Source of the DNA: Alteraurantiacibacter aestuarii
GTDB lineage: Bacteria > Pseudomonadota > Alphaproteobacteria > Sphingomonadales > Sphingomonadaceae
Length of the DNA: 64,000 nt
Direction: 5' to 3'
Assembly: GCF_009827405.1 (NCBI RefSeq)
Contig: NZ_WTYY01000001.1
Coordinates: 1-64,000 of the forward strand
The notes beneath the pieces were generated by a model. It was not told the DNA's origin. It ran no database searches and worked only from the letters and a program-made list of their open reading frames with translations. Shown here one piece after another: positions 1 through 64,000 of the stretch. The stretch's first letter is position 1; the number at the start of each line of letters is the position of its first letter. The translations under genes were made by a program, and so were the position numbers.

Positions 1-1
1 C

Positions 2-466
2 TTCGGTGGTTCCGAGCCGGTGGCACCGCCGCCTCCGCCTCCTCCGCCGCCGCCGCCGCCGCCTCCTCCGCCCCCGCCGCCTCCGCCTCCGCCGCCTCCG
101 CCGCCGGTCGTGCAGTGCAACCAGGGCCCGTACATCGTGTTCTTCGACTGGGATCAGTCGGATATCACGCCTGAGGCTGCTACCGTTCTCAACAGTGCTG
201 TCACTGCCTATGGCAACTGCGGCACCGCTGCGATCATGCTGGCCGGTCACGCTGACCGCTCCGGCTCGGCAACCTACAACGTCGGCCTGTCCGAACGTCG
301 TAACGCCAGCGTCCAGGCTTACCTGACGGGCCGCGGCATTCCGGCAGCGCGCATCTCCAGCGAAGCATTCGGCGAAAGCATGCCGCGTGTTGCTACCGCT
401 GACGGTGTTCGCGAACTGCAGAACCGCCGCGTGGAAATCACTTACGGTCCGGGTTCGGGTCGCTAA
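2..466 (+). CDS. OmpA-family outer membrane protein, C-terminal part (5' end outside window)
   Basis: The reading frame is open from the left edge, so the N-terminal beta-barrel or signal peptide is missing. What remains is an uninterrupted run of 27 prolines (bases 26-106) followed by a complete OmpA C-terminal domain that binds peptidoglycan. Diagnostic pieces are FFDWDQ, GHADRSGS and LSERRNASV; the Asp of HADRSG and the Arg of SERRN correspond to the residues that hold diaminopimelate in E. coli OmpA. NRRVEI closes the domain. It should tether the outer membrane to the cell wall, with the proline run as a stiff periplasmic spacer. A strong terminator follows directly. The GTG at base 20 is inside the gene and is not the start. 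Confidence 0.9.
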   Translation, partial: FGGSEPVAPPPPPPPPPPPPPPPPPPPPPPPPPPPVVQCNQGPYIVFFDWDQSDITPEAATVLNSAVTAYGNCGTAAIMLAGHADRSGSATYNVGLSERRNASVQAYLTGRGIPAARISSEAFGESMPRVATADGVRELQNRRVEITYGPGSGR

Positions 467-485
467 GCGAAGACCGCAAGGTCAC

Positions 486-523
486 AAAAAAGGGGCCGGA
501 GGGAAACCTCCGGCCCCTTTTTT
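486..523. terminator. Intrinsic terminator, probably bidirectional
   Basis: An 11-bp perfect GC-rich stem (GGGGCCGGAGG, 492-502) with a GAAA tetraloop is flanked by six A on the left and six T on the right, which extends the pairing to 17 bp. The T-tract serves the OmpA gene on the plus strand; the A-tract gives a U-tract on the minus strand for the rhodanese-like gene. Confidence 0.93.
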
Positions 524-646
524 CATGTGTCATTGAGATCAGACTTTGTGATGGCGACACCATCGTGAATTCACGGGGACTCGGGTCAAGCCTTGCCCCT
601 GTCGATGGCGCCTGCATCCTTGCTGCCGGAATGTCGGCCAGCCGGA

Positions 647-1093
647 TCAGTCTTCGGCTTTTGCCTGCTGCGCGAACATCTCGATAGCCGGGCGAATCGA
701 GCCGACGTCATAGCCGGCACCGGCAGCGGCAGCGGCAATCTGGTCAGGGTCCATGCCCTTGCTGGCCTGTACCAGTGACCACAGGAAAGTGGAGCGCGTG
801 CCCGAGCGGCAGAAGGCCAGTACCGGGCCTTCCGCTTCCGCCAGCGCCTGCGCCATCTCCCCCACCTGCGAAGGCTGGATACCCGCGTGCGTCACCGGAA
901 TCGCCCGGTAGGCCATGCCTGCAGCTGCGGCCTCCGCCGCGATTGTGGCGCCTTCGGGCTGATCGTCGCTCTCACCGTCGGGACGGTTGTTGACGATCAT
1001 GGTGATGCCCAGCGCCTTGGCCGCGGCAATATCGTCAGATCCAATTTGCGGGCTTGCCCATACCGTGTCGGACAATTGCCTGAAATCGCTCAT
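647..1093 (-). CDS. TIGR01244/DUF442 family protein (rhodanese/phosphatase-like)
   Basis: A 148-residue single-domain protein. It begins MSDFRQLSDTVWASPQI and contains IVNNRPDGE and the active-site loop CRSGTRS, a CX4R loop as in rhodaneses and the phosphatase-like DUF442 fold. In some bacteria this domain is fused to a metallo-beta-lactamase-type persulfide dioxygenase and takes part in sulfide detoxification; here it stands alone. The start is set by an AGGAGA ribosome site 8 bases upstream of the ATG; a longer in-frame reading to base 1396 lacks such a site. Its exact substrate is unknown. It converges on the OmpA gene and shares its terminator. Confidence 0.85.
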   Translation of the reverse strand: MSDFRQLSDTVWASPQIGSDDIAAAKALGITMIVNNRPDGESDDQPEGATIAAEAAAAGMAYRAIPVTHAGIQPSQVGEMAQALAEAEGPVLAFCRSGTRSTFLWSLVQASKGMDPDQIAAAAAGAGYDVGSIRPAIEMFAQQAKAED

Positions 1094-1394
1094 CTCGCAT
1101 TCTCCTGGATACAAAATCTTCACTGGCTCTGGTGGGCCGATGCCCACCATGTCTGCACTGCTGCGCCACCGTGACGCAAGGAATTTGCCAACAGGTTCGC
1201 CAGTCGGCGGGCAGGCAGAATTGCAACAGCATCGCGGTAACAATCTGCAATTCTTAAAACATTCGCAAGTGAAGCGATTCTCGGTTATATAACGGGCCCT
1301 GAAGTGGTGGGCAGGTCCTTCACTTCCGCCTGGCCGGAATACGTCCGAGCCGCCGGGCGACTGAAAAGGGCGGTATTGAAGGTTAGTTGAATTC
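1094..1394. promoter_or_regulatory. Divergent intergenic region upstream of the rhodanese-like and cold-shock genes
   Basis: A 301-bp gene-free stretch that must hold both divergent promoters. A TATAAC element at 1288-1293 could be a -10 box for the cold-shock gene, but I do not see a convincing -35 at the right distance. The transcribed part before the cold-shock start would be a leader of about 100 bases, as is common for cold-shock genes. No short ORF stands out. Confidence 0.35.
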
Positions 1395-2159
1395 ATGGGT
1401 TACGATCGAGGTCGTCGCGGCCGGGGGCGCGACAAGCGGGACAGCTTTGGCGAAGATAGTTTCGATCCCTTTGGTGAGCCGGGTGGCGCGCCGATGGGCG
1501 GCAATGACTGGCGCGGCGGCGGAAGCTCGGGCGGCGATCGTTTCGGCGGTGGCGGCGACCGGTTCGGCGGCGGCGGCGGTGGTGGTCGCAGCTTTGGCGA
1601 TGACCGTGGCGGTTCGCGTGGCGGTTCCGGCGGTGCACCGCGCGGCGGTGCAGGCGGCGGCGGTGGCGGCATGCCCGCACAGGTTGTCGGCGCAGGCACA
1701 GGCAAGGTAAAATTCTTCAATACCCAGAAGGGATTCGGCTTCATCCAGCGTGATGAGGGCGGTGAAGACGTGTTCGTGCATATCAGCCAGGTGGAACGTG
1801 CCGGGCTGGAAGGTCTGGCTGAAGGGCAGGAGCTGCAGTTCAACCTGGTCGATCGCGGTGGCAAGGTGTCCGCTGCCGATCTGCAGGTTGTCGGCGATGT
1901 GATCGCCGTGGCGCCCAAGGCTCCCCAGCGCGAACTCACCGGCGAAAAGGCCGTTGGCACTGTCAAGTTCTTCAATGCAATGAAGGGCTTCGGCTTCATC
2001 ACGCGTGATGACGGCAAGGAAGACGCCTTTGTCCATATCAGCGCAGTTGAGCGTTCCGGCATCCAGGGGATCGAAGAGGGCGACCGCTTCGAATTCGATC
2101 TCGAAGTGGATCGACGAGGCAAATACTCGGCTGTCAATCTGGTGCCCGTGCAGGAATAG
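1395..2159 (+). CDS. Double cold-shock domain protein with Gly/Arg-rich N-terminus
   Basis: A 254-residue RNA/DNA-binding protein. Residues 1-97 are low-complexity and rich in Gly, Arg and Asp (repeats such as GGGGDRFGGGG). Two CspA-type domains follow, at about 100-167 and 185-254. Each has the RNP1-like motif KGFGFI and an RNP2-like motif (VFVHI, AFVHI). Single-domain Csp proteins are about 70 residues, so this is a two-domain version with an added disordered RGG-like arm. Likely an RNA chaperone that acts in cold shock or stationary phase. It is monocistronic and followed by two hairpins. Confidence 0.9.
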   Translation: MGYDRGRRGRGRDKRDSFGEDSFDPFGEPGGAPMGGNDWRGGGSSGGDRFGGGGDRFGGGGGGGRSFGDDRGGSRGGSGGAPRGGAGGGGGGMPAQVVGAGTGKVKFFNTQKGFGFIQRDEGGEDVFVHISQVERAGLEGLAEGQELQFNLVDRGGKVSAADLQVVGDVIAVAPKAPQRELTGEKAVGTVKFFNAMKGFGFITRDDGKEDAFVHISAVERSGIQGIEEGDRFEFDLEVDRRGKYSAVNLVPVQE

Positions 2160-2180
2160 CAGCACGGAATTGCCAGGGAT

Positions 2181-2206
2181 CGGCGGCCGAGTTTGACCGG
2201 CCGCCG
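2181..2206 (+). terminator. GC-rich hairpin after the cold-shock gene
   Basis: Perfect 9-bp stem (CGGCGGCCG / CGGCCGCCG) with an 8-base loop, 21 bases after the stop codon. There is no T-tract directly behind it, so termination efficiency is uncertain. Its arms could also pair with the next hairpin. Confidence 0.5.
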
Positions 2207-2233
2207 CCCCCGTCATAGATGGATATATCACGC

Positions 2234-2251
2234 GGCGGCCAACTGGCCGCC
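2234..2251 (+). terminator. Second hairpin, in the cold-shock/argD interval
   Basis: A 7-bp stem (GGCGGCC / GGCCGCC) with loop AACT, followed by ATTTGTCGTTT, a T-rich but broken tail. It lies 38 bases before the argD start. It is either a second terminator for the cold-shock gene or a leader element of argD. Confidence 0.45.
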
Positions 2252-2289
2252 ATTTGTCGTTTCAGATTTCATCTCCAAGGATCTCTTCC

Positions 2290-3480
2290 ATGTCTATTTC
2301 TCCCCTGATGCCGGTTTATCCGCGGTGCGGCGTGCGGCCTGTCAAAGGCGAACATTGCCACCTGATTGACGAGAACGGGACGCGCTATCTCGACTTCGCA
2401 TCGGGCATCGCGGTCAACCTGCTGGGCCACTCCCACCCCGGGCTGATCGGTGCCATCCAGCGTCAGGCTGAAACGCTGATGCATGTTTCCAACCTGTATG
2501 GCAGCCCGCAGGGTGAAGCCCTGGCTCAGCGTCTGGTCGATACGACTTTCGCCGATACCGTGTTCTTCACCAATTCCGGCGCAGAGGCAGTGGAAGCCGC
2601 GATCAAGACCGCGCGCGCCTATCACCAGGCGGAAGGCGATACGAGCCGCTATGAGCTGATCACCTTCAACAACGCCTTCCACGGACGGACGATGGCCACG
2701 ATCAGCGCATCGAGCCAGGAGAAGATGCACAAGGGTTTCGCGCCCCTGCTGAACGGCTTCAAATATGTCGAATTCAACGATCTGGAAGCTGCCAGGGCTG
2801 CCATCGGTCCGCACACGGCGGGCTTCCTGGTGGAGCCGATTCAGGGCGAGGGCGGCATCCGCGTAGGCACTCCCGAATTCCTCAAGGGCCTGCGGGCGCT
2901 GGCAGATGAGCATGATCTGATGCTGGTTCTGGACGAGGTGCAGACCGGCGTGGCGCGCACCGGCACGTTCTATGCGCATGAGCAATATGGCATCGATCCC
3001 GATATCCTTGCCACGGCCAAGGGCCTTGGCGGCGGCTTCCCGCTGGGTGCCTGCCTGGCGACGGAAAAGGCCGCGCGCGGCATGACCTTCGGCACGCATG
3101 GCTCCACCTATGGCGGCAACCCGCTGGCGATGGCGGCGGGCATGGCCGTGATGGACGCCGTGGCCAATGAGGAATTCCTCGCCGAAGTGCGCGACAAGGG
3201 CGATCGCATCCGTGCCCGGCTGGAGCAGTTCATCGGCAATTATCCCGATCTGTTCGAAGGCGTGCGCGGGATGGGCCTGATGCTGGGCCTCAAGATGACT
3301 GTCGAGCCGCGGCCCTTCATGGTGCACCTGCGCGACAATCATCAGCTGCTGACCGTTGCCGCCGGCGATGGCACGCTGCGGGTGCTGCCGCCGCTGGTGA
3401 TTGGCGATGCGGAGATTGACGAGTTCTTCGACAAGCTTTCCGCCGGTGCGGCAGATTTCAAGTTGCCGGAAACTGCATGA
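2290..3480 (+). CDS. argD: Acetylornithine aminotransferase
   Basis: A 396-residue class III PLP-dependent aminotransferase of arginine synthesis: N-acetylglutamate semialdehyde to N-acetylornithine; in many bacteria it also does the succinyl-diaminopimelate step of lysine synthesis. Visible motifs are [35 protein letters not shown] (cofactor Asp) and [12 protein letters not shown], with Lys244 as the Schiff-base lysine. The ATG is preceded by AAGGA at 8 bases; an upstream in-frame TTG is ignored. The next gene, argF, overlaps its stop codon, so the two are translated as a pair. Confidence 0.95.
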
Positions 3481-4424
3481 TGGCAGGGCGCAACTTCCTC
3501 GATCTGTCCGATGCGGGCGGTAATGCCATTGCGGCAATGATCGCCGACGCGATTGATCGCAAGGCTGCAAGGCAGGGCTGGCCCAAGGGCCGGCCCGATG
3601 CCGACGCGCCGCTGGCCGGGCGGGTGCTGGCCATGGTGTTCGAAAAGAACTCCACCAGGACGCGGGTGAGCTTCGACATCGCCATTCGCCAGCTGGGCGG
3701 CACTCCGCTGATCCTCGATTCGGGCACGTCACAGCTGGGGCGCGGGGAAACCGTGGCCGATACGGCGCGCGTTCTGGGCCGCATGTGCGATGCCATAATG
3801 GTGCGCACCGACGATCACGCCAAGGTCGAGGAAATGGGTCGCCATGCGGGCGTGCCGGTGATCAACGGGCTTACAGATCAGTCCCACCCGTGCCAGATCG
3901 TGGCCGACCTCCTGACCATTATCGAGCATGGCAAGCCCTTGCCCGGACTGCAGATGGCCTGGCTGGGCGATTGCAACAATGTGATGAATTCGCTGGTTGA
4001 GGCTGCCGGGCTGACGAAGTTCGACATGCGCCTGGGCACGCCTGCGGGCTATGTGCCCGATGCCTTTTACGTGGATCGTGCGCGCGCGCAGGGCTCTGCG
4101 ATCACAGTCACCCATGACGCGGCCGAGACGGCACAGGGTGCAGACGTGGTGGTGACCGATACGTGGATATCGATGGGTCAGGACCATGCAGAGGAAAAGC
4201 TGGCCGAGCTGGCACCCTATCAGGTCAATGCGCAGCTGATGGCGCGGGCAAAGCCCAATGCCATTTTCCTGCATTGCCTTCCTGCCCATGTGGGCGAGGA
4301 AGTGAGCGAGGAGGTTTTCGAGGGGCCGCAGTCGGTTGTCTTCGATGAAGCGGAAAACCGCATTCATGCGCAGAAATCGATCCTGCTGTGGAGCCTTGGC
4401 CTTTTGGGTTCGGAAGCGGGTTAA
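3477..4424 (+). CDS. argF: Ornithine carbamoyltransferase
   Basis: 315 residues. Catalyses ornithine + carbamoyl phosphate to citrulline in the cytosol. The carbamoyl-phosphate motif STRTR is at 59-63, HPCQ at 137-140 and the ornithine-loop motif HCLPAH at 266-271; all are intact. The start ATG overlaps the argD stop (ATGATGG); a second ATG follows immediately. The argD-argF-hslO order is seen in other alphaproteobacteria. Confidence 0.95.
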
Positions 4425-4456
4425 CTTTCGCCGCTGCCGTCCCCATATTCGCGCCA

Positions 4457-5362
4457 ATGGCACAAAACGATTCCAGCCAGCCGGAAACCGGCTTCGACCA
4501 GATCCTGACCTTCACCATCCCCGACCGCGATTGCCGCGGCCGGATCGTGCGGCTTGGTCCGGTGCTTGGAGAAATCCTCGCCGCTCATGATTACCCCCCT
4601 GCGATCAAGCACTTGCTGGCAGAGGCGCTGGTGGTCACCGCGCTTATGGGCGCGCTGCTGAAGGATGAGGACGATCAGCTGACCATGCAGGCGCAAACGA
4701 GCGACGGCGTCGTCAGCCTGCTGGTTTGCGATTATCGCAATGGAGAGCTGCGCGGCTACGTGCAGCATGACCGGGACCGGTTTGCCGCGCTGGGCGCCAA
4801 TCCCCCGCTTTCGGCGTTGTTTGGCAAGGGCTACCTCGCCATTACCTTCGATATTGCCAGGACGGCGCAGCGCTATCAGGGCGTGGTCCCGCTTGAAGGC
4901 GCATCGCTGGCAGAATCGGTCGAAGGCTATTTTGCCCAGAGCGAACAGGTGCCGACATTGATCAGGACCGCAGTCAGCGCCGGCCCGGCGGGATGCACCG
5001 CTGCGGGCATGCTGATCCAGCACCTGCCGGAAGGCGAGGAAGGCCGCGAGCGCCTGCATGCACGGCTCGACCATCCCGAATGGGAACATGTGGCCGTGAT
5101 GGCCGGTTCGCTCAGGCATGGCGAGCTAATCGAACAGACATTGTCATTGGAAGCCATCGTCTGGCGGCTGTACCATGAAGAACGTGAGGTCAGGGTCGAG
5201 CGGGGCTCAACCCTGTCTCGTGGATGCCGCTGCTCGGTTACGCATTTTGAGGAAGTACTGGCCCGCTTCCCCAAGCAGGAGCGGCGCGAAATGGCCGATG
5301 ATGGGGGGATCATAATGGTAGACTGTGCGTTCTGTTCGAAACAATTCCCCATCCAGGACTAG
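4457..5362 (+). CDS. hslO: Hsp33 redox-regulated chaperone
   Basis: 301 residues. Hsp33 is a cytosolic holdase switched on by oxidation plus heat. The redox zinc centre is complete: Cys257 and Cys259 (CRC) and Cys290 and Cys293 (CAFC). The N-terminal substrate-binding part (RGRIVRLGPVLGEIL, GALLKDEDQ-like stretch) fits the family. The ATG chosen gives the usual family length; the frame stays open upstream but overlaps the end of argF. It is 32 bases behind argF, so probably in the same transcript. Confidence 0.93.
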   Translation: MAQNDSSQPETGFDQILTFTIPDRDCRGRIVRLGPVLGEILAAHDYPPAIKHLLAEALVVTALMGALLKDEDDQLTMQAQTSDGVVSLLVCDYRNGELRGYVQHDRDRFAALGANPPLSALFGKGYLAITFDIARTAQRYQGVVPLEGASLAESVEGYFAQSEQVPTLIRTAVSAGPAGCTAAGMLIQHLPEGEEGRERLHARLDHPEWEHVAVMAGSLRHGELIEQTLSLEAIVWRLYHEEREVRVERGSTLSRGCRCSVTHFEEVLARFPKQERREMADDGGIIMVDCAFCSKQFPIQD

Positions 5363-5445
5363 CGACTCGTCGTACGTAGAGGTCAATTGGTCGTTCATCT
5401 GGTCCGTGGTATACTCATCCAGTATTTTGTGATTGGAGCTTTGAC

Positions 5446-5847
5446 ATGACGAAGGAAAGGACATTGCGGCTAACAGCGCTGGCTACGGCTGTGTTTGCGC
5501 TATCCGTTCCCGCTGTCGCTCAGGCTCCTGAACTGGCCATGCTCGATCAGTTGAACCGTGGCGGCTGGGAACTGAATTTCCGCGGTGACGGCGGTCGCCG
5601 CAGCATCTGCGTGCGCAACGGGCGTGAATTCATCCAGCTGCAACACCGCCAGGGCGGTTGCTCGCGCTTTGTCGTGGACGATCAGGCCAATCAGGTAACG
5701 GTGCAATATACCTGCCGCGGTGATGGCTATGGCCGCACCACAATCAGGCGCGAAGGCAATGGCCTGGTGCAGATTCGCAGCCAGGGCATTCAGGGCGGCG
5801 CACCGTTTTCGATTGAAGGCGAAGCCCGCCACACCGGCGCCTGCTGA
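5446..5847 (+). CDS. Small secreted protein, DUF3617-like
   Basis: 133 residues with a clear Sec signal peptide (LTALATAVFALSVPAVAQA, cleavage after about residue 26). The mature part has WELNFRGDGG, ICVRNG, GGCSRF and YTCRGDGYGRT and ends in Cys, giving four cysteines that may form two disulfides. The pattern resembles sphingomonad DUF3617-type periplasmic proteins. Function unknown. A GGAG site lies 7 bases before the ATG. Confidence 0.7.
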   Translation: MTKERTLRLTALATAVFALSVPAVAQAPELAMLDQLNRGGWELNFRGDGGRRSICVRNGREFIQLQHRQGGCSRFVVDDQANQVTVQYTCRGDGYGRTTIRREGNGLVQIRSQGIQGGAPFSIEGEARHTGAC

Positions 5848-5904
5848 ACGGGCTTTTCGCGGCTGCCCCTTGCCGATTGCCTTTCACCTGCCTAGCCGTT
5901 GCTG

Positions 5905-6603
5905 ATGGCAGGACATTCTCCCCGCGCTGTTGTTCTCTTGTCGGGCGGCCTCGATTCGATGGTCGCGGCGGGTATCGCGCGCGAAAGCGGCTTTGCGATC
6001 AACGCCCTGACGATTGATTACAACCAGCGTCACCGCAAGGAAATCGAATCGGCCCGGGTGATTGCCGCGCATATCGGGGCGGAGCGCCACGTGGTGCTGC
6101 CGCTCGACCTGACGCAGTTCGGCGGATCGGCTTTGACGGATGATATCGCTGTGCCCAAGTCCGGGGTCGAACCCGGCATACCGGTGACCTATGTCCCGGC
6201 GCGCAATCTGGTGTTTCTGTCGCTGACGCTGGCCTGGGCGGAGGCAATCGGCGCGCATGACATCTTCATCGGCGTCAATGCGCTCGATTATTCGGGCTAT
6301 CCCGATTGCCGTCCGGATTTCATAAAGAGCTTTACCGAGACGGCGCGACTGGCCACGCGCGATGGCGTGGAGGGCAAACCCTTCACCATCCACACGCCGC
6401 TGCAATTTTGGGGCAAGGCACAAATAGCGAAGGAGGCCGCGCGGCTGGATCTCGCTCCGGAGATGAGCTGGTCCTGCTATGATCCGGCAGAAGACGGGCG
6501 GGCCTGTGGATTGTGCGACAGCTGCCGATTGCGGCAGAAGGGCTTCCGCGAGGCAGGCCTGGTGGACCGCACACCCTACGCTGCACGGTCAGGGACGGAT
6601 TGA
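5905..6603 (+). CDS. queC: 7-cyano-7-deazaguanine synthase
   Basis: 232 residues. QueC converts 7-carboxy-7-deazaguanine to preQ0 with ATP and ammonia, on the way to queuosine. The PP-loop SGGLDS is at 13-18. The zinc site is Cys191, Cys201, Cys204 and Cys207 (CGLCDSC). PARNLVFLS and GVNALDYSGYPDCRPDF are family signatures. The other que genes are not nearby. Start: ATG at 5905; TTG six bases upstream is possible, and neither has a strong ribosome site. Its stop overlaps the next gene start (TGATG). Confidence 0.93.
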   Translation: MAGHSPRAVVLLSGGLDSMVAAGIARESGFAINALTIDYNQRHRKEIESARVIAAHIGAERHVVLPLDLTQFGGSALTDDIAVPKSGVEPGIPVTYVPARNLVFLSLTLAWAEAIGAHDIFIGVNALDYSGYPDCRPDFIKSFTETARLATRDGVEGKPFTIHTPLQFWGKAQIAKEAARLDLAPEMSWSCYDPAEDGRACGLCDSCRLRQKGFREAGLVDRTPYAARSGTD

Positions 6604-8174
6604 TGCAGGCCGGGGGGGAGGAAGTTCAGGACCAAGAAGTTCAGAACCAGTCAGTCCAGGACCAGAAGGTTCCGGCCTACAGCTGGTACGCGCTTGGCGT
6701 CCTGTTTCTGGTCTATCTGGTCAATTTCGTCGATCGCCAGATCCTGTCAATCCTGGCCAATGACATTCGCGCTGACCTGGGGATTGACGATGCCCAACTG
6801 GGGTTCCTCTACGGAACGGCCTTCGCCATTTTCTATGCGGTGTTTGGCATACCGCTCGGCCGGCTAGCCGATGGCTCATCGCGCACAAAGCTGCTCAGCC
6901 TGGGCCTGACGCTGTGGTCGTTCATGACGGTGCTGTCCGGCCTGGCGAAGAACATGACCACGCTCACAATCGCCCGGATCGGCGTTGGCGTGGGCGAGGC
7001 ATCTGCCAATCCTTGCGCCTATTCGCTCATTTCGGACTGGTTTCCCAAGCGGCTGCGGGCCACTGCGCTGTCCCTCTATTCTTCCGGCCTGTTTGTCGGC
7101 AGCGGCCTGTCGCTGCTGATCGGCGGGACGATAGTGGAACGCTGGAACGCGGCATTTCCCAGTGGAGGGCCGCTGGGCCTTGCGGGATGGCAAGCCGCCT
7201 TTGTCATGGTCGGCATGCCGGGCCTGATCCTGGCGGTATGGGTCTTGTTCCTGCGGGAGCCTGAGCGCGGGGGCATCGATGGCCTCAAGTCGCCGGAAAA
7301 TCCGCATGCGTGGAGGGATTTCTTCAATCAGGTGGCGCAGATCGTGCCGCCTTTCACCTTTTTGGGAGCGGCCCGGCGCGGACCAAGGTCGCTGCTGGTC
7401 AATGTGGCAGCAGCGCTCGTGCTGGCACTTTGCGCGATGCTGGCCTCCCGAACATTCGGGAACGCACAGCAATTCTGGTTCGTGGCCGTGGGCTATTATG
7501 CGGTGTTCAGCTGGGCAGCCAATCTGCGGGCGCAGGACCCCGAGACTTTCAATATGACCTGGCGGGCACCGGCCTTCATGGGGATCGTCATCGTCTATAG
7601 CGCCGATTGCTATATCGGATATTCGATCACCTATTGGGCGGCCCCATATGCCGAGCGAACATTTGCCTTGAGCAAGACGGAGCTTGGCTGGCTGATTGGC
7701 GCGCCGAATGCGCTGGGCGGGTTCGTGGGGGTGATCCTGGGGGGCTGGCTGGCAGACTTCCTTGCGCGCCGCATTGAAAGTGGCCGCGTCATGGTGGCGG
7801 CGATAGCTCTGCTGGGGTCGATACCCTTGCTGCTGATCGGCTATACCACCAGTTCAAGCACCGTCTTCATCGTCTGCAACTTTCTGGGACAGATGGTGAC
7901 GGCCTCTGCTTTGGGCGCCTGTGCAGCGGCAACGCAGGCGCTGGTCCATCCGCGGATGCGCGGGACCGCAACCGCAGTGTTCCTGCTGGGCGCGACCCTG
8001 ATAGGTCTGGCATTCGGGCCGTTCATGGCCGGCTACATCTCTGAAAGCACCGGCAACCTTGCCAATGGAGTAATGGCTGCGCTTGTCGCCGTGGTGCCGG
8101 GCCTGATCGCCCTTGCAATTGCCGTCAGGTTCTACGGCCAGTCGTTGCAGAAGCTGACGACACAGGGCGGTTGA
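6603..8174 (+). CDS. MFS transporter, spinster-like
   Basis: 523 residues with about 12 membrane helices. The first helix begins YSWYALGVLFLVYLVNFVDRQ and loop 2-3 has GRLADGSSR, typical of the spinster-like branch of the major facilitator superfamily that is abundant in sphingomonads. The substrate cannot be read from sequence. Before helix 1 the protein has a short glutamine-rich repeat (EVQDQ EVQNQ SVQDQ). The ATG overlaps the queC stop; an in-frame start 90 bases earlier lies inside queC and is unlikely. It ends directly against the convergent sodC gene. Confidence 0.88.
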   Translation: MQAGGEEVQDQEVQNQSVQDQKVPAYSWYALGVLFLVYLVNFVDRQILSILANDIRADLGIDDAQLGFLYGTAFAIFYAVFGIPLGRLADGSSRTKLLSLGLTLWSFMTVLSGLAKNMTTLTIARIGVGVGEASANPCAYSLISDWFPKRLRATALSLYSSGLFVGSGLSLLIGGTIVERWNAAFPSGGPLGLAGWQAAFVMVGMPGLILAVWVLFLREPERGGIDGLKSPENPHAWRDFFNQVAQIVPPFTFLGAARRGPRSLLVNVAAALVLALCAMLASRTFGNAQQFWFVAVGYYAVFSWAANLRAQDPETFNMTWRAPAFMGIVIVYSADCYIGYSITYWAAPYAERTFALSKTELGWLIGAPNALGGFVGVILGGWLADFLARRIESGRVMVAAIALLGSIPLLLIGYTTSSSTVFIVCNFLGQMVTASALGACAAATQALVHPRMRGTATAVFLLGATLIGLAFGPFMAGYISESTGNLANGVMAALVAVVPGLIALAIAVRFYGQSLQKLTTQGG

Positions 8175-8705
8175 TCAGCTGGGGGTGAGCACACCGCAAG
8201 CGATCCTGCCACCTGCAGCTCCCGCCGGATCGGTTCGATAATCGTCGAGGCCTGCATGAACCACGATCGCCGTGCCATCATCGTCGAACAACCATGCTGA
8301 AACTTGCGTGGCATCGCCCCGCAAGGTCGAACTGATTGTTCCCAGCCCATTTGCGCCGATCATGGCATTTGGCAGATCGCCCAGATGGGAACCGCCGGGA
8401 TTGAGCGAGCCATGCGCTTTTCCCAGCGGGTTGAGATGGCCGCCAGCAGACGTGAAATCGGACGCTTCACAATTGCCGGTCTGATGAAGATGCACCGCAT
8501 GAATGCCCTGATCGAAGCCGGTGAGGGCCACGGTCAAGGTCATGTCCCCGCCGGTCCGGTAAAGCATTGCGCTGCCGGCCGGATTGCCATTGGCATGCCG
8601 CAACTGGGCTGAAGCGACCAGCTCACTGGGTAGCTCCGTCACGGTCTGGCAGGCGGTCAACAGCGGCAGCAAGGCAATTGTGATCGCAGTAACAGCAAGC
8701 TTCAT
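8175..8705 (-). CDS. sodC: Superoxide dismutase [Cu-Zn], lipoprotein
   Basis: 176 residues. It removes superoxide in the periplasm. The signal ends in the lipobox LTAC, so it is probably lipid-anchored. All metal ligands are present: HLH (Cu), GGHLNP (bridging His), KAHG, SHLGD (Zn His and Asp) and VVHAG (Cu); the two cysteines of the disulfide are in GNCEASDF and RIACGV. AAGGA precedes the ATG. Its stop codon abuts the stop of the MFS gene with no spacer. Confidence 0.95.
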   Translation of the reverse strand: MKLAVTAITIALLPLLTACQTVTELPSELVASAQLRHANGNPAGSAMLYRTGGDMTLTVALTGFDQGIHAVHLHQTGNCEASDFTSAGGHLNPLGKAHGSLNPGGSHLGDLPNAMIGANGLGTISSTLRGDATQVSAWLFDDDGTAIVVHAGLDDYRTDPAGAAGGRIACGVLTPS

Positions 8706-8763
8706 GTCAGATCCTTTCAGCGTTCCACTTCACCGAACGAAGGAGCCTGCCGAAAGGTCCGGA

Positions 8764-9222
8764 TCAGATTGCTGAAATGATTCCGGCAGACGCCAAGGCG
8801 CCAATAAGCCCGATTATCGCATTTCGCGCCTCACTGTCGATCACTGACCCGCCCGCTGGCTCTGCCACATCGGTCGCGGCCTGCCAGCCGCCAAGGTAAT
8901 GCAGGTGCCGGGAAGCCGCCTTGTTGAAAACGCGCATGCCATCATGAGGTGAGGCGAACAGCCAGTTCCCAGATTGATATCCGGCCAGTTTTCCAGCCTG
9001 GCCTGCCCAATCTGCCGTGGGCAGATCGCCCACAAGCCAGCACTCGCCGTCCACCGGAGCAGCTGGCGGGTCCTGCGCCTCGCCTTCAACGACTGCGTGC
9101 AGCAACATGTCTGTCAGCGCATGGGCTTCATTTACGAAAAATTCCTTCTGCGCCTGGGCAGCGAACAGAAAAGGCAGGCCGAATCGCGGAGAGGATGAGG
9201 TGAAACTAATCGGGTCGGTCAT
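8764..9222 (-). CDS. DUF2793 family GTA/phage tail-associated protein
   Basis: 152 residues. It begins with the family signature FGLPFLFAAQAQKEFFVNEA, then has GECWLVGD and GNWLFASPHDGMRVFN. DUF2793 proteins occur at the downstream end of GTA and prophage tail modules in alphaproteobacteria and are thought to be tail or fibre components; the function is not known. A glycine/alanine-rich hydrophobic C-terminus (IIGLIGALASAGIISAI) is notable. Last gene of the GTA run, 24 bases behind the baseplate gene. Confidence 0.85.
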   Translation of the reverse strand: MTDPISFTSSSPRFGLPFLFAAQAQKEFFVNEAHALTDMLLHAVVEGEAQDPPAAPVDGECWLVGDLPTADWAGQAGKLAGYQSGNWLFASPHDGMRVFNKAASRHLHYLGGWQAATDVAEPAGGSVIDSEARNAIIGLIGALASAGIISAI

Positions 9223-9246
9223 GGGGTGGTCCTTTGGAAAGGCAGA

Positions 9247-11430
9247 TCAGGAAATGGTGAGGAGGTGCAGGGCGGCGGACGATGCATGATTGCCGACCTG
9301 CCTGACCCAGAGCACCTGACCCGCGTGGCTCGATTGCAGCGCTTCGAAGTCCGGAACCGAAAGATTGAGGCAGGGCTCGGTCACTTCCCACCTCACTGCG
9401 GGGCTGGCCGTATCGCCGATCCCGACAAGGTACTTCTCGGCCTGTTCGTTGATGGGAACCTCGACCCCGTCTCGCCATTCCCATGCGCCGCGTGCCCGGC
9501 GGGTCCACGACAGCGCAATTGATCCATCCGTCTTCAGCTGCATACGCGGATGGACCGGGCAAAGTGGGCGCAAGGATGCGCCAAGGCCTGCAATCTGGGC
9601 GACGACGGGGTCCGCATCCACCAGTCCGGTGGCTGCCACCGCAGTGGACAGACCCAGTTTTGCATCATCGAGCGGTACGGGTTCGTCGCCAAGCAGGATG
9701 AATGGGGTTCCGGCGGGCTTTGGTGCAAGGGCATAGCCTTCGGTGCCGCCTCTGCCGCGAAGGAAATGACTCAGCCGCCACGTCACTTCGTCCAGCCTGG
9801 TGGCGCTGGCGAACTGCACGATCTCTTCACCAATCAACGCACGATTGGCACCCTTGGCCAGCCCGGCAATTGTCGCTTCGGGCAGCTGGAAATCGGCAGA
9901 GAGCAGAGTGACATCCACTTCAATGCCGCGATCCAAGAGCGATGCGTCCGATGGCGGAAGATCGCTTTCCAGCTGGCCGATGACACTCCGCTGCCTGCCG
10001 CTCTGACCGATGGGAGCCAGCGAACCCTCTTCAACCGCATACAGGGCAGAGCCGGTCCAGCCCGCAGTGCTGGACGATGCGGCGGCAAAAACCTGGCGTT
10101 GTTCAGCCGGACCTTTGCCGTCCCAGGGCAATTCATAGGCCCGCAGGACCGTGGGCGTGGCCATCATATCGGGCGTAGTCAGGCTCTGGCCGGCATCGGC
10201 AATGGTAGATCGTGCGGGTCCATGAGGCATGCGCTGGAGCTCCAGCTCGACCCCGCTCTCGCGCCACTCCCAATTGATGATGCGCCAATAGCCTTTCCTG
10301 CCGGGCACGCGCACGACCTGACCCGGCTCGAGGCCCGGGTCCAGTTCGGCAACGCGCCATGACAGGCTTTCGCGCGCCCAACTGGCCCGCTCGGCCGCCT
10401 TGCTGGCGAGATCGCGCGCATTTTCGGCCTCAAGCGCTCCGGGAAATTCTATGATGCGACTGCGCCCGGCCCTGGCGCGGCCACCGGCGCGTTGCAAACC
10501 TGCCTGAAAATCCCGCGTGGTATCGTAATAGCGAATGCCTTCAGGAATATCGCGCAAGTCAGGCTGCCGCCGCGAGCTTTCTCCGGAAACGGAAGCGAAG
10601 CTTTCGGACCGCGGATCTGCGGCAGCTTCGGGGAGCAGTGGCGGGTTGGCTGGAATGGCTTCGGCATCGCCAATTGTGAGGTTGTTGCCGCTTGCATTGC
10701 AGATGAGCGGGTAGACCTCATCGATCACAGCAAGGCTGGAGGCAAATGATCCGCCATCTTCGCTGAAGCCCTGCAAGGTGTGCAGAGGACGTTCGACATT
10801 GGCCGGACGATCCATTCTGGGCATCATTCGCGAGAGCGAGACATCGCCATCATCGGCGATGATCTCAAAAGTCAGCGTTGGTATGCGATTGCCAAAGTCC
10901 GCCAGTTGCAGGCTCTCGAACACACAATAGGCAAGGCCGCGAAATGCCGGGCAGGATCCGCCCAGGGCCGAATCGATCAGAGGGTCTGGCTGCTGGTCGC
11001 CATGGCCGCGATAGATGCGCAACTCGCCGCCGAATTTCAGATCACCGCCAGCGCCCCGCAAGAGATTGCCATCCGCCCAGATCCTGCCGATATCCTTGAT
11101 AGGCCGGCTTGCCAGGGCGACGGCGAATGACACGGAATAGTTGTAGGTCGTGGTTGAAGGGCGTCCCTTCCCACCACCACTCTTCTCACTGTTTTCGACA
11201 AGATCGGTCGCCCAGATCACGCTGCCGGGGGTCCGGACCTTGCCATAGTGGCGCGCGATGGGCGTGCCATAGCTGGAGGTGGTGACGCGCAGTTCCTGCA
11301 GCCTGGGGCCTTCGCGGCGACCGGAGCCAGAAACCTTCTGATCGAAGGCATTGCCCAGCAGCGCACCGATCGTGCCGCCAATCGGGCCGCCAATCGCGGT
11401 ACCGACGGCGGAAAACAATATGGTTGCCAT
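9247..11430 (-). CDS. GTA baseplate/host-specificity protein (gp15-like)
   Basis: 727 residues. The N-terminus is a glycine-rich hydrophobic segment (AVGTAIGGPIGGTIGALLG), followed by YGTPIARHYGKVRTPGSVIWA, the hallmark of phage tail hub/host-specificity proteins of this family. In RcGTA gp15 is about 1300 residues and contains a TIM-barrel-like domain; here that domain appears absent and the protein is little more than half as long. It should sit at the tail tip and act in recipient attachment and DNA entry. ATG with a GAGG site 9 bases upstream. Confidence 0.85.
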   Translation of the reverse strand: MATILFSAVGTAIGGPIGGTIGALLGNAFDQKVSGSGRREGPRLQELRVTTSSYGTPIARHYGKVRTPGSVIWATDLVENSEKSGGGKGRPSTTTYNYSVSFAVALASRPIKDIGRIWADGNLLRGAGGDLKFGGELRIYRGHGDQQPDPLIDSALGGSCPAFRGLAYCVFESLQLADFGNRIPTLTFEIIADDGDVSLSRMMPRMDRPANVERPLHTLQGFSEDGGSFASSLAVIDEVYPLICNASGNNLTIGDAEAIPANPPLLPEAAADPRSESFASVSGESSRRQPDLRDIPEGIRYYDTTRDFQAGLQRAGGRARAGRSRIIEFPGALEAENARDLASKAAERASWARESLSWRVAELDPGLEPGQVVRVPGRKGYWRIINWEWRESGVELELQRMPHGPARSTIADAGQSLTTPDMMATPTVLRAYELPWDGKGPAEQRQVFAAASSSTAGWTGSALYAVEEGSLAPIGQSGRQRSVIGQLESDLPPSDASLLDRGIEVDVTLLSADFQLPEATIAGLAKGANRALIGEEIVQFASATRLDEVTWRLSHFLRGRGGTEGYALAPKPAGTPFILLGDEPVPLDDAKLGLSTAVAATGLVDADPVVAQIAGLGASLRPLCPVHPRMQLKTDGSIALSWTRRARGAWEWRDGVEVPINEQAEKYLVGIGDTASPAVRWEVTEPCLNLSVPDFEALQSSHAGQVLWVRQVGNHASSAALHLLTIS

Positions 11431-11442
11431 GATTTTTGACCT

Positions 11443-11853
11443 CTAGCTTTGGGGAAGGCGCCAATGGCCGATGGTTGGCCATGCGAGCGGGGCCGGTGTG
11501 TGAACCACTCGGCCAAGCCCGGCATGTGCGTGAACGAAGCCGCCTTCGAGGGCGGCGACTGCCAGATGGAACTGACCCGGGGCAGTCTTGAGCAGGACCA
11601 GGTCGCCCGGCTGGCAAGGTCCGTGGGCCGACATGAAACCAGCCTGATCAATGGCCGGCAGCAGATGACTGATATCCAGATTGCGCAGGCGGTAATCGGT
11701 GCAGACAGAAATCCGGCGCCCGATCTTGCGCAGGGCGCTTGTGACCAGCCCGATGCAATCGAGGCCCGTTGCCGGATCGCGGCCGTGCAACAGGAAGGGG
11801 CTGCCCGTTAGTTCCTGCGCGGCCCGGGCAAAGTCCGCAGCGCCGCAAGTCAC
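11443..11853 (-). CDS. GTA NlpC/P60-family peptidoglycan peptidase (gp14-like)
   Basis: 136 residues. The catalytic Cys33 is in GLDCIGLV and the likely catalytic His96 in FHLAV, with a second His in GFVHAHAG. In RcGTA the equivalent tail peptidase helps the tail cross the recipient cell wall. The start is the GTG that overlaps the stop of the hub gene (GTGA), which gives a good family start; a longer reading to 11946 would overlap the hub gene by almost 100 bases. Confidence 0.9.
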   Translation of the reverse strand: MTCGAADFARAAQELTGSPFLLHGRDPATGLDCIGLVTSALRKIGRRISVCTDYRLRNLDISHLLPAIDQAGFMSAHGPCQPGDLVLLKTAPGQFHLAVAALEGGFVHAHAGLGRVVHTPAPLAWPTIGHWRLPQS

Positions 11854-12671
11854 GATGCACTGGTGGGATAGCGCGACAGAAGATCGTTGCCCGGCATGAA
11901 TGGCTCTCCCTGAAAATTGGCCGCGTTCGAGAAGCGGCCCGCGCATGTCGCAATCGTGTGATCACAGCCCTCGCGCAGGACCGCACGCGCGCCCACCAAG
12001 AGATCGGCATGCAGTTCCTGATCGAGCAGCAGACCGTCCGCATCGGACCGGATGATCTGCATCGTGATCCCTGCATGCGGGCCGTCCAACCAGCGCAGGG
12101 AGCCATCCCGCAAGACGCTCGCGGCCGGGGAGGCTGCGAAGCCGACAAGGTTCACATCATGGTCAACCATGTTGCACAGCACTTCATGGGAGAAGCGTTC
12201 GGCGCTTAGGTTGCAGCCGGGCCCACAAAACTGTGCACGGCAAGTCGGGCTGGTGCGCGGGACCAGATCAGCCTGAAGCGCGGCCTTGGCAGATTGCAAT
12301 TCCACCCGGAAGCCGCCGTCCTCTTCGGAGATGGAGCCGGCCTCGCCGTGATAGAGGACTGAAAAATCGCGCGTTTCCCAATCGACAAGGCCAATCGAAA
12401 TGCGCGCCCCGTCATACCGTCCGGCAGCGAGGTCGCTCGATCTGATCGCATCATGCGCCAGCGCACCCTGCACTTCGGCACTGTCATTCTCGATGCTGGC
12501 AGAGCGACTGATTGCGGATGGCACCATGCCGGGGGCGGCCCGATGAAGCAGCCCGTCAAACCAAAGATCGCGATCATGGCTGGTGAACCCCAGCGTGTAT
12601 CCGTCGCGCCGCTTGATACGCCAGAAGGTGGCGACACCTTCCAGCTCCTGACGGAAGAATACCCGGCTCAT
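11850..12671 (-). CDS. GTA hub protein, DUF2163 / phage BR0599 family (gp13-like)
   Basis: 273 residues. The N-terminal DUF2163 part begins RQELEGVATFWRIKRRDG; the C-terminal BR0599 part carries a cysteine set, Cys144, Cys149, Cys153, Cys236 and Cys243, plus Cys166. The related lambda gpL binds an iron-sulfur cluster with its C-terminal cysteines, and an iron-sulfur site is also described for the RcGTA hub, so a cluster is likely here. FSNAANFQGEPFMPGNDLL is the family C-terminal signature. ATGA overlap with the preceding gene and GTGA with the next. Confidence 0.9.
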   Translation of the reverse strand: MSRVFFRQELEGVATFWRIKRRDGYTLGFTSHDRDLWFDGLLHRAAPGMVPSAISRSASIENDSAEVQGALAHDAIRSSDLAAGRYDGARISIGLVDWETRDFSVLYHGEAGSISEEDGGFRVELQSAKAALQADLVPRTSPTCRAQFCGPGCNLSAERFSHEVLCNMVDHDVNLVGFAASPAASVLRDGSLRWLDGPHAGITMQIIRSDADGLLLDQELHADLLVGARAVLREGCDHTIATCAGRFSNAANFQGEPFMPGNDLLSRYPTSAS

Positions 12672-15010
12672 ACGGCCTCTCGTATTTCTATCAGCGGAAC
12701 CGACGGTGCCTCACCGGCAGCAAAATTTGCACCCGCCACATCCAGCCTGTCTTCGGCAAAGCGCACGGGTACGTCGAACAGGAAGCCGGCGGTTATCGTT
12801 GAACCGGCAGGCGGCGCGATAATAAACACGATCTTGCCGCCCTGATCGAGAAGCCAGGCGCTGCTTGCAACGCCATCGATCGCGACCTGGATTGTCTCGG
12901 CGCGCGGCCGGGTAATCGGGCGGATCTGCGGATCGGCGACTTCGCCATAGGACTTGGTGAGCTGGAAGCTGGCAGTCAGCCCATCCCCCGTACCGATGTT
13001 CTGATCGAGCATTCCGGGCGTTCCCGTCATCACGTTTGAGCTGAAATCAAACGGATCGGAAAGGCGGAAACCGCGCGCCGCACCGCGTCGCGCGCGGAAG
13101 AAGCGGATCAACGTGCCGAGCTCGTTTTCAGACCGGATGCCCGGGCCGACATCGAAGCGCAGCCGGGCATCGCTCCACTGGCTGTTGCGCCTTTCATGCC
13201 CCGATGCGGTGAGCACGATGGCAGTTGAGAATTCCGGGCTGACTGCGGCATCGCGCCCCAGCGCCAGCGGATAGATCACATCGTCGAACGCTTCCATATC
13301 GTCTTCTTCCTCGTCGGGCGGCGGGGTTGGGAGGCGGGTGTATCCATCGCGGCAGACCTGGGGCAGGGCCCAGACAAACCGGCGCGGCACACCGCGGGCA
13401 ATGGCTTCATCCAGCCCGGCATCAATCAATTGCCAATGGCTCTCGGCATCCTCGGCGTTGAGAACGAAACCGGCCAGATAGTCCTGATTCTCGAGCGGAT
13501 ATTGCAGGGTTGCCTGCATGGTCTCGTAAGCCTGCCTGCGCAGCGCCTCCGCCCCCGAGGTGAGCCAGTCGTAATCCTCAAGCTGAAGGCGGTCGAATTG
13601 CGGATGCTGCCAGACGTCCGGCAGGTTCAGCAGAGGCATGTCGGGCATTTCGAGGTGCAGGATCGTAGGGGTGAAGGCCAGCAGCAGCAACTCTGCCTCC
13701 GGACCCTGTGCGTCCTTAATGTCGTTCCTGATGCTTTCTGTCGAAGTGCCAAGCCTCGCACCGGCCAGGCTCAGTGCAGCTTTCTGGGCTTCACTCAGAT
13801 CGGCGCGCATATCGGTGATGTCCGGTACTGCCGGATCGAGGATACTGCGCATGTTCGCGTCATAGATGCAGGGTTCAAAGTCGGAATTCACCCACCACCA
13901 CGGCTCCCCGATCTGGATTTTCACCGGCAGTCCAGCTTCGACCTGCAGGCGCGCAAGTTGCAGCCCAAGCTCTCGAAGATGCGTATCCACCGCGCTGTTG
14001 ACCGGGCTCAGCAGCGCAGAAGGCGGTTCCCATCCGGTCAGCGCCGGAGAGCCATCATGCGCCCGCTGCATCCAGTCTGGTGGGCAGTGCTGCGCCAGCA
14101 ATTCATAGGAATAGGACAGGATGACATCGTATCCCTGCTCCCTCCCGCTGATGAAAAGGGCGCGCAGCCAGTTGATCGCGGGGACGCACGTCAGCCGGGG
14201 GTGGTTAGCCAGCAGGGTGCCATCGGCCTGACGCTTGAGCCGATAGTAATGGCTCATCCCCAGATAGTGGAGGATCTCGTCTCGATATCCCAGGCCGCGG
14301 ATATTGCGCATCAGGCGCGTCGGTGTCTGGTTGTAACTGTCGTCATAGGCCGTCGCGATGCGCGTATCGTGCGGCGGGATCATGATATCGCCGATCGGCA
14401 GCATGGGCCGGTCACCCTCGCAGGCGATTTCGCTCAGTTCCACCCAGCCATTCACCCTTGATGCCAGCAAGCCCGGATCGGCAGGATCATAAGCGGGCGG
14501 AACCAGCGAGATGAACATGCGATCTATGCGCGAGGGCTCCACCGGGTCGGGCGCAGCGGCGATATCCCAGCCTCCCGCAAGCTGGGAAAAGGGCAGGGTG
14601 ACGAGCGCATCCGTGGGCGAGCCTTCGGCATAGTTCCACAGCCGCACATACCAGCTGCGCGGATTGCCGGCTGCGTCCTCCCCTTCGATAGTCAGCGTGG
14701 GGCCATGCACTGCATCCAGCGGCAGCACGCCTTCCGACTTCCAGCGAAAGCGCAGCGTGGTGCGCGAATAATCGCGGTCAGTATCATAGGCGAGCAGCGG
14801 GTGATCCAGCGTGTCTTCGCTTTCCCAGATCAGCCCTGCCAGCGCATCGCGGTGGTGAATCTCCAGATCCACGCGCAGCGAATCCGGCCCGGTGACATAG
14901 ACGCAAGCCATCATCGGACGCGGGAAATCGATGGTCCAGAAGCGCGGATCGAACCGCTGGATAAAGTCTGAATTCTGCCCGTCGCGTTGACGGGCCAGCC
15001 AGAATGCCAT
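12668..15010 (-). CDS. GTA distal tail protein (gp12-like, DUF2460) with large TIM-barrel-like N-terminal extension
   Basis: 780 residues. Residues 572-780 are a normal DUF2460 domain (ERRNSQWSDARLRFDVG, FFRARRGAARGFRL, FDVPVRF), which alone is the size of RcGTA gp12. It is preceded by an acidic linker (PPPDEEEDD) and then Met572. Residues 1-210 look beta-rich; 215-560 look like a glycosidase-type alpha/beta barrel: WLRALFISGREQGYDVILSY, CPPDWMQRAHDG and QIGEPWWWV with Glu369. Some phage genes annotated as non-contractile tail sheath proteins have a similar barrel. I infer a domain fusion; whether the barrel is enzymatic or only binds a surface glycan is open. Confidence 0.85.
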   Translation of the reverse strand: MAFWLARQRDGQNSDFIQRFDPRFWTIDFPRPMMACVYVTGPDSLRVDLEIHHRDALAGLIWESEDTLDHPLLAYDTDRDYSRTTLRFRWKSEGVLPLDAVHGPTLTIEGEDAAGNPRSWYVRLWNYAEGSPTDALVTLPFSQLAGGWDIAAAPDPVEPSRIDRMFISLVPPAYDPADPGLLASRVNGWVELSEIACEGDRPMLPIGDIMIPPHDTRIATAYDDSYNQTPTRLMRNIRGLGYRDEILHYLGMSHYYRLKRQADGTLLANHPRLTCVPAINWLRALFISGREQGYDVILSYSYELLAQHCPPDWMQRAHDGSPALTGWEPPSALLSPVNSAVDTHLRELGLQLARLQVEAGLPVKIQIGEPWWWVNSDFEPCIYDANMRSILDPAVPDITDMRADLSEAQKAALSLAGARLGTSTESIRNDIKDAQGPEAELLLLAFTPTILHLEMPDMPLLNLPDVWQHPQFDRLQLEDYDWLTSGAEALRRQAYETMQATLQYPLENQDYLAGFVLNAEDAESHWQLIDAGLDEAIARGVPRRFVWALPQVCRDGYTRLPTPPPDEEEDDMEAFDDVIYPLALGRDAAVSPEFSTAIVLTASGHERRNSQWSDARLRFDVGPGIRSENELGTLIRFFRARRGAARGFRLSDPFDFSSNVMTGTPGMLDQNIGTGDGLTASFQLTKSYGEVADPQIRPITRPRAETIQVAIDGVASSAWLLDQGGKIVFIIAPPAGSTITAGFLFDVPVRFAEDRLDVAGANFAAGEAPSVPLIEIREAV

Positions 15011-15021
15011 GATCTGTTCCC

Positions 15022-15600
15022 TCAGGCTTGCATCAGTGCGCGGCGCACGGAACTTGCCACCTGGCGCGATGAACGTTGCAGGGCGGTGGGCGTGTCTGTG
15101 CCCCGCGGTGCGGAAAGGTTGATGGCCACGCGCACATTGCGCGAAGCGGACGCAGCGTCAGTTCCCGTCTCGATCCTTCCGGAACTTGTCGGAACGAATA
15201 CTTCGGGGCCTCTCTCGCCCACCAGATAGGCACTGCCGGGCCCGACAGGACCGCCAGTGGCGCGGCCGGGCAGGCCAAGCAGAGAGCCAAACAGGCCTGA
15301 CAACCCTCCGGCCAATCCCCCGCCTTGCTGCGATGATCCGAACAGATTGCTAATGCCCGAGGTCAGCGCCTGCGAGGCGATTTCATTCAAGGTCTGCATG
15401 GCCACGCGTTTCAGATCGTCGAACCCCAGACTGCCGCGCCGAAGAGCGGACAGCAGGCCGCGTTCCATGACATTGGCCGCGCGGGAAAACCCATCGACCA
15501 GGTTGGTATCGAGGGTGTTGCGCATGGCCTGAACATCGGCATTGAAGCCTTGCGTTCCCGCCCGCACTTCCACCATCAGCGTGTCGATTTCATCATCCAT
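15022..15600 (-). CDS. GTA tape measure protein (gp11-like)
   Basis: 192 residues, short as in other GTAs because the particle is small. It has an N-terminal helical part and then an Ala/Gly-rich part with GLAGGLSGLFGSLLGLPGRA and the phage tape-measure C-terminal signature GRATGGPVGPGSAYLVGERG and PEVFVPTSSG. It sets tail length and is extruded on DNA transfer. The ATG at MDDEIDTLM is chosen; it overlaps the end of the chaperone gene by 8 bases. Confidence 0.87.
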   Translation of the reverse strand: MDDEIDTLMVEVRAGTQGFNADVQAMRNTLDTNLVDGFSRAANVMERGLLSALRRGSLGFDDLKRVAMQTLNEIASQALTSGISNLFGSSQQGGGLAGGLSGLFGSLLGLPGRATGGPVGPGSAYLVGERGPEVFVPTSSGRIETGTDAASASRNVRVAINLSAPRGTDTPTALQRSSRQVASSVRRALMQA

Positions 15601-15790
15601 TTGCGTCGCGCTCCAGCAGGGCTTCAAGCTCGTTGCGGTTCAAACCCGTGTCGGCCTGGCCCTCTTCGATTGTGAAAATGGCCGTCAGCTCGGCCGGGGT
15701 TACGTTCCAGAAGTCATCGGGTTTCCAGCCGAACATGCGGGTGGTCAGACCGGCCAGGAACAATGCGCTGGTGGCCAGTGTCTGGCTCAT
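15593..15790 (-). CDS. GTA tail assembly chaperone (gp10.1-like, DUF2376)
   Basis: 65 residues: an N-terminal hydrophobic stretch (TSALFLAGLTTRMFGW) and the family pattern PDDFWNVTPAELTAIF. Such proteins assist tail tube assembly on the tape measure and are not part of the particle. The ATG overlaps the stop of the previous gene (ATGA). Confidence 0.85.
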   Translation of the reverse strand: MSQTLATSALFLAGLTTRMFGWKPDDFWNVTPAELTAIFTIEEGQADTGLNRNELEALLERDANG

Positions 15791-16122
15791 GCGCTTCCTT
15801 GCAGGATCTGCTGCAGCAGGCTGCGCAGCGGTGTGGAGCAGGCCGCCAGGCCAGTTTCCATGACCGCATCGCCCATCTGCACCTGGCTGATATCGCCCCG
15901 GTCCTGACAGCAATGCCAGAACAGCGTGGCAATTTCCTGCAAGGCCAGACGGCCTTCGCCTGCACGTTCAACCAGTGCGAACAGCGGCCCGAGCTGCTCC
16001 TCCGCAGCAACCAGCGCGGCGAACGTCGGGCGCAGAATATGGCTGCGCCCACCGATGATGATCGAGGCTTCGCCACGTTGGGAGTTGGGCTGCGCATTGG
16101 GGGTGGGACCGCCAGCCGTCAT
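15787..16122 (-). CDS. GTA gp10-like tail assembly protein
   Basis: 111 residues. The core SIIIGGRSHILRPTFAALVA with AAEEQLGPLFAL fits the GTA gp10 family, a small tail assembly protein between the major tail protein and the DUF2376 chaperone. The first 17 residues are Pro/Asn/Gln-rich and probably flexible. It overlaps both neighbours by 4 bases. Confidence 0.85.
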   Translation of the reverse strand: MTAGGPTPNAQPNSQRGEASIIIGGRSHILRPTFAALVAAEEQLGPLFALVERAGEGRLALQEIATLFWHCCQDRGDISQVQMGDAVMETGLAACSTPLRSLLQQILQGSA

Positions 16123-16526
16123 GCCGGCAGGACCGCGCCCGAGCTTTCCAGCTGCATGGTATAATTGCGCTCGCCGTTGAAATCGCCGGCATAGTCCAGC
16201 CGCTGGACAAGGAAGCGACCCTGCAGTTTGGCACCGTCCTCGAAAGACAGTTCATAATTGTCGATCGTGCCGGCCAGCGCATGGGCGCGGATGGTGTTTT
16301 CGGCATCGCTGCCCAGGAAAATCCCGGCTGCGCTGACCGAGACGGAGCGCGTCCCGGCACCGGAGAGCAGATCGCGCCAGCCACCCGATTCCTTGTGAGT
16401 AATGACGACGCTGTCACCATTGATGGACATCTGTGTGGTGCGCAGACCGGCCACGGTCTGGTAGAAGGGCGGCTGTGCGCCGTCGCCGATCTTGAGGAGG
16501 AAGGCGGAGCCTTTCTGGGCTGTCAT
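16119..16526 (-). CDS. GTA major tail protein (gp9-like)
   Basis: 135 residues. It begins MTAQKGSAFLLKIGDG and has THKESGGWRDLLSGAGTRSV and SVSAAGIFLGS, typical of the TP901-1/GTA major tail tube family. It should polymerise into the tail tube. The ATG is the one 26 bases after the gp8 gene ends; a longer reading to 16595 overlaps gp8. Confidence 0.9.
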   Translation of the reverse strand: MTAQKGSAFLLKIGDGAQPPFYQTVAGLRTTQMSINGDSVVITHKESGGWRDLLSGAGTRSVSVSAAGIFLGSDAENTIRAHALAGTIDNYELSFEDGAKLQGRFLVQRLDYAGDFNGERNYTMQLESSGAVLPA

Positions 16527-16551
16527 GGCAAATTCTCCGTATGGGTTGAAA

Positions 16552-16944
16552 TCAGTCTTCGAGCAGGCGGAAGCGGTATTCGAGCAGCACCGCACGCTGA
16601 TTGAGCGCGCGTTGTTCGGCGCGTGCGCGCAGGAAAGTGGTGTTCACGATCCTGAAGCCGTCCTGCACCGCAGGCAGGCTCTCGACCCGGCTCTCGATCT
16701 GCGGGACCAGCGATGCGCCGGTGTCAGGCGCATCGCCGCGCATGTGCAGTTCGATCGCGATGCGGATCTCGCGGCCCTTCTTGTCCTTCACGCTCCAGTC
16801 GGCGCTGGCACTGGCGACAATGCCAAGCCACGGCACGGCTATGCGCGACGGGGCCTCCTCGGTGATGGAATTCAGCGTGGAGGAGAGGAATGCGTCAGCG
16901 CGCAGCCAATCGACCAGCGCGGCGCGCAGGCGGGTTTCGAACAT
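16552..16944 (-). CDS. GTA tail terminator-like protein (gp8-like, DUF3168)
   Basis: 130 residues that fit DUF3168: LRAALVDWLRADAFL, RIAVPWLGIV, SADWSVKDKKGREIRI and a basic C-terminal strand (LLEYRFRLLED). The family caps the tail at the head-tail junction. Its start abuts the stop of the small gp7-slot gene. Confidence 0.85.
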   Translation of the reverse strand: MFETRLRAALVDWLRADAFLSSTLNSITEEAPSRIAVPWLGIVASASADWSVKDKKGREIRIAIELHMRGDAPDTGASLVPQIESRVESLPAVQDGFRIVNTTFLRARAEQRALNQRAVLLEYRFRLLED

Positions 16945-17115
16945 CTATCGATCCTTGGTGAATAGCGGCCAGAGCAGCCGGGGATTGCGCCACCGGGCGG
17001 GGTCGGCCCTGCTGGCACGAAGCTGGTTCTGCGCATGTGCCCGGGCCAGCGCGGTGGCCTTTTCGACCAGAGCTTTCGCAAACCCGCTGGTGTCGGTAAT
17101 TCGCGCCGCAATCAT
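16945..17115 (-). CDS. 56-residue protein in the gp7 (head-tail stopper) position
   Basis: The ATG overlaps the stop of the adaptor gene (ATGA), which makes translation credible. The sequence is basic (about 9 Arg/Lys in the second half) with an N-terminal amphipathic helix and ends RWRNPRLLWPLFTKDR. In RcGTA this slot holds a head-tail joining protein about twice as long. I see no clear similarity to that family; it could be a divergent, shortened stopper or an unrelated connector. Confidence 0.7.
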   Translation of the reverse strand: MIAARITDTSGFAKALVEKATALARAHAQNQLRASRADPARWRNPRLLWPLFTKDR

Positions 17116-17660
17116 ATCAGGCGCAACCGGCGCCACGGGCTCCACAATGCGGCGATGGCGGCTGGCGGAACCGGCCGCGCCGCATCCATGTCTCGCTGGC
17201 GGTAGTTGTGCGCTGCCAGGCGAATAATGCCGTGGCGCAGTGCCTCGGGCAGGCTCTGCCAGTCCGGCGCAAGGCCAGCGGTGAAACGGACGGCAACCCG
17301 GCCACGAGGCGTTCGACTGCGCATGCGGATGCAGGCGCCGCCGTCGCCCTCAAGCTCTATCTCATAGCTATCAAGGTCGAGCGGGGTGCGGTTGCCTGCC
17401 ACATCAATCATGTCGACCCCGGTGATCGACTGAACCGGATAGGTTGCCAGCTTCTGCCAGTCCGACCGTGCGGGGATCACTTCCTCGCACAGCGTGTCGA
17501 TCGGCATCTGCCGGGTAAAGGCCTCGCACATGTCGAGCGCGGCGCGCAGCAGGCCGATCAGCGATGTATCGTCTTGCGGCGTGGTTATTGCGAGCCAGGA
17601 CTTCAGCTCGTCTAGAGCGCCGGGAGCCAGGATCGCCGGGGCAAGGATTACCCGCATCAT
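17112..17660 (-). CDS. GTA head-tail adaptor (gp6-like, phiE125 gp8 family)
   Basis: 182 residues. Family marks are an N-terminal helical part (LDELKSWLAITTPQDDTSLIGLL and the following CEAF), WQKLATYPVQSITGV and GRVAVRFTAGLA, then ALRHGIIRLAAHNYRQRD. It should form the ring below the portal. Two adjacent ATG codons follow a GGAGG site; the first is used. A terminator-like hairpin lies just upstream. Confidence 0.88.
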   Translation of the reverse strand: MMRVILAPAILAPGALDELKSWLAITTPQDDTSLIGLLRAALDMCEAFTRQMPIDTLCEEVIPARSDWQKLATYPVQSITGVDMIDVAGNRTPLDLDSYEIELEGDGGACIRMRSRTPRGRVAVRFTAGLAPDWQSLPEALRHGIIRLAAHNYRQRDMDAARPVPPAAIAALWSPWRRLRLI

Positions 17661-17682
17661 GGCGGCCTCCTATCTACAGGTT

Positions 17683-17738
17683 AAAAAGGTCGCACCCACG
17701 CCGCGGGGAGAGGGGATCCAGGTCGCGGCGTGGGTGCG
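17683..17738 (-). terminator. Terminator-like hairpin between capsid and adaptor genes
   Basis: Perfect 15-bp inverted repeat, CGCACCCACGCCGCG at 17691-17705 and its complement at 17724-17738, with an 18-base loop. On the coding (minus) strand it is followed by ACC and five T. It sits 70 bases after the capsid stop codon. Read-through would be needed for the tail genes, so it may act as an attenuator. Confidence 0.75.
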
Positions 17739-17808
17739 GATGTTTGCTATCCCCAGACACCGGCGATGGCCCGTAGGGCCGCGCCAGGCGCCTGGGGGCG
17801 CAAACGAA

Positions 17809-18945
17809 CTACGCTTCGATGCGCAGCAGCTTGATCGCCGCGCTATCGAGCACCTGTCCGCCCACACGCTTGGTGGCGTAGAAGTGGACGAAGGGCTTGT
17901 TGGTGAAGGGATCGCGCAGGATCTGCGTGGCGCTGCGTTCCGCGATCAGGTAACCGGCCTTGAAATTGCCGAATGCGATCGGGAATTCGCCAGCGGCCAC
18001 ATCGGGCATGTCCTCGGCTTCGATCACCGGATAGCCCAGCAGGCGGTCCGGCTGGCCTTCGACCATGCCCGGCTGCCACAGGAAGGCACCATCGGTGGTC
18101 TTGAGCTTGCGCACTTCGGACAAGGTCGAGGAATTCATCACCCAGCTGGCGCCCTGACGGTGGCCGGCCTTCATCGTGTGGACCAGATCGATCAGGCGGC
18201 TTTCCGGATTGGTGGCGAAGCCTGCCGCATCACCCGAACCGATATATTGCAGCGAGCCGAAGGGGCGCACGGCATCGCCAGCCAGCGAGACTGGCGAGGA
18301 AAGGAAGCCGAGCGGCTGATCCACACCGCTGCCGCCGACAAAGGCAGCACCTTCAGCGCGGGCAAATTCCATCGCGATTTCGCTGGCCAGCCAGCCTTCC
18401 AGATCGAAAGCGGCATCATCCAGCATGGACTGGCTTGCGGCCGGATTGGCGTACAGCTCACCGGTCGGCGGGGCGATCTCGGCAAAGTCGGGCGCTTCGG
18501 TGCCGGGACGTCCGGCAGTTTCGCCAACCCAGCCAGATGCCGTGCCACCGGTGGTGACAAGCTTGCGATAGCCGGCGCTGCCGACCTGGACGACCTGGGC
18601 GAGCTGGCGGATCGGGGAGATTTCCTTCAGCTCGCTGGCGATCATCGCATCGATTTCACGCGGGACGGCATAGCCGCCATCAGACGGCGTTACGCCAGAG
18701 ATGGACTTGATCTCCGCTTCCGAGCCGCGGCGCAGATAGCCATCGATGAAGCCTTTGACTTCGGCACTGTTGCTGCTGGCACCTTCGATAGCGGGACGCG
18801 CGGCAGCGCGGCTGACCTTGTCGAGCCGGGCCTTCACTTCGTCGACATCGGAACGCAGCACCGTGATGGCCTTTTCGGCTTCATCCTGGCGGGTGACCAG
18901 ATCGAAGCTGGCGGCCATCGCGTCGGTTTCGTTTTGCATATCCAT
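17809..18945 (-). CDS. GTA major capsid protein (gp5-like, HK97 fold)
   Basis: 378 residues from the ATG at MDMQNETDAM. An N-terminal coiled-coil scaffold-like delta segment (DEAEKAITVLRSDVDEVKARL) runs to about residue 65 and is expected to be removed by the prohead protease. The HK97 core follows (GYAVPREIDAMI, GSAGYRKLV, GWVGETAGRP, WVMNSSTLSEV, LLGYPVIEAEDMPDV). An earlier in-frame region to 19041 overlaps the protease gene and crosses a hairpin, so it is not used. The gene is flanked on both sides by terminator-like hairpins. Confidence 0.92.
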   Translation of the reverse strand: MDMQNETDAMAASFDLVTRQDEAEKAITVLRSDVDEVKARLDKVSRAAARPAIEGASSNSAEVKGFIDGYLRRGSEAEIKSISGVTPSDGGYAVPREIDAMIASELKEISPIRQLAQVVQVGSAGYRKLVTTGGTASGWVGETAGRPGTEAPDFAEIAPPTGELYANPAASQSMLDDAAFDLEGWLASEIAMEFARAEGAAFVGGSGVDQPLGFLSSPVSLAGDAVRPFGSLQYIGSGDAAGFATNPESRLIDLVHTMKAGHRQGASWVMNSSTLSEVRKLKTTDGAFLWQPGMVEGQPDRLLGYPVIEAEDMPDVAAGEFPIAFGNFKAGYLIAERSATQILRDPFTNKPFVHFYATKRVGGQVLDSAAIKLLRIEA

Positions 18946-18987
18946 TTGGGCATTCACCTTTTCTTGGGGAGGTTGGTTGGGGGGCAC

Positions 18988-19012
18988 AAAAAAGGCCGCC
19001 CCATTGGCGGCC
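18988..19012 (-). terminator. Terminator-like hairpin between protease and capsid genes
   Basis: A 7-bp all-GC stem (GGCCGCC / GGCGGCC) with a 5-base loop, followed on the coding strand by six T. It ends 42 bases before the capsid start codon and begins 25 bases after the protease stop. This is a textbook intrinsic terminator shape inside what should be one operon. Confidence 0.75.
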
Positions 19013-19037
19013 GGTCGAAGGGTTGTGGCGGCGCTTG

Positions 19038-19448
19038 TCACTGCACCATGTGCACGCGCGCGCCGTGTTGCAGGGGGTGGGTGACCAGGCTGATTTCGAA
19101 CAGGTCGATGTCTTCCAGCACGCGGCCAGCGCCCGATCCGGTGTCCGGCATGGGGCGATATCCGCGGGCGCGGTAGCCAAAGCTCAGCCCGTTGGTTTCG
19201 CGGGCCAGCAGCGCGGCCACTGCCCGGCTGCCGGGATTGTCGATCGTGGCGATCACCCGCAGTCCGCGGTCATCCTCCTCGATCAGGCTGACAGTGCCGA
19301 TGCGCTGTTCGGGCCGGTGCTGCCAATAGAGCGGAATGGGTTCCCGCCTCTGCGCCAGACTGCGCGAAAAGGCGCCGCGCACAATCACGTCGCGGGCGCC
19401 ATCGGGAATGTCGAACAAGGCGGCATAGCCTGCGATGGACAGGCTCAC
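19038..19448 (-). CDS. GTA prohead protease (gp4-like, HK97 family S78)
   Basis: 136 residues. Catalytic His44 is in PLYWQHRPEQ and Ser89 in TNGLSFGYRARG; an acidic residue in EDIDLFEISLVTHP completes the site. GYAALFDIPDGARDVIVRGAF is the family N-terminus. It matures the capsid. The start is a GTG that overlaps the preceding stop (GTGA); the longer ATG reading to 19523 runs through the previous gene. Confidence 0.9.
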   Translation of the reverse strand: MSLSIAGYAALFDIPDGARDVIVRGAFSRSLAQRREPIPLYWQHRPEQRIGTVSLIEEDDRGLRVIATIDNPGSRAVAALLARETNGLSFGYRARGYRPMPDTGSGAGRVLEDIDLFEISLVTHPLQHGARVHMVQ

Positions 19449-19753
19449 CGCAACAGGTCCGTTGCGCCCAGGCGGAAGGCAATGCCAATCAGCAGCAGCG
19501 CCATCACGCCGCGTACGGCCCATTCGATCACTGCCTTGGATGCACTGGCCTTGGCTGCCCGCCAGGCGGCCAGCAGATCGCGCAGTTCATCAAGATCGTC
19601 CTGCGCGTTCTCATCCTCCAGGCCGAGGCGATAGAGCACCCGGTCGGCACCCATCTCGCTCGCCTCCTCGACAACCGCGCGCAGCGTGACGAGGTCTGTG
19701 CCCTGGCTGGAGGCCTGCGCCATCAGCTTCGCGAGCATGTCTTCATTGGTCAT
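19445..19753 (-). CDS. Small membrane protein in the gp3.5 position, DUF6127-like
   Basis: 102 residues. The N-terminal 65 residues are charged and helical (LVTLRAVVEEASEMGADRVL, DDLDELRDLLAAW). One membrane helix sits near the C-terminus (VRGVMALLLIGIAFRLG). Sphingomonad GTA clusters have such a protein between portal and protease. The function is unknown; one membrane helix with a charged tail would also fit an anchor for prohead assembly or a holin-like part, but nothing proves that. It overlaps both neighbours by 4 bases. Confidence 0.8.
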   Translation of the reverse strand: MTNEDMLAKLMAQASSQGTDLVTLRAVVEEASEMGADRVLYRLGLEDENAQDDLDELRDLLAAWRAAKASASKAVIEWAVRGVMALLLIGIAFRLGATDLLR

Positions 19754-20913
19754 GATTTTCCTTTCGCCGGCTTGGCCAGACCAAGCATTTCACGTTTTTC
19801 ACCATCTTCGAGGAAGTCCGCGGCGGACACCTGCGACCACAATTTCTCGCGATCTTCGGACAGGGCCGGAACACGGTCGAGATCGACGGCCAGCTGCATG
19901 CCGGGGAAGGAGGCGCGCAGCCCCTCCTCCAGACCGGAGAGGATCTTGCCGGTCAGCGGCAACAGGGTGAGCCTCCACAAGGCGCGATTGGCCTCGCGGT
20001 AATTGGAGTAGGTATTGTCACCCGGCAGGCCCAGCAGCATCGGCGGCACGCCAAATGCCAGCGCGATGTCGCGCGCAGCCGCCGCTTTCAGCTCGGCAAA
20101 GTCCATGTCCGCCGGGGAAAGCGAGAGGCTCTGCCATTTGAGGCCACCTTCGAGCAGCATCGGGCGGCCGGCATTGCCGCCCCCGGCATAGGCCTGGCTC
20201 AGTTCGGCCTTCAGCCGGTCAAACTGGTCGCTGGTCAATCCGCCGGCATCGGCGCCGCCATCATAGACCAGCGCGCCAGACGGACGGGCCGCGTTTTCCA
20301 GCAGGGCGCGGTTCCATTCGGCAGAGGCATTGTGGATCGCCACCGCCTGCGCCGCCGCGGTCAGGCAGCCTGCGCCATAATGATCGTCTGCCGGATGGAA
20401 GGCCTTGAGGTGGATCAGGCAGGGCCAGCCATTCTCGTCTTCCGCGGGAATGGTGATGGCGCGGTCACCCACCTTGTAGCGGTAGGAAGCTGGCCAGCCA
20501 TTGTCGCCCGGCACCACCGTCACCCGCTCGGGCCGCAGGGCGAACAGTTCGACCGGATCGCCCGCACCATCGCGGATGATCTGGATAAAGCCATTGCCGT
20601 GCAGCAGCAGATGGGCAGCCAACGTTTCCAGCAGGGACTGGCCCGCACTGGTGGCGCGGACCAGCCGCAGCACCGCATCATCGGTTTGCTGGAGCGGAAC
20701 GCTGCCGACGCTTTCCGAAACGATGCGAACCGCGCGCTGCGCCACCGGATTGTCCAGGAAGGCCCGGCCCACGTCGCGGCAGTAATCGAATGGCGCCCGC
20801 GCGCCGCCCGGCTCATGCGCCCACGACCAGGGCGAGGCGAAGCTGCGGGCAAGCGGAACGTGGCCCGCGCCCCCGCCCTTGAAGGCAGAGCGCAGGCTGT
20901 CGATGAAGGACAT
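19750..20913 (-). CDS. GTA portal protein (gp3-like, HK97 family)
   Basis: 387 residues. Family signatures are FLDNPVAQRAVRIVSESVGS, HLLLHGNGFIQIIRD, ELFALRPERVTVV, AARDIALAFGVPPMLLGLPG and DNTYSNYREANRALW. It forms the dodecameric DNA gate at the capsid vertex. AAGGA lies 8 bases before the ATG at MSFIDSLRSAF; the longer reading to 20940 would overlap the terminase gene. Confidence 0.92.
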   Translation of the reverse strand: MSFIDSLRSAFKGGGAGHVPLARSFASPWSWAHEPGGARAPFDYCRDVGRAFLDNPVAQRAVRIVSESVGSVPLQQTDDAVLRLVRATSAGQSLLETLAAHLLLHGNGFIQIIRDGAGDPVELFALRPERVTVVPGDNGWPASYRYKVGDRAITIPAEDENGWPCLIHLKAFHPADDHYGAGCLTAAAQAVAIHNASAEWNRALLENAARPSGALVYDGGADAGGLTSDQFDRLKAELSQAYAGGGNAGRPMLLEGGLKWQSLSLSPADMDFAELKAAAARDIALAFGVPPMLLGLPGDNTYSNYREANRALWRLTLLPLTGKILSGLEEGLRASFPGMQLAVDLDRVPALSEDREKLWSQVSAADFLEDGEKREMLGLAKPAKGKS

Positions 20914-20936
20914 ATGATTTTCCTTGTTCTGTGAAG

Positions 20937-22268
20937 TCACACGCGCAGCACGCGCGGATCACTGCGCGTGGTCAGCATTAATTCGCTAAGTGCCCAGACC
21001 AGCGCATCGGCGCGGTCCGGGCTTCGTCCGGGGCCTTCGTAACTGCCCCCGGCCATCAGTCCGCACAGCTGGTCTTCCAGCCGGGCGAACTGGCCGATGT
21101 GGTGCACGCGGCCTGCTTCATACAAAGCGGCGACAGGCTCTGCCCGGGCGGATTTGCCGCGGCTGGCATGAACCAGGCGGATCGGCATCTGGCAGTTCGC
21201 TGCGCGCAGCACGCTTTCCACCATCTGCCCGCCCTGATTGGCCTCTGCTACCACGCGGTCGGCGTTCCACGCCTGCATTGCGGCGGCCACGGCCTGTGCC
21301 CAGCGTTCCGGACTGGCCTTTGCAACCGAGCAATCGGCCAGCACCTTGCCATTGCCGCCTGCCGTAACTCCGGCGACAATGATGCCGCATTCATCACCCC
21401 GCGCCGAGGCAGGCGGATCGACCCCCACCACGATGCGGGTGATGTCCTCGCCCGGGGCCACCTCGCGGCAGCGGTCGAGCAGCGAGCGGCTCCACAATGC
21501 GCCTTCGATATCCTCCAGCAGTTCACCTTCGAGTTCCTGCCGCCCCAGTGCGGTGCGGCCAAACTGCTTGCGCATGGCTTTCAAAAAGCGCGTGGGCAGG
21601 TTTGCCCCGTTGTCCCACGTTCTGCCCTTGGTAACGGCGATGCTGCCGTCCCTGGCTTCATCCATCAGGCGGCGCATCAGCGGCACCGCGCGCGGCGTGG
21701 TGGTGGCCAACAGGCGCGGCCTCTCGCTCAGCCGCATGCCCAGCAGCAGATTGTCCCACGCCTGCACCGCGCGGTCGGAAGCATTGTCCCATTTGGCGAT
21801 CTCGTCACACCATGCATGGCTGTGCTGCGGGCCGCGCAGGCTCTCCGGCTCGGCAGCCGAATAGAGGAAAGCCTGCGCCCCGTTGGCCCATGTCAGTCGT
21901 CGCAGCGACGATTCAAATCGTGGCGGCGGCCCATCACCGTGGCAGGCCAGGATACCGCTTTCGCCCTCCACCATGACAGCGCGCGCTTCGCCGATGGAGG
22001 ACCCGACCAGCGCGATGCGGGCATCGGGATCGGAGCGGGCGATCTTGCCGACCCATTCCGATCCTGCTCGCGTCTTGCCGAAACCGCGCCCGGCACAGAT
22101 CAGCCAGATTCGCCAATCCCCATCCGGGGGCAGTTGTTCGGGCCTGGCCCAATAGGACCAGTGCGAGAACAGTTGTTTGCGTTCGCCTTCCTCAAGACCA
22201 GCCAGGAAATCGGCACGCTGCGCAGGATCGCGGGTAATCAGCCAGCGCAGCCGCTCAATCGAGCCCAT
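20937..22268 (-). CDS. terL: GTA terminase large subunit (gp2-like)
   Basis: 443 residues, the DNA-packaging motor. ATPase: Walker A GRGFGKT at 60-66 and Walker B HAWCDE with Asp155 and catalytic Glu156; ATTTPRAVPL is the coupling motif. RNase H-like nuclease: Asp284 in VGVDP, Glu342 in VVAEANQGG, and Asp418/Asp421 in SPDRADALVWAL. All catalytic residues are present, so the gene looks functional. It overlaps the small terminase gene by 14 bases. Confidence 0.95.
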   Translation of the reverse strand: MGSIERLRWLITRDPAQRADFLAGLEEGERKQLFSHWSYWARPEQLPPDGDWRIWLICAGRGFGKTRAGSEWVGKIARSDPDARIALVGSSIGEARAVMVEGESGILACHGDGPPPRFESSLRRLTWANGAQAFLYSAAEPESLRGPQHSHAWCDEIAKWDNASDRAVQAWDNLLLGMRLSERPRLLATTTPRAVPLMRRLMDEARDGSIAVTKGRTWDNGANLPTRFLKAMRKQFGRTALGRQELEGELLEDIEGALWSRSLLDRCREVAPGEDITRIVVGVDPPASARGDECGIIVAGVTAGGNGKVLADCSVAKASPERWAQAVAAAMQAWNADRVVAEANQGGQMVESVLRAANCQMPIRLVHASRGKSARAEPVAALYEAGRVHHIGQFARLEDQLCGLMAGGSYEGPGRSPDRADALVWALSELMLTTRSDPRVLRV

Positions 22269-22776
22269 TGGTCGCCTGTTCGCCGTCCGCCAGCAGGATC
22301 TTCACCTGCGCCTCGCGCGCCCGGATCGCGTCGATCTTTTCGTTGAGTGAGGCGAGAATGCTCTCTTCATCCTGGTGCGAACGGATGGACCGTTCATGTG
22401 CCACCGTTTCCCGGTGATGCGTCAGCAGGCGCAGGGCATTGGCGATATCGAACTTGTTGTCATCCTTGCCTGTGCCAGCGCGCAGGCGGTGGAGCGTTTC
22501 CATTTCCAGATGCGCATATCCTTCGAGCAGCGCATCATACCAACTTGCGGCAAAGGCCGGTTCTTCCCGGCGCACCTTGTAGGCGCGGCTGGGGTTGATC
22601 CCGGCCATGCGCGCGGCGGCGCTGACGTTCGATGTTTCGGCCAGCGTATCGAGGAACAGGCCGCGCCAGTGTCGGTTGAGATTGTCCTTCTCGCCGACCT
22701 TGAACTGCGGTTTGATCTTGGTTGCCTTGGTCGCTGCCGTTCTTGCCTGTCCTGCCATATGACTCGCTTCATTCAT
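22255..22776 (-). CDS. GTA small terminase-like protein (gp1 position)
   Basis: 173 residues. It starts MNEASHMAGQ; a second ATG six codons on is possible. A basic, Thr/Lys-rich N-terminus (TAATKATKIKPQFKVGEKD) precedes a helix-turn-helix (FLDTLAETSNVSAAARMAGI, NPSRAYKVRREEP) and a coiled-coil C-terminus (ASLNEKIDAIRAREAQVKIL). Position, HTH and overlap with the large terminase fit TerS. In RcGTA gp1 is a TerS with weak DNA specificity, which goes with random packaging. No good ribosome site is visible, and a terminator-like hairpin ends 19 bases before the start. Confidence 0.82.
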   Translation of the reverse strand: MNEASHMAGQARTAATKATKIKPQFKVGEKDNLNRHWRGLFLDTLAETSNVSAAARMAGINPSRAYKVRREEPAFAASWYDALLEGYAHLEMETLHRLRAGTGKDDNKFDIANALRLLTHHRETVAHERSIRSHQDEESILASLNEKIDAIRAREAQVKILLADGEQATNGLD

Positions 22777-22795
22777 GAGCTGCGGAGCGCGAACG

Positions 22796-22825
22796 AAAAA
22801 GGGCAGCCCTGCGGGGCCGCCCTTT
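22796..22825 (-). terminator. Terminator-like hairpin in the GTA leader
   Basis: On the minus strand a 12-bp stem (AAAGGGCGGCCC / GGGCTGCCCTTT, one G-U pair) with loop CGCA runs into five T. It lies between a promoter-like sequence and the small terminase start, so transcripts from that promoter would meet it before the first gene. Confidence 0.72.
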
Positions 22826-22852
22826 CGAATCGCCTTATCTCGATGTTCCGTT

Positions 22853-22881
22853 TCTCTAACCAAAGAGTGTCACGATGTCAA
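22853..22881 (-). promoter_or_regulatory. Possible promoter of the GTA cluster
   Basis: On the minus strand TTGACA (22881-22876) is followed after 17 bases by TAGAGA. The -35 box is perfect, the -10 is weak. A start near 22846 would give a leader of about 70 bases containing the hairpin. No TTAA-N7-TTAA CtrA box is seen here. Confidence 0.35.
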
Positions 22882-22971
22882 TATAAAAGTGCCAAATAGG
22901 TTATATAATCGCACTTGCATGGGTTCGCGCTGTGCCCTAACCGCCGCAATTCATCGCTGAACGGAGCGCCT

Positions 22972-23628
22972 ATGACCTGGCTGCACGGCTTGTATGACTG
23001 GACGATGCGCAAGGCGGCTGATCCGCGTGCCGAATGGTGGCTGGCGCTGTTCGCATTCGTAGAGGCGAGTTTCTTCCCCATCCCGCCGCACCCGCTGCTG
23101 GGCCTTATGTGCCTGGCAGAGCCGAAGAAGGCTGTGCGCTTCGCCGCCATCGCCACCATTGCCTCTGTCGCGGGCGGCCTGCTCGGCTATGCGATTGGCT
23201 GGGGTGTCTACGATCTGGTCGGCGAATGGATGATAGAGGCGTTGGGGCTGACCGAAAGCTTCCCGGTCGCGCAATGTTACCTGACGCAGGAGCCGTGGGC
23301 GGTATTCTCCATCTTCGTGGCCAAGGGGGTTACGCCCATCCCCTTCAAGCTGCTGACGATCACCGCCGGCTTCGTGCATCTGCCGATCTGGCTGTTCCTG
23401 ATCGCCAGCCTGCTTTCGCGCTCAATCAGCTTCATGATCGTGGGCGTGCTGTTCCGCCTGTTCGGAGCGCCGATCAAGCGCTTCATCGACAAGTACCTGT
23501 TGCTGGTCACTGCCGGTTTCGTGGCACTGGTGATCGGCGGTTTCCTGTTGATCGGCCTGCTTTCCGGCGGTGGTGAGGAAGGCGGCACCGGGCCTTGCGA
23601 TCAGGTAACTGCTGTATCGCCAATGTAA
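22972..23628 (+). CDS. YqaA/DedA-family membrane protein
   Basis: 218 residues with about five hydrophobic segments. Family marks are FAFVEASFFPIPPHPLLGLM, GYAIGWGVYDLVG and AKGVTPIPFKLLTITAGF, near SNARE-associated/DedA proteins. Members move lipids or affect membrane homeostasis; the exact role here is unknown. ATG after CGGAG. The Gly-rich C-terminus (SGGGEEGGTGPC) is probably loose. It lies divergent from the GTA cluster; a TATAAT at 22904-22909 may be its -10 box. Confidence 0.82.
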   Translation: MTWLHGLYDWTMRKAADPRAEWWLALFAFVEASFFPIPPHPLLGLMCLAEPKKAVRFAAIATIASVAGGLLGYAIGWGVYDLVGEWMIEALGLTESFPVAQCYLTQEPWAVFSIFVAKGVTPIPFKLLTITAGFVHLPIWLFLIASLLSRSISFMIVGVLFRLFGAPIKRFIDKYLLLVTAGFVALVIGGFLLIGLLSGGGEEGGTGPCDQVTAVSPM

Positions 23629-23662
23629 CTTGCCGGGTGCAGACGGGGAATTGGAGGGAGCC

Positions 23663-23725
23663 ATGCAAAACATTCTGTTCTTGTGCACTGCCAATTCTGT
23701 CCGATCGGGCGGGCTGCTGGCATGA
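23663..23725 (+). pseudogene. Truncated arsenate reductase (ArsC, LMW-PTP type) remnant, 20 codons
   Basis: The short ORF reads MQNILFLCTANSVRSGGLLA and stops. The first 15 residues match the N-terminus of thioredoxin-linked ArsC / low-molecular-weight phosphatases, including the P-loop CX5RS (CTANSVRS). A strong GGAGG site precedes it, and its stop overlaps the aquaporin start (ATGA). The rest of the enzyme is missing, so this is a decayed or deleted gene whose ribosome site may now serve the aquaporin. It is too short for standard gene callers. Confidence 0.65.
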
Positions 23726-24393
23726 ATAAGCACGCCCTCAGCCATCGCCTGTCGGCAGAGGCGTTGGGCAGCTTCTTCCTGTTTGCAGGCGTGCTGGGAT
23801 CGGGCGTGATGGCGCAGACTCTGGCAGGCGGAAATCTGGCGGTGGCGCTGCTGGCCAACACGGTGGCGACATCGGCCATACTCTATGTGCTGATCGAGAT
23901 GTTCGGCCCGATCTCGGGTGCGCATTTCAACCCGGCGGTGACACTGGCCTTCGCCATCCGCCGCGAATTCGCCTGGCGCGATGTGGCACCCTATGTGCTG
24001 GTGCAGATAGCCGCCGGAGCGATCGGCGCCTTTGCGGTGCATCTGATGTTCGATCTGCCGATCCTGCAATTCTCCGGCAGGGAACGCGCAGGCATTGGCC
24101 AGTGGACGGGCGAGCTGGTGGCCACCTTCGGGCTGGTGCTGGCGATACTGGTGATGCTGCGCCACCGGCCCGGCGTGGTTCCGGCGGTGGTGGCGCTGTA
24201 TATTGGCGCGGCCTACTGGTTCACCTCATCGACCAGCTTCGCCAACCCCGCCATCACTATCGTGCGCAGCCTGTCAGACACGTTTGCGGGCATTGCACCC
24301 GCTGACGTGCCCGGATTTATCGCCGCGCAACTGGCAGGCATGCTGCTGGCGGTGGGCTGTGCAAGGCTGCTGCTGGGCAGGAGCGAGAGCTAG
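23722..24393 (+). CDS. Aquaporin / MIP-family channel, ars-operon type
   Basis: 223 residues with six membrane helices and both pore motifs: NPA at 70-72 (AHFNPAVTLAF) and 175-177 (SFANPAITIVR). The second half has SLSDTFAGI. In rhizobia an aquaglyceroporin (AqpS) next to arsC exports arsenite; the ArsC fragment directly upstream suggests the same origin. Transport of arsenite, water or glycerol cannot be told apart from sequence. The start ATG is coupled to the fragment. It overlaps the convergent spt gene by 4 bases. Confidence 0.88.
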   Translation: MNKHALSHRLSAEALGSFFLFAGVLGSGVMAQTLAGGNLAVALLANTVATSAILYVLIEMFGPISGAHFNPAVTLAFAIRREFAWRDVAPYVLVQIAAGAIGAFAVHLMFDLPILQFSGRERAGIGQWTGELVATFGLVLAILVMLRHRPGVVPAVVALYIGAAYWFTSSTSFANPAITIVRSLSDTFAGIAPADVPGFIAAQLAGMLLAVGCARLLLGRSES

Positions 24394-25640
24394 ATAATCC
24401 CCACGGCCTTTCCGGCTCGTTCGAACATACCCAGAATCGTCTCGACCTGCGCTTCGCTGTGTTCGGCGCACAGCGAACAGCGCAGCAGCGTCATGTTTGC
24501 AGGCGTTGCCGGTGGGCGCGCCAGATTGACGTACAGACCTTCGCTCAGCAGCGCTTCCCACATGCCCGCACCGCGTTCCAGATCTGGCATGATGACGGCC
24601 ACGATGGCGCTTTGCGGACTGTCCGTGCCCAGTGTGAAACCAAGTTCCTTCAAACCGCCATGCAGGCGCCGGGAATTCTCCCACAGATGCGCGCGCTTGT
24701 TGGAACCGTGCATCAGCTTGCGGATCGATGTGGCCGCCGTGGCCACCACGCTGGGTGGCAGCGAAGCGGTGAATACATAGGGCCGACAGACCAGCCGCAT
24801 GATTTCGAACTTGGGGTGGTTGGACACGCAGAAGCCGCCCACCGTGCCCACGCTCTTGGAGAATGTTCCGATGATGAAATCGACGTCGTCGATAACGCCC
24901 TGTTCCTCGGCCACCCCGCGGCCATGCTCACCGATGAAGCCCATCGAATGCGCTTCATCCACCAGCACCATGGCGCCGCACTTCTTGGCCACCGCGACCA
25001 TTTCCTTCAGCGGGGCGACATCGCCCATCATCGAATAGACGCCTTCGAGGACCACCAGCTTGCCCGCCCCTTCAGGAATGCGGCGCAGGCGCTTTTCCAT
25101 CGCATCGATATCATTGTGCTTGAACGGCACGATCTCGGCATTGCCCATCGCACAGCCATCCCAGATGCTGGCGTGGCTATCGATATCCAGGACGACATAA
25201 TCGCCCTTGCCGGCGATGGTCGAGATGATCCCGAGATTGGCCTGGTAGCCGGTGGAGAACACCATGGCATGATCCATGGCGTAAAAATCCATCAACGCCT
25301 GCTCGCATTCCTTATGACCCTGATACGTGCCGTTCAGAACGCGGCTGCCGGTGGTGCCTGCGCCGAAATTGTCCAGCGCATCCTTGCCCGCCTGGATCAC
25401 GTCAGGATCGAAGGTCATGCCCATGTAATTATAGGTGCCCAGCAGGATGGTATCGCGCCCGTTGCAGATCGCCCGCGTGGGCGAGAGGACCTTTTCCATC
25501 ACCAGTGAGAAAGGATCTTCCACACCGCTGGCCAGCAGGGTCTCCCGCATCCTGATCGTATCATCGAACTTCGAGAACAGATCGCGCGGTCCGTTGTCGA
25601 CAACCGGTGGCTTGTCGGCCTGGGTTACGGCTTCACTCAT
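24390..25640 (-). CDS. spt: Serine palmitoyltransferase
   Basis: 416 residues, a soluble alpha-oxoamine synthase like the Sphingomonas enzyme. It condenses L-serine with an acyl thioester to 3-ketosphinganine, the first step of sphingolipid synthesis. Key residues: His156 (DIDSHASIWDG), Asp228 and His231 (LVDEAHSMG), and Lys262, the PLP lysine, in GTFSKSVGT; NYMGMTFDP and GAGTTGSRVLNGTY are also conserved. The ATG at MSEAVTQAD gives the usual length. The ACP gene lies 7 bases upstream, in one operon. Confidence 0.95.
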   Translation of the reverse strand: MSEAVTQADKPPVVDNGPRDLFSKFDDTIRMRETLLASGVEDPFSLVMEKVLSPTRAICNGRDTILLGTYNYMGMTFDPDVIQAGKDALDNFGAGTTGSRVLNGTYQGHKECEQALMDFYAMDHAMVFSTGYQANLGIISTIAGKGDYVVLDIDSHASIWDGCAMGNAEIVPFKHNDIDAMEKRLRRIPEGAGKLVVLEGVYSMMGDVAPLKEMVAVAKKCGAMVLVDEAHSMGFIGEHGRGVAEEQGVIDDVDFIIGTFSKSVGTVGGFCVSNHPKFEIMRLVCRPYVFTASLPPSVVATAATSIRKLMHGSNKRAHLWENSRRLHGGLKELGFTLGTDSPQSAIVAVIMPDLERGAGMWEALLSEGLYVNLARPPATPANMTLLRCSLCAEHSEAQVETILGMFERAGKAVGII

Positions 25641-25647
25641 GATGGGA

Positions 25648-25890
25648 TTACTCGCCCTGCAACTTGGTAACGGCATCGACAAGCTGGCCATAGCTCTCGA
25701 TCTCGGCCTGCTGGTTCATCGAGATGATGATGTCGAATTCGTCTTCGATCGCGGCCACGAAGTCCATCACCGTCAGGCTGTCAAATTCAAGGTCCCCGGC
25801 GAAAGTGGTGCTATCCTCGACTGCCACCGCCTTCTTGTTGAAGGGTTCGATGAGCGACCGGATTGTGCTGTCGACTGCGGCGCGATCCAT
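25648..25890 (-). CDS. Acyl carrier protein for sphingolipid synthesis
   Basis: 80 residues. Ser38 in EFDSLTVMDF is the phosphopantetheine site; the protein is strongly acidic, as ACPs are. Its place directly ahead of spt suggests it supplies the acyl chain to the transferase instead of serving general fatty acid synthesis, as proposed for the ACP next to spt in other alphaproteobacteria. First gene of the two-gene unit. Confidence 0.9.
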   Translation of the reverse strand: MDRAAVDSTIRSLIEPFNKKAVAVEDSTTFAGDLEFDSLTVMDFVAAIEDEFDIIISMNQQAEIESYGQLVDAVTKLQGE

Positions 25891-26045
25891 GATGGTATTT
25901 CCAATCTACGTTAGGGGCAAAGTCCCTGGTGGCCATGTGCTGCCAAACCATTGCGGCGGAAAAGCGGCTCTTGCTATCGCTTGTCAAGCACTGCGCGCAC
26001 TGGCAAGCCTTGCATTTGATGCAACAGACAGGGTGTGGGGGCATT

Positions 26046-26588
26046 ATGTCACAACCGTCCGACACGCAGAATGCGCTCAAATCCGACTTGCCGGAATATA
26101 CACCCAACGCAGTGCAGATGCTGCGCACCGTGCAGGTAAATTCGCTGGTCCTGTCGCAAATGGCGGACCAGAAAGCCTCCATCCTGATGGGCGCGACTTT
26201 TCTGGTTTTCTCGATATCGGTCAGCCGGTCGCTGGCTGGCCACCTTCCCTATTCGCTGGCGATTCTGGCGGTGTTCGCCTTCCTGAGCTCGCTCTGTGCA
26301 GTGATGGCCGTGCTGCCATCGGTGGGCAAAGCGCCACAGGGCGTGAAGCCCAACCTGATGTTCTTCGGCCATTTCAGCGAAATGGAGGAGGAAATATGGA
26401 CTCAGAAAGTGCTCGATGAACTGCATCACGATGAACACGTGTTTCGCATGATGCTGCACGATATCTACCAGAACGGCCAGGTCCTGCAGCGCCGCAAATA
26501 CCGCTATCTTTCGTATGCTTACCGCGTGTTTGTGGGCGGACTTTTCGTCACGCTCGCGGCCTTCGTGGTGGAGCTTGCTGCTTCCTGA
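26046..26588 (+). CDS. Pycsar-effector-like membrane protein (DUF5706/PycTM-like)
   Basis: 180 residues. The N-terminal helix (MLRTVQVNSLVLSQMADQKA) leads into a membrane hairpin (SILMGATFLVFSISVSRSL and LAILAVFAFLSSLCAVMAVL), then a soluble helical part rich in Glu and His (MEEEIWTQKVLDELHHDEHV) and a last membrane helix near the C-terminus. The ADQKASILMG pattern is that of the PycTM/DUF5706 family, whose defence members permeabilise membranes on sensing cyclic UMP or CMP. No cyclase gene is nearby. It stands alone between minus-strand genes. The ATG at 26046 is preceded by GGGGG; an earlier ATG exists. Confidence 0.62.
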   Translation: MSQPSDTQNALKSDLPEYTPNAVQMLRTVQVNSLVLSQMADQKASILMGATFLVFSISVSRSLAGHLPYSLAILAVFAFLSSLCAVMAVLPSVGKAPQGVKPNLMFFGHFSEMEEEIWTQKVLDELHHDEHVFRMMLHDIYQNGQVLQRRKYRYLSYAYRVFVGGLFVTLAAFVVELAAS

Positions 26589-26623
26589 GAATGCCGAACT
26601 CCAAGAGGGCCGCGCCCTGACGG

Positions 26624-26992
26624 TCAGGAGCCGACCAGACCCCTTACCGCCGCCATGAACGGGCCGATCGACACCGGCTTGGAAAGATATCCTTCGGCAC
26701 CCAGCTCGCGAATACGCTCCTCATCGCCCTTGCCGGCATAGGCTGTCACCGCCAGCACCGGCACTTCGCACAGCTGTGCATCGCCCTTCATGCTGGCAAT
26801 CAAGTCAAGGCCGGAAACGTCCTGCAGCTGGATATCCATCACCACCAGATTGGGGGCGAAACCGCGTGCACGCTCCAGCGCCATATTGCCATCGGCCACC
26901 GGCTCCACATCGAATCCGCCGGCCAGCAGCACATCGCAGAAAAGTTTCCGATTGAGATCGTTGTCCTCGACAACGAGGATTCGTTTCGTCAT
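26624..26992 (-). CDS. divK: Single-domain response regulator DivK
   Basis: 122 residues, receiver domain only. Phospho-acceptor Asp53 (VVMDIQLQDVSG), acidic pocket Glu9-Asp10 and Lys105 (YLSKPVS). KGDEERIRELGAEGY matches DivK closely. In alphaproteobacteria DivK tells the kinase DivL-CckA about cell-cycle stage and so controls CtrA, which is also in this window. The ATG MTKRILVVEDN is clear; a much longer in-frame reading upstream overlaps the divergent DUF3572 gene. Confidence 0.9.
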   Translation of the reverse strand: MTKRILVVEDNDLNRKLFCDVLLAGGFDVEPVADGNMALERARGFAPNLVVMDIQLQDVSGLDLIASMKGDAQLCEVPVLAVTAYAGKGDEERIRELGAEGYLSKPVSIGPFMAAVRGLVGS

Positions 26993-27055
26993 TGCGCCCC
27001 CGGGCTTCCTTTTACTGGAAGCTGTTCGCCTTCTGTCTAACGCTTCAACGGATCG

Positions 27056-27334
27056 CTGACAATTCATATACGTAAAGACACTCCTGCCGATTCGGCCGCT
27101 CTGGCGCTTTCCGCCCTCGGCTGGATATTGACGGATGATCGGCGCGCGCACCGGTTCATGGATTTGACGGGCCTGACACCCGAAGGCCTGCGTGCTACAA
27201 TCACCGAAGCGGGAACGCACCGCGCCATTTTCGATTTTCTATGTGCCCATGAACCGGATTTGCTGGGCGCTGCCGATGCGCTGGGCATCCAGCCTGCGCA
27301 GCTGGTTGCAGCCAAGGAAAGACTTGCCCGATGA
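27056..27334 (+). CDS. DUF3572 family protein with non-canonical start
   Basis: The conserved domain reads ADSAALALSALGWILTDD, then HRFMDLTGLTPEGLRATI, about 90 residues. No ATG, GTG or TTG lies in frame ahead of the conserved N-terminus: the frame is closed by TAA at 27038 and the only candidate is CTG at 27056 (with GGA a few bases before it) or ATT at 27062. A TTG at 27128 would cut the first third of the domain away. The gene is coupled to the HAD gene by ATGA. DUF3572 next to divK is a common alphaproteobacterial arrangement; function unknown. Confidence 0.75.
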   Translation: MTIHIRKDTPADSAALALSALGWILTDDRRAHRFMDLTGLTPEGLRATITEAGTHRAIFDFLCAHEPDLLGAADALGIQPAQLVAAKERLAR

Positions 27335-27957
27335 GCCGACCGCTGGTGATTACCGATTGCGATGAAGTGCTGCTGCACATGGTGCGTCATTTCCGCGATT
27401 GGCTGGGCGAGCAGCACGGCGTGGATTTTGAACTGGCGGGCAATAATTTCCTGCACGCGATGAAGCGCCGCGATTCGGACAGGCCGATGACCGAGGACGA
27501 GGTGTGGGAATTGCTTGGCCTGTTTTTCGATACAGAAATGGGACGCCAGACCCAGATTGCCGGATCGGTGCAGGCGATTGCCGAATTGCAGCGTGAGGCG
27601 GACGTGGTGGTGCTGACCAATCTGGTCGACAAGCGCAACGCCGCGCGCACGCAGCAATTGCGCGACTTCGGGATCGAGGCGCGGGTTTTCACCAATCAGG
27701 GTCCAAAGGGTGAGGCGTTGGGCCGGATCGTCCGGGAATATGGCCCGTCCCGCTCTGTCTTTATCGATGACATTGCCAATCATCACCAATCTGCGGCGGA
27801 CGTGGTGCCGCAGGTCCACCGCCTGCATTTCTGCGGTGAACCTGCTATCGCTCCGCACGTGCCCTGTGCGCTTGAGGCGGGACACGCCCACGCACGGATA
27901 GACAGCTGGGACCAGGCTTTGCCGTGGATCCTTGGAACATTGCATGGAGAGGCCTGA
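27331..27957 (+). CDS. HAD-superfamily hydrolase
   Basis: 208 residues. Motif I is ITDCDEVLL with Asp9 as nucleophile and Asp11 as acid/base; motif II VVLTNL; the lysine of motif III in NQGPKGE; motif IV VFIDD. The cap is a small helical insert (HFRDWLGEQHGVDFELAG). Probably a phosphatase with unknown substrate. It is joined by 4-base overlaps to DUF3572 before it and by TGATG to the RidA gene after it. Confidence 0.85.
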   Translation: MSRPLVITDCDEVLLHMVRHFRDWLGEQHGVDFELAGNNFLHAMKRRDSDRPMTEDEVWELLGLFFDTEMGRQTQIAGSVQAIAELQREADVVVLTNLVDKRNAARTQQLRDFGIEARVFTNQGPKGEALGRIVREYGPSRSVFIDDIANHHQSAADVVPQVHRLHFCGEPAIAPHVPCALEAGHAHARIDSWDQALPWILGTLHGEA

Positions 27958-28418
27958 TGACAATTGAAGCGCGCCTTGCCGAACTCGGCATAGTCCTGCC
28001 CCAGGCAGCGGCGCCGGTCGCCAGCTACCAGCCGGTGGTCGTCGCCAATGGCCTCGCCCACATTTCCGGGCAGTTGCCATTTGTGGCAGGAGAACTGGTC
28101 AAGGGGCGACTGGGGGAAGATGTCTCGCTGGAACAGGGATATGATGCGGCGCGGGCCTGCGGGCTGATGATCATTGCCCAGATCAGGGCCGCGGGCATTG
28201 CGCTCGATAATGTGGCGCGGGTGGTCAAGCTGGGTGCCTTCATCAACTCCACACCCGATTTCACCGATCAGCCAAAGGTCGCCAATGGCGCTTCGGAGCT
28301 GATGTTCGAGGTGTTCGGCGACCTTGGCCGCCATGCCCGCAGCGCCGTGGGCGTGCCTGTATTGCCGCTGGGTGCGGCGGTTGAAGTGGATGCGATCATT
28401 GCCCTGGCGGCTGATTGA
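27957..28418 (+). CDS. RidA (YjgF) family protein
   Basis: 153 residues. Typical RidA features: VVVANGLAHISGQLP, the GLGEDVSLEQGYDAARACGL-like helix, and HARSAVGVPVLPLGAAVEVDAIIAL near the end. Members deaminate reactive enamine/imine intermediates; the longer subgroup with the C-terminal PLGAAVEVDA stretch is common in alphaproteobacteria and its substrate is not settled. The start overlaps the HAD stop. Confidence 0.88.
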   Translation: MTIEARLAELGIVLPQAAAPVASYQPVVVANGLAHISGQLPFVAGELVKGRLGEDVSLEQGYDAARACGLMIIAQIRAAGIALDNVARVVKLGAFINSTPDFTDQPKVANGASELMFEVFGDLGRHARSAVGVPVLPLGAAVEVDAIIALAAD

Positions 28419-29163
28419 CAGGCTGCGCGCTCCCGCGCCTGACCCGGACCGGGTCGGCTGGATGCTGCGCCACGTCTTTGCCCACCGCGCCCTGCATGGC
28501 GAGGGACGGGCGGAAAATTCCCCGGCTGCCTTTCGCGCGGCGATGGACGCAGGCCTGGGGATAGAATGCGATGTCAGGCGCAGCCGCGACGGGCGCGCGG
28601 TCGTGTTCCACGATGCCACGCTGGAGCGGCTGACAGGCAGCACGGGCGAAGTTGACCGCATGGTCATTGGCGAATTGACGCATGTTGCGCTGTCCGTGGG
28701 TGGAGAGACCATCCCGACCTTGCGCGACATGCTGGAACTGGTGGCAGGCAAGGTTCCAATCCTGCTGGAGCTGAAAAGCGATCCGGACAGGCAGGTGAAC
28801 ACATTATGCCGCGCGGTGCGGCGCGATCTGGAAGGGTATCAGGGTGACATTGCGGTGATGTCGTTCGACCCGCGCATTGGCCAATGGTTTGCCCGCAAGA
28901 TGCCGCAGGTCCTGCGCGGCCTGGTGGTGACCGAACAGGAGCACCGGACCTATTCAGGGACCATCCGCCGCCACCGTGACCTGTGGACGGCGCGCGCGCA
29001 GTTCCTCGCCTATGATATTCGCGACCTGCCCAGCTCCTTTGCCGCGCGCCAGCGGGCCAGGGGTCTGCCGGTGCTGAGCTGGACCGTTTCGAGCCGTGCC
29101 CTGCGCGAGCGGGCGCAAAATCACGCCGATGCCCCGATTGCCGAAGGCGAAGGCCTCGCATGA
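28390..29163 (+). CDS. Glycerophosphodiester phosphodiesterase
   Basis: 257 residues of the GDPD TIM-barrel family, which hydrolyses glycerophosphodiesters to glycerol-3-phosphate and an alcohol. Catalytic pieces: AHRAL (His32, Arg33), AENSPAAF (Glu42), IECDVRRSRDG (Glu59, Asp61) and VVFHD (His74). No signal peptide is seen, so it is probably cytoplasmic. The start ATG lies 29 bases inside the end of the RidA gene; an ATG further upstream would overlap far more. Confidence 0.88.
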   Translation: MRSLPWRLIDRLRAPAPDPDRVGWMLRHVFAHRALHGEGRAENSPAAFRAAMDAGLGIECDVRRSRDGRAVVFHDATLERLTGSTGEVDRMVIGELTHVALSVGGETIPTLRDMLELVAGKVPILLELKSDPDRQVNTLCRAVRRDLEGYQGDIAVMSFDPRIGQWFARKMPQVLRGLVVTEQEHRTYSGTIRRHRDLWTARAQFLAYDIRDLPSSFAARQRARGLPVLSWTVSSRALRERAQNHADAPIAEGEGLA

Positions 29164-29191
29164 TGGCTGCACCGTCCCTAAATAGGCGGTA

Positions 29192-30328
29192 ATGGCCCAA
29201 GGCGACCTTACAGCCCGCATCGCACCCAGCGTCAGCACTCTGGACGCGGCGCAGTGGGATGCGCTGTCCGGCGGCGGCAATCCCTTCATGACCCATGGTT
29301 TCCTCAGCGCGCTGGAGGATTCGGGCAGTGTGGGGGAGGGGACCGGCTGGCAAAGCCTGCCGATCGTGATCGAAGATGAAAATGGCACGCTGCTGGCGGC
29401 CCTGCCGGCCTATGGCAAAAGCCACAGTCAGGGCGAATATGTGTTCGACCATGCCTGGGCGGACGCCTGGCACCGGGCCGGGGGGAGCTATTATCCCAAG
29501 TTGCAGATCGCCGCTCCGTTCACGCCCGCCACGGGACCGCGCCTGCTGCTGAGCGATGAAAAATATGCCCTGCCGCTGCTGCGCGCGGCCGAGAGCCTGT
29601 GCCGCCAGAGCGAGTTGTCTTCTGCCCATGCAAGTTTTGTCGAGCCTGCCCAGCATGCGCTGTTCGAAAAGGCCGGCTGGCTTCGGCGCGAGGACATCCA
29701 GTTCCACTGGGAAAACCGCAACTATGCCAGCTTTGACGATTTCCTCGCCGTACTCGCATCGCGCAAGCGCAAGGCGATCCGCAAGGAACGCGCAGCGGCG
29801 TGCGAGGGTGTGGAGATTCGCCACTTCACAGGCGCGGATATCAGGCCGCAGCACTGGGATGCCTTCTGGCTGTTCTACCAGGATACCGGCGCGCGCAAAT
29901 GGGGCACGCCCTATCTGACGCGGGAGGCGTTCGATCTGTTTGGCCAGCGCATGGGGGATAGCGTGCTGCTGATGCTCGCTTATCAGGACGGCATGCCGAT
30001 TGCCGGAGCGCTCAACTTCATTGGCTCACAGGCGCTCTATGGCCGCTATTGGGGCTGCCTGGTCGACAAGCCCTTCCTGCATTTTGAACTGTGTTATTAT
30101 CAGGCGATCGACGTGGCGATCGCCAGAGGACTTGAGCGGGTGGAGGCTGGTGCACAGGGCGGGCACAAGCTGGCCCGCGGCTATGAGCCGGTGGCGACCA
30201 CTTCGATGCACTACATCGCCGATCCGGGATTCCGCGCTGCCGTGTCCGATTACCTCGAACAGGAACGGCGCGGCATTGCCATGGACCGGTTGCATCTGGG
30301 TGCGCACACACCCTTCCGCAAATCGTGA
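29192..30328 (+). CDS. FemAB-like/GNAT acyltransferase (DUF482 family)
   Basis: 378 residues. The family of large putative GNAT/FemAB proteins is recognised by NPFMTHGFLSALEDSGSVG, YVFDHAWADAWHRAGG, YYPKLQIAAPFTPATGPRLL and GYEPVATTSMHYI. The central part has the basic stretch SRKRKAIRKERAA. Named after FemAB peptidyltransferases of peptidoglycan, but its own substrate is unknown. It ends immediately against the convergent Sel1 gene. Confidence 0.85.
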   Translation: MAQGDLTARIAPSVSTLDAAQWDALSGGGNPFMTHGFLSALEDSGSVGEGTGWQSLPIVIEDENGTLLAALPAYGKSHSQGEYVFDHAWADAWHRAGGSYYPKLQIAAPFTPATGPRLLLSDEKYALPLLRAAESLCRQSELSSAHASFVEPAQHALFEKAGWLRREDIQFHWENRNYASFDDFLAVLASRKRKAIRKERAAACEGVEIRHFTGADIRPQHWDAFWLFYQDTGARKWGTPYLTREAFDLFGQRMGDSVLLMLAYQDGMPIAGALNFIGSQALYGRYWGCLVDKPFLHFELCYYQAIDVAIARGLERVEAGAQGGHKLARGYEPVATTSMHYIADPGFRAAVSDYLEQERRGIAMDRLHLGAHTPFRKS

Positions 30329-30661
30329 TCAGGCCGCGTAGCGTGTTCCGATGGAGAGCCATTCGCGGGCCCGGCGCTGGGCTTCGGCAATCTCGCGAGC
30401 GGTCATCTCGTCGGAAATGTCGGCCCGGCACCATGATGCTTCCTCATGTCCGCGCGATGCCGCCAGGTTGAACCACTTGTGCGCTTCGATCAGGTCGCTA
30501 TCCACGCCGTGGCTGCCTGTCGAATAGATCACGCCCAGGTCGAAATAGGCTGTTTCGTCACCGTCGGCAGCAGCTGCCAGACAGCGCGCCACCATCATGT
30601 CTGCGCCGCCAATATCGGCCGGCTGGATTTTTACGAACGTCTCGATCTTGGCAAGTTCCAT
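30329..30661 (-). CDS. Sel1-repeat protein
   Basis: 110 residues with about two Sel1/TPR-like helical repeats (DETAYFDLGVIYSTGSHGV and LIEAHKWFNLAASRGHEEA). No signal peptide. Such short Sel1 proteins are usual near dksA in sphingomonads. Likely a protein-interaction scaffold; the partner is unknown. Confidence 0.8.
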   Translation of the reverse strand: MELAKIETFVKIQPADIGGADMMVARCLAAAADGDETAYFDLGVIYSTGSHGVDSDLIEAHKWFNLAASRGHEEASWCRADISDEMTAREIAEAQRRAREWLSIGTRYAA

Positions 30662-30945
30662 GATCGTTTACCCCCATTAATGCCCGTGCATCTGATCTGC
30701 CCGGGCTTCGATAAGCCAGGGTTTTGACGAACATGGTCAAGAATTGGTTAACAGTGGGCCAACTGAATGCATTGGGCCCGGGGCAATCAGCAGGGCTTCT
30801 TCCCAATTGCCGCTTGTGCCGCTGGGGCGTGCACACTATAGGCCCGCCTCAAATCCCGCCTGGTTCAGGTAGCCGACAGACCCCATAGGGCAGGCGCTTC
30901 TCGACGCAGGGCAGGCCGGGAAGGATCAGGATGCGGAGTACTTCA

Positions 30946-31404
30946 ATGGCGTCGGTTCCTCGGGACGACATCGATATTCTCACCAAGGCCAAGCGCGCCT
31001 TGCCCAGCGACTATTCGCCGAGCGAGGATGAGGAATATATGAGCCCAGCGCAGTTGAACTATTTCCGGGTTCTTCTGCTTGAGTGGAAAAAATCCATCCT
31101 CGCGGCCTCTGTCGGCACGCTGCAAAGCCTTCAGGACGGACCGATCCGCGAGCCCGATCTGAATGATCGCGCATCCTCTGAAACCGATTGGGGGATTGAG
31201 CTGCGGACACGTGATCGCCAGCGCAAGCTCATCGCCAAGATAGATTCCGCATTGCGACGGATCGAGGCGGGCGAATATGGCTGGTGTGAGGTTACCGGGG
31301 ACCCGATCGGGATCAACCGGCTCATCGCCCGCCCGATCGCCACCATGACCGTGGAGGCGCAGCAGGCGCATGAACGGCGTGAAAAGATTTCGCGCGACGA
31401 TTGA
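30946..31404 (+). CDS. dksA: RNA polymerase-binding factor DksA
   Basis: 152 residues. It binds the RNA polymerase secondary channel and with ppGpp controls stringent transcription. The coiled-coil tip has DLNDRAS, the DXXDXA motif that acts at the active site, followed by ELRTRDRQRKLI. The zinc finger keeps only one of the four classical cysteines (GWCEVTG), as in many alphaproteobacterial DksA proteins. The ATG at MASVPRDD has CGGAG 7 bases upstream; an ATG 15 bases earlier also has a ribosome site. Confidence 0.93.
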   Translation: MASVPRDDIDILTKAKRALPSDYSPSEDEEYMSPAQLNYFRVLLLEWKKSILAASVGTLQSLQDGPIREPDLNDRASSETDWGIELRTRDRQRKLIAKIDSALRRIEAGEYGWCEVTGDPIGINRLIARPIATMTVEAQQAHERREKISRDD

Positions 31405-31440
31405 CCCATTTCGGGACGGTTCTTGATAGGTGCCGCCCCG

Positions 31441-31455
31441 TTAACTGGCAGTTAG
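31441..31455. promoter_or_regulatory. Candidate CtrA box upstream of the PilZ gene
   Basis: TTAA-CTGGCAG-TTAG matches the CtrA consensus TTAA-N7-TTAA at 7 of 8 positions. It is 78 bases ahead of the PilZ start codon. Confidence 0.4.
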
Positions 31456-31532
31456 CCAATCCTGATGCATCTGCATTGGCGTGTTTTCGGGCACCTGGAC
31501 ACAGGGGCCAAGCCGAGGGTTGCCATAGTACG

Positions 31533-31904
31533 ATGAGCAATGTCGATACCCGCCAGGTCAACCGTGACAGCCTGTTCCTGCTCGCGCAGTTGCGCGTGGA
31601 CGGGCAGGACGCCATCCATCGGGTGAAGGTTCGCAATCTGTCGGCTGGCGGCATGATGGCGGAAGGCAAGGTCAACGTGTCTCGCGGCAAGCTGGTATCG
31701 GTCGAACTGCGCAATCTTGGCTGGGTTGAAGGCTCTGTGGCATGGGTTCAGGAAGATCGCTTCGGGATCGCCTTCATAGATGAGATTGACCCCAGGAAGG
31801 CGCGCGCACCGTTGAATGCGCCCGATAATAGCTGGCTCAGCACAGCTCACCGCCCGCCTGCTGCAGGTAAGCCGGTTGACAGCGACAAACTGCGCAAGAT
31901 CTGA
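31533..31904 (+). CDS. PilZ-domain protein
   Basis: 123 residues. The PilZ fold is seen in VNRDSLFLLAQLRV, VRNLSAGGMMAEG (the D/NxSxxG motif) and GSVAWVQEDRFGIAF. The usual RxxxR arm is only partly kept (QVNRDS), so cyclic-di-GMP binding is uncertain. Such single-domain proteins adjust motility or surface polysaccharide. The ATG MSNVDTRQ is the plausible start; the frame is open upstream across the intergenic region. Confidence 0.82.
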   Translation: MSNVDTRQVNRDSLFLLAQLRVDGQDAIHRVKVRNLSAGGMMAEGKVNVSRGKLVSVELRNLGWVEGSVAWVQEDRFGIAFIDEIDPRKARAPLNAPDNSWLSTAHRPPAAGKPVDSDKLRKI

Positions 31905-31968
31905 CCGCTTCCGGCCATTGGCCAAAACGCGCGGTTGAAGCGCGCCACTGCCGCGCCTAATCCAAGGT

Positions 31969-33453
31969 ATGGCAAACCGCTTTCGTGCTCTTCCCATCCT
32001 GCTGCTGGCGGCCTTTCTGGCCGGTTGCGGCGGCAATGATGATGGCACGTTCGATGTCGCCTTCATGGACAGCGAACAGAATCTGTTTTCCGATTCGGAT
32101 CGGCTTTCGCTGGGCGGCCAGCATATCCGCGCTGCAACACAGGGTGGGCTGGTGGCGCTCGACCCGCAGGGCGAGGTGGTTCCGGCCATTGCAGACCGGT
32201 GGAATGTTACCGAAGGCGGGCGCATTTTCGTGTTTCGCCTGCGCGATGGCAGCTGGCCTGACGGCAGCGAGATGACGGCCGAAAGCGTGCGCCAGGCGCT
32301 GACCAAAGCGATTCGCAATCTGCGCGGTTCTTCGCTCGGCCTCGATCTGGCCCGTATCGATGAAGTGCGCGCCATGGCCGGACGCGTGGTGGAAATTCGC
32401 CTGTCGAGCGAGATGCCCGATCTGCTGCAATTGCTGGCCCAGCCAGAGCTGAGCCTGTCCAATCCCGGCGGCGGCACAGGCGCCATGAACCTTGTGCGCG
32501 ATGATGACGGGGCGGTGCTTTCGCTCAAGTCCCCGCCGGAACGCGGACTGCCCATGACAGAAGACTGGCGTGACTATGTGCGCGACGTGCACATTCATGC
32601 CCTTGGCGCGCAGGAAGCCATCGATCGCTTCGAGGCCGGAGAGATCGAGGTTGTGCTGGGTGGGCGCATCGGTTCGCTGCCGCTGGCCGATACCGGCCCC
32701 TTGTCGCGCGGGACTGTGCGGCTGGACCCGACCATTGGCCTGTTCGGCCTGCAGGTGCGCCGCGCCCGGGGCGTGCTGGAGACACCCGAACTGCGCGAAG
32801 CCATTGCCATGGCGATTGATCGTCCCGCGCTTGCATCCCGGTTTAATATCGGCGGCTGGGTGCCCACCACGCGCGTGGTTGCTCCCGGCCTGCTCAACGA
32901 TCCGGGGTATATTCAGGAAAGATGGACGGATAATTCGATCGATGAGCTGCGGCAAACCGCGGCTGGCAGGATCGCCCGCTGGCGGGCGGCTCAGGGGGGC
33001 GAGGCGGATGCAGAGGATCTCACCGTGTCGCTGCAAATCGGTGACGATCCGGGGCTGGCCATTCTGTTTGATGAGCTGAAGTCGCAACTGGCCAGGATTG
33101 GCGTGGCGCTGGTGCGAGCCGAGAGCGGGGAGGAGGCCGATCTGTCCCTGATTGACCGCGTGGCCCGCTATGGGGCGCCCTTGTGGTTCCTCAACCAGTT
33201 CAGCTGCTCGCTGGACCGCGGGCTGTGCAGCGAGGATGCGGACTTCCTGGTGGCAGAGGCGCTGGACGAACAGGATGCAGCGCAGCGATCGCGGTTGCTG
33301 TCCGATGCAGAGGCCGGTTTGCAGTTCGCCAATGTCTATATTCCCTTCGGTTCTCCGGTGCGCTGGTCGCTGGTGCGCGGCAATGTGGATGGCTTCATGG
33401 CCAACCGCTGGGGCTTCCATCCCTTGCCGGACATGGCTGTCATACCCAGATAA
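31969..33453 (+). CDS. ABC transporter substrate-binding protein family 5, lipoprotein
   Basis: 494 residues with lipobox FLAGC. The fold of oligopeptide/nickel-type binding proteins is seen in GGQHIRAATQGGLVALDPQGEV-like start, FRLRDGSWPDGSEMTAESV and ETPELREAIAMAIDRPALA. No permease or ATPase genes are adjacent, so it either works with a distant transporter or has another role. The C-terminus lacks the usual long second half found in DppA, but length is within the family range. Confidence 0.8.
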   Translation: MANRFRALPILLLAAFLAGCGGNDDGTFDVAFMDSEQNLFSDSDRLSLGGQHIRAATQGGLVALDPQGEVVPAIADRWNVTEGGRIFVFRLRDGSWPDGSEMTAESVRQALTKAIRNLRGSSLGLDLARIDEVRAMAGRVVEIRLSSEMPDLLQLLAQPELSLSNPGGGTGAMNLVRDDDGAVLSLKSPPERGLPMTEDWRDYVRDVHIHALGAQEAIDRFEAGEIEVVLGGRIGSLPLADTGPLSRGTVRLDPTIGLFGLQVRRARGVLETPELREAIAMAIDRPALASRFNIGGWVPTTRVVAPGLLNDPGYIQERWTDNSIDELRQTAAGRIARWRAAQGGEADAEDLTVSLQIGDDPGLAILFDELKSQLARIGVALVRAESGEEADLSLIDRVARYGAPLWFLNQFSCSLDRGLCSEDADFLVAEALDEQDAAQRSRLLSDAEAGLQFANVYIPFGSPVRWSLVRGNVDGFMANRWGFHPLPDMAVIPR

Positions 33454-33476
33454 GGCACCTAAGGAGAATTACGCCG

Positions 33477-33893
33477 ATGGATCAGCCGCAACGTCCCGTT
33501 CCGCTTCAGGCGCAATTGCCGCTGGGCAAGGATCCGCTTTCGATCCGCCGCCGGGTGGAAGCGATGGAGCAGGTGCTGGAGCGGTCCTTCGTGATACCCG
33601 GCATCAACCGGGCCGTGGGTCTGGATGCAATCATGGGACTGGTGCCCGTGCTGGGAGATATCCTGGCGGCGGCCATGGGCGGCTATATCGTGTGGGAAGC
33701 GCGCAATCTGGGCCTGCCCAAGTGGAAGCTGGCGCGCATGGCAGGCAATGTCCTGTTTGACAGCGCCGTGGGCGCAGTGCCGCTGGCGGGCGATTTCTTC
33801 GACTTCTTCTTCCGCTCGAACACGCGCAACCTGCGGATTATCAAGGCCCATCTGGACAAGCACCACCCGTCGTCGCGGATCATCGAGGGGTGA
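33477..33893 (+). CDS. DUF4112 membrane protein
   Basis: 138 residues. Family core: IPGINRAVGLDAIMGLVPVLGD, ILAAAMGGYIVWEARNLGLP and GNVLFDSAVGAVPLAGDFFD, with two hydrophobic hairpins. Function unknown. AAGGAGA precedes the ATG by 9 bases. Its stop overlaps the kynureninase start (GTGA). Confidence 0.85.
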   Translation: MDQPQRPVPLQAQLPLGKDPLSIRRRVEAMEQVLERSFVIPGINRAVGLDAIMGLVPVLGDILAAAMGGYIVWEARNLGLPKWKLARMAGNVLFDSAVGAVPLAGDFFDFFFRSNTRNLRIIKAHLDKHHPSSRIIEG

Positions 33894-35110
33894 GTCTGGC
33901 CGAGGCACAGCGCCTCGACGCAGCCGATCCCTTGCGCGCCCGGCGCGCGCATTTCCGCCTGCCCGAGGGCATCACCTATCTTGATGGCAATTCGCTGGGC
34001 GCGCTTCCCGATGGTGCTCCCGCGCATATTTCCGGCGTGGTGGAGCGCGAGTGGGGCGAGGGTCTGGTGCGCAGCTGGAACGATGCCGGCTGGATCGACA
34101 TGCCGCGCCGCGTGGGCACGAAGATCGCCCCGCTGATCGGCGCCGAGGCCGGGGAAGTGATCGCCTGTGACAGCGTATCGGTGAACCTGTTCAAGCTGAT
34201 CTGGGCAGCGCTTTGCATGCGTCCTGAACGCAAGACCGTGCTGTCCGAACCGGGCAATTTTCCCACTGATATCTATATGTTAAATGGCCTGGCCGGGCGC
34301 GGACTGGCCGTGCCAAGGCTGGCTGCGGCGGACATGCTGGAGCAGGCGCTGGACAGCGATGTCGCCTTGCTGCTGCTGCCCCATGTTCATTACCAGACCG
34401 GCGCCATGCATGACCTGGCACGGCTGACCCGCGCGGCGCATGATGCAGGAGCGCTGGTGCTGTGGGACCTTTCGCATTCGGCGGGTGCGGTGCCGGTTGA
34501 TCTGGCGTCTTGCGAGGCCGATTTCGCCGTGGGCTGCGGGTATAAATACCTCAACGGCGGACCGGGCGCGCCGGGTTTTGCCTATGTCGCACAAAGGCAC
34601 CTCAAAGCGCTTGAACAGCCTCTGACGGGGTGGATGGGCCATTCAGACCCGTTCAGCTTCCGCGATGATTATGAGGCCGCACCTGGAATTGAAAAACTGC
34701 TGGCGGGCACCCCGTCGATCCTGGCGCTGGCGGCGCTGGAACATGGGGCGGAGTTGATTGCCGACATTGGCGTTGCAGCACTGGTGGCAAAATCGCGCGC
34801 GCTGTCAGAATTCACGCGGCAGGCTGCGGCGCGGATCATTCCCGAATTGCCGTGCATCAGTCCTGCCGATCCGGCAGCGCGGGGCAGCCAGCTTTCGTGG
34901 CGGCATGATAGTGCCTTTGCACTGTCACAGGCGCTGATTGCGCGCGGCGTTATCGGCGATTTCCGCACGCCCGATGTTTTGCGTTTCGGCTTTGCCCCGG
35001 CCTATAATTCCTTCGCCGATTGCTGGCATGCGCTGGAGCAGTTGCGCGCAGTGCTGGACAGCGGGGAATGGCAGCGGGAGGAATTCAACCGCCGCGGCAG
35101 GGTGACCTGA
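33890..35110 (+). CDS. kynU: Kynureninase
   Basis: 406 residues. A PLP enzyme that cleaves kynurenine to anthranilate and alanine in tryptophan breakdown. YLDGNSLGALP, SDPF-loop region GWMGHSDPFSF, WDLSHSAGAVP and the Schiff-base Lys219 in GCGYKYLNGGPGAP are family signatures. The GTG start overlaps the DUF4112 stop. The dioxygenase and formamidase of the pathway are not in the window. Confidence 0.93.
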   Translation: MSLAEAQRLDAADPLRARRAHFRLPEGITYLDGNSLGALPDGAPAHISGVVEREWGEGLVRSWNDAGWIDMPRRVGTKIAPLIGAEAGEVIACDSVSVNLFKLIWAALCMRPERKTVLSEPGNFPTDIYMLNGLAGRGLAVPRLAAADMLEQALDSDVALLLLPHVHYQTGAMHDLARLTRAAHDAGALVLWDLSHSAGAVPVDLASCEADFAVGCGYKYLNGGPGAPGFAYVAQRHLKALEQPLTGWMGHSDPFSFRDDYEAAPGIEKLLAGTPSILALAALEHGAELIADIGVAALVAKSRALSEFTRQAAARIIPELPCISPADPAARGSQLSWRHDSAFALSQALIARGVIGDFRTPDVLRFGFAPAYNSFADCWHALEQLRAVLDSGEWQREEFNRRGRVT

Positions 35111-35114
35111 CGGA

Positions 35115-35723
35115 TTACTCCTCCAGTTCGATGTCCCAATACAGCCAGTCGCGCCAGGTTTCGTGCAAATAGTTGGGCGGGAAGCTTTTTCCCTGTTGCT
35201 GCAACTGCCAGCTGGTGGGCCGGATGGGATCATATTGCAGCTGCATGTTCGCCTGTTGCGGTGTGCGTCCGCCCTTCTTCATGTTGCACGGGGCGCAGGC
35301 GGTGGAGATATTCTCCCACGTGGTTTTCCCACCCAGCCGACGGGGGATCACATGGTCGAAGGTAAGGTGGCTCTGGCTGCCGCAATACTGGCAGGAAAAG
35401 CGATCGCGCAGGAACAGGTTGAAGCGCGTGAAGGCGGGAAATTCGCTCGGCTTCACATATTGCCGCAGCGCGATCACCGAAGGGATTTTCATGTCCAGCG
35501 AGGGCGAATGCACCTGCCTGTCGTAACTCGCCACAACGTCCACCCGCTCAAGGAAGATCGCCTTGATGGCGGTCTGCCACGGCCACAGGCTGAGCGGGTA
35601 ATAGGACAGCGGCGTGTAATCGGCGTTGAGCACGAGTGCGGGGCAGCTTTCCAGCTTCCGCGTGGGATCGTCATGCGCGCTCCGGAATTGCGCGGCGCGT
35701 TCGATCAGTTCGGCTTTGAACAC
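35115..35723 (-). CDS. HNH endonuclease family protein
   Basis: 202 residues. The HNH/zinc core runs 111-147: CQYCG, FDHVIPRRLGG, WENIST, CAPCN, with His124 and Asn138 as active-site residues and Cys111, Cys114, Cys143, Cys146 for zinc. The N-terminal half (PALVLNADYTPLSYYPLSLW) is found in housekeeping HNH proteins of many bacteria, not in restriction systems. The GTG at 35723 has GGAGG 7 bases upstream and is preferred to an ATG 24 codons earlier. Confidence 0.9.
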   Translation of the reverse strand: MFKAELIERAAQFRSAHDDPTRKLESCPALVLNADYTPLSYYPLSLWPWQTAIKAIFLERVDVVASYDRQVHSPSLDMKIPSVIALRQYVKPSEFPAFTRFNLFLRDRFSCQYCGSQSHLTFDHVIPRRLGGKTTWENISTACAPCNMKKGGRTPQQANMQLQYDPIRPTSWQLQQQGKSFPPNYLHETWRDWLYWDIELEE

Positions 35724-35845
35724 TATGTGTCCTCCCTGATGCGTACTGGTGGAGCATTTGCGCCAAAAAGCGTCAAGCCTGTTACAAAACGCCAATCCAC
35801 AGGAATTTTCACGAGTCGCAAGGGGAGCCGTGCCCGGATTGAGTC

Positions 35846-36721
35846 ATGATCGTGACCAGATTTGCCCCCAGCCCCAACGGATCCCTGCATCTCGGCCACG
35901 CCTTTTCGGCGATTGTCGCGCATGATCTGGCGCATGCGTCAGGCGTGGAAGAAGGCGCAGGCGAGGCTGGGCGCTTCCTGCTCAGGATCGAGGATATCGA
36001 CGGCGCGCGTTCCAGAATCGAACTGGCGGAGGAGTTTCGCGCCGACCTCGCCTGGCTGGGGCTGAGCTGGGAAGAAGTGCCCGCGCAAAGCAGCCGGGTG
36101 GATGAATATGAAGTGGCCGCAGCCACGCTGGCGGCGATGGGCGTGCTCTATCCGTGCAAATGCACCCGCGCAGACATTGCCGCTGCGGCCACGCGGCACG
36201 GACCGGACGGCCCGGTCTATCCCGGCACCTGCAAGCTGGACCCGCCCGCCCCCGGGCAGGCGCTGGCCTGGCGGCTGGATATCGATGAAGCGATCAGCCG
36301 CACCGGCCCGCTCCACTGGTTTGACGAGCTGGCAGGAGAGCAACTGGCGCGGCCGGAACTGGCGGGCGACGTGGTGCTGGTGCGCAAGGATGAAGACACG
36401 CCCGCCTCCTATCATCTGGCGGTAACGCTGGATGATGCGCGCGACGGCGTGACCCTGGTCACCCGCGGCGCGGACCTGTTCGCCGCCACCCATGTCCACC
36501 GCCTGTTGCAGGCCTTGCTGGGCCTGCCCGTACCGCGCTGGCACCACCACGCGCTGCTGCTGGATGAGGACGGCCGGAAACTGGCCAAGCGGCGCGGGTC
36601 GCCCTCGCTGGCTGACAGGCGGGCTGCGGGGGAGGATGGGCTGGCGCTGGCCCGGCAATTGCGCATGGGCCAAATGCCGGGTGGTATTACCTTGTCTGAA
36701 ACCCTAAATGAGGCTCCATGA
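35846..36721 (+). CDS. gluQ: Glutamyl-Q tRNA(Asp) synthetase
   Basis: 291 residues, a GluRS paralogue without the anticodon-binding domain. It attaches glutamate to queuosine in tRNA(Asp). HIGH-like HLGH at 15-18, KMSKS-like KLAKR at 245-249, and the zinc site Cys104, Cys106, Tyr125, Cys129. Fits with queC in the same window: both belong to queuosine metabolism. The stop overlaps the next start (ATGA). Confidence 0.92.
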   Translation: MIVTRFAPSPNGSLHLGHAFSAIVAHDLAHASGVEEGAGEAGRFLLRIEDIDGARSRIELAEEFRADLAWLGLSWEEVPAQSSRVDEYEVAAATLAAMGVLYPCKCTRADIAAAATRHGPDGPVYPGTCKLDPPAPGQALAWRLDIDEAISRTGPLHWFDELAGEQLARPELAGDVVLVRKDEDTPASYHLAVTLDDARDGVTLVTRGADLFAATHVHRLLQALLGLPVPRWHHHALLLDEDGRKLAKRRGSPSLADRRAAGEDGLALARQLRMGQMPGGITLSETLNEAP

Positions 36722-36951
36722 ACGCTATCCTGGTCATCATCATCGTCATCCTTGCGATCCTCGTGGTCGTGTCGCTCGTGCGCGGGATCATTGCCTTTCT
36801 GCAATCGACCAAGCTCGATCTTGAAAGCGAGGAGGATGATGCGCGCGCCGGCCGCATGCAGGAAGTGCAGAACAAGATGATGTTCAACCGCATCAAGTAT
36901 CAGGCGCTGGCCGTGCTGGTGATTGCGGTGCTGCTGGCGGTCAACAGCTGA
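36718..36951 (+). CDS. HIG1-domain twin-helix membrane protein
   Basis: 77 residues with a membrane helix at 4-27 and another at 60-76 joined by a charged loop (SEEDDARAGRMQEVQNKMMFNR). Alphaproteobacterial HIG1 proteins associate with cytochrome oxidase; the NKMMFNRIKYQALAV stretch fits. Coupled to gluQ by ATGA. Confidence 0.8.
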   Translation: MNAILVIIIVILAILVVVSLVRGIIAFLQSTKLDLESEEDDARAGRMQEVQNKMMFNRIKYQALAVLVIAVLLAVNS

Positions 36952-36979
36952 GCGATCGGCTGGCACGGGGGGCACGATC

Positions 36980-37546
36980 ATGGTCAGGCTCAACCGCATT
37001 TACACACGCACCGGCGATGATGGCACCACCGGCCTGGTAGGCGGCCTGCGCCTGCCCAAGCACGCGCCGCGCATGGAAGCGGTGGGCGCGGTGGATGAGG
37101 CCAATGCCGCGCTGGGCTTCGCGCTGGTTGCGCTGACCGGGGAAGCCGCCGCGCATGTGCAGCGCATCCAGAACGACATGTTCGACCTTGGCGCCGATCT
37201 GGCCACCCCGGGTGACGATTTTGCCCCTTCGGAAATGGTCCTGCGGATCGTGCCCGCGCAGGCCCAATGGCTGGAGCAGCGGATCGATTCGCTGAACGAA
37301 CATCTCGCCCCGCTGACCAGCTTCATCCTGCCCGGCGGCAGTGAGGCGGCGGCGCGGCTGCATCTGGCGCGCACGGCCACAAGGCGCGCCGAACGCGCGG
37401 TGACGGCGCTGGCCGCAGGCGAGCCGGTCAATCCCGCCGCCGCAGCCTATATCAACCGCCTGTCCGATTACCTGTTCGTGCTTTCGCGCGCGGTCAACGC
37501 GGATGCGGGCGGTGACATATTGTGGCAGCCGGGCGCCAATCGCTGA
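36980..37546 (+). CDS. Cob(I)alamin adenosyltransferase, PduO type
   Basis: 188 residues. It transfers adenosyl from ATP to cob(I)alamin. The N-terminal ATP-binding motif is IYTRTGDDGTTGLVGG; later pieces are GAVDEANAALG, FILPGGSEAAARLHLART and RRAERAV, then NRLSDYLFVLSR, all diagnostic. ATG at MVRLNRIYT, 28 bases after the HIG1 gene, so probably cotranscribed. Confidence 0.93.
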   Translation: MVRLNRIYTRTGDDGTTGLVGGLRLPKHAPRMEAVGAVDEANAALGFALVALTGEAAAHVQRIQNDMFDLGADLATPGDDFAPSEMVLRIVPAQAQWLEQRIDSLNEHLAPLTSFILPGGSEAAARLHLARTATRRAERAVTALAAGEPVNPAAAAYINRLSDYLFVLSRAVNADAGGDILWQPGANR

Positions 37547-37624
37547 CAACGGGCCGCTGGATGCCGCTGGAATCGGGCGCTGCACTTCTCTATGGCTGAT
37601 GTTGCACATGCGAAGGAGCAGGCT

Positions 37625-38497
37625 TTGAGCAAGACAATCGGCATTATTGGCGCGGGTCAGATGGGCGCAGGGATTGCGCAAGTGGCGGCTGCGAGCGGGC
37701 ACAAGGTCATTCTGGTCGACCGTGAACCGGCAATCGCCGAGAAGGCCAAGGCCGGTATAACCAAGCGCCTCGCGCGGCTGGTGGAGAAGGAAAAGATCGC
37801 CCTGGCAGATGCCGATGCGGCGCTGGCGCGAATCAGGACCGGCAATGAATATGCCCCTATGGCCGATGCGGCCTTCATCATCGAAGCGGCGACCGAGAAT
37901 GAGCAGGTCAAGGCGATGATCTTCGCCGAGGCAGCCAAGGTGCTCGCCACCGATGCGATCCTGGCCAGCAACACCAGCTCCATTTCCATCACCCGCATGG
38001 CCGCAGGCGTGCCCGATCCTTCGCGCTTCGTCGGCCTGCATTTCTTCAATCCGGTGCCGGTGATGAAGCTGGTGGAAGTCATCCCCGGCCTCGCCACCAG
38101 CACTGACGTGCGCGACCGGACCCGCGCCTTTGCCGAAAGTCTGGGCAAGGAAGTGGTGCTGAGCGAGGATGAGCCGGGCTTCGTGGTCAACCGCATCCTG
38201 CTGCCGATGATCAATGAAGCCGTCTTCGTGCTGGGCAGCGGCACTGCCGCCATCGCCGATATCGACAAGGCCTGTCGCCTTGGTCTGGCCCATCCGATGG
38301 GACCGCTGGAGCTGGCCGACTTCATCGGGCTTGACACCTGCCTGGAGATCATGCGCGTGATCCATGCCGGAACCGGCGATTCCAAATATCGCGCCGCGCC
38401 GCTGCTGGTGAAATATGTCGAGGCGGGCTGGCTTGGCCGCAAGACGGGTAAGGGCTTTTACGAGTATTCCGGTGATGAGCCAGTGCCTACGCGATAG
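37625..38497 (+). CDS. 3-hydroxybutyryl-CoA dehydrogenase
   Basis: 290 residues. NAD(P)-dependent oxidation of 3-hydroxyacyl-CoA. Rossmann motif IGIIGAGQMGAGIAQ at the start; SNTSSISIT, GLHFFNPVPVMKLVE (catalytic His) and PGFVVNRIL follow. A TTG start is chosen because AAGGAG lies 6 bases before it and the protein then begins just ahead of the Rossmann fold; an in-frame ATG 33 bases earlier has no ribosome site. Confidence 0.92.
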   Translation: MSKTIGIIGAGQMGAGIAQVAAASGHKVILVDREPAIAEKAKAGITKRLARLVEKEKIALADADAALARIRTGNEYAPMADAAFIIEAATENEQVKAMIFAEAAKVLATDAILASNTSSISITRMAAGVPDPSRFVGLHFFNPVPVMKLVEVIPGLATSTDVRDRTRAFAESLGKEVVLSEDEPGFVVNRILLPMINEAVFVLGSGTAAIADIDKACRLGLAHPMGPLELADFIGLDTCLEIMRVIHAGTGDSKYRAAPLLVKYVEAGWLGRKTGKGFYEYSGDEPVPTR

Positions 38498-38548
38498 CGG
38501 GAACTGGCGGCCTCCTCCCGCCGTTGATCTGGCAAAGGAGATATTCTC

Positions 38549-38923
38549 ATGGCCGACAAGAAGACCACCTCACCCCGGCAGCACCCGTCTGCATCTGCGC
38601 CCGAAACATTCAATGACGAGCAGGACGATGAAAGCTCGCAGGCGCAGGTAATCGCCGAAGATGCGCGGCTGCTGACCGAGGATACCGAAAGCCCGACCGA
38701 GAGCACCAAGGGGCCGAACAAGAGCGGCATCATGGGCGATTCGACGCAGGACCTGGTCGACCATATGCGCGACATGGAAAGCTCGGGCCGGATCGACATG
38801 AGCGCCTATCGCGGCGAGCCCAATTTCGACGATGACGAAGACAAATACGGCAAGGGCCACAAGCCCGGAGACGACGTCGCCGAAGGGGAGGGCCCCGATG
38901 GCGAGGACCTCGACGAGTCCTGA
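38549..38923 (+). CDS. Acidic hypothetical protein
   Basis: 124 residues, very rich in Asp, Glu, Ser and Thr, with no membrane segment or fold-forming core. One more ordered stretch is STQDLVDHMRDMESSGRIDM. AAGGAG precedes the ATG. I do not recognise the family; it is probably intrinsically disordered. It ends immediately against the convergent DUF202 gene. Confidence 0.7.
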   Translation: MADKKTTSPRQHPSASAPETFNDEQDDESSQAQVIAEDARLLTEDTESPTESTKGPNKSGIMGDSTQDLVDHMRDMESSGRIDMSAYRGEPNFDDDEDKYGKGHKPGDDVAEGEGPDGEDLDES

Positions 38924-39352
38924 TCAGCCGCCGATCTGCCCGTCATTGAGAACCCACAGCCCGGCGATGAGCACCGCTGCCCCGAATGCCACGCCATAGG
39001 CGAGCAGTTTGAACCGGGGCAGGTCGAGGCCATCGACGGCGTGGGCCTTCATCCTCTGCAATGACCGGCAGGCGCGTCTCTCGGCGTTGAGCGCGAGGAA
39101 GATGGCAAAGCCGATGAACATGCTGGCAATCGCCTTGGCCAGCCACGGCGGCTGCAATTCGCCAAACAGCACGCGGAAGGCGAGGCCGATGCCGATGGCG
39201 GCAAAGGCGGTGCGGATCCACCCGGCGAATGTTCGCTCGACCGCCATGATCGTGCGGTCCTCGGCCATGTGGGTGCGATCCTGCGCAAGGCCCTGGCTGG
39301 TCTTGTCCTCGGGGCAGTTTTCGCCATTATCATAGGCATGTTTGTCGCTCAT
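38924..39352 (-). CDS. DUF202 (YidH-like) membrane protein
   Basis: 142 residues. DRTIMAVERTFAGWIRTAFA is the DUF202 signature; three hydrophobic helices follow (FAAIGIGLAFRVLFG, AIASMFIGFAIFLAL and YGVAFGAAVLIAGLWVL). Function unknown. It lies 17 bases upstream of mutS's end, on the same strand. Confidence 0.85.
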   Translation of the reverse strand: MSDKHAYDNGENCPEDKTSQGLAQDRTHMAEDRTIMAVERTFAGWIRTAFAAIGIGLAFRVLFGELQPPWLAKAIASMFIGFAIFLALNAERRACRSLQRMKAHAVDGLDLPRFKLLAYGVAFGAAVLIAGLWVLNDGQIGG

Positions 39353-39369
39353 GCCTTCAATAACGGGTG

Positions 39370-41976
39370 TCAGCGCTCCGGCGTTCCCGCTTCCTGCTTG
39401 AGGCGGTAGAGAATCTCCAGCGCTTCACGTGGGCTCAGCGCATCGACATCGATGGCCTGCAACTCCTCGCGCAAGGCATCGCATTCCTCTTCCTCGGCCT
39501 CTGCCGCAGCGGCGAACAGCGGCAATTCGCCGAGGCCCGCCGCCAGTCCGCCCGTTTGCGCGCGGCCTTTCTCCAGCCTGTCGAGCACGGATTTCGCGCG
39601 GGCGACCACGTCCTTTGGCACGCCCGCCAGCCGCGCCACCGCAAGACCATAGGACCGGTCTGCCGCGCCCTCCGCCAGTTCGTGCAGCAGCACCAGATCG
39701 CCCTTCCATTCCTTGGCGCGCACGTGGTGGAGCGAGAGGGCGGGGCATGTCTCCGCCAGCCGCGCCAGCTCGTGATAATGGGTGGCAAACAGGCAGCGGC
39801 ACCTGTTGCGCTCATGGATCGCCTCGGCCACCGCCCATGCCAGCGCCAGCCCATCATAGGTTGATGTGCCGCGGCCCACTTCGTCCAGAATGACGTAACT
39901 GCGTTCGCTTGCCTGACTCAGGATCGCGGCGGTTTCGACCATTTCGACCATGAAGGTGGAGCGTCCGCGCGCCAGATTGTCTGATGCGCCCACACGGCTG
40001 AACAGGCGGTCCACCAGCCCGATCCGCGCCGCCTCGGCAGGAACATAGCCGCCCGCCTGCGCCAGCAGCACGATCAGCGCGTTCTGCCGCAGGAAGGTGG
40101 ATTTGCCGCCCATGTTGGGGCCGCCCACCAGCCACAGCCGGTCCGCCTGAGACAAGGCGCAGTCATTGGCGACAAAGCGCTCGCCCTGCTTCGCCAATGC
40201 GGCTTCCACCACCGGGTGCCTGCCGCCGGTGATGGCAAGGCCGGTGTCATCGCTGATGTGCGGGCGGCACCAGTCGCCCTCGGCCGCGCGCTCGGCCTGA
40301 CTGGCGGATACGTCGAGCCGTGCCAGAGCGGCGGCGGTGGCAGCGATCCGCTCGCAGCCCCTGGCCACCTCGGCCACAAGCTCCTCGAAATGGGCTTCTT
40401 CTGCCGCAATCGCGCGACCGCCCGCCTCGGAAATGCGGTTGGCTTCCTCATGCAGGGTGAGCGAATTGAAGCGCACCGCATTGGCCATCGTCTGGCGGTG
40501 GATGAAGCCGCTGTCGGGCGCCATCAGCGCATCGCCATGCCTGGCGGGCACTTCGATGAAATAGCCGAGCACGCCATTGTGGCGGATCTTGAGCGAGGCG
40601 ATGTCGGTCTCGCGGCGATAGCGGCTTTCCAGCGCCGCAATCGCGCGCCTGCCATTGCCCGATATCTCGCGCAGTTCGTCCAGCCCTTCGTCATAGGCCG
40701 CCGCGATAAACCCGCCCTGGCTGCGCTCCGTGGGCGGGGAGGGGACCAGCGCGCGCGCCAGCAGATCGGTCAGTGCGCCGTGGCCGGTGAGGTCCGGCAG
40801 CAGGGCATCCAGCAGCTCTGGCCGGTCCTTGCGCGCCGACAGCAGGCCATGCAGCCGCCGCGCCTCGATCAGTCCGTCGCGAACCTGGCCAAGATCGCGC
40901 GGGCTGCCGCGACCCGCCATGATCCGGCCCAGCGCGCGGCCAAGATCGGGAATTGCGCGCATCAGCTCACGCATATCGGCGCGCAGCAGCGGGTCATGGT
41001 GAATCTCATGCACCAGCGCCAGCCGCCGCTCGATTGCGGCGCGGCTGGTCAGCGGGGCGGACAGGTCCTCTGCCAGCATGCGCGCACCTGCGCCGGTGAC
41101 GCAGCGATCGACCTCGGCCAGCAGCGATCCGGCGCGGCCGCCATTTTGCGCCGCCACGATTTCCAGGCTGGCGCGGGTCGCCTCATCCATCGCCAGCCGC
41201 TCACTGCCCGACCGCGCGACCGGCGGCAGCAGCAGCGGCAGTTTTCCGCGACCGGCATGATCGAGATAGGCGATCAGCCCGCCTGCTGCTGCCAGCATGG
41301 CGCGGCTGAACTGGCCAAACCCGTCGAGCGTGGAGACCGAATGGATGCGCCTGAGCTGAGCCTCGCCATCGTCGCTGGCAAAGTCCTGCCGGGGCCGGGT
41401 GATGGCATCTGGCGGGCAGTCGCTCCAGTCATCGGGCACCACCAGCTCGCTCGCCCCGATGCGCGCCAGCGATGCGCCCAGCTGGCCCGGATCGCATTCC
41501 TCCAGCTCCATCCGACCGGTGGAGATATCGCAGCTGGCAATGGCGCAGGTCCCGCGCAGCTCTGCCACGGCGGCCAGGATATTGGCGCGGCGCGGCTCCA
41601 GCAGAGCTTCCTCGGTCAGCGTTCCGGCGGTGACAAAGCGCACGATGTCGCGCCTGACCAGCGCTTTGGACCCGCCGCGCTTCTTCGCTTCCTCTGGCGT
41701 TTCCACCTGCTCGGCAATCGCCACGCGGCATCCGGCGCGAATCAGCCGGGCGAGATAGTTTTCCGCCGCATGCACCGGCACGCCGCACATGGGCACGGGC
41801 TGGCCGTCATGTTCCCCGCGGCTGGTCAGCGCGATGTCGAGCACGCTGGCGGCGGTCTTGGCATCATCGAAGAACAGCTCGAAGAAATCACCCATGCGGT
41901 AGAACAGCAGGCAGTCCCCGGCCTCTGCCTTGAGCTGGTGATATTGCTGCATCATCGGTGTTGCGGAGCCTGCCAT
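39370..41976 (-). CDS. mutS: DNA mismatch repair protein MutS
   Basis: 868 residues. The mismatch-binding wedge FYRMGDFFELF is near the N-terminus (Phe stacking on the mispaired base). The ATPase has Walker A GGPNMGGKST with Lys625, then DEVGRGTSTYDGLALAWA and LFATHYHELARL. Full length and intact. It is divergent from the malic enzyme gene. Confidence 0.96.
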   Translation of the reverse strand: MAGSATPMMQQYHQLKAEAGDCLLFYRMGDFFELFFDDAKTAASVLDIALTSRGEHDGQPVPMCGVPVHAAENYLARLIRAGCRVAIAEQVETPEEAKKRGGSKALVRRDIVRFVTAGTLTEEALLEPRRANILAAVAELRGTCAIASCDISTGRMELEECDPGQLGASLARIGASELVVPDDWSDCPPDAITRPRQDFASDDGEAQLRRIHSVSTLDGFGQFSRAMLAAAGGLIAYLDHAGRGKLPLLLPPVARSGSERLAMDEATRASLEIVAAQNGGRAGSLLAEVDRCVTGAGARMLAEDLSAPLTSRAAIERRLALVHEIHHDPLLRADMRELMRAIPDLGRALGRIMAGRGSPRDLGQVRDGLIEARRLHGLLSARKDRPELLDALLPDLTGHGALTDLLARALVPSPPTERSQGGFIAAAYDEGLDELREISGNGRRAIAALESRYRRETDIASLKIRHNGVLGYFIEVPARHGDALMAPDSGFIHRQTMANAVRFNSLTLHEEANRISEAGGRAIAAEEAHFEELVAEVARGCERIAATAAALARLDVSASQAERAAEGDWCRPHISDDTGLAITGGRHPVVEAALAKQGERFVANDCALSQADRLWLVGGPNMGGKSTFLRQNALIVLLAQAGGYVPAEAARIGLVDRLFSRVGASDNLARGRSTFMVEMVETAAILSQASERSYVILDEVGRGTSTYDGLALAWAVAEAIHERNRCRCLFATHYHELARLAETCPALSLHHVRAKEWKGDLVLLHELAEGAADRSYGLAVARLAGVPKDVVARAKSVLDRLEKGRAQTGGLAAGLGELPLFAAAAEAEEEECDALREELQAIDVDALSPREALEILYRLKQEAGTPER

Positions 41977-42256
41977 GCCGGCGGATTTAGCCCGGCCAGC
42001 CGCTCAGGTCATGGTTCTGGCGTTTCCGACTGTTGAAAACCACCCAATCGGGACGGGTTTCAGCGGTCTTGCAGAGGATTCTCGCTGTTACCGCTGGTGC
42101 GCAGACCGGTAAAAGCCGGTCAGGCAGATGAACTTTGGGGCCACAGCCGCGCCTGATGTGTTACAGCGGCCCGATTGAAGATGCAGGCACATGCAGGCCG
42201 GAATTGGCGCTATGCCACAGCCCTATATATCGATAGGGCACAGACCTGACATTGCG

Positions 42257-44530
42257 ATGGGGGATCACCTTTTGGCTGACAAGACGAACGACTTCACCGC
42301 GCGCGAAGCGCTGTTCTATCACGAGACGATTCGACCGGGTAAGATCGAGATCATCGCCAGCAAGCCGATGGCTACGCAGCGCGATCTCTCCCTGGCCTAT
42401 TCGCCCGGCGTCGCAGTGCCGGTGCAGGCGATTGCCGACGATCCGGCGAATGCCGCGCGCTATACGGCCAAGTCCAACCTGGTGGCGGTGATTTCCAACG
42501 GCACCGCCATCCTGGGGATGGGCAATCTGGGCGCGCTGGCGTCCAAGCCGGTGATGGAAGGCAAGGCGGTTCTGTTCAAGCGCTTCGCCGATGTCGACGC
42601 GATCGATATCGAGCTGGATACCGAGGACCCGCAGGCCTTTATCGATGCGGTTGCCCTGATGGAGCCGACCTTTGGCGGCATCAACCTGGAAGATATCAAG
42701 GCACCCGAATGCTTCATCATTGAACAGGCGCTGCGCGACAAGCTGAAGATTCCGGTCATGCATGATGACCAGCATGGCACCGCGATCATCTCTGCCGCCG
42801 GCCTGCTCAATGCCTGCCACATCACCGGGCGCAAGCTGGAAGACGTCAAGGTCGTGGTCAACGGCGCAGGCGCCGCGGCCATCGCCTGTACCTCGCTGAT
42901 CAAGTCGATGGGCGTGCGGCACGAGAATGTGCTGATGTGCGACCGTTCGGGCGTGATCTATATTGGCCGCGACAATGTCGACCAGTGGAAGAGCGCGCAT
43001 GCGGTGGATACCGATCGCCGTACGCTGGAGGAAGCGCTGGTGGGCGCGGATATTTTCCTCGGCCTGTCCGCCAAGGATGCGCTGAAGCCTGAATGGGTGG
43101 TCAAGATGGCCGATCAGCCGATCATCTTCGCGATGGCCAATCCCGATCCGGAAATCACGCCCGATGCGGCCATGGCGGTGCGCCCCGATGCCATCGTCGC
43201 CACCGGTCGGTCCGATTATCCCAACCAGGTCAACAACGTGCTGGGCTTCCCCTTCATCTTCCGCGGCGCGCTGGATGTGCGGGCAACCGCCATCAACGAG
43301 GAAATGAAGATCGCCGCGGCGCAGGCCATTGCCGAGCTGGCACGGCTGCCGGTGCCCGAGGAAGTGGCGGCAGCCTATGGCAAGAACCACCAGTTCGGGC
43401 GCGACTACATCATCCCCGCGCCGTTCGATCCGCGGCTGATGGAAACCGTCTCTGCCGCCGTCGCCAAGGCGGCGATGGACAGCGGCGTGGCGCAGTTCCA
43501 GATTGAGGATTTCGACGCTTATCGCCATGCGCTGAAGAGCCGCATGAATCCCACCACTTCGGTGCTGACCACGGTCTATGCCGAGGCCAAGAACAATCCC
43601 AAGCGGGTGATCTTTGCCGAGGCGGAGGAAGAAGTGGTGCTGCGCGCTGCCATCCAGTTCCGCGATTTCGGATATGGCACGCCGGTGCTGGTGGGCCGCA
43701 CGCAAGCGGTGCGCGACATGCTGGTCGAGCTTAACGCGGATGATCCCGAGAGCTTCGAGATCCAGAACTCGATCGACAGCGAGCTTGTCCCGCAAATGGT
43801 CGATTACCTGTATGACAAGCTCAAGCGCAAGGGCCAGACGGAGCGCGATGTGCGCCGCATGGTCAATCAGAACCGCAACACTTTTGCCTGCCTGCTGCTG
43901 GCGCTGGGTCATGGCGATGCGATGATTTCGGGCCTGACCCGGACCTTCGCCCAGACCATGCGCGAGATCAGCCAGGTGATCGGGCCAAAGCCCGGCGCGG
44001 TGCCTTTCGGCATTCACATGATGATCGGCAAGAACGACACGATCTTCATGGCCGACACCACCATTAATGAGCGCCCCACTGCCGAGCAGCTGGCCCATAT
44101 CGCCCGGGAAACCGCGGCAGTGGCGCGTCGGCTGGGGCATGAACCGCGCGTGGCCTTCCTGTCCTATTCCACCTTCGGCAACCCTCCGGGCAAGTGGCTG
44201 GAGAATATCCGCGATGCCGTGGCCATTCTCGATGCCGAGGATCCGGGCTTCGAATATGAAGGCGAAATGGCGCCCGATGCCGCGCTCAACAGCAAGGTCA
44301 TGCGCCTCTATCCGTTCAGCCGCCTGTCCGGCCCGGCCAACGTGCTGGTCATGCCCGGCCTGCAATCGGCCAATCTTTCGGCCAAGCTGCTGCGCGAACT
44401 GGGCGGCAACACCACCATCGGCCCGATGCTGATCGGCATGGAAAAGCCGGTTCAGGTGGCTCCGATGACGGCAATTGCGCCAGATGTGCTGACACTGGCA
44501 GTGCTGGCCAGCGCCGGCGTGGTGGGCTGA
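42257..44530 (+). CDS. maeB: NADP-dependent malic enzyme with phosphotransacetylase-like C-terminus
   Basis: 757 residues. Residues about 1-430 are malic enzyme (malate to pyruvate + CO2): YSPGVAVPV, GMGNLGALASKPVMEGKAVL, HDDQHGTAI, VVNGAGAAAIAC and MANPDPEITPD. Residues about 440-757 are a phosphotransacetylase-like domain (VIFAEAEEEVVLRAAIQF), regulatory in MaeB and usually not active as an enzyme. ATG 42257 is used; a TTG 15 bases on with GGGGGA before it is an alternative. Confidence 0.94.
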   Translation: MGDHLLADKTNDFTAREALFYHETIRPGKIEIIASKPMATQRDLSLAYSPGVAVPVQAIADDPANAARYTAKSNLVAVISNGTAILGMGNLGALASKPVMEGKAVLFKRFADVDAIDIELDTEDPQAFIDAVALMEPTFGGINLEDIKAPECFIIEQALRDKLKIPVMHDDQHGTAIISAAGLLNACHITGRKLEDVKVVVNGAGAAAIACTSLIKSMGVRHENVLMCDRSGVIYIGRDNVDQWKSAHAVDTDRRTLEEALVGADIFLGLSAKDALKPEWVVKMADQPIIFAMANPDPEITPDAAMAVRPDAIVATGRSDYPNQVNNVLGFPFIFRGALDVRATAINEEMKIAAAQAIAELARLPVPEEVAAAYGKNHQFGRDYIIPAPFDPRLMETVSAAVAKAAMDSGVAQFQIEDFDAYRHALKSRMNPTTSVLTTVYAEAKNNPKRVIFAEAEEEVVLRAAIQFRDFGYGTPVLVGRTQAVRDMLVELNADDPESFEIQNSIDSELVPQMVDYLYDKLKRKGQTERDVRRMVNQNRNTFACLLLALGHGDAMISGLTRTFAQTMREISQVIGPKPGAVPFGIHMMIGKNDTIFMADTTINERPTAEQLAHIARETAAVARRLGHEPRVAFLSYSTFGNPPGKWLENIRDAVAILDAEDPGFEYEGEMAPDAALNSKVMRLYPFSRLSGPANVLVMPGLQSANLSAKLLRELGGNTTIGPMLIGMEKPVQVAPMTAIAPDVLTLAVLASAGVVG

Positions 44531-44545
44531 TCAGCCTGTTGGCCT

Positions 44546-44593
44546 GAGACGGGCCGGGCATGAAACGGGCCGGGTGAGAAACGGGCGGGGTGT
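44546..44593. repeat. Three tandem copies of a 16-bp repeat
   Basis: Units GAGACGGGCCGGGCAT, GAAACGGGCCGGGTGA and GAAACGGGCGGGGTGT lie directly behind the malic enzyme stop codon. The last unit also pairs with CCCCGCCC at about 44607, making a possible terminator stem without a T-tract. Confidence 0.7.
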
Positions 44594-44626
44594 GGACGCG
44601 CTCCGCCCCGCCCCTTCAGGCCGCAC

Positions 44627-44659
44627 CGTTACCGCGCCGTTACCGCAGCGTTACTGCAG
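44627..44659. repeat. Three tandem copies of an 11-bp repeat
   Basis: CGTTACCGCGC, CGTTACCGCAG, CGTTACTGCAG. The array runs into the last codons of the TauE/SafE gene on the other strand. Confidence 0.65.
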
Positions 44660-45412
44660 CGCGTTCCAGATCCCGAAGGAGCTGGTCAGCGTCAGCACGA
44701 TGCCCACGAAGATCAGCATCATTCGGGTGGAGAAGCGCTTGGCGGCAAAGGCGCCGATGGGCGCGGCAGCCACACCACCGATCAGGAAGCCCAATGTGGC
44801 TCCGGCCAGATCGGCAAACCCCACCTGCACGATGAAAGCTGCGGAAATCGTCAGCGTGAGGAAGAATTCCACCGCATTGACCGTGCCCACCACCTTTCGC
44901 GGCTCGGCCCCTTGCACCAGCAGGTTGGACGTCACCACCGGCCCCCAGCCGCCACCGCCAGCCGCGTCAAGGAAGCCGCCCAGCAGACCCAGCGCCGCCA
45001 CCCTTTTGGGCGTGCGCGCGACGGGCGGATAGGTCAGGCCGCGATAGAGCAGGTACACGCCAATGCCGGTCAGATAGACCAGCACCACCGGCTTGATCAC
45101 GCTGGCATCGATGCTGGTCAGCACATATGCGCCCAGCACGCCGCCCACTATGCCCGGCAGCAGCAGGCGGAAGAACAGCTTTCTGTCGATATTGCCGTGG
45201 AGCAGATGGCTGATGCCCGATGTGGCGGTGGTGAAGCATTCCACCACATGCACGCGCTGCGAGGCGAGGGCAGGCGGCACGCCCATCAACCCCACCATCA
45301 GGGCATTGGAAATCACCCCGAATGCCATGCCCAGCGCGCCATCCACAAGCTGGGCAGCGAATCCGACGGCAATGTAGGGAAGCAGGGCAGTTAAATCGAA
45401 GTCGCCAAGCAT
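44651..45412 (-). CDS. TauE/SafE-family sulfite/organosulfonate exporter
   Basis: 253 residues with about eight membrane helices. AQLVDGALGMAFGVISNALM and the second-half repeat GFLDAAGGGGWGPVVTSNLL are diagnostic of the family. Substrate unknown (sulfite, sulfoacetate and similar anions are known for relatives). The ATG MLGDFDLT is used; a TTG three codons earlier is possible. Confidence 0.88.
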   Translation of the reverse strand: MLGDFDLTALLPYIAVGFAAQLVDGALGMAFGVISNALMVGLMGVPPALASQRVHVVECFTTATSGISHLLHGNIDRKLFFRLLLPGIVGGVLGAYVLTSIDASVIKPVVLVYLTGIGVYLLYRGLTYPPVARTPKRVAALGLLGGFLDAAGGGGWGPVVTSNLLVQGAEPRKVVGTVNAVEFFLTLTISAAFIVQVGFADLAGATLGFLIGGVAAAPIGAFAAKRFSTRMMLIFVGIVLTLTSSFGIWNALQ

Positions 45413-45521
45413 CGGCGGCAATCCCAGTCGTTGATATCATCGCCAGTGCGCCGGAATCCGCCGCCGGGAAAGCAAGATTTTCTTTGCTGGATCGGGTGTT
45501 TCCGATGCGCGGCCTTGCGCC

Positions 45522-46223
45522 TCACTTCCGGCGAAAGCGGAAGTACCAGACCTCGTGGCCAAAGACGTTGCGGGCCTTGGCTTCATAGCGCGTTTCGGGC
45601 CAGCCGGAGGGGCGGTTCTGCCAGTCTGCCGGGCCGGTCACCAGCCATTCGAACTCGTCCGTGAAGCGCCGCATCACCATCAGCGCATGGCGCAGATAGA
45701 CCGCGTGATCGGTGCCAAAGCGGAATTCACCTCCGGGTTTCAGCTTGTCGGCGATCATCCGCACCGGACCATCGTTCATCATCCGGCGCTTGGCATGCTT
45801 GGCCTTGGGCCAGGGATCGGGATGCAGCAGGTAACACATCGTCAGCGCGCCATCGGGAATGCGTTCCAGCACCTGCAGCGCATCGCCATGATGGATGCGC
45901 ACATTGCCCAGCGCCTGATCCTTTATCTGCACCAGCGCGCTGGCCACGCCGTTCACGAACGGCTCCGCGCCGATGAAACCGTGATCGGGCAGCAGGTCGG
46001 CGCGGAAAGTGGTGTGCTCGCCGCCGCCAAAGCCGATTTCGAAATGCAGCGGGCGGTCAAAGCCAAACAGGCGCTGGGCCGTGACCGGGCCTTCCAGCGG
46101 CACCGCAATGCTGGGCAGGAAATTATCGACCAGGTCCTGCTGGTACGCGCGCAGGGGCTTGCCGATGGAACGGCCGTACAGGCGCTTGATCGTGGTCGGA
46201 TCGCCGGGCTTGTGTGCACTCAT
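45522..46223 (-). CDS. trmB: tRNA (guanine-N7-)-methyltransferase
   Basis: 233 residues. SAM-dependent m7G46 methylation of tRNA. LHFEIGFGGGEH is the SAM motif; FIGAEPFVNGV, HGDALQVL, LLHPDPWPKAKHAKRR (catalytic region) and FGTDHAVYL follow. In many alphaproteobacteria trmB stands beside lnt-metK; here it lies about 12 kb away, next to ctrA. Confidence 0.93.
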   Translation of the reverse strand: MSAHKPGDPTTIKRLYGRSIGKPLRAYQQDLVDNFLPSIAVPLEGPVTAQRLFGFDRPLHFEIGFGGGEHTTFRADLLPDHGFIGAEPFVNGVASALVQIKDQALGNVRIHHGDALQVLERIPDGALTMCYLLHPDPWPKAKHAKRRMMNDGPVRMIADKLKPGGEFRFGTDHAVYLRHALMVMRRFTDEFEWLVTGPADWQNRPSGWPETRYEAKARNVFGHEVWYFRFRRK

Positions 46224-46380
46224 GCGCGCCGCATACAGTTTTTTCGCCCCGCCTCAAGCGCTGGCCGGGCAGCGCCGGGCTGATCGGGCGCGGATGGCCG
46301 ATACAACAACGCCCCGGAGCCGTGAGGCGCCGGAGCGTGTTGTCCCCCCGTCAGGAGACGGATGATGTGTCGGTATTCTT

Positions 46381-47082
46381 TCAGGCCGCTTCGGTTTCTT
46401 CCACGGCATCCGGATCGCGCAGCACATAGCCGCGGCCCCATACGGTTTCGATGTAGTTCTCTCCGCCGCATGCGCTGGAAAGCTTCTTGCGCAGCTTGCA
46501 GATGAACACGTCGATGATCTTGAGTTCAGGCTCGTCCATGCCGCCATACAGGTGGTTGAGGAACATTTCCTTGGTCAGAGTGGTGCCCTTGCGCAGCGAG
46601 AGCAGCTCCAGCATCGCATATTCCTTGCCGGTCAGGTGGACGCGGGCGCCATCGACTTCAACGGTCTTGGCATCAAGGTTCACCGCCAGCTTGCCGGTGC
46701 GGATCACGGACTGGCTGTGGCCCTTCGAACGGCGCACAACCGCATGGATGCGGGCAACCAGCTCGTCACGGTGGAACGGCTTGGTCACGTAATCGTCGGC
46801 ACCAAAGCCGAAGCTGCGGATTTTGCTGTCCATTTCGGAAATGCCCGAAAGGATCAGGACCGGCGTCTGCACCTTGGCCACGCGCAGCTTCTTGAGCACG
46901 TCATAACCATGCATGTCGGGCAGGTTGAGGTCGAGCAGGATGATGTCGTAATCATACAGCTTGCCCAGATCGAGGCCTTCCTCGCCCAGATCCGTGGAGT
47001 AGACATTAAAGCCTTCGGTAGTGAGCATCAGCTCGATAGCCTTGGCGGTTGTCGGCTCGTCTTCGATCAGCAGAACGCGCAT
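46381..47082 (-). CDS. ctrA: Cell-cycle response regulator CtrA
   Basis: 233 residues. Receiver domain with phospho-acceptor Asp51 ([16 protein letters not shown]) and Lys of VTKPF, then an OmpR-type winged helix ([47 protein letters not shown]) that is close to identical to known CtrA. It controls cell division, motility and, in Rhodobacter, GTA genes. The upstream region has CtrA-like boxes. Confidence 0.96.
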
Positions 47083-47187
47083 TTGGGTGTCCCCTTGAAG
47101 TCCCTCGCGGCAATCCCCCGTCCCGATTTAATCCTTCGGTAGGAGAGGTTGCCCTGAATTAACCACGCAACTTCTCACCAAAAAAGG

Positions 47188-47202
47188 TTAATTCTTGGTA
47201 AA
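47188..47202. promoter_or_regulatory. Candidate CtrA box upstream of ctrA
   Basis: TTAA-TTCTTGG-TAAA is a 7 of 8 match to TTAA-N7-TTAA, about 105 bases before the ctrA start. Half-site-like TTAACC (47159) and TTAACG (47207) flank it. Fits autoregulation, as is known for ctrA in Caulobacter. Confidence 0.45.
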
Positions 47203-47317
47203 GCCGTTAACGATTTGCGGCTGAGTCTTTTGAGTCACACCCATTTTTTGGGGTGCGTCCCGCGCATCCGCGCGTGCCTTTTCCTCGCTATCGGCCAGCA
47301 GGCTGGCCTTCGCAGGT

Positions 47318-48790
47318 TCAGACCCCCGCCAGCTTCTTCTGCCTGCGCCGTTGCACGGAAGAGCCGATGCCGATGGCTTCGCGATACTTGGCCACGGTGC
47401 GGCGGGCCAGATCAAAGCCTTCGGCCTTGAGCAGATCCACCAGTGCATCGTCAGACAGGATCTTCCTGGCATCCTCTGCATCGGTGAGCGATTTGATGCG
47501 CGCCTTGATCGTTTCCGCGCTGGCCCCTTCGCCATCGGCGCTGCCCACGCCGCTGGTGAAGAAATATTTGAGTTCGAACGTGCCGCGGTCGCAGTTGAGA
47601 TATTTGTTGCTGGTCACACGGCTGACGGTCGATTCGTGCATCTCGATGGCATCGGCCACGGTCCGCAAGGTCAGCGGCCTGAGTTCGGACACGCCCTTGC
47701 GGAAGAAGCCGTCCTGCTGCTTCACCACTTCGGCGGCGACTTTCAGGATGGTTCGCTGGCGCTGGTCCAGCGCCTTCACCAGCCAGTTGGCATCGGCCAG
47801 CTTCTCGCTCAGCCAGCCTTTCGATCTCTTGTCGGTGCAGCCGCCGCGCAACTGCACGTAATAGTCGCGATTGATCACCAGCCGCGGCAGCGTCGCCTGA
47901 TTGAGGGCAATGTCCCAGCCGCCGTCCCTGGCCGCAGTGATCAGGATGTCGGGCACAACGGGCGCGCGCTCTCCGCCGCCAAACTTCAGGCCCGGCTTGG
48001 GATCATAGCCGCGCAATTCGCCCAGCATGTCGGCGAAATCCTCGTCATCGACGTCGCAGATGCGCTTCAGCTGGGCGAAGCTGCCCTTGGCCAGCAGGTC
48101 CAGATTGGCGATCAGCACCTGCATGCAGGGGTCATAGCGATCCGCCTCCTTTGCCTGCAGCGCCAGGCATTCCCCCAGGCTGCGCGCGCCCACGCCGGTG
48201 GGATCGAGCGTCTGCACCAGATCCAGCGCTGCCTCCGCCTCGGCCATGGCGATGCCCAGGTCCAGCGTGACCTCGCGCAGGTGCACCGGCAGATATCCCG
48301 CCTCGTCAAGCAGGCCGATGATATGGCGGGCGATGAAGGCGGTGCGCGCATCGGGCGATGCCGGACCGATCTGTGCTTCCAGATGATCGGCCAGGCTGGG
48401 CGCAGCTTCGCCGTGCTCGGTGATGTCCGGGCCTTCCTCGCCCCCGCCCGTCACATGGCTGGCCGACCAGTCTCCGGTGTCGCGATCGCGGTCGAGGCTT
48501 TCGGGATCGATATCGAGCGGCGAATCGGCCTCTCCCGCCCCGGCCCGCATCAGCTCATCGGACGTCGAGCCGTCTGACATAGAATCGCTGTCTGGCGTGT
48601 CGCCATTGCCCGATTCGTTTTCGCGTGAGACCTCGCCTGCATCGAGCAGCGGATTGTTTTCCAGCGCATCGCCGATGAAGGCTTCGATCTCCAGGTTGGA
48701 CAGCGCCAGCAGCTTGATCGCCTGCTGCAACTGTGGCGTCATCACCAGCGACTGGGATTGCCTGAGGTCTAGCCTTGGGCCCAGCGCCAT
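47318..48790 (-). CDS. rpoN: RNA polymerase sigma-54 factor
   Basis: 490 residues. Region I is Gln/Leu-rich (LRQSQSLVMTPQLQQAIKLL); an acidic region II runs to about residue 120; region III binds core and promoter (TLRTVADAIEMHESTVSRV). The RpoN box ARRTVAKYRE is at 462-471. Complete. It works with enhancer-binding ATPases encoded elsewhere. It lies 23 bases behind lptB, the usual partner. Confidence 0.95.
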   Translation of the reverse strand: MALGPRLDLRQSQSLVMTPQLQQAIKLLALSNLEIEAFIGDALENNPLLDAGEVSRENESGNGDTPDSDSMSDGSTSDELMRAGAGEADSPLDIDPESLDRDRDTGDWSASHVTGGGEEGPDITEHGEAAPSLADHLEAQIGPASPDARTAFIARHIIGLLDEAGYLPVHLREVTLDLGIAMAEAEAALDLVQTLDPTGVGARSLGECLALQAKEADRYDPCMQVLIANLDLLAKGSFAQLKRICDVDDEDFADMLGELRGYDPKPGLKFGGGERAPVVPDILITAARDGGWDIALNQATLPRLVINRDYYVQLRGGCTDKRSKGWLSEKLADANWLVKALDQRQRTILKVAAEVVKQQDGFFRKGVSELRPLTLRTVADAIEMHESTVSRVTSNKYLNCDRGTFELKYFFTSGVGSADGEGASAETIKARIKSLTDAEDARKILSDDALVDLLKAEGFDLARRTVAKYREAIGIGSSVQRRRQKKLAGV

Positions 48791-48813
48791 TGTTCAACCC
48801 CCCTCGGCAAACA

Positions 48814-49626
48814 TCACAGCGTGAAGGATTCGCCCAGATAGAGGCGGCGTACATTCTCATCGGCCACCAGCTCTTCCGGGCTGCCGGCAAACAGGACCTG
48901 GCCGCCATAGATGATGCAGGCGCGGTCAACGATATCGAGCGTTTCGCGAACATTGTGGTCGGTAATCAGCACGCCAATGCCGCGCCGCTTCAGATCGATC
49001 ACCAGTTCGCGAATGTCGCTGATGGACAGCGGATCGATCCCGGCAAAGGGCTCGTCCAGCAGCATGATCGAAGGCTTGGCAGCCAGCGCGCGGGCAATTT
49101 CGCAGCGGCGGCGTTCACCGCCGGACAGGGCCATGGCGGCACTGTCACGCAGGCGGGTGATGTGGAATTCTTCCAGCAGCCGCTCCAGCTCGGCCGCGCG
49201 CACCTGCTTGTCCGGCTCGACCATTTCGAGCACGCAATTGATGTTCTGTTCCACCGTCATGCCGCGAAAGATGCTGGTCTCCTGCGGCAGATAGCCCAGG
49301 CCCAGGATCGCGCGGCGATACATCGGCAGTTTGGTCACGTCCTCGCCATCCATCAGGATGCGGCCGCTGTCGGGGCGGACCAGTCCCATGATCGAATAGA
49401 AACAGGTGGTCTTGCCCGCGCCATTGGGGCCCAGCAGGCCCAGCACTTCGCCCTTGGCCACGGTCAGCGAGATATCGCTGAGCACGGCGCGCTTGTCATA
49501 GCTCTTGGCGATCGAGATCACTTCCAGCCCTTCCCCCTGAAGCGGAGGGGCGGCATTGTTGTGCGCATGCTCCATGGCGTCAGCCAGAGCCTTGTTGTCG
49601 ATCACACTATCTTCCAACGTGGTCAT
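48814..49626 (-). CDS. lptB: LPS export ABC transporter ATPase LptB
   Basis: 270 residues. Walker A GPNGAGKT at 66-73, Q-loop YLPQE, signature LSGGERRR at 168-174, Walker B IMLLDEPFAGID and switch His224 (ITDHN). LptB drives the LptBFGC machine that extracts lipopolysaccharide-type glycolipid from the inner membrane. About 30 residues are added at the N-terminus compared with E. coli LptB. The ATG at MTTLEDSV is used; one 48 bases earlier is possible. Confidence 0.93.
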   Translation of the reverse strand: MTTLEDSVIDNKALADAMEHAHNNAAPPLQGEGLEVISIAKSYDKRAVLSDISLTVAKGEVLGLLGPNGAGKTTCFYSIMGLVRPDSGRILMDGEDVTKLPMYRRAILGLGYLPQETSIFRGMTVEQNINCVLEMVEPDKQVRAAELERLLEEFHITRLRDSAAMALSGGERRRCEIARALAAKPSIMLLDEPFAGIDPLSISDIRELVIDLKRRGIGVLITDHNVRETLDIVDRACIIYGGQVLFAGSPEELVADENVRRLYLGESFTL

Positions 49627-49798
49627 GAGGTGCCAGATAGCACGCTTCGCCGCGCTTTGAAGGACAATTGGCAAGATTCATGCATGACCGGCATGTTCGG
49701 AGCCTTTGAACGGCCAATTTGAACATATGGTTACCGCTCTTGCCAGAGAGCGCACTAATTGTAATAAAGTGTATCGGGACTGGAAGAGGAGCATGCAC

Positions 49799-50194
49799 AT
49801 GGCACAGGCGCTCGAACATACGGCCGCACAAGCGCAAACGCGCACGGCCAACGTCGAAAAGGCAAAGCTCGATTGGCGCCGCAAGATGAGCGATCATGTC
49901 GCTTTTGCGCTGCTGACTTATACCGGGCTGCATATCTTCGTCACGGCGACGGTGCTCAAGGCAACCAACAACACCATTCTGCCCTATCTGGCGCTGGTGG
50001 TGCTGGTGCTGGCGATCATTCCGGGCTGCCGGATGTTTGAAAAGCGCTGGTCCGAGCTTTCCGATGAAGAAGCCGCCAATCCCGATCTTGCCCGCGCCTT
50101 CTCGCGTGACCGGCTGGCAATCTGGCTGTTTGCCATCGGCCTGCCCTTTGCGCTGACCGCATTTTTCAAGGGCATGGGCATTCTTCTCAGCTAG
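49799..50194 (+). CDS. Small membrane protein of unknown function
   Basis: 131 residues. A charged N-terminal 35 residues, then hydrophobic helices (HVAFALLTYTGLHIFVTATVL, ILPYLALVVLVLAIIPG) and a last one at the C-terminus (LAIWLFAIGLPFALTAFF). I do not recognise the family. Two ATG codons follow AAGAGGAG; the second (49799) has the better spacing of 7 bases. Confidence 0.75.
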   Translation: MAQALEHTAAQAQTRTANVEKAKLDWRRKMSDHVAFALLTYTGLHIFVTATVLKATNNTILPYLALVVLVLAIIPGCRMFEKRWSELSDEEAANPDLARAFSRDRLAIWLFAIGLPFALTAFFKGMGILLS

Positions 50195-50347
50195 GCTGTT
50201 CCAGGCTGTATGGCTCAGGGTTGACCGGTTTCACATTTGGCGTGTCTGGAACCTGCGGGGTTCCGGCGCGCTTTTCATTTGTGCCAGCTGGCTCATAAAG
50301 CGTTGGGCGATTGGTTCTTAACGCTCGCGGGAAAGGTTTGCGGAGCA

Positions 50348-51766
50348 ATGCGGATTATGAAGCAAGCGTTCCTGCTGCTGGCGCTGGCCCTGCTGTTCGC
50401 GGTGCCCGGCCATGCTGCGCTGGTGCAAGACCAGGCGCCGCCACCCGCACCTTCGCCGGCCTATACAGCGCCGCCGCTGATCGAGGCCGGGAGCTCCGCC
50501 AATCAGGATGCGGCAATCACGCAGCGCATCGCAGGCATTTTCGCGCAGGTGCCCAGCCTCGCCAATGTGTCGGTGGAGGCCGATGCCGGGGTGGTCACGC
50601 TGAACGGCACGGTTGCCGATCTGTCGGCGGCTGACCGTGCAGAGGCCATTGCCAGCCGGGTCAGCGGCGTGGTGACGGTGGAGAACAATGTCGAGCGCGA
50701 TGTCTCGGTGGACGGCGGGCTGGGGCTTGGTCCGCTGGGTGAGAAACTGACTGAATTCACCCGCATGCTGCCGCTGATAGGGGCGGCGCTGCTGGTGGCG
50801 CTGCTGATTGCCGGCACCGGCTATGCGCTCGCCTCGCTCACCGGCTTCTGGCAGCGGGTAGCCCCCAATTCCTTTTTGGCGGAGCTGATCGCCAGCGCCA
50901 TCCGCTTTGTGTTCGTGATCGGCGGGATCGTGATCGCGCTCGACATGATCGGTGCGGGAACATTGCTGGGCGCGGTGCTGGGCGGGGCCGGTGTGGTCGG
51001 CATAGCGCTGGGCTTTGCCATGCGAGAGACGGTGGAGAACTACGTCGCTTCGCTGATGCTCAGCGTGCGCCAGCCGTTCCGCGCCAATGATCACGTGGTG
51101 ATCGATACGCATGAGGGGCGGGTGATCCGCCTGACCAGCCGCGCCACCGTGCTGATGACGATGGATGGCAATCACCTGCGCATTCCCAATGGTGCGGTCT
51201 TCCGGGCGGTGATCCTCAACTACACCCGCAATCCGCAGCGCCGCTTCGATTTCGAACTGGGTATCGATGCCGATGACGATCCCGATGCCGCCCGCGCACT
51301 GGGCCGCGATGTCCTGTCCGCCCTGCCTTATGTGCTGCAGGACCCGGCGCCCGAAGTGATCGTGGACCGGGTGGGCGATTCCAACATCGTGCTCAGCTTC
51401 CTGGCCTGGATAGACCAGCGCGAGGCCGATCACGCCAAGGCCCGCAGCCGCGCCATTGCGGCCTGCAAGCGGGCGCTGGAAGCGGGCGGCTTTGCCTTGC
51501 CAGAGCCGATCTATCGCCTGCGCTTCGATGCGCGGACCACGCCCCTGCAGTTCGAGAATATCGAGGAGCAGGCGCATGCTGCGCCGCCGCCATCACCGCC
51601 GCCATCCCCCGCGCCTGCTACGCAGGCCAATGGCGCCGCTGCCGCAGCCCGCGCCGCGCATGATGTCGCCCCAGATGAGGAGGTGGCGCGCATGGTCGAT
51701 GCCGAGCGCGCCGACCGGGATGCAGGCGAGAAGGACCTGCTCGATCCCAAACGACCCGTCGAGTAG
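50348..51766 (+). CDS. BON-domain mechanosensitive channel, MscS family
   Basis: 472 residues. Signal peptide (AFLLLALALLFAVPGHAAL), a BON domain at about 55-115 (ITQRIAGIFAQVPSLANVSV), membrane helices, and the MscS pore helix and beta domain (GAVLGGAGVVGIALGFAMRE, ENYVASLMLSVRQPFRANDH, RIPNGAVF). The C-terminal 60 residues are Ala/Pro-rich and disordered. It should release solutes in osmotic downshock; the BON domain probably contacts membrane. Start ATG at MRIMKQAF; a second ATG three codons on is also possible. Confidence 0.9.
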   Translation: MRIMKQAFLLLALALLFAVPGHAALVQDQAPPPAPSPAYTAPPLIEAGSSANQDAAITQRIAGIFAQVPSLANVSVEADAGVVTLNGTVADLSAADRAEAIASRVSGVVTVENNVERDVSVDGGLGLGPLGEKLTEFTRMLPLIGAALLVALLIAGTGYALASLTGFWQRVAPNSFLAELIASAIRFVFVIGGIVIALDMIGAGTLLGAVLGGAGVVGIALGFAMRETVENYVASLMLSVRQPFRANDHVVIDTHEGRVIRLTSRATVLMTMDGNHLRIPNGAVFRAVILNYTRNPQRRFDFELGIDADDDPDAARALGRDVLSALPYVLQDPAPEVIVDRVGDSNIVLSFLAWIDQREADHAKARSRAIAACKRALEAGGFALPEPIYRLRFDARTTPLQFENIEEQAHAAPPPSPPPSPAPATQANGAAAAARAAHDVAPDEEVARMVDAERADRDAGEKDLLDPKRPVE

Positions 51767-51769
51767 GGC

Positions 51770-52342
51770 TTAGTCCTCGGTCTTGGCCTCGGCCTCGGCC
51801 TTGGTCTTTGCCTTGTCGGCGTCGTAACGCTCAATCGCCTCGCGGGTCACGCGCCGTGCTTCGGCGGCATCGCCCCAGGCACCGATACGGACCCACTTTT
51901 CGGCTTCCAGATCCTTGTAGTGGGTGAAGAAGTGCTCGATCTGCTGGAAGATGATCGACGGCAGATCCTTGGTTTCCCCAACGTCCGAATAATAGGGGAA
52001 GGTGGTGTCCACCGGCACGCAGATCAGCTTTTCATCGCCGCCATGCTCGTCTTCCAGATTGAGCACGCCAATCGGGCGCGCCCGGACAACGCAGCCGGCA
52101 ATGAAGGGCGAACGGGCAATCACCAGCGCATCCAGCGGATCGCCATCGGGTGAAAGCGTGTGCGGCACGAAGCCGTAATTGGCCGGATAGCGCATCGGCG
52201 TGTGCAGGATGCGATCGACGAACAGCGCGCCGCTGGCCTTGTCGAATTCATACTTCACCGGTTCACCGCCGGTGGGCACTTCGATGATGACATTCAGGCT
52301 TTCGGGCGGATTATCGCCTACCGGAATATGTTCAATACGCAT
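51770..52342 (-). CDS. ppa: Inorganic pyrophosphatase
   Basis: 190 residues. Family I soluble enzyme that hydrolyses pyrophosphate. The signature is DGDPLDALVI with the metal-binding aspartates; VKYEFDKASGALFVDR and YPANYGFVPHTLS precede it. A Lys/Ala/Glu tail of about 15 residues (AKTKAEAEAKTED) is extra. It converges on the MscS gene with 3 bases between the stop codons. Confidence 0.94.
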   Translation of the reverse strand: MRIEHIPVGDNPPESLNVIIEVPTGGEPVKYEFDKASGALFVDRILHTPMRYPANYGFVPHTLSPDGDPLDALVIARSPFIAGCVVRARPIGVLNLEDEHGGDEKLICVPVDTTFPYYSDVGETKDLPSIIFQQIEHFFTHYKDLEAEKWVRIGAWGDAAEARRVTREAIERYDADKAKTKAEAEAKTED

Positions 52343-52553
52343 GGATGCAGGTTCCATTTTCTGATGCCGTTCGTTGACGGCGGTGGATTTTGTGCATCCC
52401 CTCCCAATACTCGCGCGTCCGGTTAGAACAAGCGCGCCCGCATTGCCACTGCCGAATTGCCAGCGAAGCAATTCTGGGTCATCATAACGACCGTGAAGAT
52501 AGCAGGCAGGGGACCGGCAGAGATCCCCGCCAGTGCACAGAGGAGCCAGAGAG

Positions 52554-53663
52554 ATGCATATTGGTCTTGCCACCGGCTTTGCCCACCAGCGCGGCGACAG
52601 CTATAACGATGCACAGTTCGTGCGGGAGGAGCTGGACAATCTGGTCCTGGCGGATGAGCTGGGATTCGATTCGGTGTGGATCACCGAGCATCACTTTTCC
52701 GATTATTCGATGTCCAACGATCCGTTGCAGCTGCTCACCTATCTGGCGGGCCGCACCAAGCGGGTGAAGCTGGGCACGCAGTGCATCATCGTGCCGTGGC
52801 ATAATCCCGCGCGGCTGGCGGAAAAGATCATCAACCTGGACATCATGTCGGGTGGCCGGGCGATTCTTGGCTTTGGCGGCGGGCTGGCCCCGCATGAATT
52901 TGCCGGGCTGGGGGTGGATCAGAGCAAGTCCCGCGCCTTGTATAATGATACGCTGGACGTGCTGATCCCGGCGCTGGAGACGGGCTTCATCGAAGGCGAG
53001 GGCGCCTTCGGATCGATCCCGCGCAACGAATTGCGCCCGCGCCCTATCAAGAGCTTTGTCGGCCGCAAGTTCTGCGGATCGCTGTCCGGCAATTCCATGG
53101 TCGCCGCCGCCCGCCACGGCTTTGGCAACATGGTGCTGATGCTGCCCCAGCGCGGCAAGGAGGCTCCGCCAGACCAGTACAAGGCGGTGTGGCAGGAGGT
53201 GCACGGCGATGACAGCCTGCCGCCGCCGCCGATGCTCAGCGGCAATTTCTACATTCATGAAGACGCCGGTTTCGCTGCCGAGCAGGGGCACAGATACCTT
53301 GCCAACACCATGCGCGCGGCGATCAGGAACTACAGTCTCGACAAGCCCGGCACCTTCGCCAACGTGACCGGCTATGAACAATATGAGAAGATGATGATCC
53401 CGCCCGAGGGGATCGACGCCTATTGCGAGGAATTCGGCAAGGGCGCGGTTACCGGCACGCCGCAGATGATCCTGGACCGGATGTGGGAACTGAAGGAAAT
53501 CTACAACCCGCAGGGCTTCTTCCCGCATGTGTATTTTGGCGGCATGCCGCAGAAGGACGCGGTGCGCTCCATCCACCTGTTCGCCGACAAGATCCTGCCC
53601 GAGGTGAAGAGCTGGCAGGCCGAGACCAGCATTGATGAGCGTTTTCTGGAGGCGGCGGAATGA
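52554..53663 (+). CDS. LLM-class flavin-dependent oxidoreductase
   Basis: 369 residues of the bacterial luciferase-like TIM-barrel family. DELGFDSVWITEHHFSDY, TQCIIVPWHNPARLAEKI and ILGFGGGLAPHEFAGLG are hallmarks. It needs reduced flavin; the substrate is unknown. ATG MHIGLATGFAHQ follows an AGAGAG stretch. Confidence 0.88.
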   Translation: MHIGLATGFAHQRGDSYNDAQFVREELDNLVLADELGFDSVWITEHHFSDYSMSNDPLQLLTYLAGRTKRVKLGTQCIIVPWHNPARLAEKIINLDIMSGGRAILGFGGGLAPHEFAGLGVDQSKSRALYNDTLDVLIPALETGFIEGEGAFGSIPRNELRPRPIKSFVGRKFCGSLSGNSMVAAARHGFGNMVLMLPQRGKEAPPDQYKAVWQEVHGDDSLPPPPMLSGNFYIHEDAGFAAEQGHRYLANTMRAAIRNYSLDKPGTFANVTGYEQYEKMMIPPEGIDAYCEEFGKGAVTGTPQMILDRMWELKEIYNPQGFFPHVYFGGMPQKDAVRSIHLFADKILPEVKSWQAETSIDERFLEAAE

Positions 53664-53712
53664 TGGGGGAGTAGTTGCGGCTTTGCCGGGTGCGGCTTAA
53701 GGGCTGCACCCT

Positions 53713-54996
53713 ATGAGCAGGCAAGAAACCCCCCGCCCGATCCGCGGCACACAGGACATCTTCGGCGCCGAGGCCGAGGCCTTCGCATTCGTGGTCGAAA
53801 CATTCGAGCGCGTGCGCAAGCTTTACCGCTTCCGCCGCGTGGAAATGCCGGTGTTCGAAAAGACCGAGGTTTTCGCCCGCTCGCTGGGCGAGACGACCGA
53901 CGTGGTGTCGAAGGAAATGTACTCCTTCGATGATCGTGGCGGGGAAAGCCTGACGCTGCGCCCGGAGTTCACCGCCGGAATCGCGCGCGCCTACCTTACC
54001 GATGGCTGGCAGCAATATTCGCCGCTGAAGGTGGCCACGCACGGCCCGCTGTTCCGTTACGAGCGCCCGCAGAAGGGCCGCTATCGCCAGTTCCACCAGA
54101 TCGATGCGGAGATCATCGGCGCGGGCGAGCCGCAGGCCGATGTGGAGCTGCTGTGCATGGCCGATCAGCTGCTGAAGGAACTGGGCATCGCAGACGGCGT
54201 GACGCTACAACTCAACACGCTGGGCGATGCCGACAGCCGCGACAGCTGGCGCGTGGCGCTGGTCGCCTATTTCCAGTCCTGCCGCCACGAATTGTCCGAA
54301 GATTCGCAGGACCGGCTGGAACGCAATCCGCTGCGCATCCTCGACTCCAAGGACCCGCGTGACAAGGTGTTCGTGGCCGATGCGCCGCGGATTGACGATT
54401 ATCTGACGCCAGAGGCGGAGGATTTCTTCAGCGCAGTCACCGCCGGTCTGGACGCCGCGGGCGTGGAATATACCCGCATGGACAAGCTGGTGCGCGGCCT
54501 CGACTATTATCGCCACACCGCGTTTGAATTCATCACCGACCGGCTGGGCGCACAAGGCACCGTGCTGGGCGGCGGCCGCTATGACGGGTTGATGGAATCG
54601 CTGGGCGGCGCGCCCACGCCGGCCGTCGGCTGGGCTGCCGGGATTGAGCGGCTGGCCATGCTGGTGGGGGAGCGCGATGCGGCCCCTCTGGATGTGGCGA
54701 TCATACCGCTGGGCTCGGCAGCCGAACTGCACGGCGCGGGCATTCTTGCCACGCTGCGCGGTCACGGCATCTGCGCGGACATGGATTTTCGCGGCAATAT
54801 GAAAAAACGCATGCAGCGCGCCAATAATTCCGGCGCCAGCGTGGCGGTGATCATCGGCGATGACGAACTGGCCAAGGGCGTTGCCAATGTGAAGGATCTG
54901 ATCGGCGGCGATCAGGCCGAAGCACCGCTGGTCGATATCTGCGATCACGTGTTTGGCCTGCTTTCGCGGCAGGGCCGGAGCATTCCTGTTCGATGA
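53713..54996 (+). CDS. hisS: Histidyl-tRNA synthetase
   Basis: 427 residues, class II. Motif 2 region [20 protein letters not shown]; the histidine-binding motifs [15 protein letters not shown] and [10 protein letters not shown]-terminal anticodon domain with [15 protein letters not shown]. Complete. The stop overlaps the prfA start (ATGA). Confidence 0.96.
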
Positions 54997-56060
54997 CCAT
55001 CCCCGCCGAGCGCCTGCGCCAGATCACCCATCGCTTTGCCGAGCTTGAGGCGCGCATGGCCTCCGGCCAGCTGGAGGGTGAGGAATTCGTGACCGCCAGC
55101 CGCGACTATGCCGAGCTGGAGCCGGTCGCCAAGGTGGCTGGCGAAGTGCAGGCGATGCGCGATGAAGTTGCCGAGCTGACCCAAATGCTCGCCGATCCTG
55201 AAATGAAGGCGATGGCGGAGGAGGAACTGTCCGTCCTCAAGCGCCGCCTGCCACAGGCCGAGCGGGACCTGGCCATCGCCATGCTGCCGCGCGATGAGGC
55301 CGATGCGCGGTCCGCCATGCTGGAAATCCGCGCAGGCACCGGCGGGGACGAGGCGGCGCTGTTCGCGGGCGATCTTTACCGCATGTACGAACGCTTTGCC
55401 GCAGAGCAGGGCTGGCGGGTGGAGCCTGTCAGCATGAACGCCTCCGATGCCGGTGGCTTCAAGGAAATCGTCGCCAATATCACCGGCGTGGGCGTGTTCG
55501 CCAAGCTGAAATGGGAAAGCGGCGTGCACCGTGTGCAGCGCGTTCCCGTTACCGAGAGCGGCGGCCGCATTCACACTTCCGCTGCAACCGTGGCGGTCCT
55601 GCCGGAGCCGACCGAGGTTGATGTCCAGATCAATGATAATGATTTGAAAATAGACATTTACCGCGCCTCTGGTGCAGGCGGCCAGCACGTCAACACCACC
55701 GATAGCGCGGTGCGTATCACCCATCTGCCCAGCGGGCTGGTGGTGATCTGCCAGGACGAACGCAGCCAGCACAAGAACCGCGCCAAGGCCATGCAGGTGC
55801 TGCGTGCGCGCCTGTATGAAAAGATGCGCGATGAGGCGCAGGGCGTGGAGGCAGAGGCGCGCAAGGCCATGGTGGGATCGGGCGACCGGTCCGAACGCAT
55901 CCGCACCTATAATTTCCCGCAGGGCCGCGTGACCGATCACCGCATCGGCCTGACCCTGCACAAGCTGCCAGAAGTGCTGGCCGGCACGGCGCTGGGCGAG
56001 CTGGTCGATGCGCTCACTGCCGAGGATGAAGCCAAACGCCTCTCCGCCATGGAGGACTGA
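54993..56060 (+). CDS. prfA: Peptide chain release factor 1
   Basis: 355 residues. GGQ at 229-231 (GAGGQHVN), methylated by PrmC, encoded next. Reads UAA and [22 protein letters not shown] and [18 protein letters not shown] are family marks. Confidence 0.96.
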
Positions 56061-56061
56061 G

Positions 56062-56919
56062 GTGGCGGGTACGTCCACGGTTGCCGGTGTCCTGCGCGCG
56101 GCGGCACAGCAGCTGGCCGGCACTTCGGATACGGCCCGCCTCGATGCCGAATTGCTGATGGCGCATGCGCTGGGCGTTTCACGCTCGGACCTGTTGCTGC
56201 GGCATATGGGCGCAATCAGCCCGGCACTGCTCGACCGGTTCAACCATCTGCTGGATCGGCGCCTGCGGTCCGAACCTGTCGCCTATATTCTGGGGTATCA
56301 GGAATTTCGGGACCTGAACTTTGCCGTCAACGCCCATGTGCTGATTCCCCGCGCCGATAGCGAAACGACCTTGCAGGCCGCACTCGATGCAGCGCCCGGT
56401 TCGGCCCGCGTGCTCGATTGCGGCACCGGGTCCGGAGCCTTGCTGCTGTCTTTCCTCCACGAACGGCCGGGAAGCAGCGGGATCGGCATCGATGCCTCGG
56501 CGCAGGCGCTGGGCGTGGCGGCGTGCAATTGCGAGAGCCTGGGGCTCACCGGCCGCGCGCAGTTTTTCGTGCGCGACTGGAACCAGCCTGGCTGGGCGGA
56601 GCAACTGGGCCGCTTCGACCTGATCCTGTCCAATCCGCCTTATGTGGAAGCCGATGCGCAGCTCGATTCTTCTGTGCGGGATTTCGAACCGGCGCAGGCG
56701 CTGTTTGCAGGGCCAGACGGGCTGGATGATTACCGCGCGCTGATTCCGCAACTGCCTGCATTGCTGGAACCGGGCGGCGTGGCGGTGCTTGAAATAGGTG
56801 CCACGCAGGCGGGTGCGGTGACGCAAATTGCCACCCAAAGCGGTTTTACTGTTCAATGCCACGAAGATCTTGGTGGCAGGCCGCGCGCCCTCGTCCTGCG
56901 ATTAGGGCTTGGCAAATGA
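56062..56919 (+). CDS. prmC: Release factor glutamine methyltransferase
   Basis: 285 residues. SAM-dependent; methylates the Gln of the GGQ motif in release factors. SAM loop LDCGTGSGALLLS and catalytic NPPY at 191-194. GTG start with GGAGG 6 bases upstream, 1 base after the prfA stop. Confidence 0.93.
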   Translation: MAGTSTVAGVLRAAAQQLAGTSDTARLDAELLMAHALGVSRSDLLLRHMGAISPALLDRFNHLLDRRLRSEPVAYILGYQEFRDLNFAVNAHVLIPRADSETTLQAALDAAPGSARVLDCGTGSGALLLSFLHERPGSSGIGIDASAQALGVAACNCESLGLTGRAQFFVRDWNQPGWAEQLGRFDLILSNPPYVEADAQLDSSVRDFEPAQALFAGPDGLDDYRALIPQLPALLEPGGVAVLEIGATQAGAVTQIATQSGFTVQCHEDLGGRPRALVLRLGLGK

Positions 56920-57100
56920 TTTTGCAGTAGCTACCTCTAGTGCAGACCAGTGGTAAGGGGGCTTTTACGCCGTACCGCGGTCTAACTCCTAAATTTGCTC
57001 TGTGAGCGGCGGTACGCGCCATTTGCCTGCGCAAACTCGGAGACGGCACATACGCCATGAGGCGCTGTGTCGAGGGGTCATGCGACCGGAGAGATAATCT

Positions 57101-57139
57101 ATGCCGGTCCCAATGAGGAAGCGGATTTCCCTTGAATAA
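57101..57139 (+). other. Possible 12-codon leader peptide overlapping the DUF4167 start
   Basis: ATG with GGAGAG 7 bases upstream opens a frame MPVPMRKRISLE that stops at TAA 57137, 3 bases past the TTG start of the DUF4167 gene. The overlap would let ribosomes that finish the leader restart on the weak TTG codon. Confidence 0.35.
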
Positions 57140-57857
57140 TCAACGCAATAACAATCGCCGGCGCGGCCGCGGAAGTAGCCGTGGCTCCAGCGGAGGCAGC
57201 CAGTCCAATCGAATCGACAATCGCGCGCGCGGAAACGCGCCGCAGATGCTCGAGAAATACAAGAAGCTGGCCAATGACGCCGCTTTGAATGATGACCGGG
57301 TGCAGACCGAATATTACCTGCAATTCGCCGATCATTACTTTCGCGTGATTGCCGATATCAAGGCGCAGAAGGACGAGCAGCAGCAACGCGGCAAGCGCGA
57401 TCACGAACGCGGCGATCAGGACGATAGCGATTCGGACGATGATGACCGTGAGGAAGAGCGCAGCCGCAAGCCGCGCCCGCGCCCTCGCAAGGGCAGCGAT
57501 GATCGTGATGGCAGGCGCGATGACGGCCGCGATGACGGTGACCGCGACAGCCGGAGCGAAAGCTCTGATGACGATGGTGACAGTGATGAGGGCGCCAATC
57601 CCTTCACCCGCGATACCCGCCGCAAGCGCAAGAGCCCGCGCTCCGATGCCAATGATTCGGGCATAGATCCCGGCATGTTGCCGCCATCCATCGCGCGCAG
57701 TGCCAACGCCAGCGACAGTGACGACGAGAATGACAGCGAGAATGAAAGCAATGACGCTGGCAATGATGGGGAAGAAGAAAAGCCCCGTCGCCCTCGCGCC
57801 CGTCGTCCGCGCCGCAGCAAGGATGGCGATGAAGAGGAATTGCAGGTCGTCAACTGA
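57132..57857 (+). CDS. DUF4167 family protein
   Basis: 241 residues. The N-terminus is Asn/Arg/Gly-rich (NNRRRGRGSSRG); the conserved core at 34-80 reads MLEKYKKLANDAALNDDR, then QFADHYFRVIADIKAQ; the rest is a long low-complexity tail of Asp/Ser/Arg/Glu blocks with a basic end (RRPRARRPRRSK). The start is TTG. DUF4167 downstream of prmC is a conserved alphaproteobacterial arrangement. Function unknown; composition suggests RNA binding. Confidence 0.85.
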   Translation: MNNQRNNNRRRGRGSSRGSSGGSQSNRIDNRARGNAPQMLEKYKKLANDAALNDDRVQTEYYLQFADHYFRVIADIKAQKDEQQQRGKRDHERGDQDDSDSDDDDREEERSRKPRPRPRKGSDDRDGRRDDGRDDGDRDSRSESSDDDGDSDEGANPFTRDTRRKRKSPRSDANDSGIDPGMLPPSIARSANASDSDDENDSENESNDAGNDGEEEKPRRPRARRPRRSKDGDEEELQVVN

Positions 57858-57899
57858 CCGGCACCGTGCGCATGCATTGATGCGCCGCTCTTCATGGTC

Positions 57900-57928
57900 G
57901 CATGCTTCACAGCTGCATGCTTCACAGC
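57900..57928. repeat. Two direct copies of a 14-bp repeat
   Basis: GCATGCTTCACAGC occurs twice with a 15-base period in the interval between the DUF4167 and lnt genes. Confidence 0.6.
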
Positions 57929-57980
57929 CCCACGTTCACGGGGCTTGAAAGCCGATTGCTGAACGTCCATCGCGGCAGCG

Positions 57981-59594
57981 ATGACGCTCGCTCGCGCCTT
58001 TTCCGGCAAATGGCCAGACAACAAATGGCCAGACAAATGGCCTGACCACCTGCCGCGCCGCGCATGGCTGCATGCGCTGGTGCTGGGCGTGATCGCCGCT
58101 TGCGGGTTCCAGCCGTTGGGCCTGTGGCCGCTGGCACTGATCGCGATGGGCCTGTTTGCCCTGCAACTCTCGCTCACCATTGGCTGGCGGCAGGCCGCAT
58201 GGCTCGGCTGGCTGTTCGGCGTGGGCCATTTCACACTCGGCAACAGCTGGATTGCCACCGCCTTCACCTATCAGGCCAATCTGCCGCCGATCCTGGGCTG
58301 GCCGGCGGTGCCGCTGATTGCGCTCTATCTGGCCGTCTATCCCGCGCTGGCCGCGGGGGCGGCGCGCGCCATTGCCGGCAGGCGTGGCGGCGCGGTGATG
58401 GCGCTGGCACTGGCGGGCAGCTGGATCGTGGCCGAATGGCTCAGGAGCTGGGTCTTCACCGGATACGCGTGGAACCCGTTTGGCGTGGTTCTGCTGGGCC
58501 CGTTTGACCGCCCCGGCCTTGCCGCGATCCTGCCGTGGATGGGGACCTATGCCCTGTCCGGCCTTGCAGTGCTGATCGCTGCTGCGCTGATGACCGCGCT
58601 GGTGCAGCGGCGCTGGCTGGCTGCAGCCTTTTCTGCGGTGCTGATTGCAGCGGGCATGTACTGGCCCGCCGCTCCCGCCGAGGACGGGCCGGTCAGCGTC
58701 ACCGTGGTCCAGCCCGATATCCGCCAGGAACGGCTGAACGATGCGCTGTTCTATGAAAGCAATTTCGTCCGTCTGGCCCAGCTTTCCGGCGCCCTTGATC
58801 AGGGCGATACGCGGCTGGTGCTGTGGCCCGAATCGGGCATGTCGGATTATCTGGAGGAGGGCTATCCGCAGGCCTATTACAACCGCACCACCGCACTTGG
58901 CAGCCCGGAATATGCCCGCGCCCGGATCGGCCAGATCATCGGCAGCCGCGGCATGCTGCTGACCGGCGCACAGCGGCTGGTGATCGAGGATGGCCGCGCC
59001 TCTGCTGCGTATAATTCGGTGATGGCGGTCAGTGGCGGCGGGACGGTGGAAGGCGTGTTCTCCAAAGAGCATCTGGTGCCGTTTGGCGAATATCTGCCGA
59101 TGCGCTGGCTGCTGGAGCCGCTTGGCCTCAGCCGTCTGGTGCCAGGATCAATCGATTTCCTGCCCGGAACCGGTCCCGCCACGCTGGACCTTGGCGCGCA
59201 CGGTCTGGCCGGGGTGCAGATCTGTTACGAGATCATCTTCTCGGGTCAGGTGGTCGACCGTGCGGCCCGGCCCGATTACATCTTCAACCCCTCCAATGAC
59301 GGCTGGTTCGGGTCTTTCGGGCCGCCGCAGCATTTTGCCCAGGCCCGCCTGCGCGCGATAGAGGAGGGACTGCCGGTACTGCGTTCGACAACCACCGGCA
59401 TCAGCGGCGTGATCGATGCGCACGGGGTGGTTCGTCAATACCTCGGCGCGCACGAGATGGGCCGCATCGATACCAGAATTCCGGCCGCCGCCGCGCCGAC
59501 GTTGTTTGCCCGCCTGGGCAATATATTGGCGCTATGCTGGGCACTGGTATTTCTGCTGACAGCTTCTGTTGCAATGCGGAAGACCGCTGGTTAG
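57981..59594 (+). CDS. lnt: Apolipoprotein N-acyltransferase
   Basis: 537 residues. Inner-membrane enzyme that adds the third acyl chain to lipoproteins. Six to eight membrane helices, then a nitrilase-like domain with the triad Glu284 (LWPESGMSDY), Lys362 (FSKEHLVPFGEY) and Cys415 (GVQICYEIIF). Before helix 1 it has KWPDNKWPDKWPD, coded by tandem DNA repeats. In the usual order lnt-metK. Confidence 0.93.
   Translation: MTLARAFSGKWPDNKWPDKWPDHLPRRAWLHALVLGVIAACGFQPLGLWPLALIAMGLFALQLSLTIGWRQAAWLGWLFGVGHFTLGNSWIATAFTYQANLPPILGWPAVPLIALYLAVYPALAAGAARAIAGRRGGAVMALALAGSWIVAEWLRSWVFTGYAWNPFGVVLLGPFDRPGLAAILPWMGTYALSGLAVLIAAALMTALVQRRWLAAAFSAVLIAAGMYWPAAPAEDGPVSVTVVQPDIRQERLNDALFYESNFVRLAQLSGALDQGDTRLVLWPESGMSDYLEEGYPQAYYNRTTALGSPEYARARIGQIIGSRGMLLTGAQRLVIEDGRASAAYNSVMAVSGGGTVEGVFSKEHLVPFGEYLPMRWLLEPLGLSRLVPGSIDFLPGTGPATLDLGAHGLAGVQICYEIIFSGQVVDRAARPDYIFNPSNDGWFGSFGPPQHFAQARLRAIEEGLPVLRSTTTGISGVIDAHGVVRQYLGAHEMGRIDTRIPAAAAPTLFARLGNILALCWALVFLLTASVAMRKTAG
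58007..58045. repeat. Three imperfect tandem repeats in the lnt 5' end
   Basis: CAAATGGCCAGA occurs twice and CAAATGGCCTGA once, with periods of 15 and 12 bases, all in frame, coding for repeated Lys-Trp-Pro-Asp. Confidence 0.65.
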
Positions 59595-59642
59595 ACGATA
59601 TTCACGAAAACAGTTTCTTCCTGCCAAAGGACCAGACAATCC

Positions 59643-60851
59643 ATGCGCCAATCCTATCTCTTCACGTCCGAAAGCGTCTCTGAAGGTCATCCCGACAAGG
59701 TGTCGGACCAGATTTCCGATGCGATCGTCGACCTGTTCCTGTCGAAGGATCCCGAAGCGCGCGTGGCTTGCGAAACGCTCACCACCACCCAGCTGGTGGT
59801 GCTGGCGGGCGAAATCCGCTGCAAGGGCGTGTTCGAGAATGGTGAGTGGGCCCCCGGCGCGCTGGACGAGATTGAGCGCACCGTGCGCGGCGTGGTCAAG
59901 GATATCGGCTATGAGCAGGACGGCTTCCACTGGGAAACGCTGACCTTTGAAAACCACCTTCACGGCCAGTCCGCCCATATTGCGCAGGGCGTCGATGCTG
60001 CCGGCAACAAGGATGAAGGTGCCGGCGATCAGGGCATCATGTTCGGCTATGCCGCCAATGATACGCCTGACCTGATGCCGGCCACGCTGTATTACAGCCA
60101 CAAGATCCTGGAGCAGATGGCGGCAGATCGCCATTCAGGGAAGGCCCCATTTCTGGAGCCTGATACCAAGAGCCAGGTGACGCTGCGTTACGAAGGCAGC
60201 AAGCCGGTGGCCTGCACGGCTGTGGTGGTCTCCACCCAGCATGCACCCGGTTATGACACAGGCGCCAAGGAAGCCGAGCTGCACGCTTATGTGAAATCGG
60301 TCGTGGCCGATGTCATTCCGGCTGAGTTGCTGAGCGACGAAACCGTCTATCACATCAACCCGACCGGCAGTTTCGAGATTGGCGGCCCCGATGGCGATGC
60401 CGGTCTTACCGGCCGCAAGATCATCGTCGATACCTATGGCGGTGCGGCCCCGCACGGCGGCGGCGCATTCAGCGGCAAGGACCCGACCAAGGTTGACCGT
60501 TCGGCCGCCTACATCACTCGCTACCTGGCCAAGAACATCGTTGCCGCCGGTCTGGCCCAACGCTGCACCATCCAGCTGGCCTATGCCATTGGCGTGTCAA
60601 AGCCGCTGTCGCTGTATGTGGATACGCACGGCACCGGCACGGTTGGCGATGATGTGCTGGAAGCAGCCATCAACAGCATAGAGAAGCTGGGCGGACTGAC
60701 CCCGCGCGGCATTCGCACCCATCTGGGCCTCAACAAGCCGATCTATCGTCCGGCCGCTGCCTATGGCCATTTCGGCCGCAAGGCAGAGGGCGATTTCTTC
60801 CCTTGGGAACGGACCGATCTGGTGGACGATCTGAAGGCGGCACTGGCCTGA
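59643..60851 (+). CDS. metK: S-adenosylmethionine synthase
   Basis: 402 residues. Makes SAM from methionine and [24 protein letters not shown] opens the protein (catalytic His of GHPDK); [12 protein letters not shown] is the ATP-binding hexapeptide region, and [19 protein letters not shown] follows. Only 48 bases separate it from lnt, too few for a SAM riboswitch. Confidence 0.96.
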
Positions 60852-60873
60852 TCAGCGCGGCGGGGCAGCTGCC

Positions 60874-62121
60874 ATGGCCGGTCCCGCCGACACATCCCTG
60901 ACAGTATCGTTGGCCGTCACCGGCGGGCGCGTCACTGCGCTTGATGCGCTTCGCGGGTTGGCCGTGGCGGGCATTGCGCTGATGAATGTCATCGCCTTTT
61001 CCATGCCTGCCGCTGCCTATGTCAATCCGCGCAGCTTTGGCGGCACGGGGCCGCTGGAAAGCGCGCTGTGGGCGCTGGTGTTCGTGGTGGTGGAAGACAA
61101 GTTCCGCGCGCTGTTCGCCATGCTGTTTGGTGCTGGCGTGGCGATATTGCTGGGCCGGGAGGGGCCGCACCGGCTGGCGGGCCATTATTCCCGCATGGCG
61201 GTGCTGTTCGCCATCGGCTTTGCCCATGCGCTGCTGCTGGCCAATAATGACATCTTGCGCGTCTATGCGGTGGCGGGACTGCTGCTGCCCTTTGCGGTGC
61301 GGCTTCACGTGCGCACCTTGTTCTGGCTGGCTGCGGCCATCATTGCCGCGCAGCTGGCGGTGTCGGGCTATGTGGCGTGGGGATGGCTGGATTACTGGTA
61401 TCGGTTTGTCACCGGGGTGGTTTCCGATCCCGGTCCGCTGCTGCCCGCAGAACAGCGCTTTGGCGCCGATCCGCAGGTGATTGCCGCCGGACTTGCACAG
61501 GGGGCGGAGACCTTCGGCCAGCGCATGGACCGCCGCTTCGATGATCTGCTGGGGCCGATTGCTGCGGTGATGAGCGGCCTGCCTTCCTCGCTCGCCGCCA
61601 TGCTGGTGGGGATCGGCCTGTGGAAGAATGGCCTGCTGGCGGGTGAATGGGAGCATGACCGGCTGATGCGCCTGTTCCGGCGCATGGCGGTGATTGCGCT
61701 GCCAGCGCTGGCACTGATGGCCTGGATCAGCTTTGCCAGCGGCTTTGACGCCGTTGTCACCGCGTCCAACGGGCTGGTGTGGTCCGCGCCGTTCGACCTG
61801 CTGCTGGCGATTGGCTGGGCGGCGCTGGCGATGGCCAGTTTCCGTCGCGGCGGCGCATTGACCTGGCTGTGGGCGCAGGCGGGCCGCATGGCGCTGACCA
61901 ATTACCTGCTCACCAGCTTTGTGTTCTCCATGCTGTTTGCCAGCTGGGGGCTTGGCATGTTCGGCAAGGTCGACCGGGTGGAGGCCTATGTGCTGTGCAG
62001 CCTGCCGATCAGCCTGATGCTGATCCTTTCGCCGCTATGGCTGTCAGTCTTCAGGCAAGGCCCGGCAGAATGGTTGTGGCGCAGCATCGCAGGCCTGCAC
62101 CTGCTGCCGTTCAGGCGCTGA
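60874..62121 (+). CDS. DUF418 family membrane protein
   Basis: 415 residues with about ten membrane helices. The N-terminus ALDALRGLAVAGIALMNVI and the C-terminal AGRMALTNYLLTSFVFSM are the DUF418 signatures (YeiB-like). Function unknown. It overlaps the convergent MFS gene by 11 bases. Confidence 0.85.
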   Translation: MAGPADTSLTVSLAVTGGRVTALDALRGLAVAGIALMNVIAFSMPAAAYVNPRSFGGTGPLESALWALVFVVVEDKFRALFAMLFGAGVAILLGREGPHRLAGHYSRMAVLFAIGFAHALLLANNDILRVYAVAGLLLPFAVRLHVRTLFWLAAAIIAAQLAVSGYVAWGWLDYWYRFVTGVVSDPGPLLPAEQRFGADPQVIAAGLAQGAETFGQRMDRRFDDLLGPIAAVMSGLPSSLAAMLVGIGLWKNGLLAGEWEHDRLMRLFRRMAVIALPALALMAWISFASGFDAVVTASNGLVWSAPFDLLLAIGWAALAMASFRRGGALTWLWAQAGRMALTNYLLTSFVFSMLFASWGLGMFGKVDRVEAYVLCSLPISLMLILSPLWLSVFRQGPAEWLWRSIAGLHLLPFRR

Positions 62122-63391
62122 TTTCCCCCTCGCCGCCACCCTTCGTGCTGGCCAGATCTGCGCGGTAGTTGCGCGCGGCCAGCAGGTAATGCAGCCCCGC
62201 CCACACATACAGAGCGCCGGTGATGGCCATGGCGATGGTCAGGCCTCTGACCTCTCCATAGCCGAGCGCAAAATGATCGCTCAGACTGCCAAGCAGGAAC
62301 GGGCCGAGTGCGCTGGCGATGCCATAGACCACGTTGAGCACGGCGGTGCAGGTCGCCCGCATGCGCGGATGCATCAGGTTCTGCAGCGCTGCAAAGGTGA
62401 TGCCCAGATAGCCGAAGTTGAGGAAGGTCGCCACGCTCACCAGACCCAGCAACAGGCCCAGATCGTCCCGCGTGATGGCCAGCGCATAGATTGGCCCGCC
62501 CAGGATCAGGCAGAAAGCCGGGACCAGCGCATAGGCGGCGGGGTTTTTCTCTCCCAGCCTGTCACCCAGCATGCCGCTGACGATGACGGAGACGGCGGCG
62601 GGCAGGCTGGCGATCAGTCCGGAATACAGGCCCGCCTCGGCCAGCCCCACTTCGAACTGGCGGATCATCAGCGAGGTGAAGAAGTAATTGAGGCCAAAGC
62701 CGAGCATGGCCGCCAGCGCCGATCCGATCACCAGATTGCGCGCACTGGGGAGGGCGAACAGGCGGGCCAGCACCTGAGTGATGGGCGGCACGTCGTCGCC
62801 CGCACCCGGATCATGCGCGCCGCGTGTCGGCTCCTTCACCAGGAACCACGCAAAGGCAGCAAGGAACACGCCGGGTATGGCAGCGATCAGGAAGGTGAAG
62901 CGCCAGCTGAATTCCTGCGCGATCCAGCCACCGCCGACAAAGCCGATGAATGCCCCGACCGGCGGCGCCAGCATCAGCACCGATATGGCAAGGCCGCGCT
63001 TGTTGGCGGGGAAATAGTCGGAGATCACCGATTGCAGGCTGGGCAGGCCGATCGCCTCACCCAGACCCACGCCCATGCGCGCGGCCAGCAGATGGACCCA
63101 GCCCCCGGCCCAGCCGCATATCGCCGTCGCGCCAGACCACAATAATGTGCCCACCGATATCAGCGAGAGGCGGCGTACACGCTCGGCATAACGGGCGATG
63201 ACCAGTCCCACGCCCACGTTGAGTATGGTGAAGGCCACGCCCATCAGCGACACCTGCTGGTCGGTCAGCGAAAACTCGGCCTTGATCGGTTCCACCAGTA
63301 CGTTGACCACAATCCGGTCAACAAAGCCCACCGTGCTGATCGCGGTGAGGATCACCAGTGCCAGCCACGGCGAATTGCGGCGCATGTCCAT
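62111..63391 (-). CDS. MFS transporter, spinster-like
   Basis: 426 residues, 12 membrane helices. AISTVGFVDRIVVNVLVEPI in helix 1, ARYAERVRR in loop 2-3, and ARMGVGLGEAIGLPSLQSVI identify the same MFS branch as the transporter behind queC. Substrate unknown. The ATG at MDMRRNSPW is preceded by GGAGGAAG; a longer frame runs upstream without good support. Confidence 0.87.
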   Translation of the reverse strand: MDMRRNSPWLALVILTAISTVGFVDRIVVNVLVEPIKAEFSLTDQQVSLMGVAFTILNVGVGLVIARYAERVRRLSLISVGTLLWSGATAICGWAGGWVHLLAARMGVGLGEAIGLPSLQSVISDYFPANKRGLAISVLMLAPPVGAFIGFVGGGWIAQEFSWRFTFLIAAIPGVFLAAFAWFLVKEPTRGAHDPGAGDDVPPITQVLARLFALPSARNLVIGSALAAMLGFGLNYFFTSLMIRQFEVGLAEAGLYSGLIASLPAAVSVIVSGMLGDRLGEKNPAAYALVPAFCLILGGPIYALAITRDDLGLLLGLVSVATFLNFGYLGITFAALQNLMHPRMRATCTAVLNVVYGIASALGPFLLGSLSDHFALGYGEVRGLTIAMAITGALYVWAGLHYLLAARNYRADLASTKGGGEGEISA

Positions 63392-63516
63392 GTCTATGCT
63401 TCCTCCACTCCCGGCCGGTGAGGATAGAGGGCAAACGGCAAAGGGGAAGCGGAATTCTGTCTGCCGGAAACGGCCGGCGTGGTCGGGCAGTTGGAGTATG
63501 GGCAGGCCTGAGCCGG

Positions 63517-64000
63517 TCAGCCGCGCAGCGCCGCCGCCATCGGCTCCAGCCATTCGCGGTAAGGCTCATGCACGCCAATGCCCTTGCGGTTGAGCGGGCG
63601 GCGGACCTGCTCGCTGCTGGCTGTCCCGGTTGGCCCCGAGGCCTTGCCCAGATCCAGCATCGATGGCTCGAACGAGATGCCGATCCAGTCGCAGATGGCG
63701 CGCAGGCAGAAGTCGGCATCCGCCACCAGGTCTTCATAGTCCAGCCGCAGCACGCGGCCCGGCGCGCGGGTATTCGCCTCATCCATGACGCGCGCATATC
63801 CGCGATAGAAGCTGGCAATATTCCTCTGGTCGCACGACGACGGGTGGCCGCCCTGAAAGGGGAAGCGATAGTTGGACCAGCAGCAATCCATCGCGCCGCG
63901 CCGCAGATCGATGATGCGGGCGGCAGGCATGGCCTTGAGGATGACCGGGACAAAGCGCCAGTTGAGGTGCATCTTGTCGATGAAGAAGGGTTCCGCACCG
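63517..64000 (-). CDS. Sulfotransferase-family protein, C-terminal part (5' end outside window)
   Basis: The frame is open to the right edge (about 161 residues visible). It reads PFFIDKMHLNWRFVPVIL, ARIIDLRRGAMDCCWSNY and RVLRLDYEDLVADAD, then GISFEPSML, the 3'-PAPS-binding and helical parts of the Sulfotransfer family; proteobacterial versions often have TPR repeats in front, which would be outside the window. Acceptor unknown. Confidence 0.82.
   Translation of the reverse strand, partial: GAEPFFIDKMHLNWRFVPVILKAMPAARIIDLRRGAMDCCWSNYRFPFQGGHPSSCDQRNIASFYRGYARVMDEANTRAPGRVLRLDYEDLVADADFCLRAICDWIGISFEPSMLDLGKASGPTGTASSEQVRRPLNRKGIGVHEPYREWLEPMAAALRG

Follow-up and report, generated by a model that had tools for sequence, protein, structure and literature searches.

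The window analysed here, the 64,000 nucleotides at positions 1 to 64,000 of contig NZ_WTYY01000001.1 of Alteraurantiacibacter aestuarii (Sphingomonadales), contains RcGTA-type head-tail genes, from terminase to megatron, together in one cluster of about 14 kb (Table 1). Within it lies an open reading frame that runs from 15010 down to 12668; the plus-strand frame over the same coordinates is broken by five stops. The frame places two domains of non-contractile tail sheath proteins, NCTSP_N and TIM-barrel_NCTSP, both complete, ahead of a complete RcGTA-type distal tail protein, and as sequence matches all of these lie far beyond chance. DUF2460 covers residues 576-777 (Pfam, E 8.5e-72), and TIGR02217, the NCBIfam model of the Rcc01695 distal tail family, scores 193.4 bits, above its curated cut-off of 136.65. 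The first-pass annotation had equated the C-terminal part, from Met572, with a complete RcGTA gp12, in agreement with these matches and with a predicted product of exactly 209 residues. Median dN/dS values of 0.32, 0.35 and 0.27 indicate purifying selection on all three domains.

Table 1. Coordinates, in the window, of the fusion gene, its parts and the surrounding cluster
Feature	Coordinates	Strand	Basis or remark
Long product, 780 aa: N4-type sheath N-domain, TIM barrel and distal tail protein	12668..15010	-	
NCTSP_N (PF23844), residues 17-207	14390..14962	-	Pfam, E 6e-95
TIM-barrel_NCTSP (PF23845), residues 212-557	13340..14377	-	Pfam, E 2.1e-146; invariant Glu303, Glu369, Glu478, Trp547
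Predicted short product, 209 aa, stand-alone distal tail protein (DUF2460/TIGR02217, RcGTA gp12)	12668..13297	-	
Putative internal ATG start (Met572), in frame	13295..13297	-	Start codon here (57) or at next codon (1) in 58/58 fusions
Shine-Dalgarno-like GAGGA before internal start, within acidic-linker codons	13308..13312	-	Four-base consensus match, read from sequence
Hub protein (RcGTA gp13, TIGR02218)	11850..12671	-	
NlpC/P60 peptidase (RcGTA gp14-like)	11443..11946	-	
Shortened megatron (RcGTA gp15-like), 727 aa, without peripheral TIM-barrel domain	9247..11430	-	
DUF2793 protein, cluster end	8764..9222	-	
Upstream head-tail genes: terminase large subunit, portal, protease, capsid, connector, tail completion, tail tube, GTA-gp10 chaperone, TAC chaperone	15022..22863	-	Pfam
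Putative terminase small subunit, 202 aa	22255-22863	-	Position only, no Pfam match
Putative tape measure, 201 aa	15022-15627	-	Position only, no Pfam match

The 571 residues in front of the distal tail protein had been described as a glycosidase-like barrel, and Pfam, an AlphaFold2 model and a fold search concur, placing it with the barrels of phage non-contractile sheaths. The model contains a confident eight-stranded barrel (pLDDT 92, pTM 0.85), with lower confidence at residues 561-610 (block means 49-78), and its fold matches include phage N4 gp64 (Z 29.8, 31% identity), Thermus beta-galactosidase (Z 22.5), the C-terminal domain of PgaB (Z 22.2) and the distal tail protein of phage R4C (8gtc_G, Z 19.1). 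Residues 223, 224, 254, 303, 369, 478, 480, 547 and 555 are invariant in all 58 non-redundant fusions from genomes picked by Pfam HMM, which are what remains of 79 intact fusions there after removal of near-copies; a wider count over viral and genome contigs (337/337) is partly circular, since GEPWW was among the patterns of all five scans. The invariant pocket is a ring of Asp, His, Glu, Tyr and Trp residues close to the strand ends. In clan GH-A, the catalytic glutamate of the TIM barrel stands at the end of strand 4 and the second catalytic glutamate, the nucleophile, at strand 7. Glu369, to which the first-pass annotation had drawn attention in the motif QIGEPWWWV, directly follows the fourth strand of the predicted model (364-368) and is a candidate for the former position. 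No nucleophile glutamate was found at the end of strand 7 (509-512) of this model, which is followed by the invariant Gly514-Phe515; the second invariant glutamate, Glu478, ends strand 6 instead, so that catalysis by a standard retaining mechanism would be hypothetical. We read the barrel as a predicted glycan-binding or glycan-cutting arm on the tail ring of a gene transfer agent (GTA).

The junction between barrel and distal tail protein looks like a conserved internal start, and it is this feature that appears to be new here. The codon of Met572 or the next one is ATG, GTG or TTG in each of the 58 HMM-selected fusions and in 167 of 168 in a wider set, the sole exception being L144. Valine in the start column is encoded by GTG in 52/52 cases (background 0.50) and leucine by TTG in 8/8 (background 0.12); among 772 columns it is the only one with at least ten Val/Leu rows of which more than 90% are GTG or TTG (60/60), and it also has the highest mean Shine-Dalgarno score. 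A Shine-Dalgarno match of at least four is present in 57/58 fusions, against a mean of 37 and a maximum of 46 under a synonymous-codon null, which was chosen because an acidic linker by itself makes such matches more likely; the signal of the family as a whole exceeds this null in 500/500 simulations. The match in the window's own gene spans only four bases. On a tree of the 162 rows with a start at the exact codon, ATG, GTG and TTG have been interchanged at least 39 times. Stand-alone distal tail proteins share this starting point: of 38 that were anchored, 32 start at position -2 or -3 relative to the conserved Phe. Linker length has changed at least 51 times in 164 anchored fusions, every time in frame, and the frame is open throughout in the 397 of 406 fusions that passed the intactness filter, a test of read-through that is only partial, as these were chosen as fused frames. 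The codon patterns demonstrate selection both on this start codon and on the Shine-Dalgarno site ahead of it. The methionine noted earlier thus has the look of an initiation codon, and the acidic linker that of a translated ribosome-binding site, roles that had been overlooked. Because both signals are conserved at the junction, two products are predicted from the single frame, probably a long barrel protein and the 209-residue distal tail protein.

The gp15-like megatron of the cluster had been reported as a 727-residue protein lacking a recognisable TIM barrel. It aligns to residues 1-204 and 869-1269 of the RcGTA megatron, and the peripheral domain (230-744) has no aligned counterpart in it. 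It carries Phage-tail_3 and Rcc01698_C domains, the GTA megatron model NF048004 scores 376.8 bits, below its curated cut-off of 800, and GTA_TIM (PF13547) was not found in the contigs of the same genome (assembly 69.7% complete). Among 101 loci compared, twelve of which had no readable megatron and were left uncounted, the megatron is short at all 50 loci with a barrel-distal-tail fusion and at the three hub-type loci (3/3), and long at 34 of the 36 NCTSP-free loci. The counter-examples, L107 with a short megatron and L065 with a 124-aa gap, both without an NCTSP barrel, are placed well away from the GTA group by the trees of distal tail and hub proteins. In a wider set chosen by the barrel, the gap is at most 90 aa at 274 further barrel loci and 93 aa at two (L297 and L432, on one contig). 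Across these loci, the megatron is without its peripheral domain wherever the barrel is present and the megatron readable. A general rule that the megatron slot always holds a barrel unless another protein does is unsupported: thirteen long megatrons without GTA_TIM carry a region of 366-459 aa in the slot, for which a Pfam scan in three (L044, L084, L098) gave no match and an alignment of five revealed few residues in common. The narrower rule that survives is that the NCTSP barrel goes with an empty megatron slot. The barrel thus sits on a different tail protein than in RcGTA, as had been proposed, with a megatron that has no barrel of its own; relocation of the RcGTA barrel from the megatron is rejected, since the two barrel families have no profile similarity (hhalign probability about 1%).

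Within a sample of Sphingomonadales, the NCTSP barrel was found in 72 of 147 genomes and the RcGTA-type GTA_TIM in none (0/147). The extension is not a general feature of gp12 homologues, as all 39 DUF2460 places that a class-wide sample contains beyond the order lack the fusion. An NCTSP search in the order of genome G155 returned 0/40, with the controls silent too, though the family was matched in other searches. As a separate observation, a frame of 32,612 residues in genome G199 coincides with masked sequence (3,701 N in L083). This barrel is also found in phages that infect Escherichia, Acinetobacter, Achromobacter and Pseudomonas, hosts not known to have glycosphingolipids, and nothing supports the suggestion that it is adapted to the glycosphingolipid surface of sphingomonads. 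What stands of the first-pass annotation is the glycosidase-like barrel, Glu369 and the different carrier protein; the glycosphingolipid link does not. At six Sphingomonadales loci the barrel is broken or partly deleted, which means either that it can be lost or that the assemblies are faulty. The fusions group together on the barrel tree (93/94), but a viral contig, L381, with another C-terminus falls inside the group; they form one group on the hub tree (93/91), and on the distal tail tree well-supported branches force two changes in fusion state, which speaks either against a single origin or for later loss. A single origin of the fusion is not proven by these trees.

On this evidence we consider it likely that the gene is the distal-tail gene (g12) of an RcGTA-like GTA of the order Sphingomonadales, with two starts that yield a barrel-bearing and a short distal tail protein. 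At the level of sequence and model, the domain make-up, the fold, the invariant polar pocket and the in-frame linker of varying length are established. Translation from the first start would give the 780-residue protein, in which a short flexible linker joins an N4-type sheath N-domain and a GH-like TIM barrel to the distal tail protein, and translation from Met572 the distal tail protein alone. Both would be built into the terminal ring of the tail tube, which in RcGTA is a hexamer; some or all of its subunits would then hold a flexibly tethered barrel next to the baseplate. There the barrel may bind, and would probably cleave, a surface or matrix glycan during adsorption, replacing the peripheral domain of the RcGTA megatron, and the second start would let the cell set the number of barrels per ring. 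A doubtful extension is that the second start is an assembly device: with a fixed mix of long and short proteins, for example three and three, the six-fold ring would present three barrels to the three-fold baseplate in place of the three lost megatron peripheral barrels, and sphingomonad GTAs would have changed both enzyme and carrier and regained the copy number through the internal start.

That the locus is instead a prophage or phage remnant might be argued from the existence of related phages bearing the barrel, from hub-type loci whose viral contigs reach 41 kb and from a viral collection that lists many of these clusters as viral, but we regard this as very unlikely. At 15 hand-chosen loci of the same family, two of them from one genome and with flanking genes named by eye, MFS-like, SOD-like and DedA-like genes flank the cluster in 9, 9 and 8 cases; all three stand in the window's order at L120, L121, L122, L129 and L130, which represent five genera. 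Flanking genes are thus kept on both sides of the cluster, the pattern of vertical inheritance at a fixed chromosomal place. For none of the 158 distal-tail-type loci in the viral collection does the contig exceed 28.2 kb, and for all but three it is below 20 kb; only one of 50,697 phage records, a 5.4-kb faecal scaffold, has a place covering at least 80% of the protein. A recent prophage insertion is disfavoured by synteny and contig size, and the locus is better read as a GTA, which would package and transfer host DNA.

A more serious, though not the favoured, alternative concerns the barrel, which could serve in receptor binding or as a structural element without catalysis, like a sheath domain. 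The position of the second invariant glutamate at strand 6 instead of 7 in the model is compatible with this, as is N4, in which gp65 and gp64 form a six-fold sheath and gp65 is the receptor-binding protein (PMC12633501); against it stand the active-site-like arrangement of the invariant ring and the retention of Glu303, Glu369, Glu478 and Trp547 even in phages of other hosts. It is unlikely that the 780-residue protein is the only product and the internal start a relic of a formerly separate g12 gene. The unbroken frame of the intact fusions would suit a single product, and a relic is expected in young fusions given the shared start position of stand-alone g12 genes, but the start codon has changed repeatedly while keeping to GTG for valine and TTG for leucine, the Shine-Dalgarno signal is stronger than synonymous codons predict, and none of nine distinct hub-fusion junctions has a start codon with a match of at least four within 15 codons of the hub domain. 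Quite unlikely, too, is that two proteins act apart, the barrel being effectively separate and the read-through product incidental or cleaved at the linker. The drop in model confidence across the linker region and the location of the barrel off the distal tail protein in Lokivirus and hub-type prophages would agree with such a separation; the linker has nevertheless never lost its frame, within the limits of that partial test, and at the six damaged loci the damage lies within the barrel, not the linker.

In the part of the literature that was searched, neither the fusion nor the exchange between megatron and barrel nor the internal start was found described. The exchange bears on the open question of how GTAs recognise their recipients: with another barrel, another carrier protein and the old peripheral domain gone, the order amounts to a natural experiment, which suggests that the periphery of the baseplate is a glycan tool open to exchange and supplies exact residues for testing. 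On the practical side, the short distal tail protein would escape annotation or proteomics built on one protein per frame, and a straightforward knock-out of the fusion would take away two proteins together.

Among known systems, RcGTA has the same gene order of g12, hub, peptidase and megatron, and its Rcc01695 (g12; PDB 6tba) aligns end to end with residues 574-777 (E 5.6e-42), but has 210 residues and no barrel. Its megatron g15 (NF048004, with GTA_TIM PF13547) shares the adhesin-like N-terminal part and the fibre-binding part, which are retained here, whereas the peripheral barrel domain is missing and belongs to a family dissimilar in profile to the NCTSP barrel. Phage N4 gp65 and gp64 (PDB 9lc0, 9yf5) share the N-domain and barrel families; they assemble as heterodimers into the sheath (PMC12633501). 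Unlike the protein described here, N4, a podovirus, splits the barrel profile over two proteins and has no fused distal tail protein; two stretches match gp65, best at chain 53-130, its long C-terminal part is unmatched, and the C-terminus here is a distal tail protein. In Lokivirus (phages Loki and Halfdan) and in alphaproteobacterial hub-type prophages a barrel tail protein is likewise encoded beside the distal tail gene, but it follows that gene or is fused to the hub, and the hub junction of the prophages has no comparable internal start. For the predicted pair of products, a parallel is found in type III secretion, where SctQ, SpaO, Spa33 and HrcQ are reported (PMC12132427, PMC6925163, PMC8553256) to be made both full-length and, from an internal start, as a C-terminal short form; protein and machine are unrelated, and the likeness is one of working.

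The window locus is an RcGTA-like head-tail cluster in which the gene for the distal tail protein (RcGTA gp12) also encodes two N-terminal domains and carries a second start signal at Met572; on sequence grounds, one frame with two start signals is shown. Upstream of this fusion gene lie those for the TAC and gp10 chaperones, tail tube, tail completion, connector, capsid, protease, portal and large terminase, and downstream those for the hub, an NlpC/P60 peptidase, a 727-aa megatron (the gp15-like baseplate protein) and a DUF2793 protein. The last of these, at the cluster end, is matched in each of the 15 related loci that were compared and is a candidate tail fibre or adaptor. The C-terminus of the fusion belongs to the Rcc01695 distal tail family of NCBIfam. 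In PDB searches residues 574-777 match the RcGTA distal tail protein, residues 275-557 N4 gp64 and residues 14-91 the N4 sheath protein gp65. Since both extra domains carry Pfam names already, their identity itself is not new. Among the best 80 of 563 scan matches, the closest named relative of the fusion protein (71%) is from Alteraurantiacibacter aquimixticola, in the order Sphingomonadales.

Coordinates of the fusion gene, its domains and the DUF2793 gene (nucleotides of the window, or residues of the fusion protein)
Feature	Position	Strand	Length	Support
Fusion frame	15010 down to 12668	minus	780 aa	
NCTSP_N	residues 17-207			Pfam, far over cut-off
TIM-barrel_NCTSP	residues 212-557			Pfam, far over cut-off
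DUF2460	residues 576-777			Pfam, far over cut-off
DUF2793 protein	8764-9222	minus		

Met572 is the position at which stand-alone distal tail proteins begin, three codons ahead of a conserved Phe; 32 of the 38 stand-alone proteins that could be anchored (7 of 45 could not) start two or three codons ahead of this residue. In 58 of 58 HMM-selected fusions ATG, GTG or TTG (40, 16 and 2) stands at the Met572 codon or the one after it, and a start codon occupies either site in 167 of 168 sequences of a wider, 75%-non-redundant set. Valine in this column is encoded by GTG in 52 of 52 cases (background 0.50) and leucine by TTG in 8 of 8 (background 0.12); of the 772 columns, it alone combines 10 or more such rows with a GTG/TTG share above 90%. 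The 162 rows with a start at the exact codon were placed on a FastTree tree, which requires at least 39 changes among ATG, GTG and TTG. The Shine-Dalgarno score ahead of the column is the highest of all columns (4.71, versus 4.13 at the gene's own start and a mean of 1.47) and was reached in 0 of 500 simulations that drew synonymous codons at random for the unchanged amino acid sequence, in both sets; stand-alone distal tail starts score lower (mean 3.66, with 4 or more in 22 of 38). As a negative control, nine distinct junctions of hub fusions, in which the barrel is joined to the hub protein, were inspected, and none has a comparable internal start site. Linker length, taken as the distance between two conserved residues in the 164 of 168 rows that could be anchored, ranges from 12 to 23 residues and has changed at least 51 times, and the frame was never lost. 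Taken together, the start-codon, Shine-Dalgarno, control and linker results indicate that selection acts both on the internal start and on read-through.

Six loci whose barrel frame is broken or has lost a part (L039, L043, L053, L062, L063, L064) also retain the distal tail frame and the internal start; these represent either natural barrel losses or assembly errors. The start is likewise kept in a human faecal 'Bacteriophage sp.' scaffold (L477; MT840053.1, 5368 bp), which resembles a fragment of a GTA cluster of this kind, its barrel frame being broken, and may be misfiled as phage.

A model of the fusion, obtained with AlphaFold2 from an alignment of 67 fusions, has a mean pLDDT of 92 and a pTM of 0.85, with pLDDT below 50 at residues 568-570 and 604-610. 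Eight barrel strands were counted (216-221, 245-249, 295-301, 364-368, 440-446, 474-478, 509-512 and 543-546). The top PDB structural match is N4 gp64 (Z 29.8, 296 residues, 31% identity), followed by Thermus beta-galactosidase (Z 22.5, 9%), the PgaB C-terminal domain (Z 22.2) and beta-amylases; the top three viral-model matches are tail proteins of Acinetobacter phage IMEAB3, Escherichia phage Goslar and Aeromonas phage MJG. Asp223, Asp224, His254, Glu303, Glu369, Glu478, Tyr480, Trp547 and Asp555 are invariant in all 58 non-redundant fusions from genomes picked by Pfam HMM, and Glu303, Glu369, Glu478 and Trp547 in 337 of 337 barrels from a broader set, in which phages are represented and which was partly collected by a GEPWW pattern. 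In GH-A enzymes the acid/base lies at the end of strand 4, where the predicted model places Glu369. The modelled pocket looks like an active site, but not one with the standard GH-A pair, because the second Glu (478) ends strand 6 instead of strand 7.

TIM-barrel_NCTSP was found in 72 and DUF2460 in 75 of 147 sampled Sphingomonadales genomes, and GTA_TIM, the barrel of the RcGTA megatron, in none of the 147; the window's own genome is 69.7% complete. In a class sample of 240 genomes, NCTSP, GTA_TIM and DUF2460 occur in 3, 24 and 37, and the two barrels never together; two of the three NCTSP genomes are of the window's own family, and in the third (G303) the barrel is not fused to the distal tail protein. 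In the order of another sampled genome, G155, GTA_TIM is present in 33 of 40 genomes and NCTSP in 0 of 40, in a search whose controls gave no match either. The phylum sample yielded NCTSP in 10 of 299 genomes, nine in the window's own family and one under cut-off. Among 80 named genome loci (the best 80 of 563, hence biased towards close kin), Sphingomonadales accounts for 75, four lack placement and one is labelled Rhodobiaceae; this last, a 4.4-kb metagenome contig that may be misbinned, is the only hint that the fusion extends beyond the order.

The RcGTA megatron is described as comprising iris (1-46), adhesin-like (47-229), peripheral (230-744), central (745-984) and fibre-binding (985-1304) regions (PMC7296036). 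The window gp15 aligns with megatron residues 1-204 and 869-1269, and its model (pLDDT 82, pTM 0.46) is beta-rich, without a barrel pattern; the 50 PDB matches listed for it are tail-tip hubs and, lower down, beta-sandwich proteins such as cytokine receptors, and no TIM-barrel enzyme was seen among them. We read megatron gaps with our own HMMs in the window and 100 fetched loci (59 of the 79 DUF2460 places of the order, all 39 class-sample places outside it and two GTA_TIM-only places); the megatron was unreadable in 12. In all 50 distal-tail fusions whose megatron could be read, the peripheral-domain gap measures just 35-80 aa, and in all three hub-fused barrel loci it measures 44-46 aa. It is long in 34 of 36 readable NCTSP-free loci, at 515-772 aa in the 21 with GTA_TIM and 366-459 aa in the 13 without; only L065 (124 aa) and L107 (69 aa) depart from this. 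Comparison of the NCTSP and GTA_TIM barrels detected no relatedness. In the megatrons of L044, L084, L098, L102 and L106 a region of 366-432 aa occupies the peripheral slot in place of GTA_TIM; the three scanned (L044, L084, L098) gave no Pfam match, and some stretches of these slot regions resemble, by eye, beta-propeller repeats.

All three domains of the fusion are under purifying selection (median dN/dS 0.32, 0.35 and 0.27; 531 pairs, 81 sequences). Across 15 loci from 14 genomes of the window's family, with flanking genes named by eye, relatives of the MFS, SOD-like and DedA-like flanking genes occur in 9, 9 and 8 loci, and all three are arranged as in the window in five loci from five genera.

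The two starts would yield two forms of the distal tail protein, one long and one short. As described for RcGTA, the distal tail protein forms a hexamer at the tail end, its N-terminal residue helps to contact the hub and megatron, and a baseplate of three-fold symmetry adjoins the six-fold ring (PMC7296036). A barrel tethered at this N-terminus would lie beside the baseplate. In the account of N4, a six-fold sheath of gp64-gp65 dimers surrounds the tail and gp65 binds the receptor (PMC12633501). Given such a tether and the sheath and receptor role in N4, we expect the barrel to act at adsorption, binding and probably cutting glycans, and the ring to be mixed, with a long-to-short ratio fixed by the two starts.

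The viral contigs that bear hub-type barrels span 7 to 41 kb; those of the 158 distal-tail-type loci reach at most 28.2 kb, all but three being under 20 kb. In two genomes, G013 (L047, L048) and G026 (L050, L049), a hub-type locus accompanies the distal-tail-type cluster, which shows that one strain can harbour both placements. In N4 (L479) the barrel profile is split between two proteins, positions 5-47 in gp65 and 60-345 in gp64, and a comparable split is seen in the Phobosvirus loci L484 and L485 (Phobos gp33/gp34 and PspYZU01). On the barrel tree the distal-tail fusions form a separate group (93/94), which also takes in a single viral contig of different make-up, L381, whose barrel is followed by another C-terminus. 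The hub fusions cluster together (100/97) and fall on the Loki, N4 and Phobos side. In Lokivirus, the gene directly after that for the distal tail protein encodes the barrel protein.
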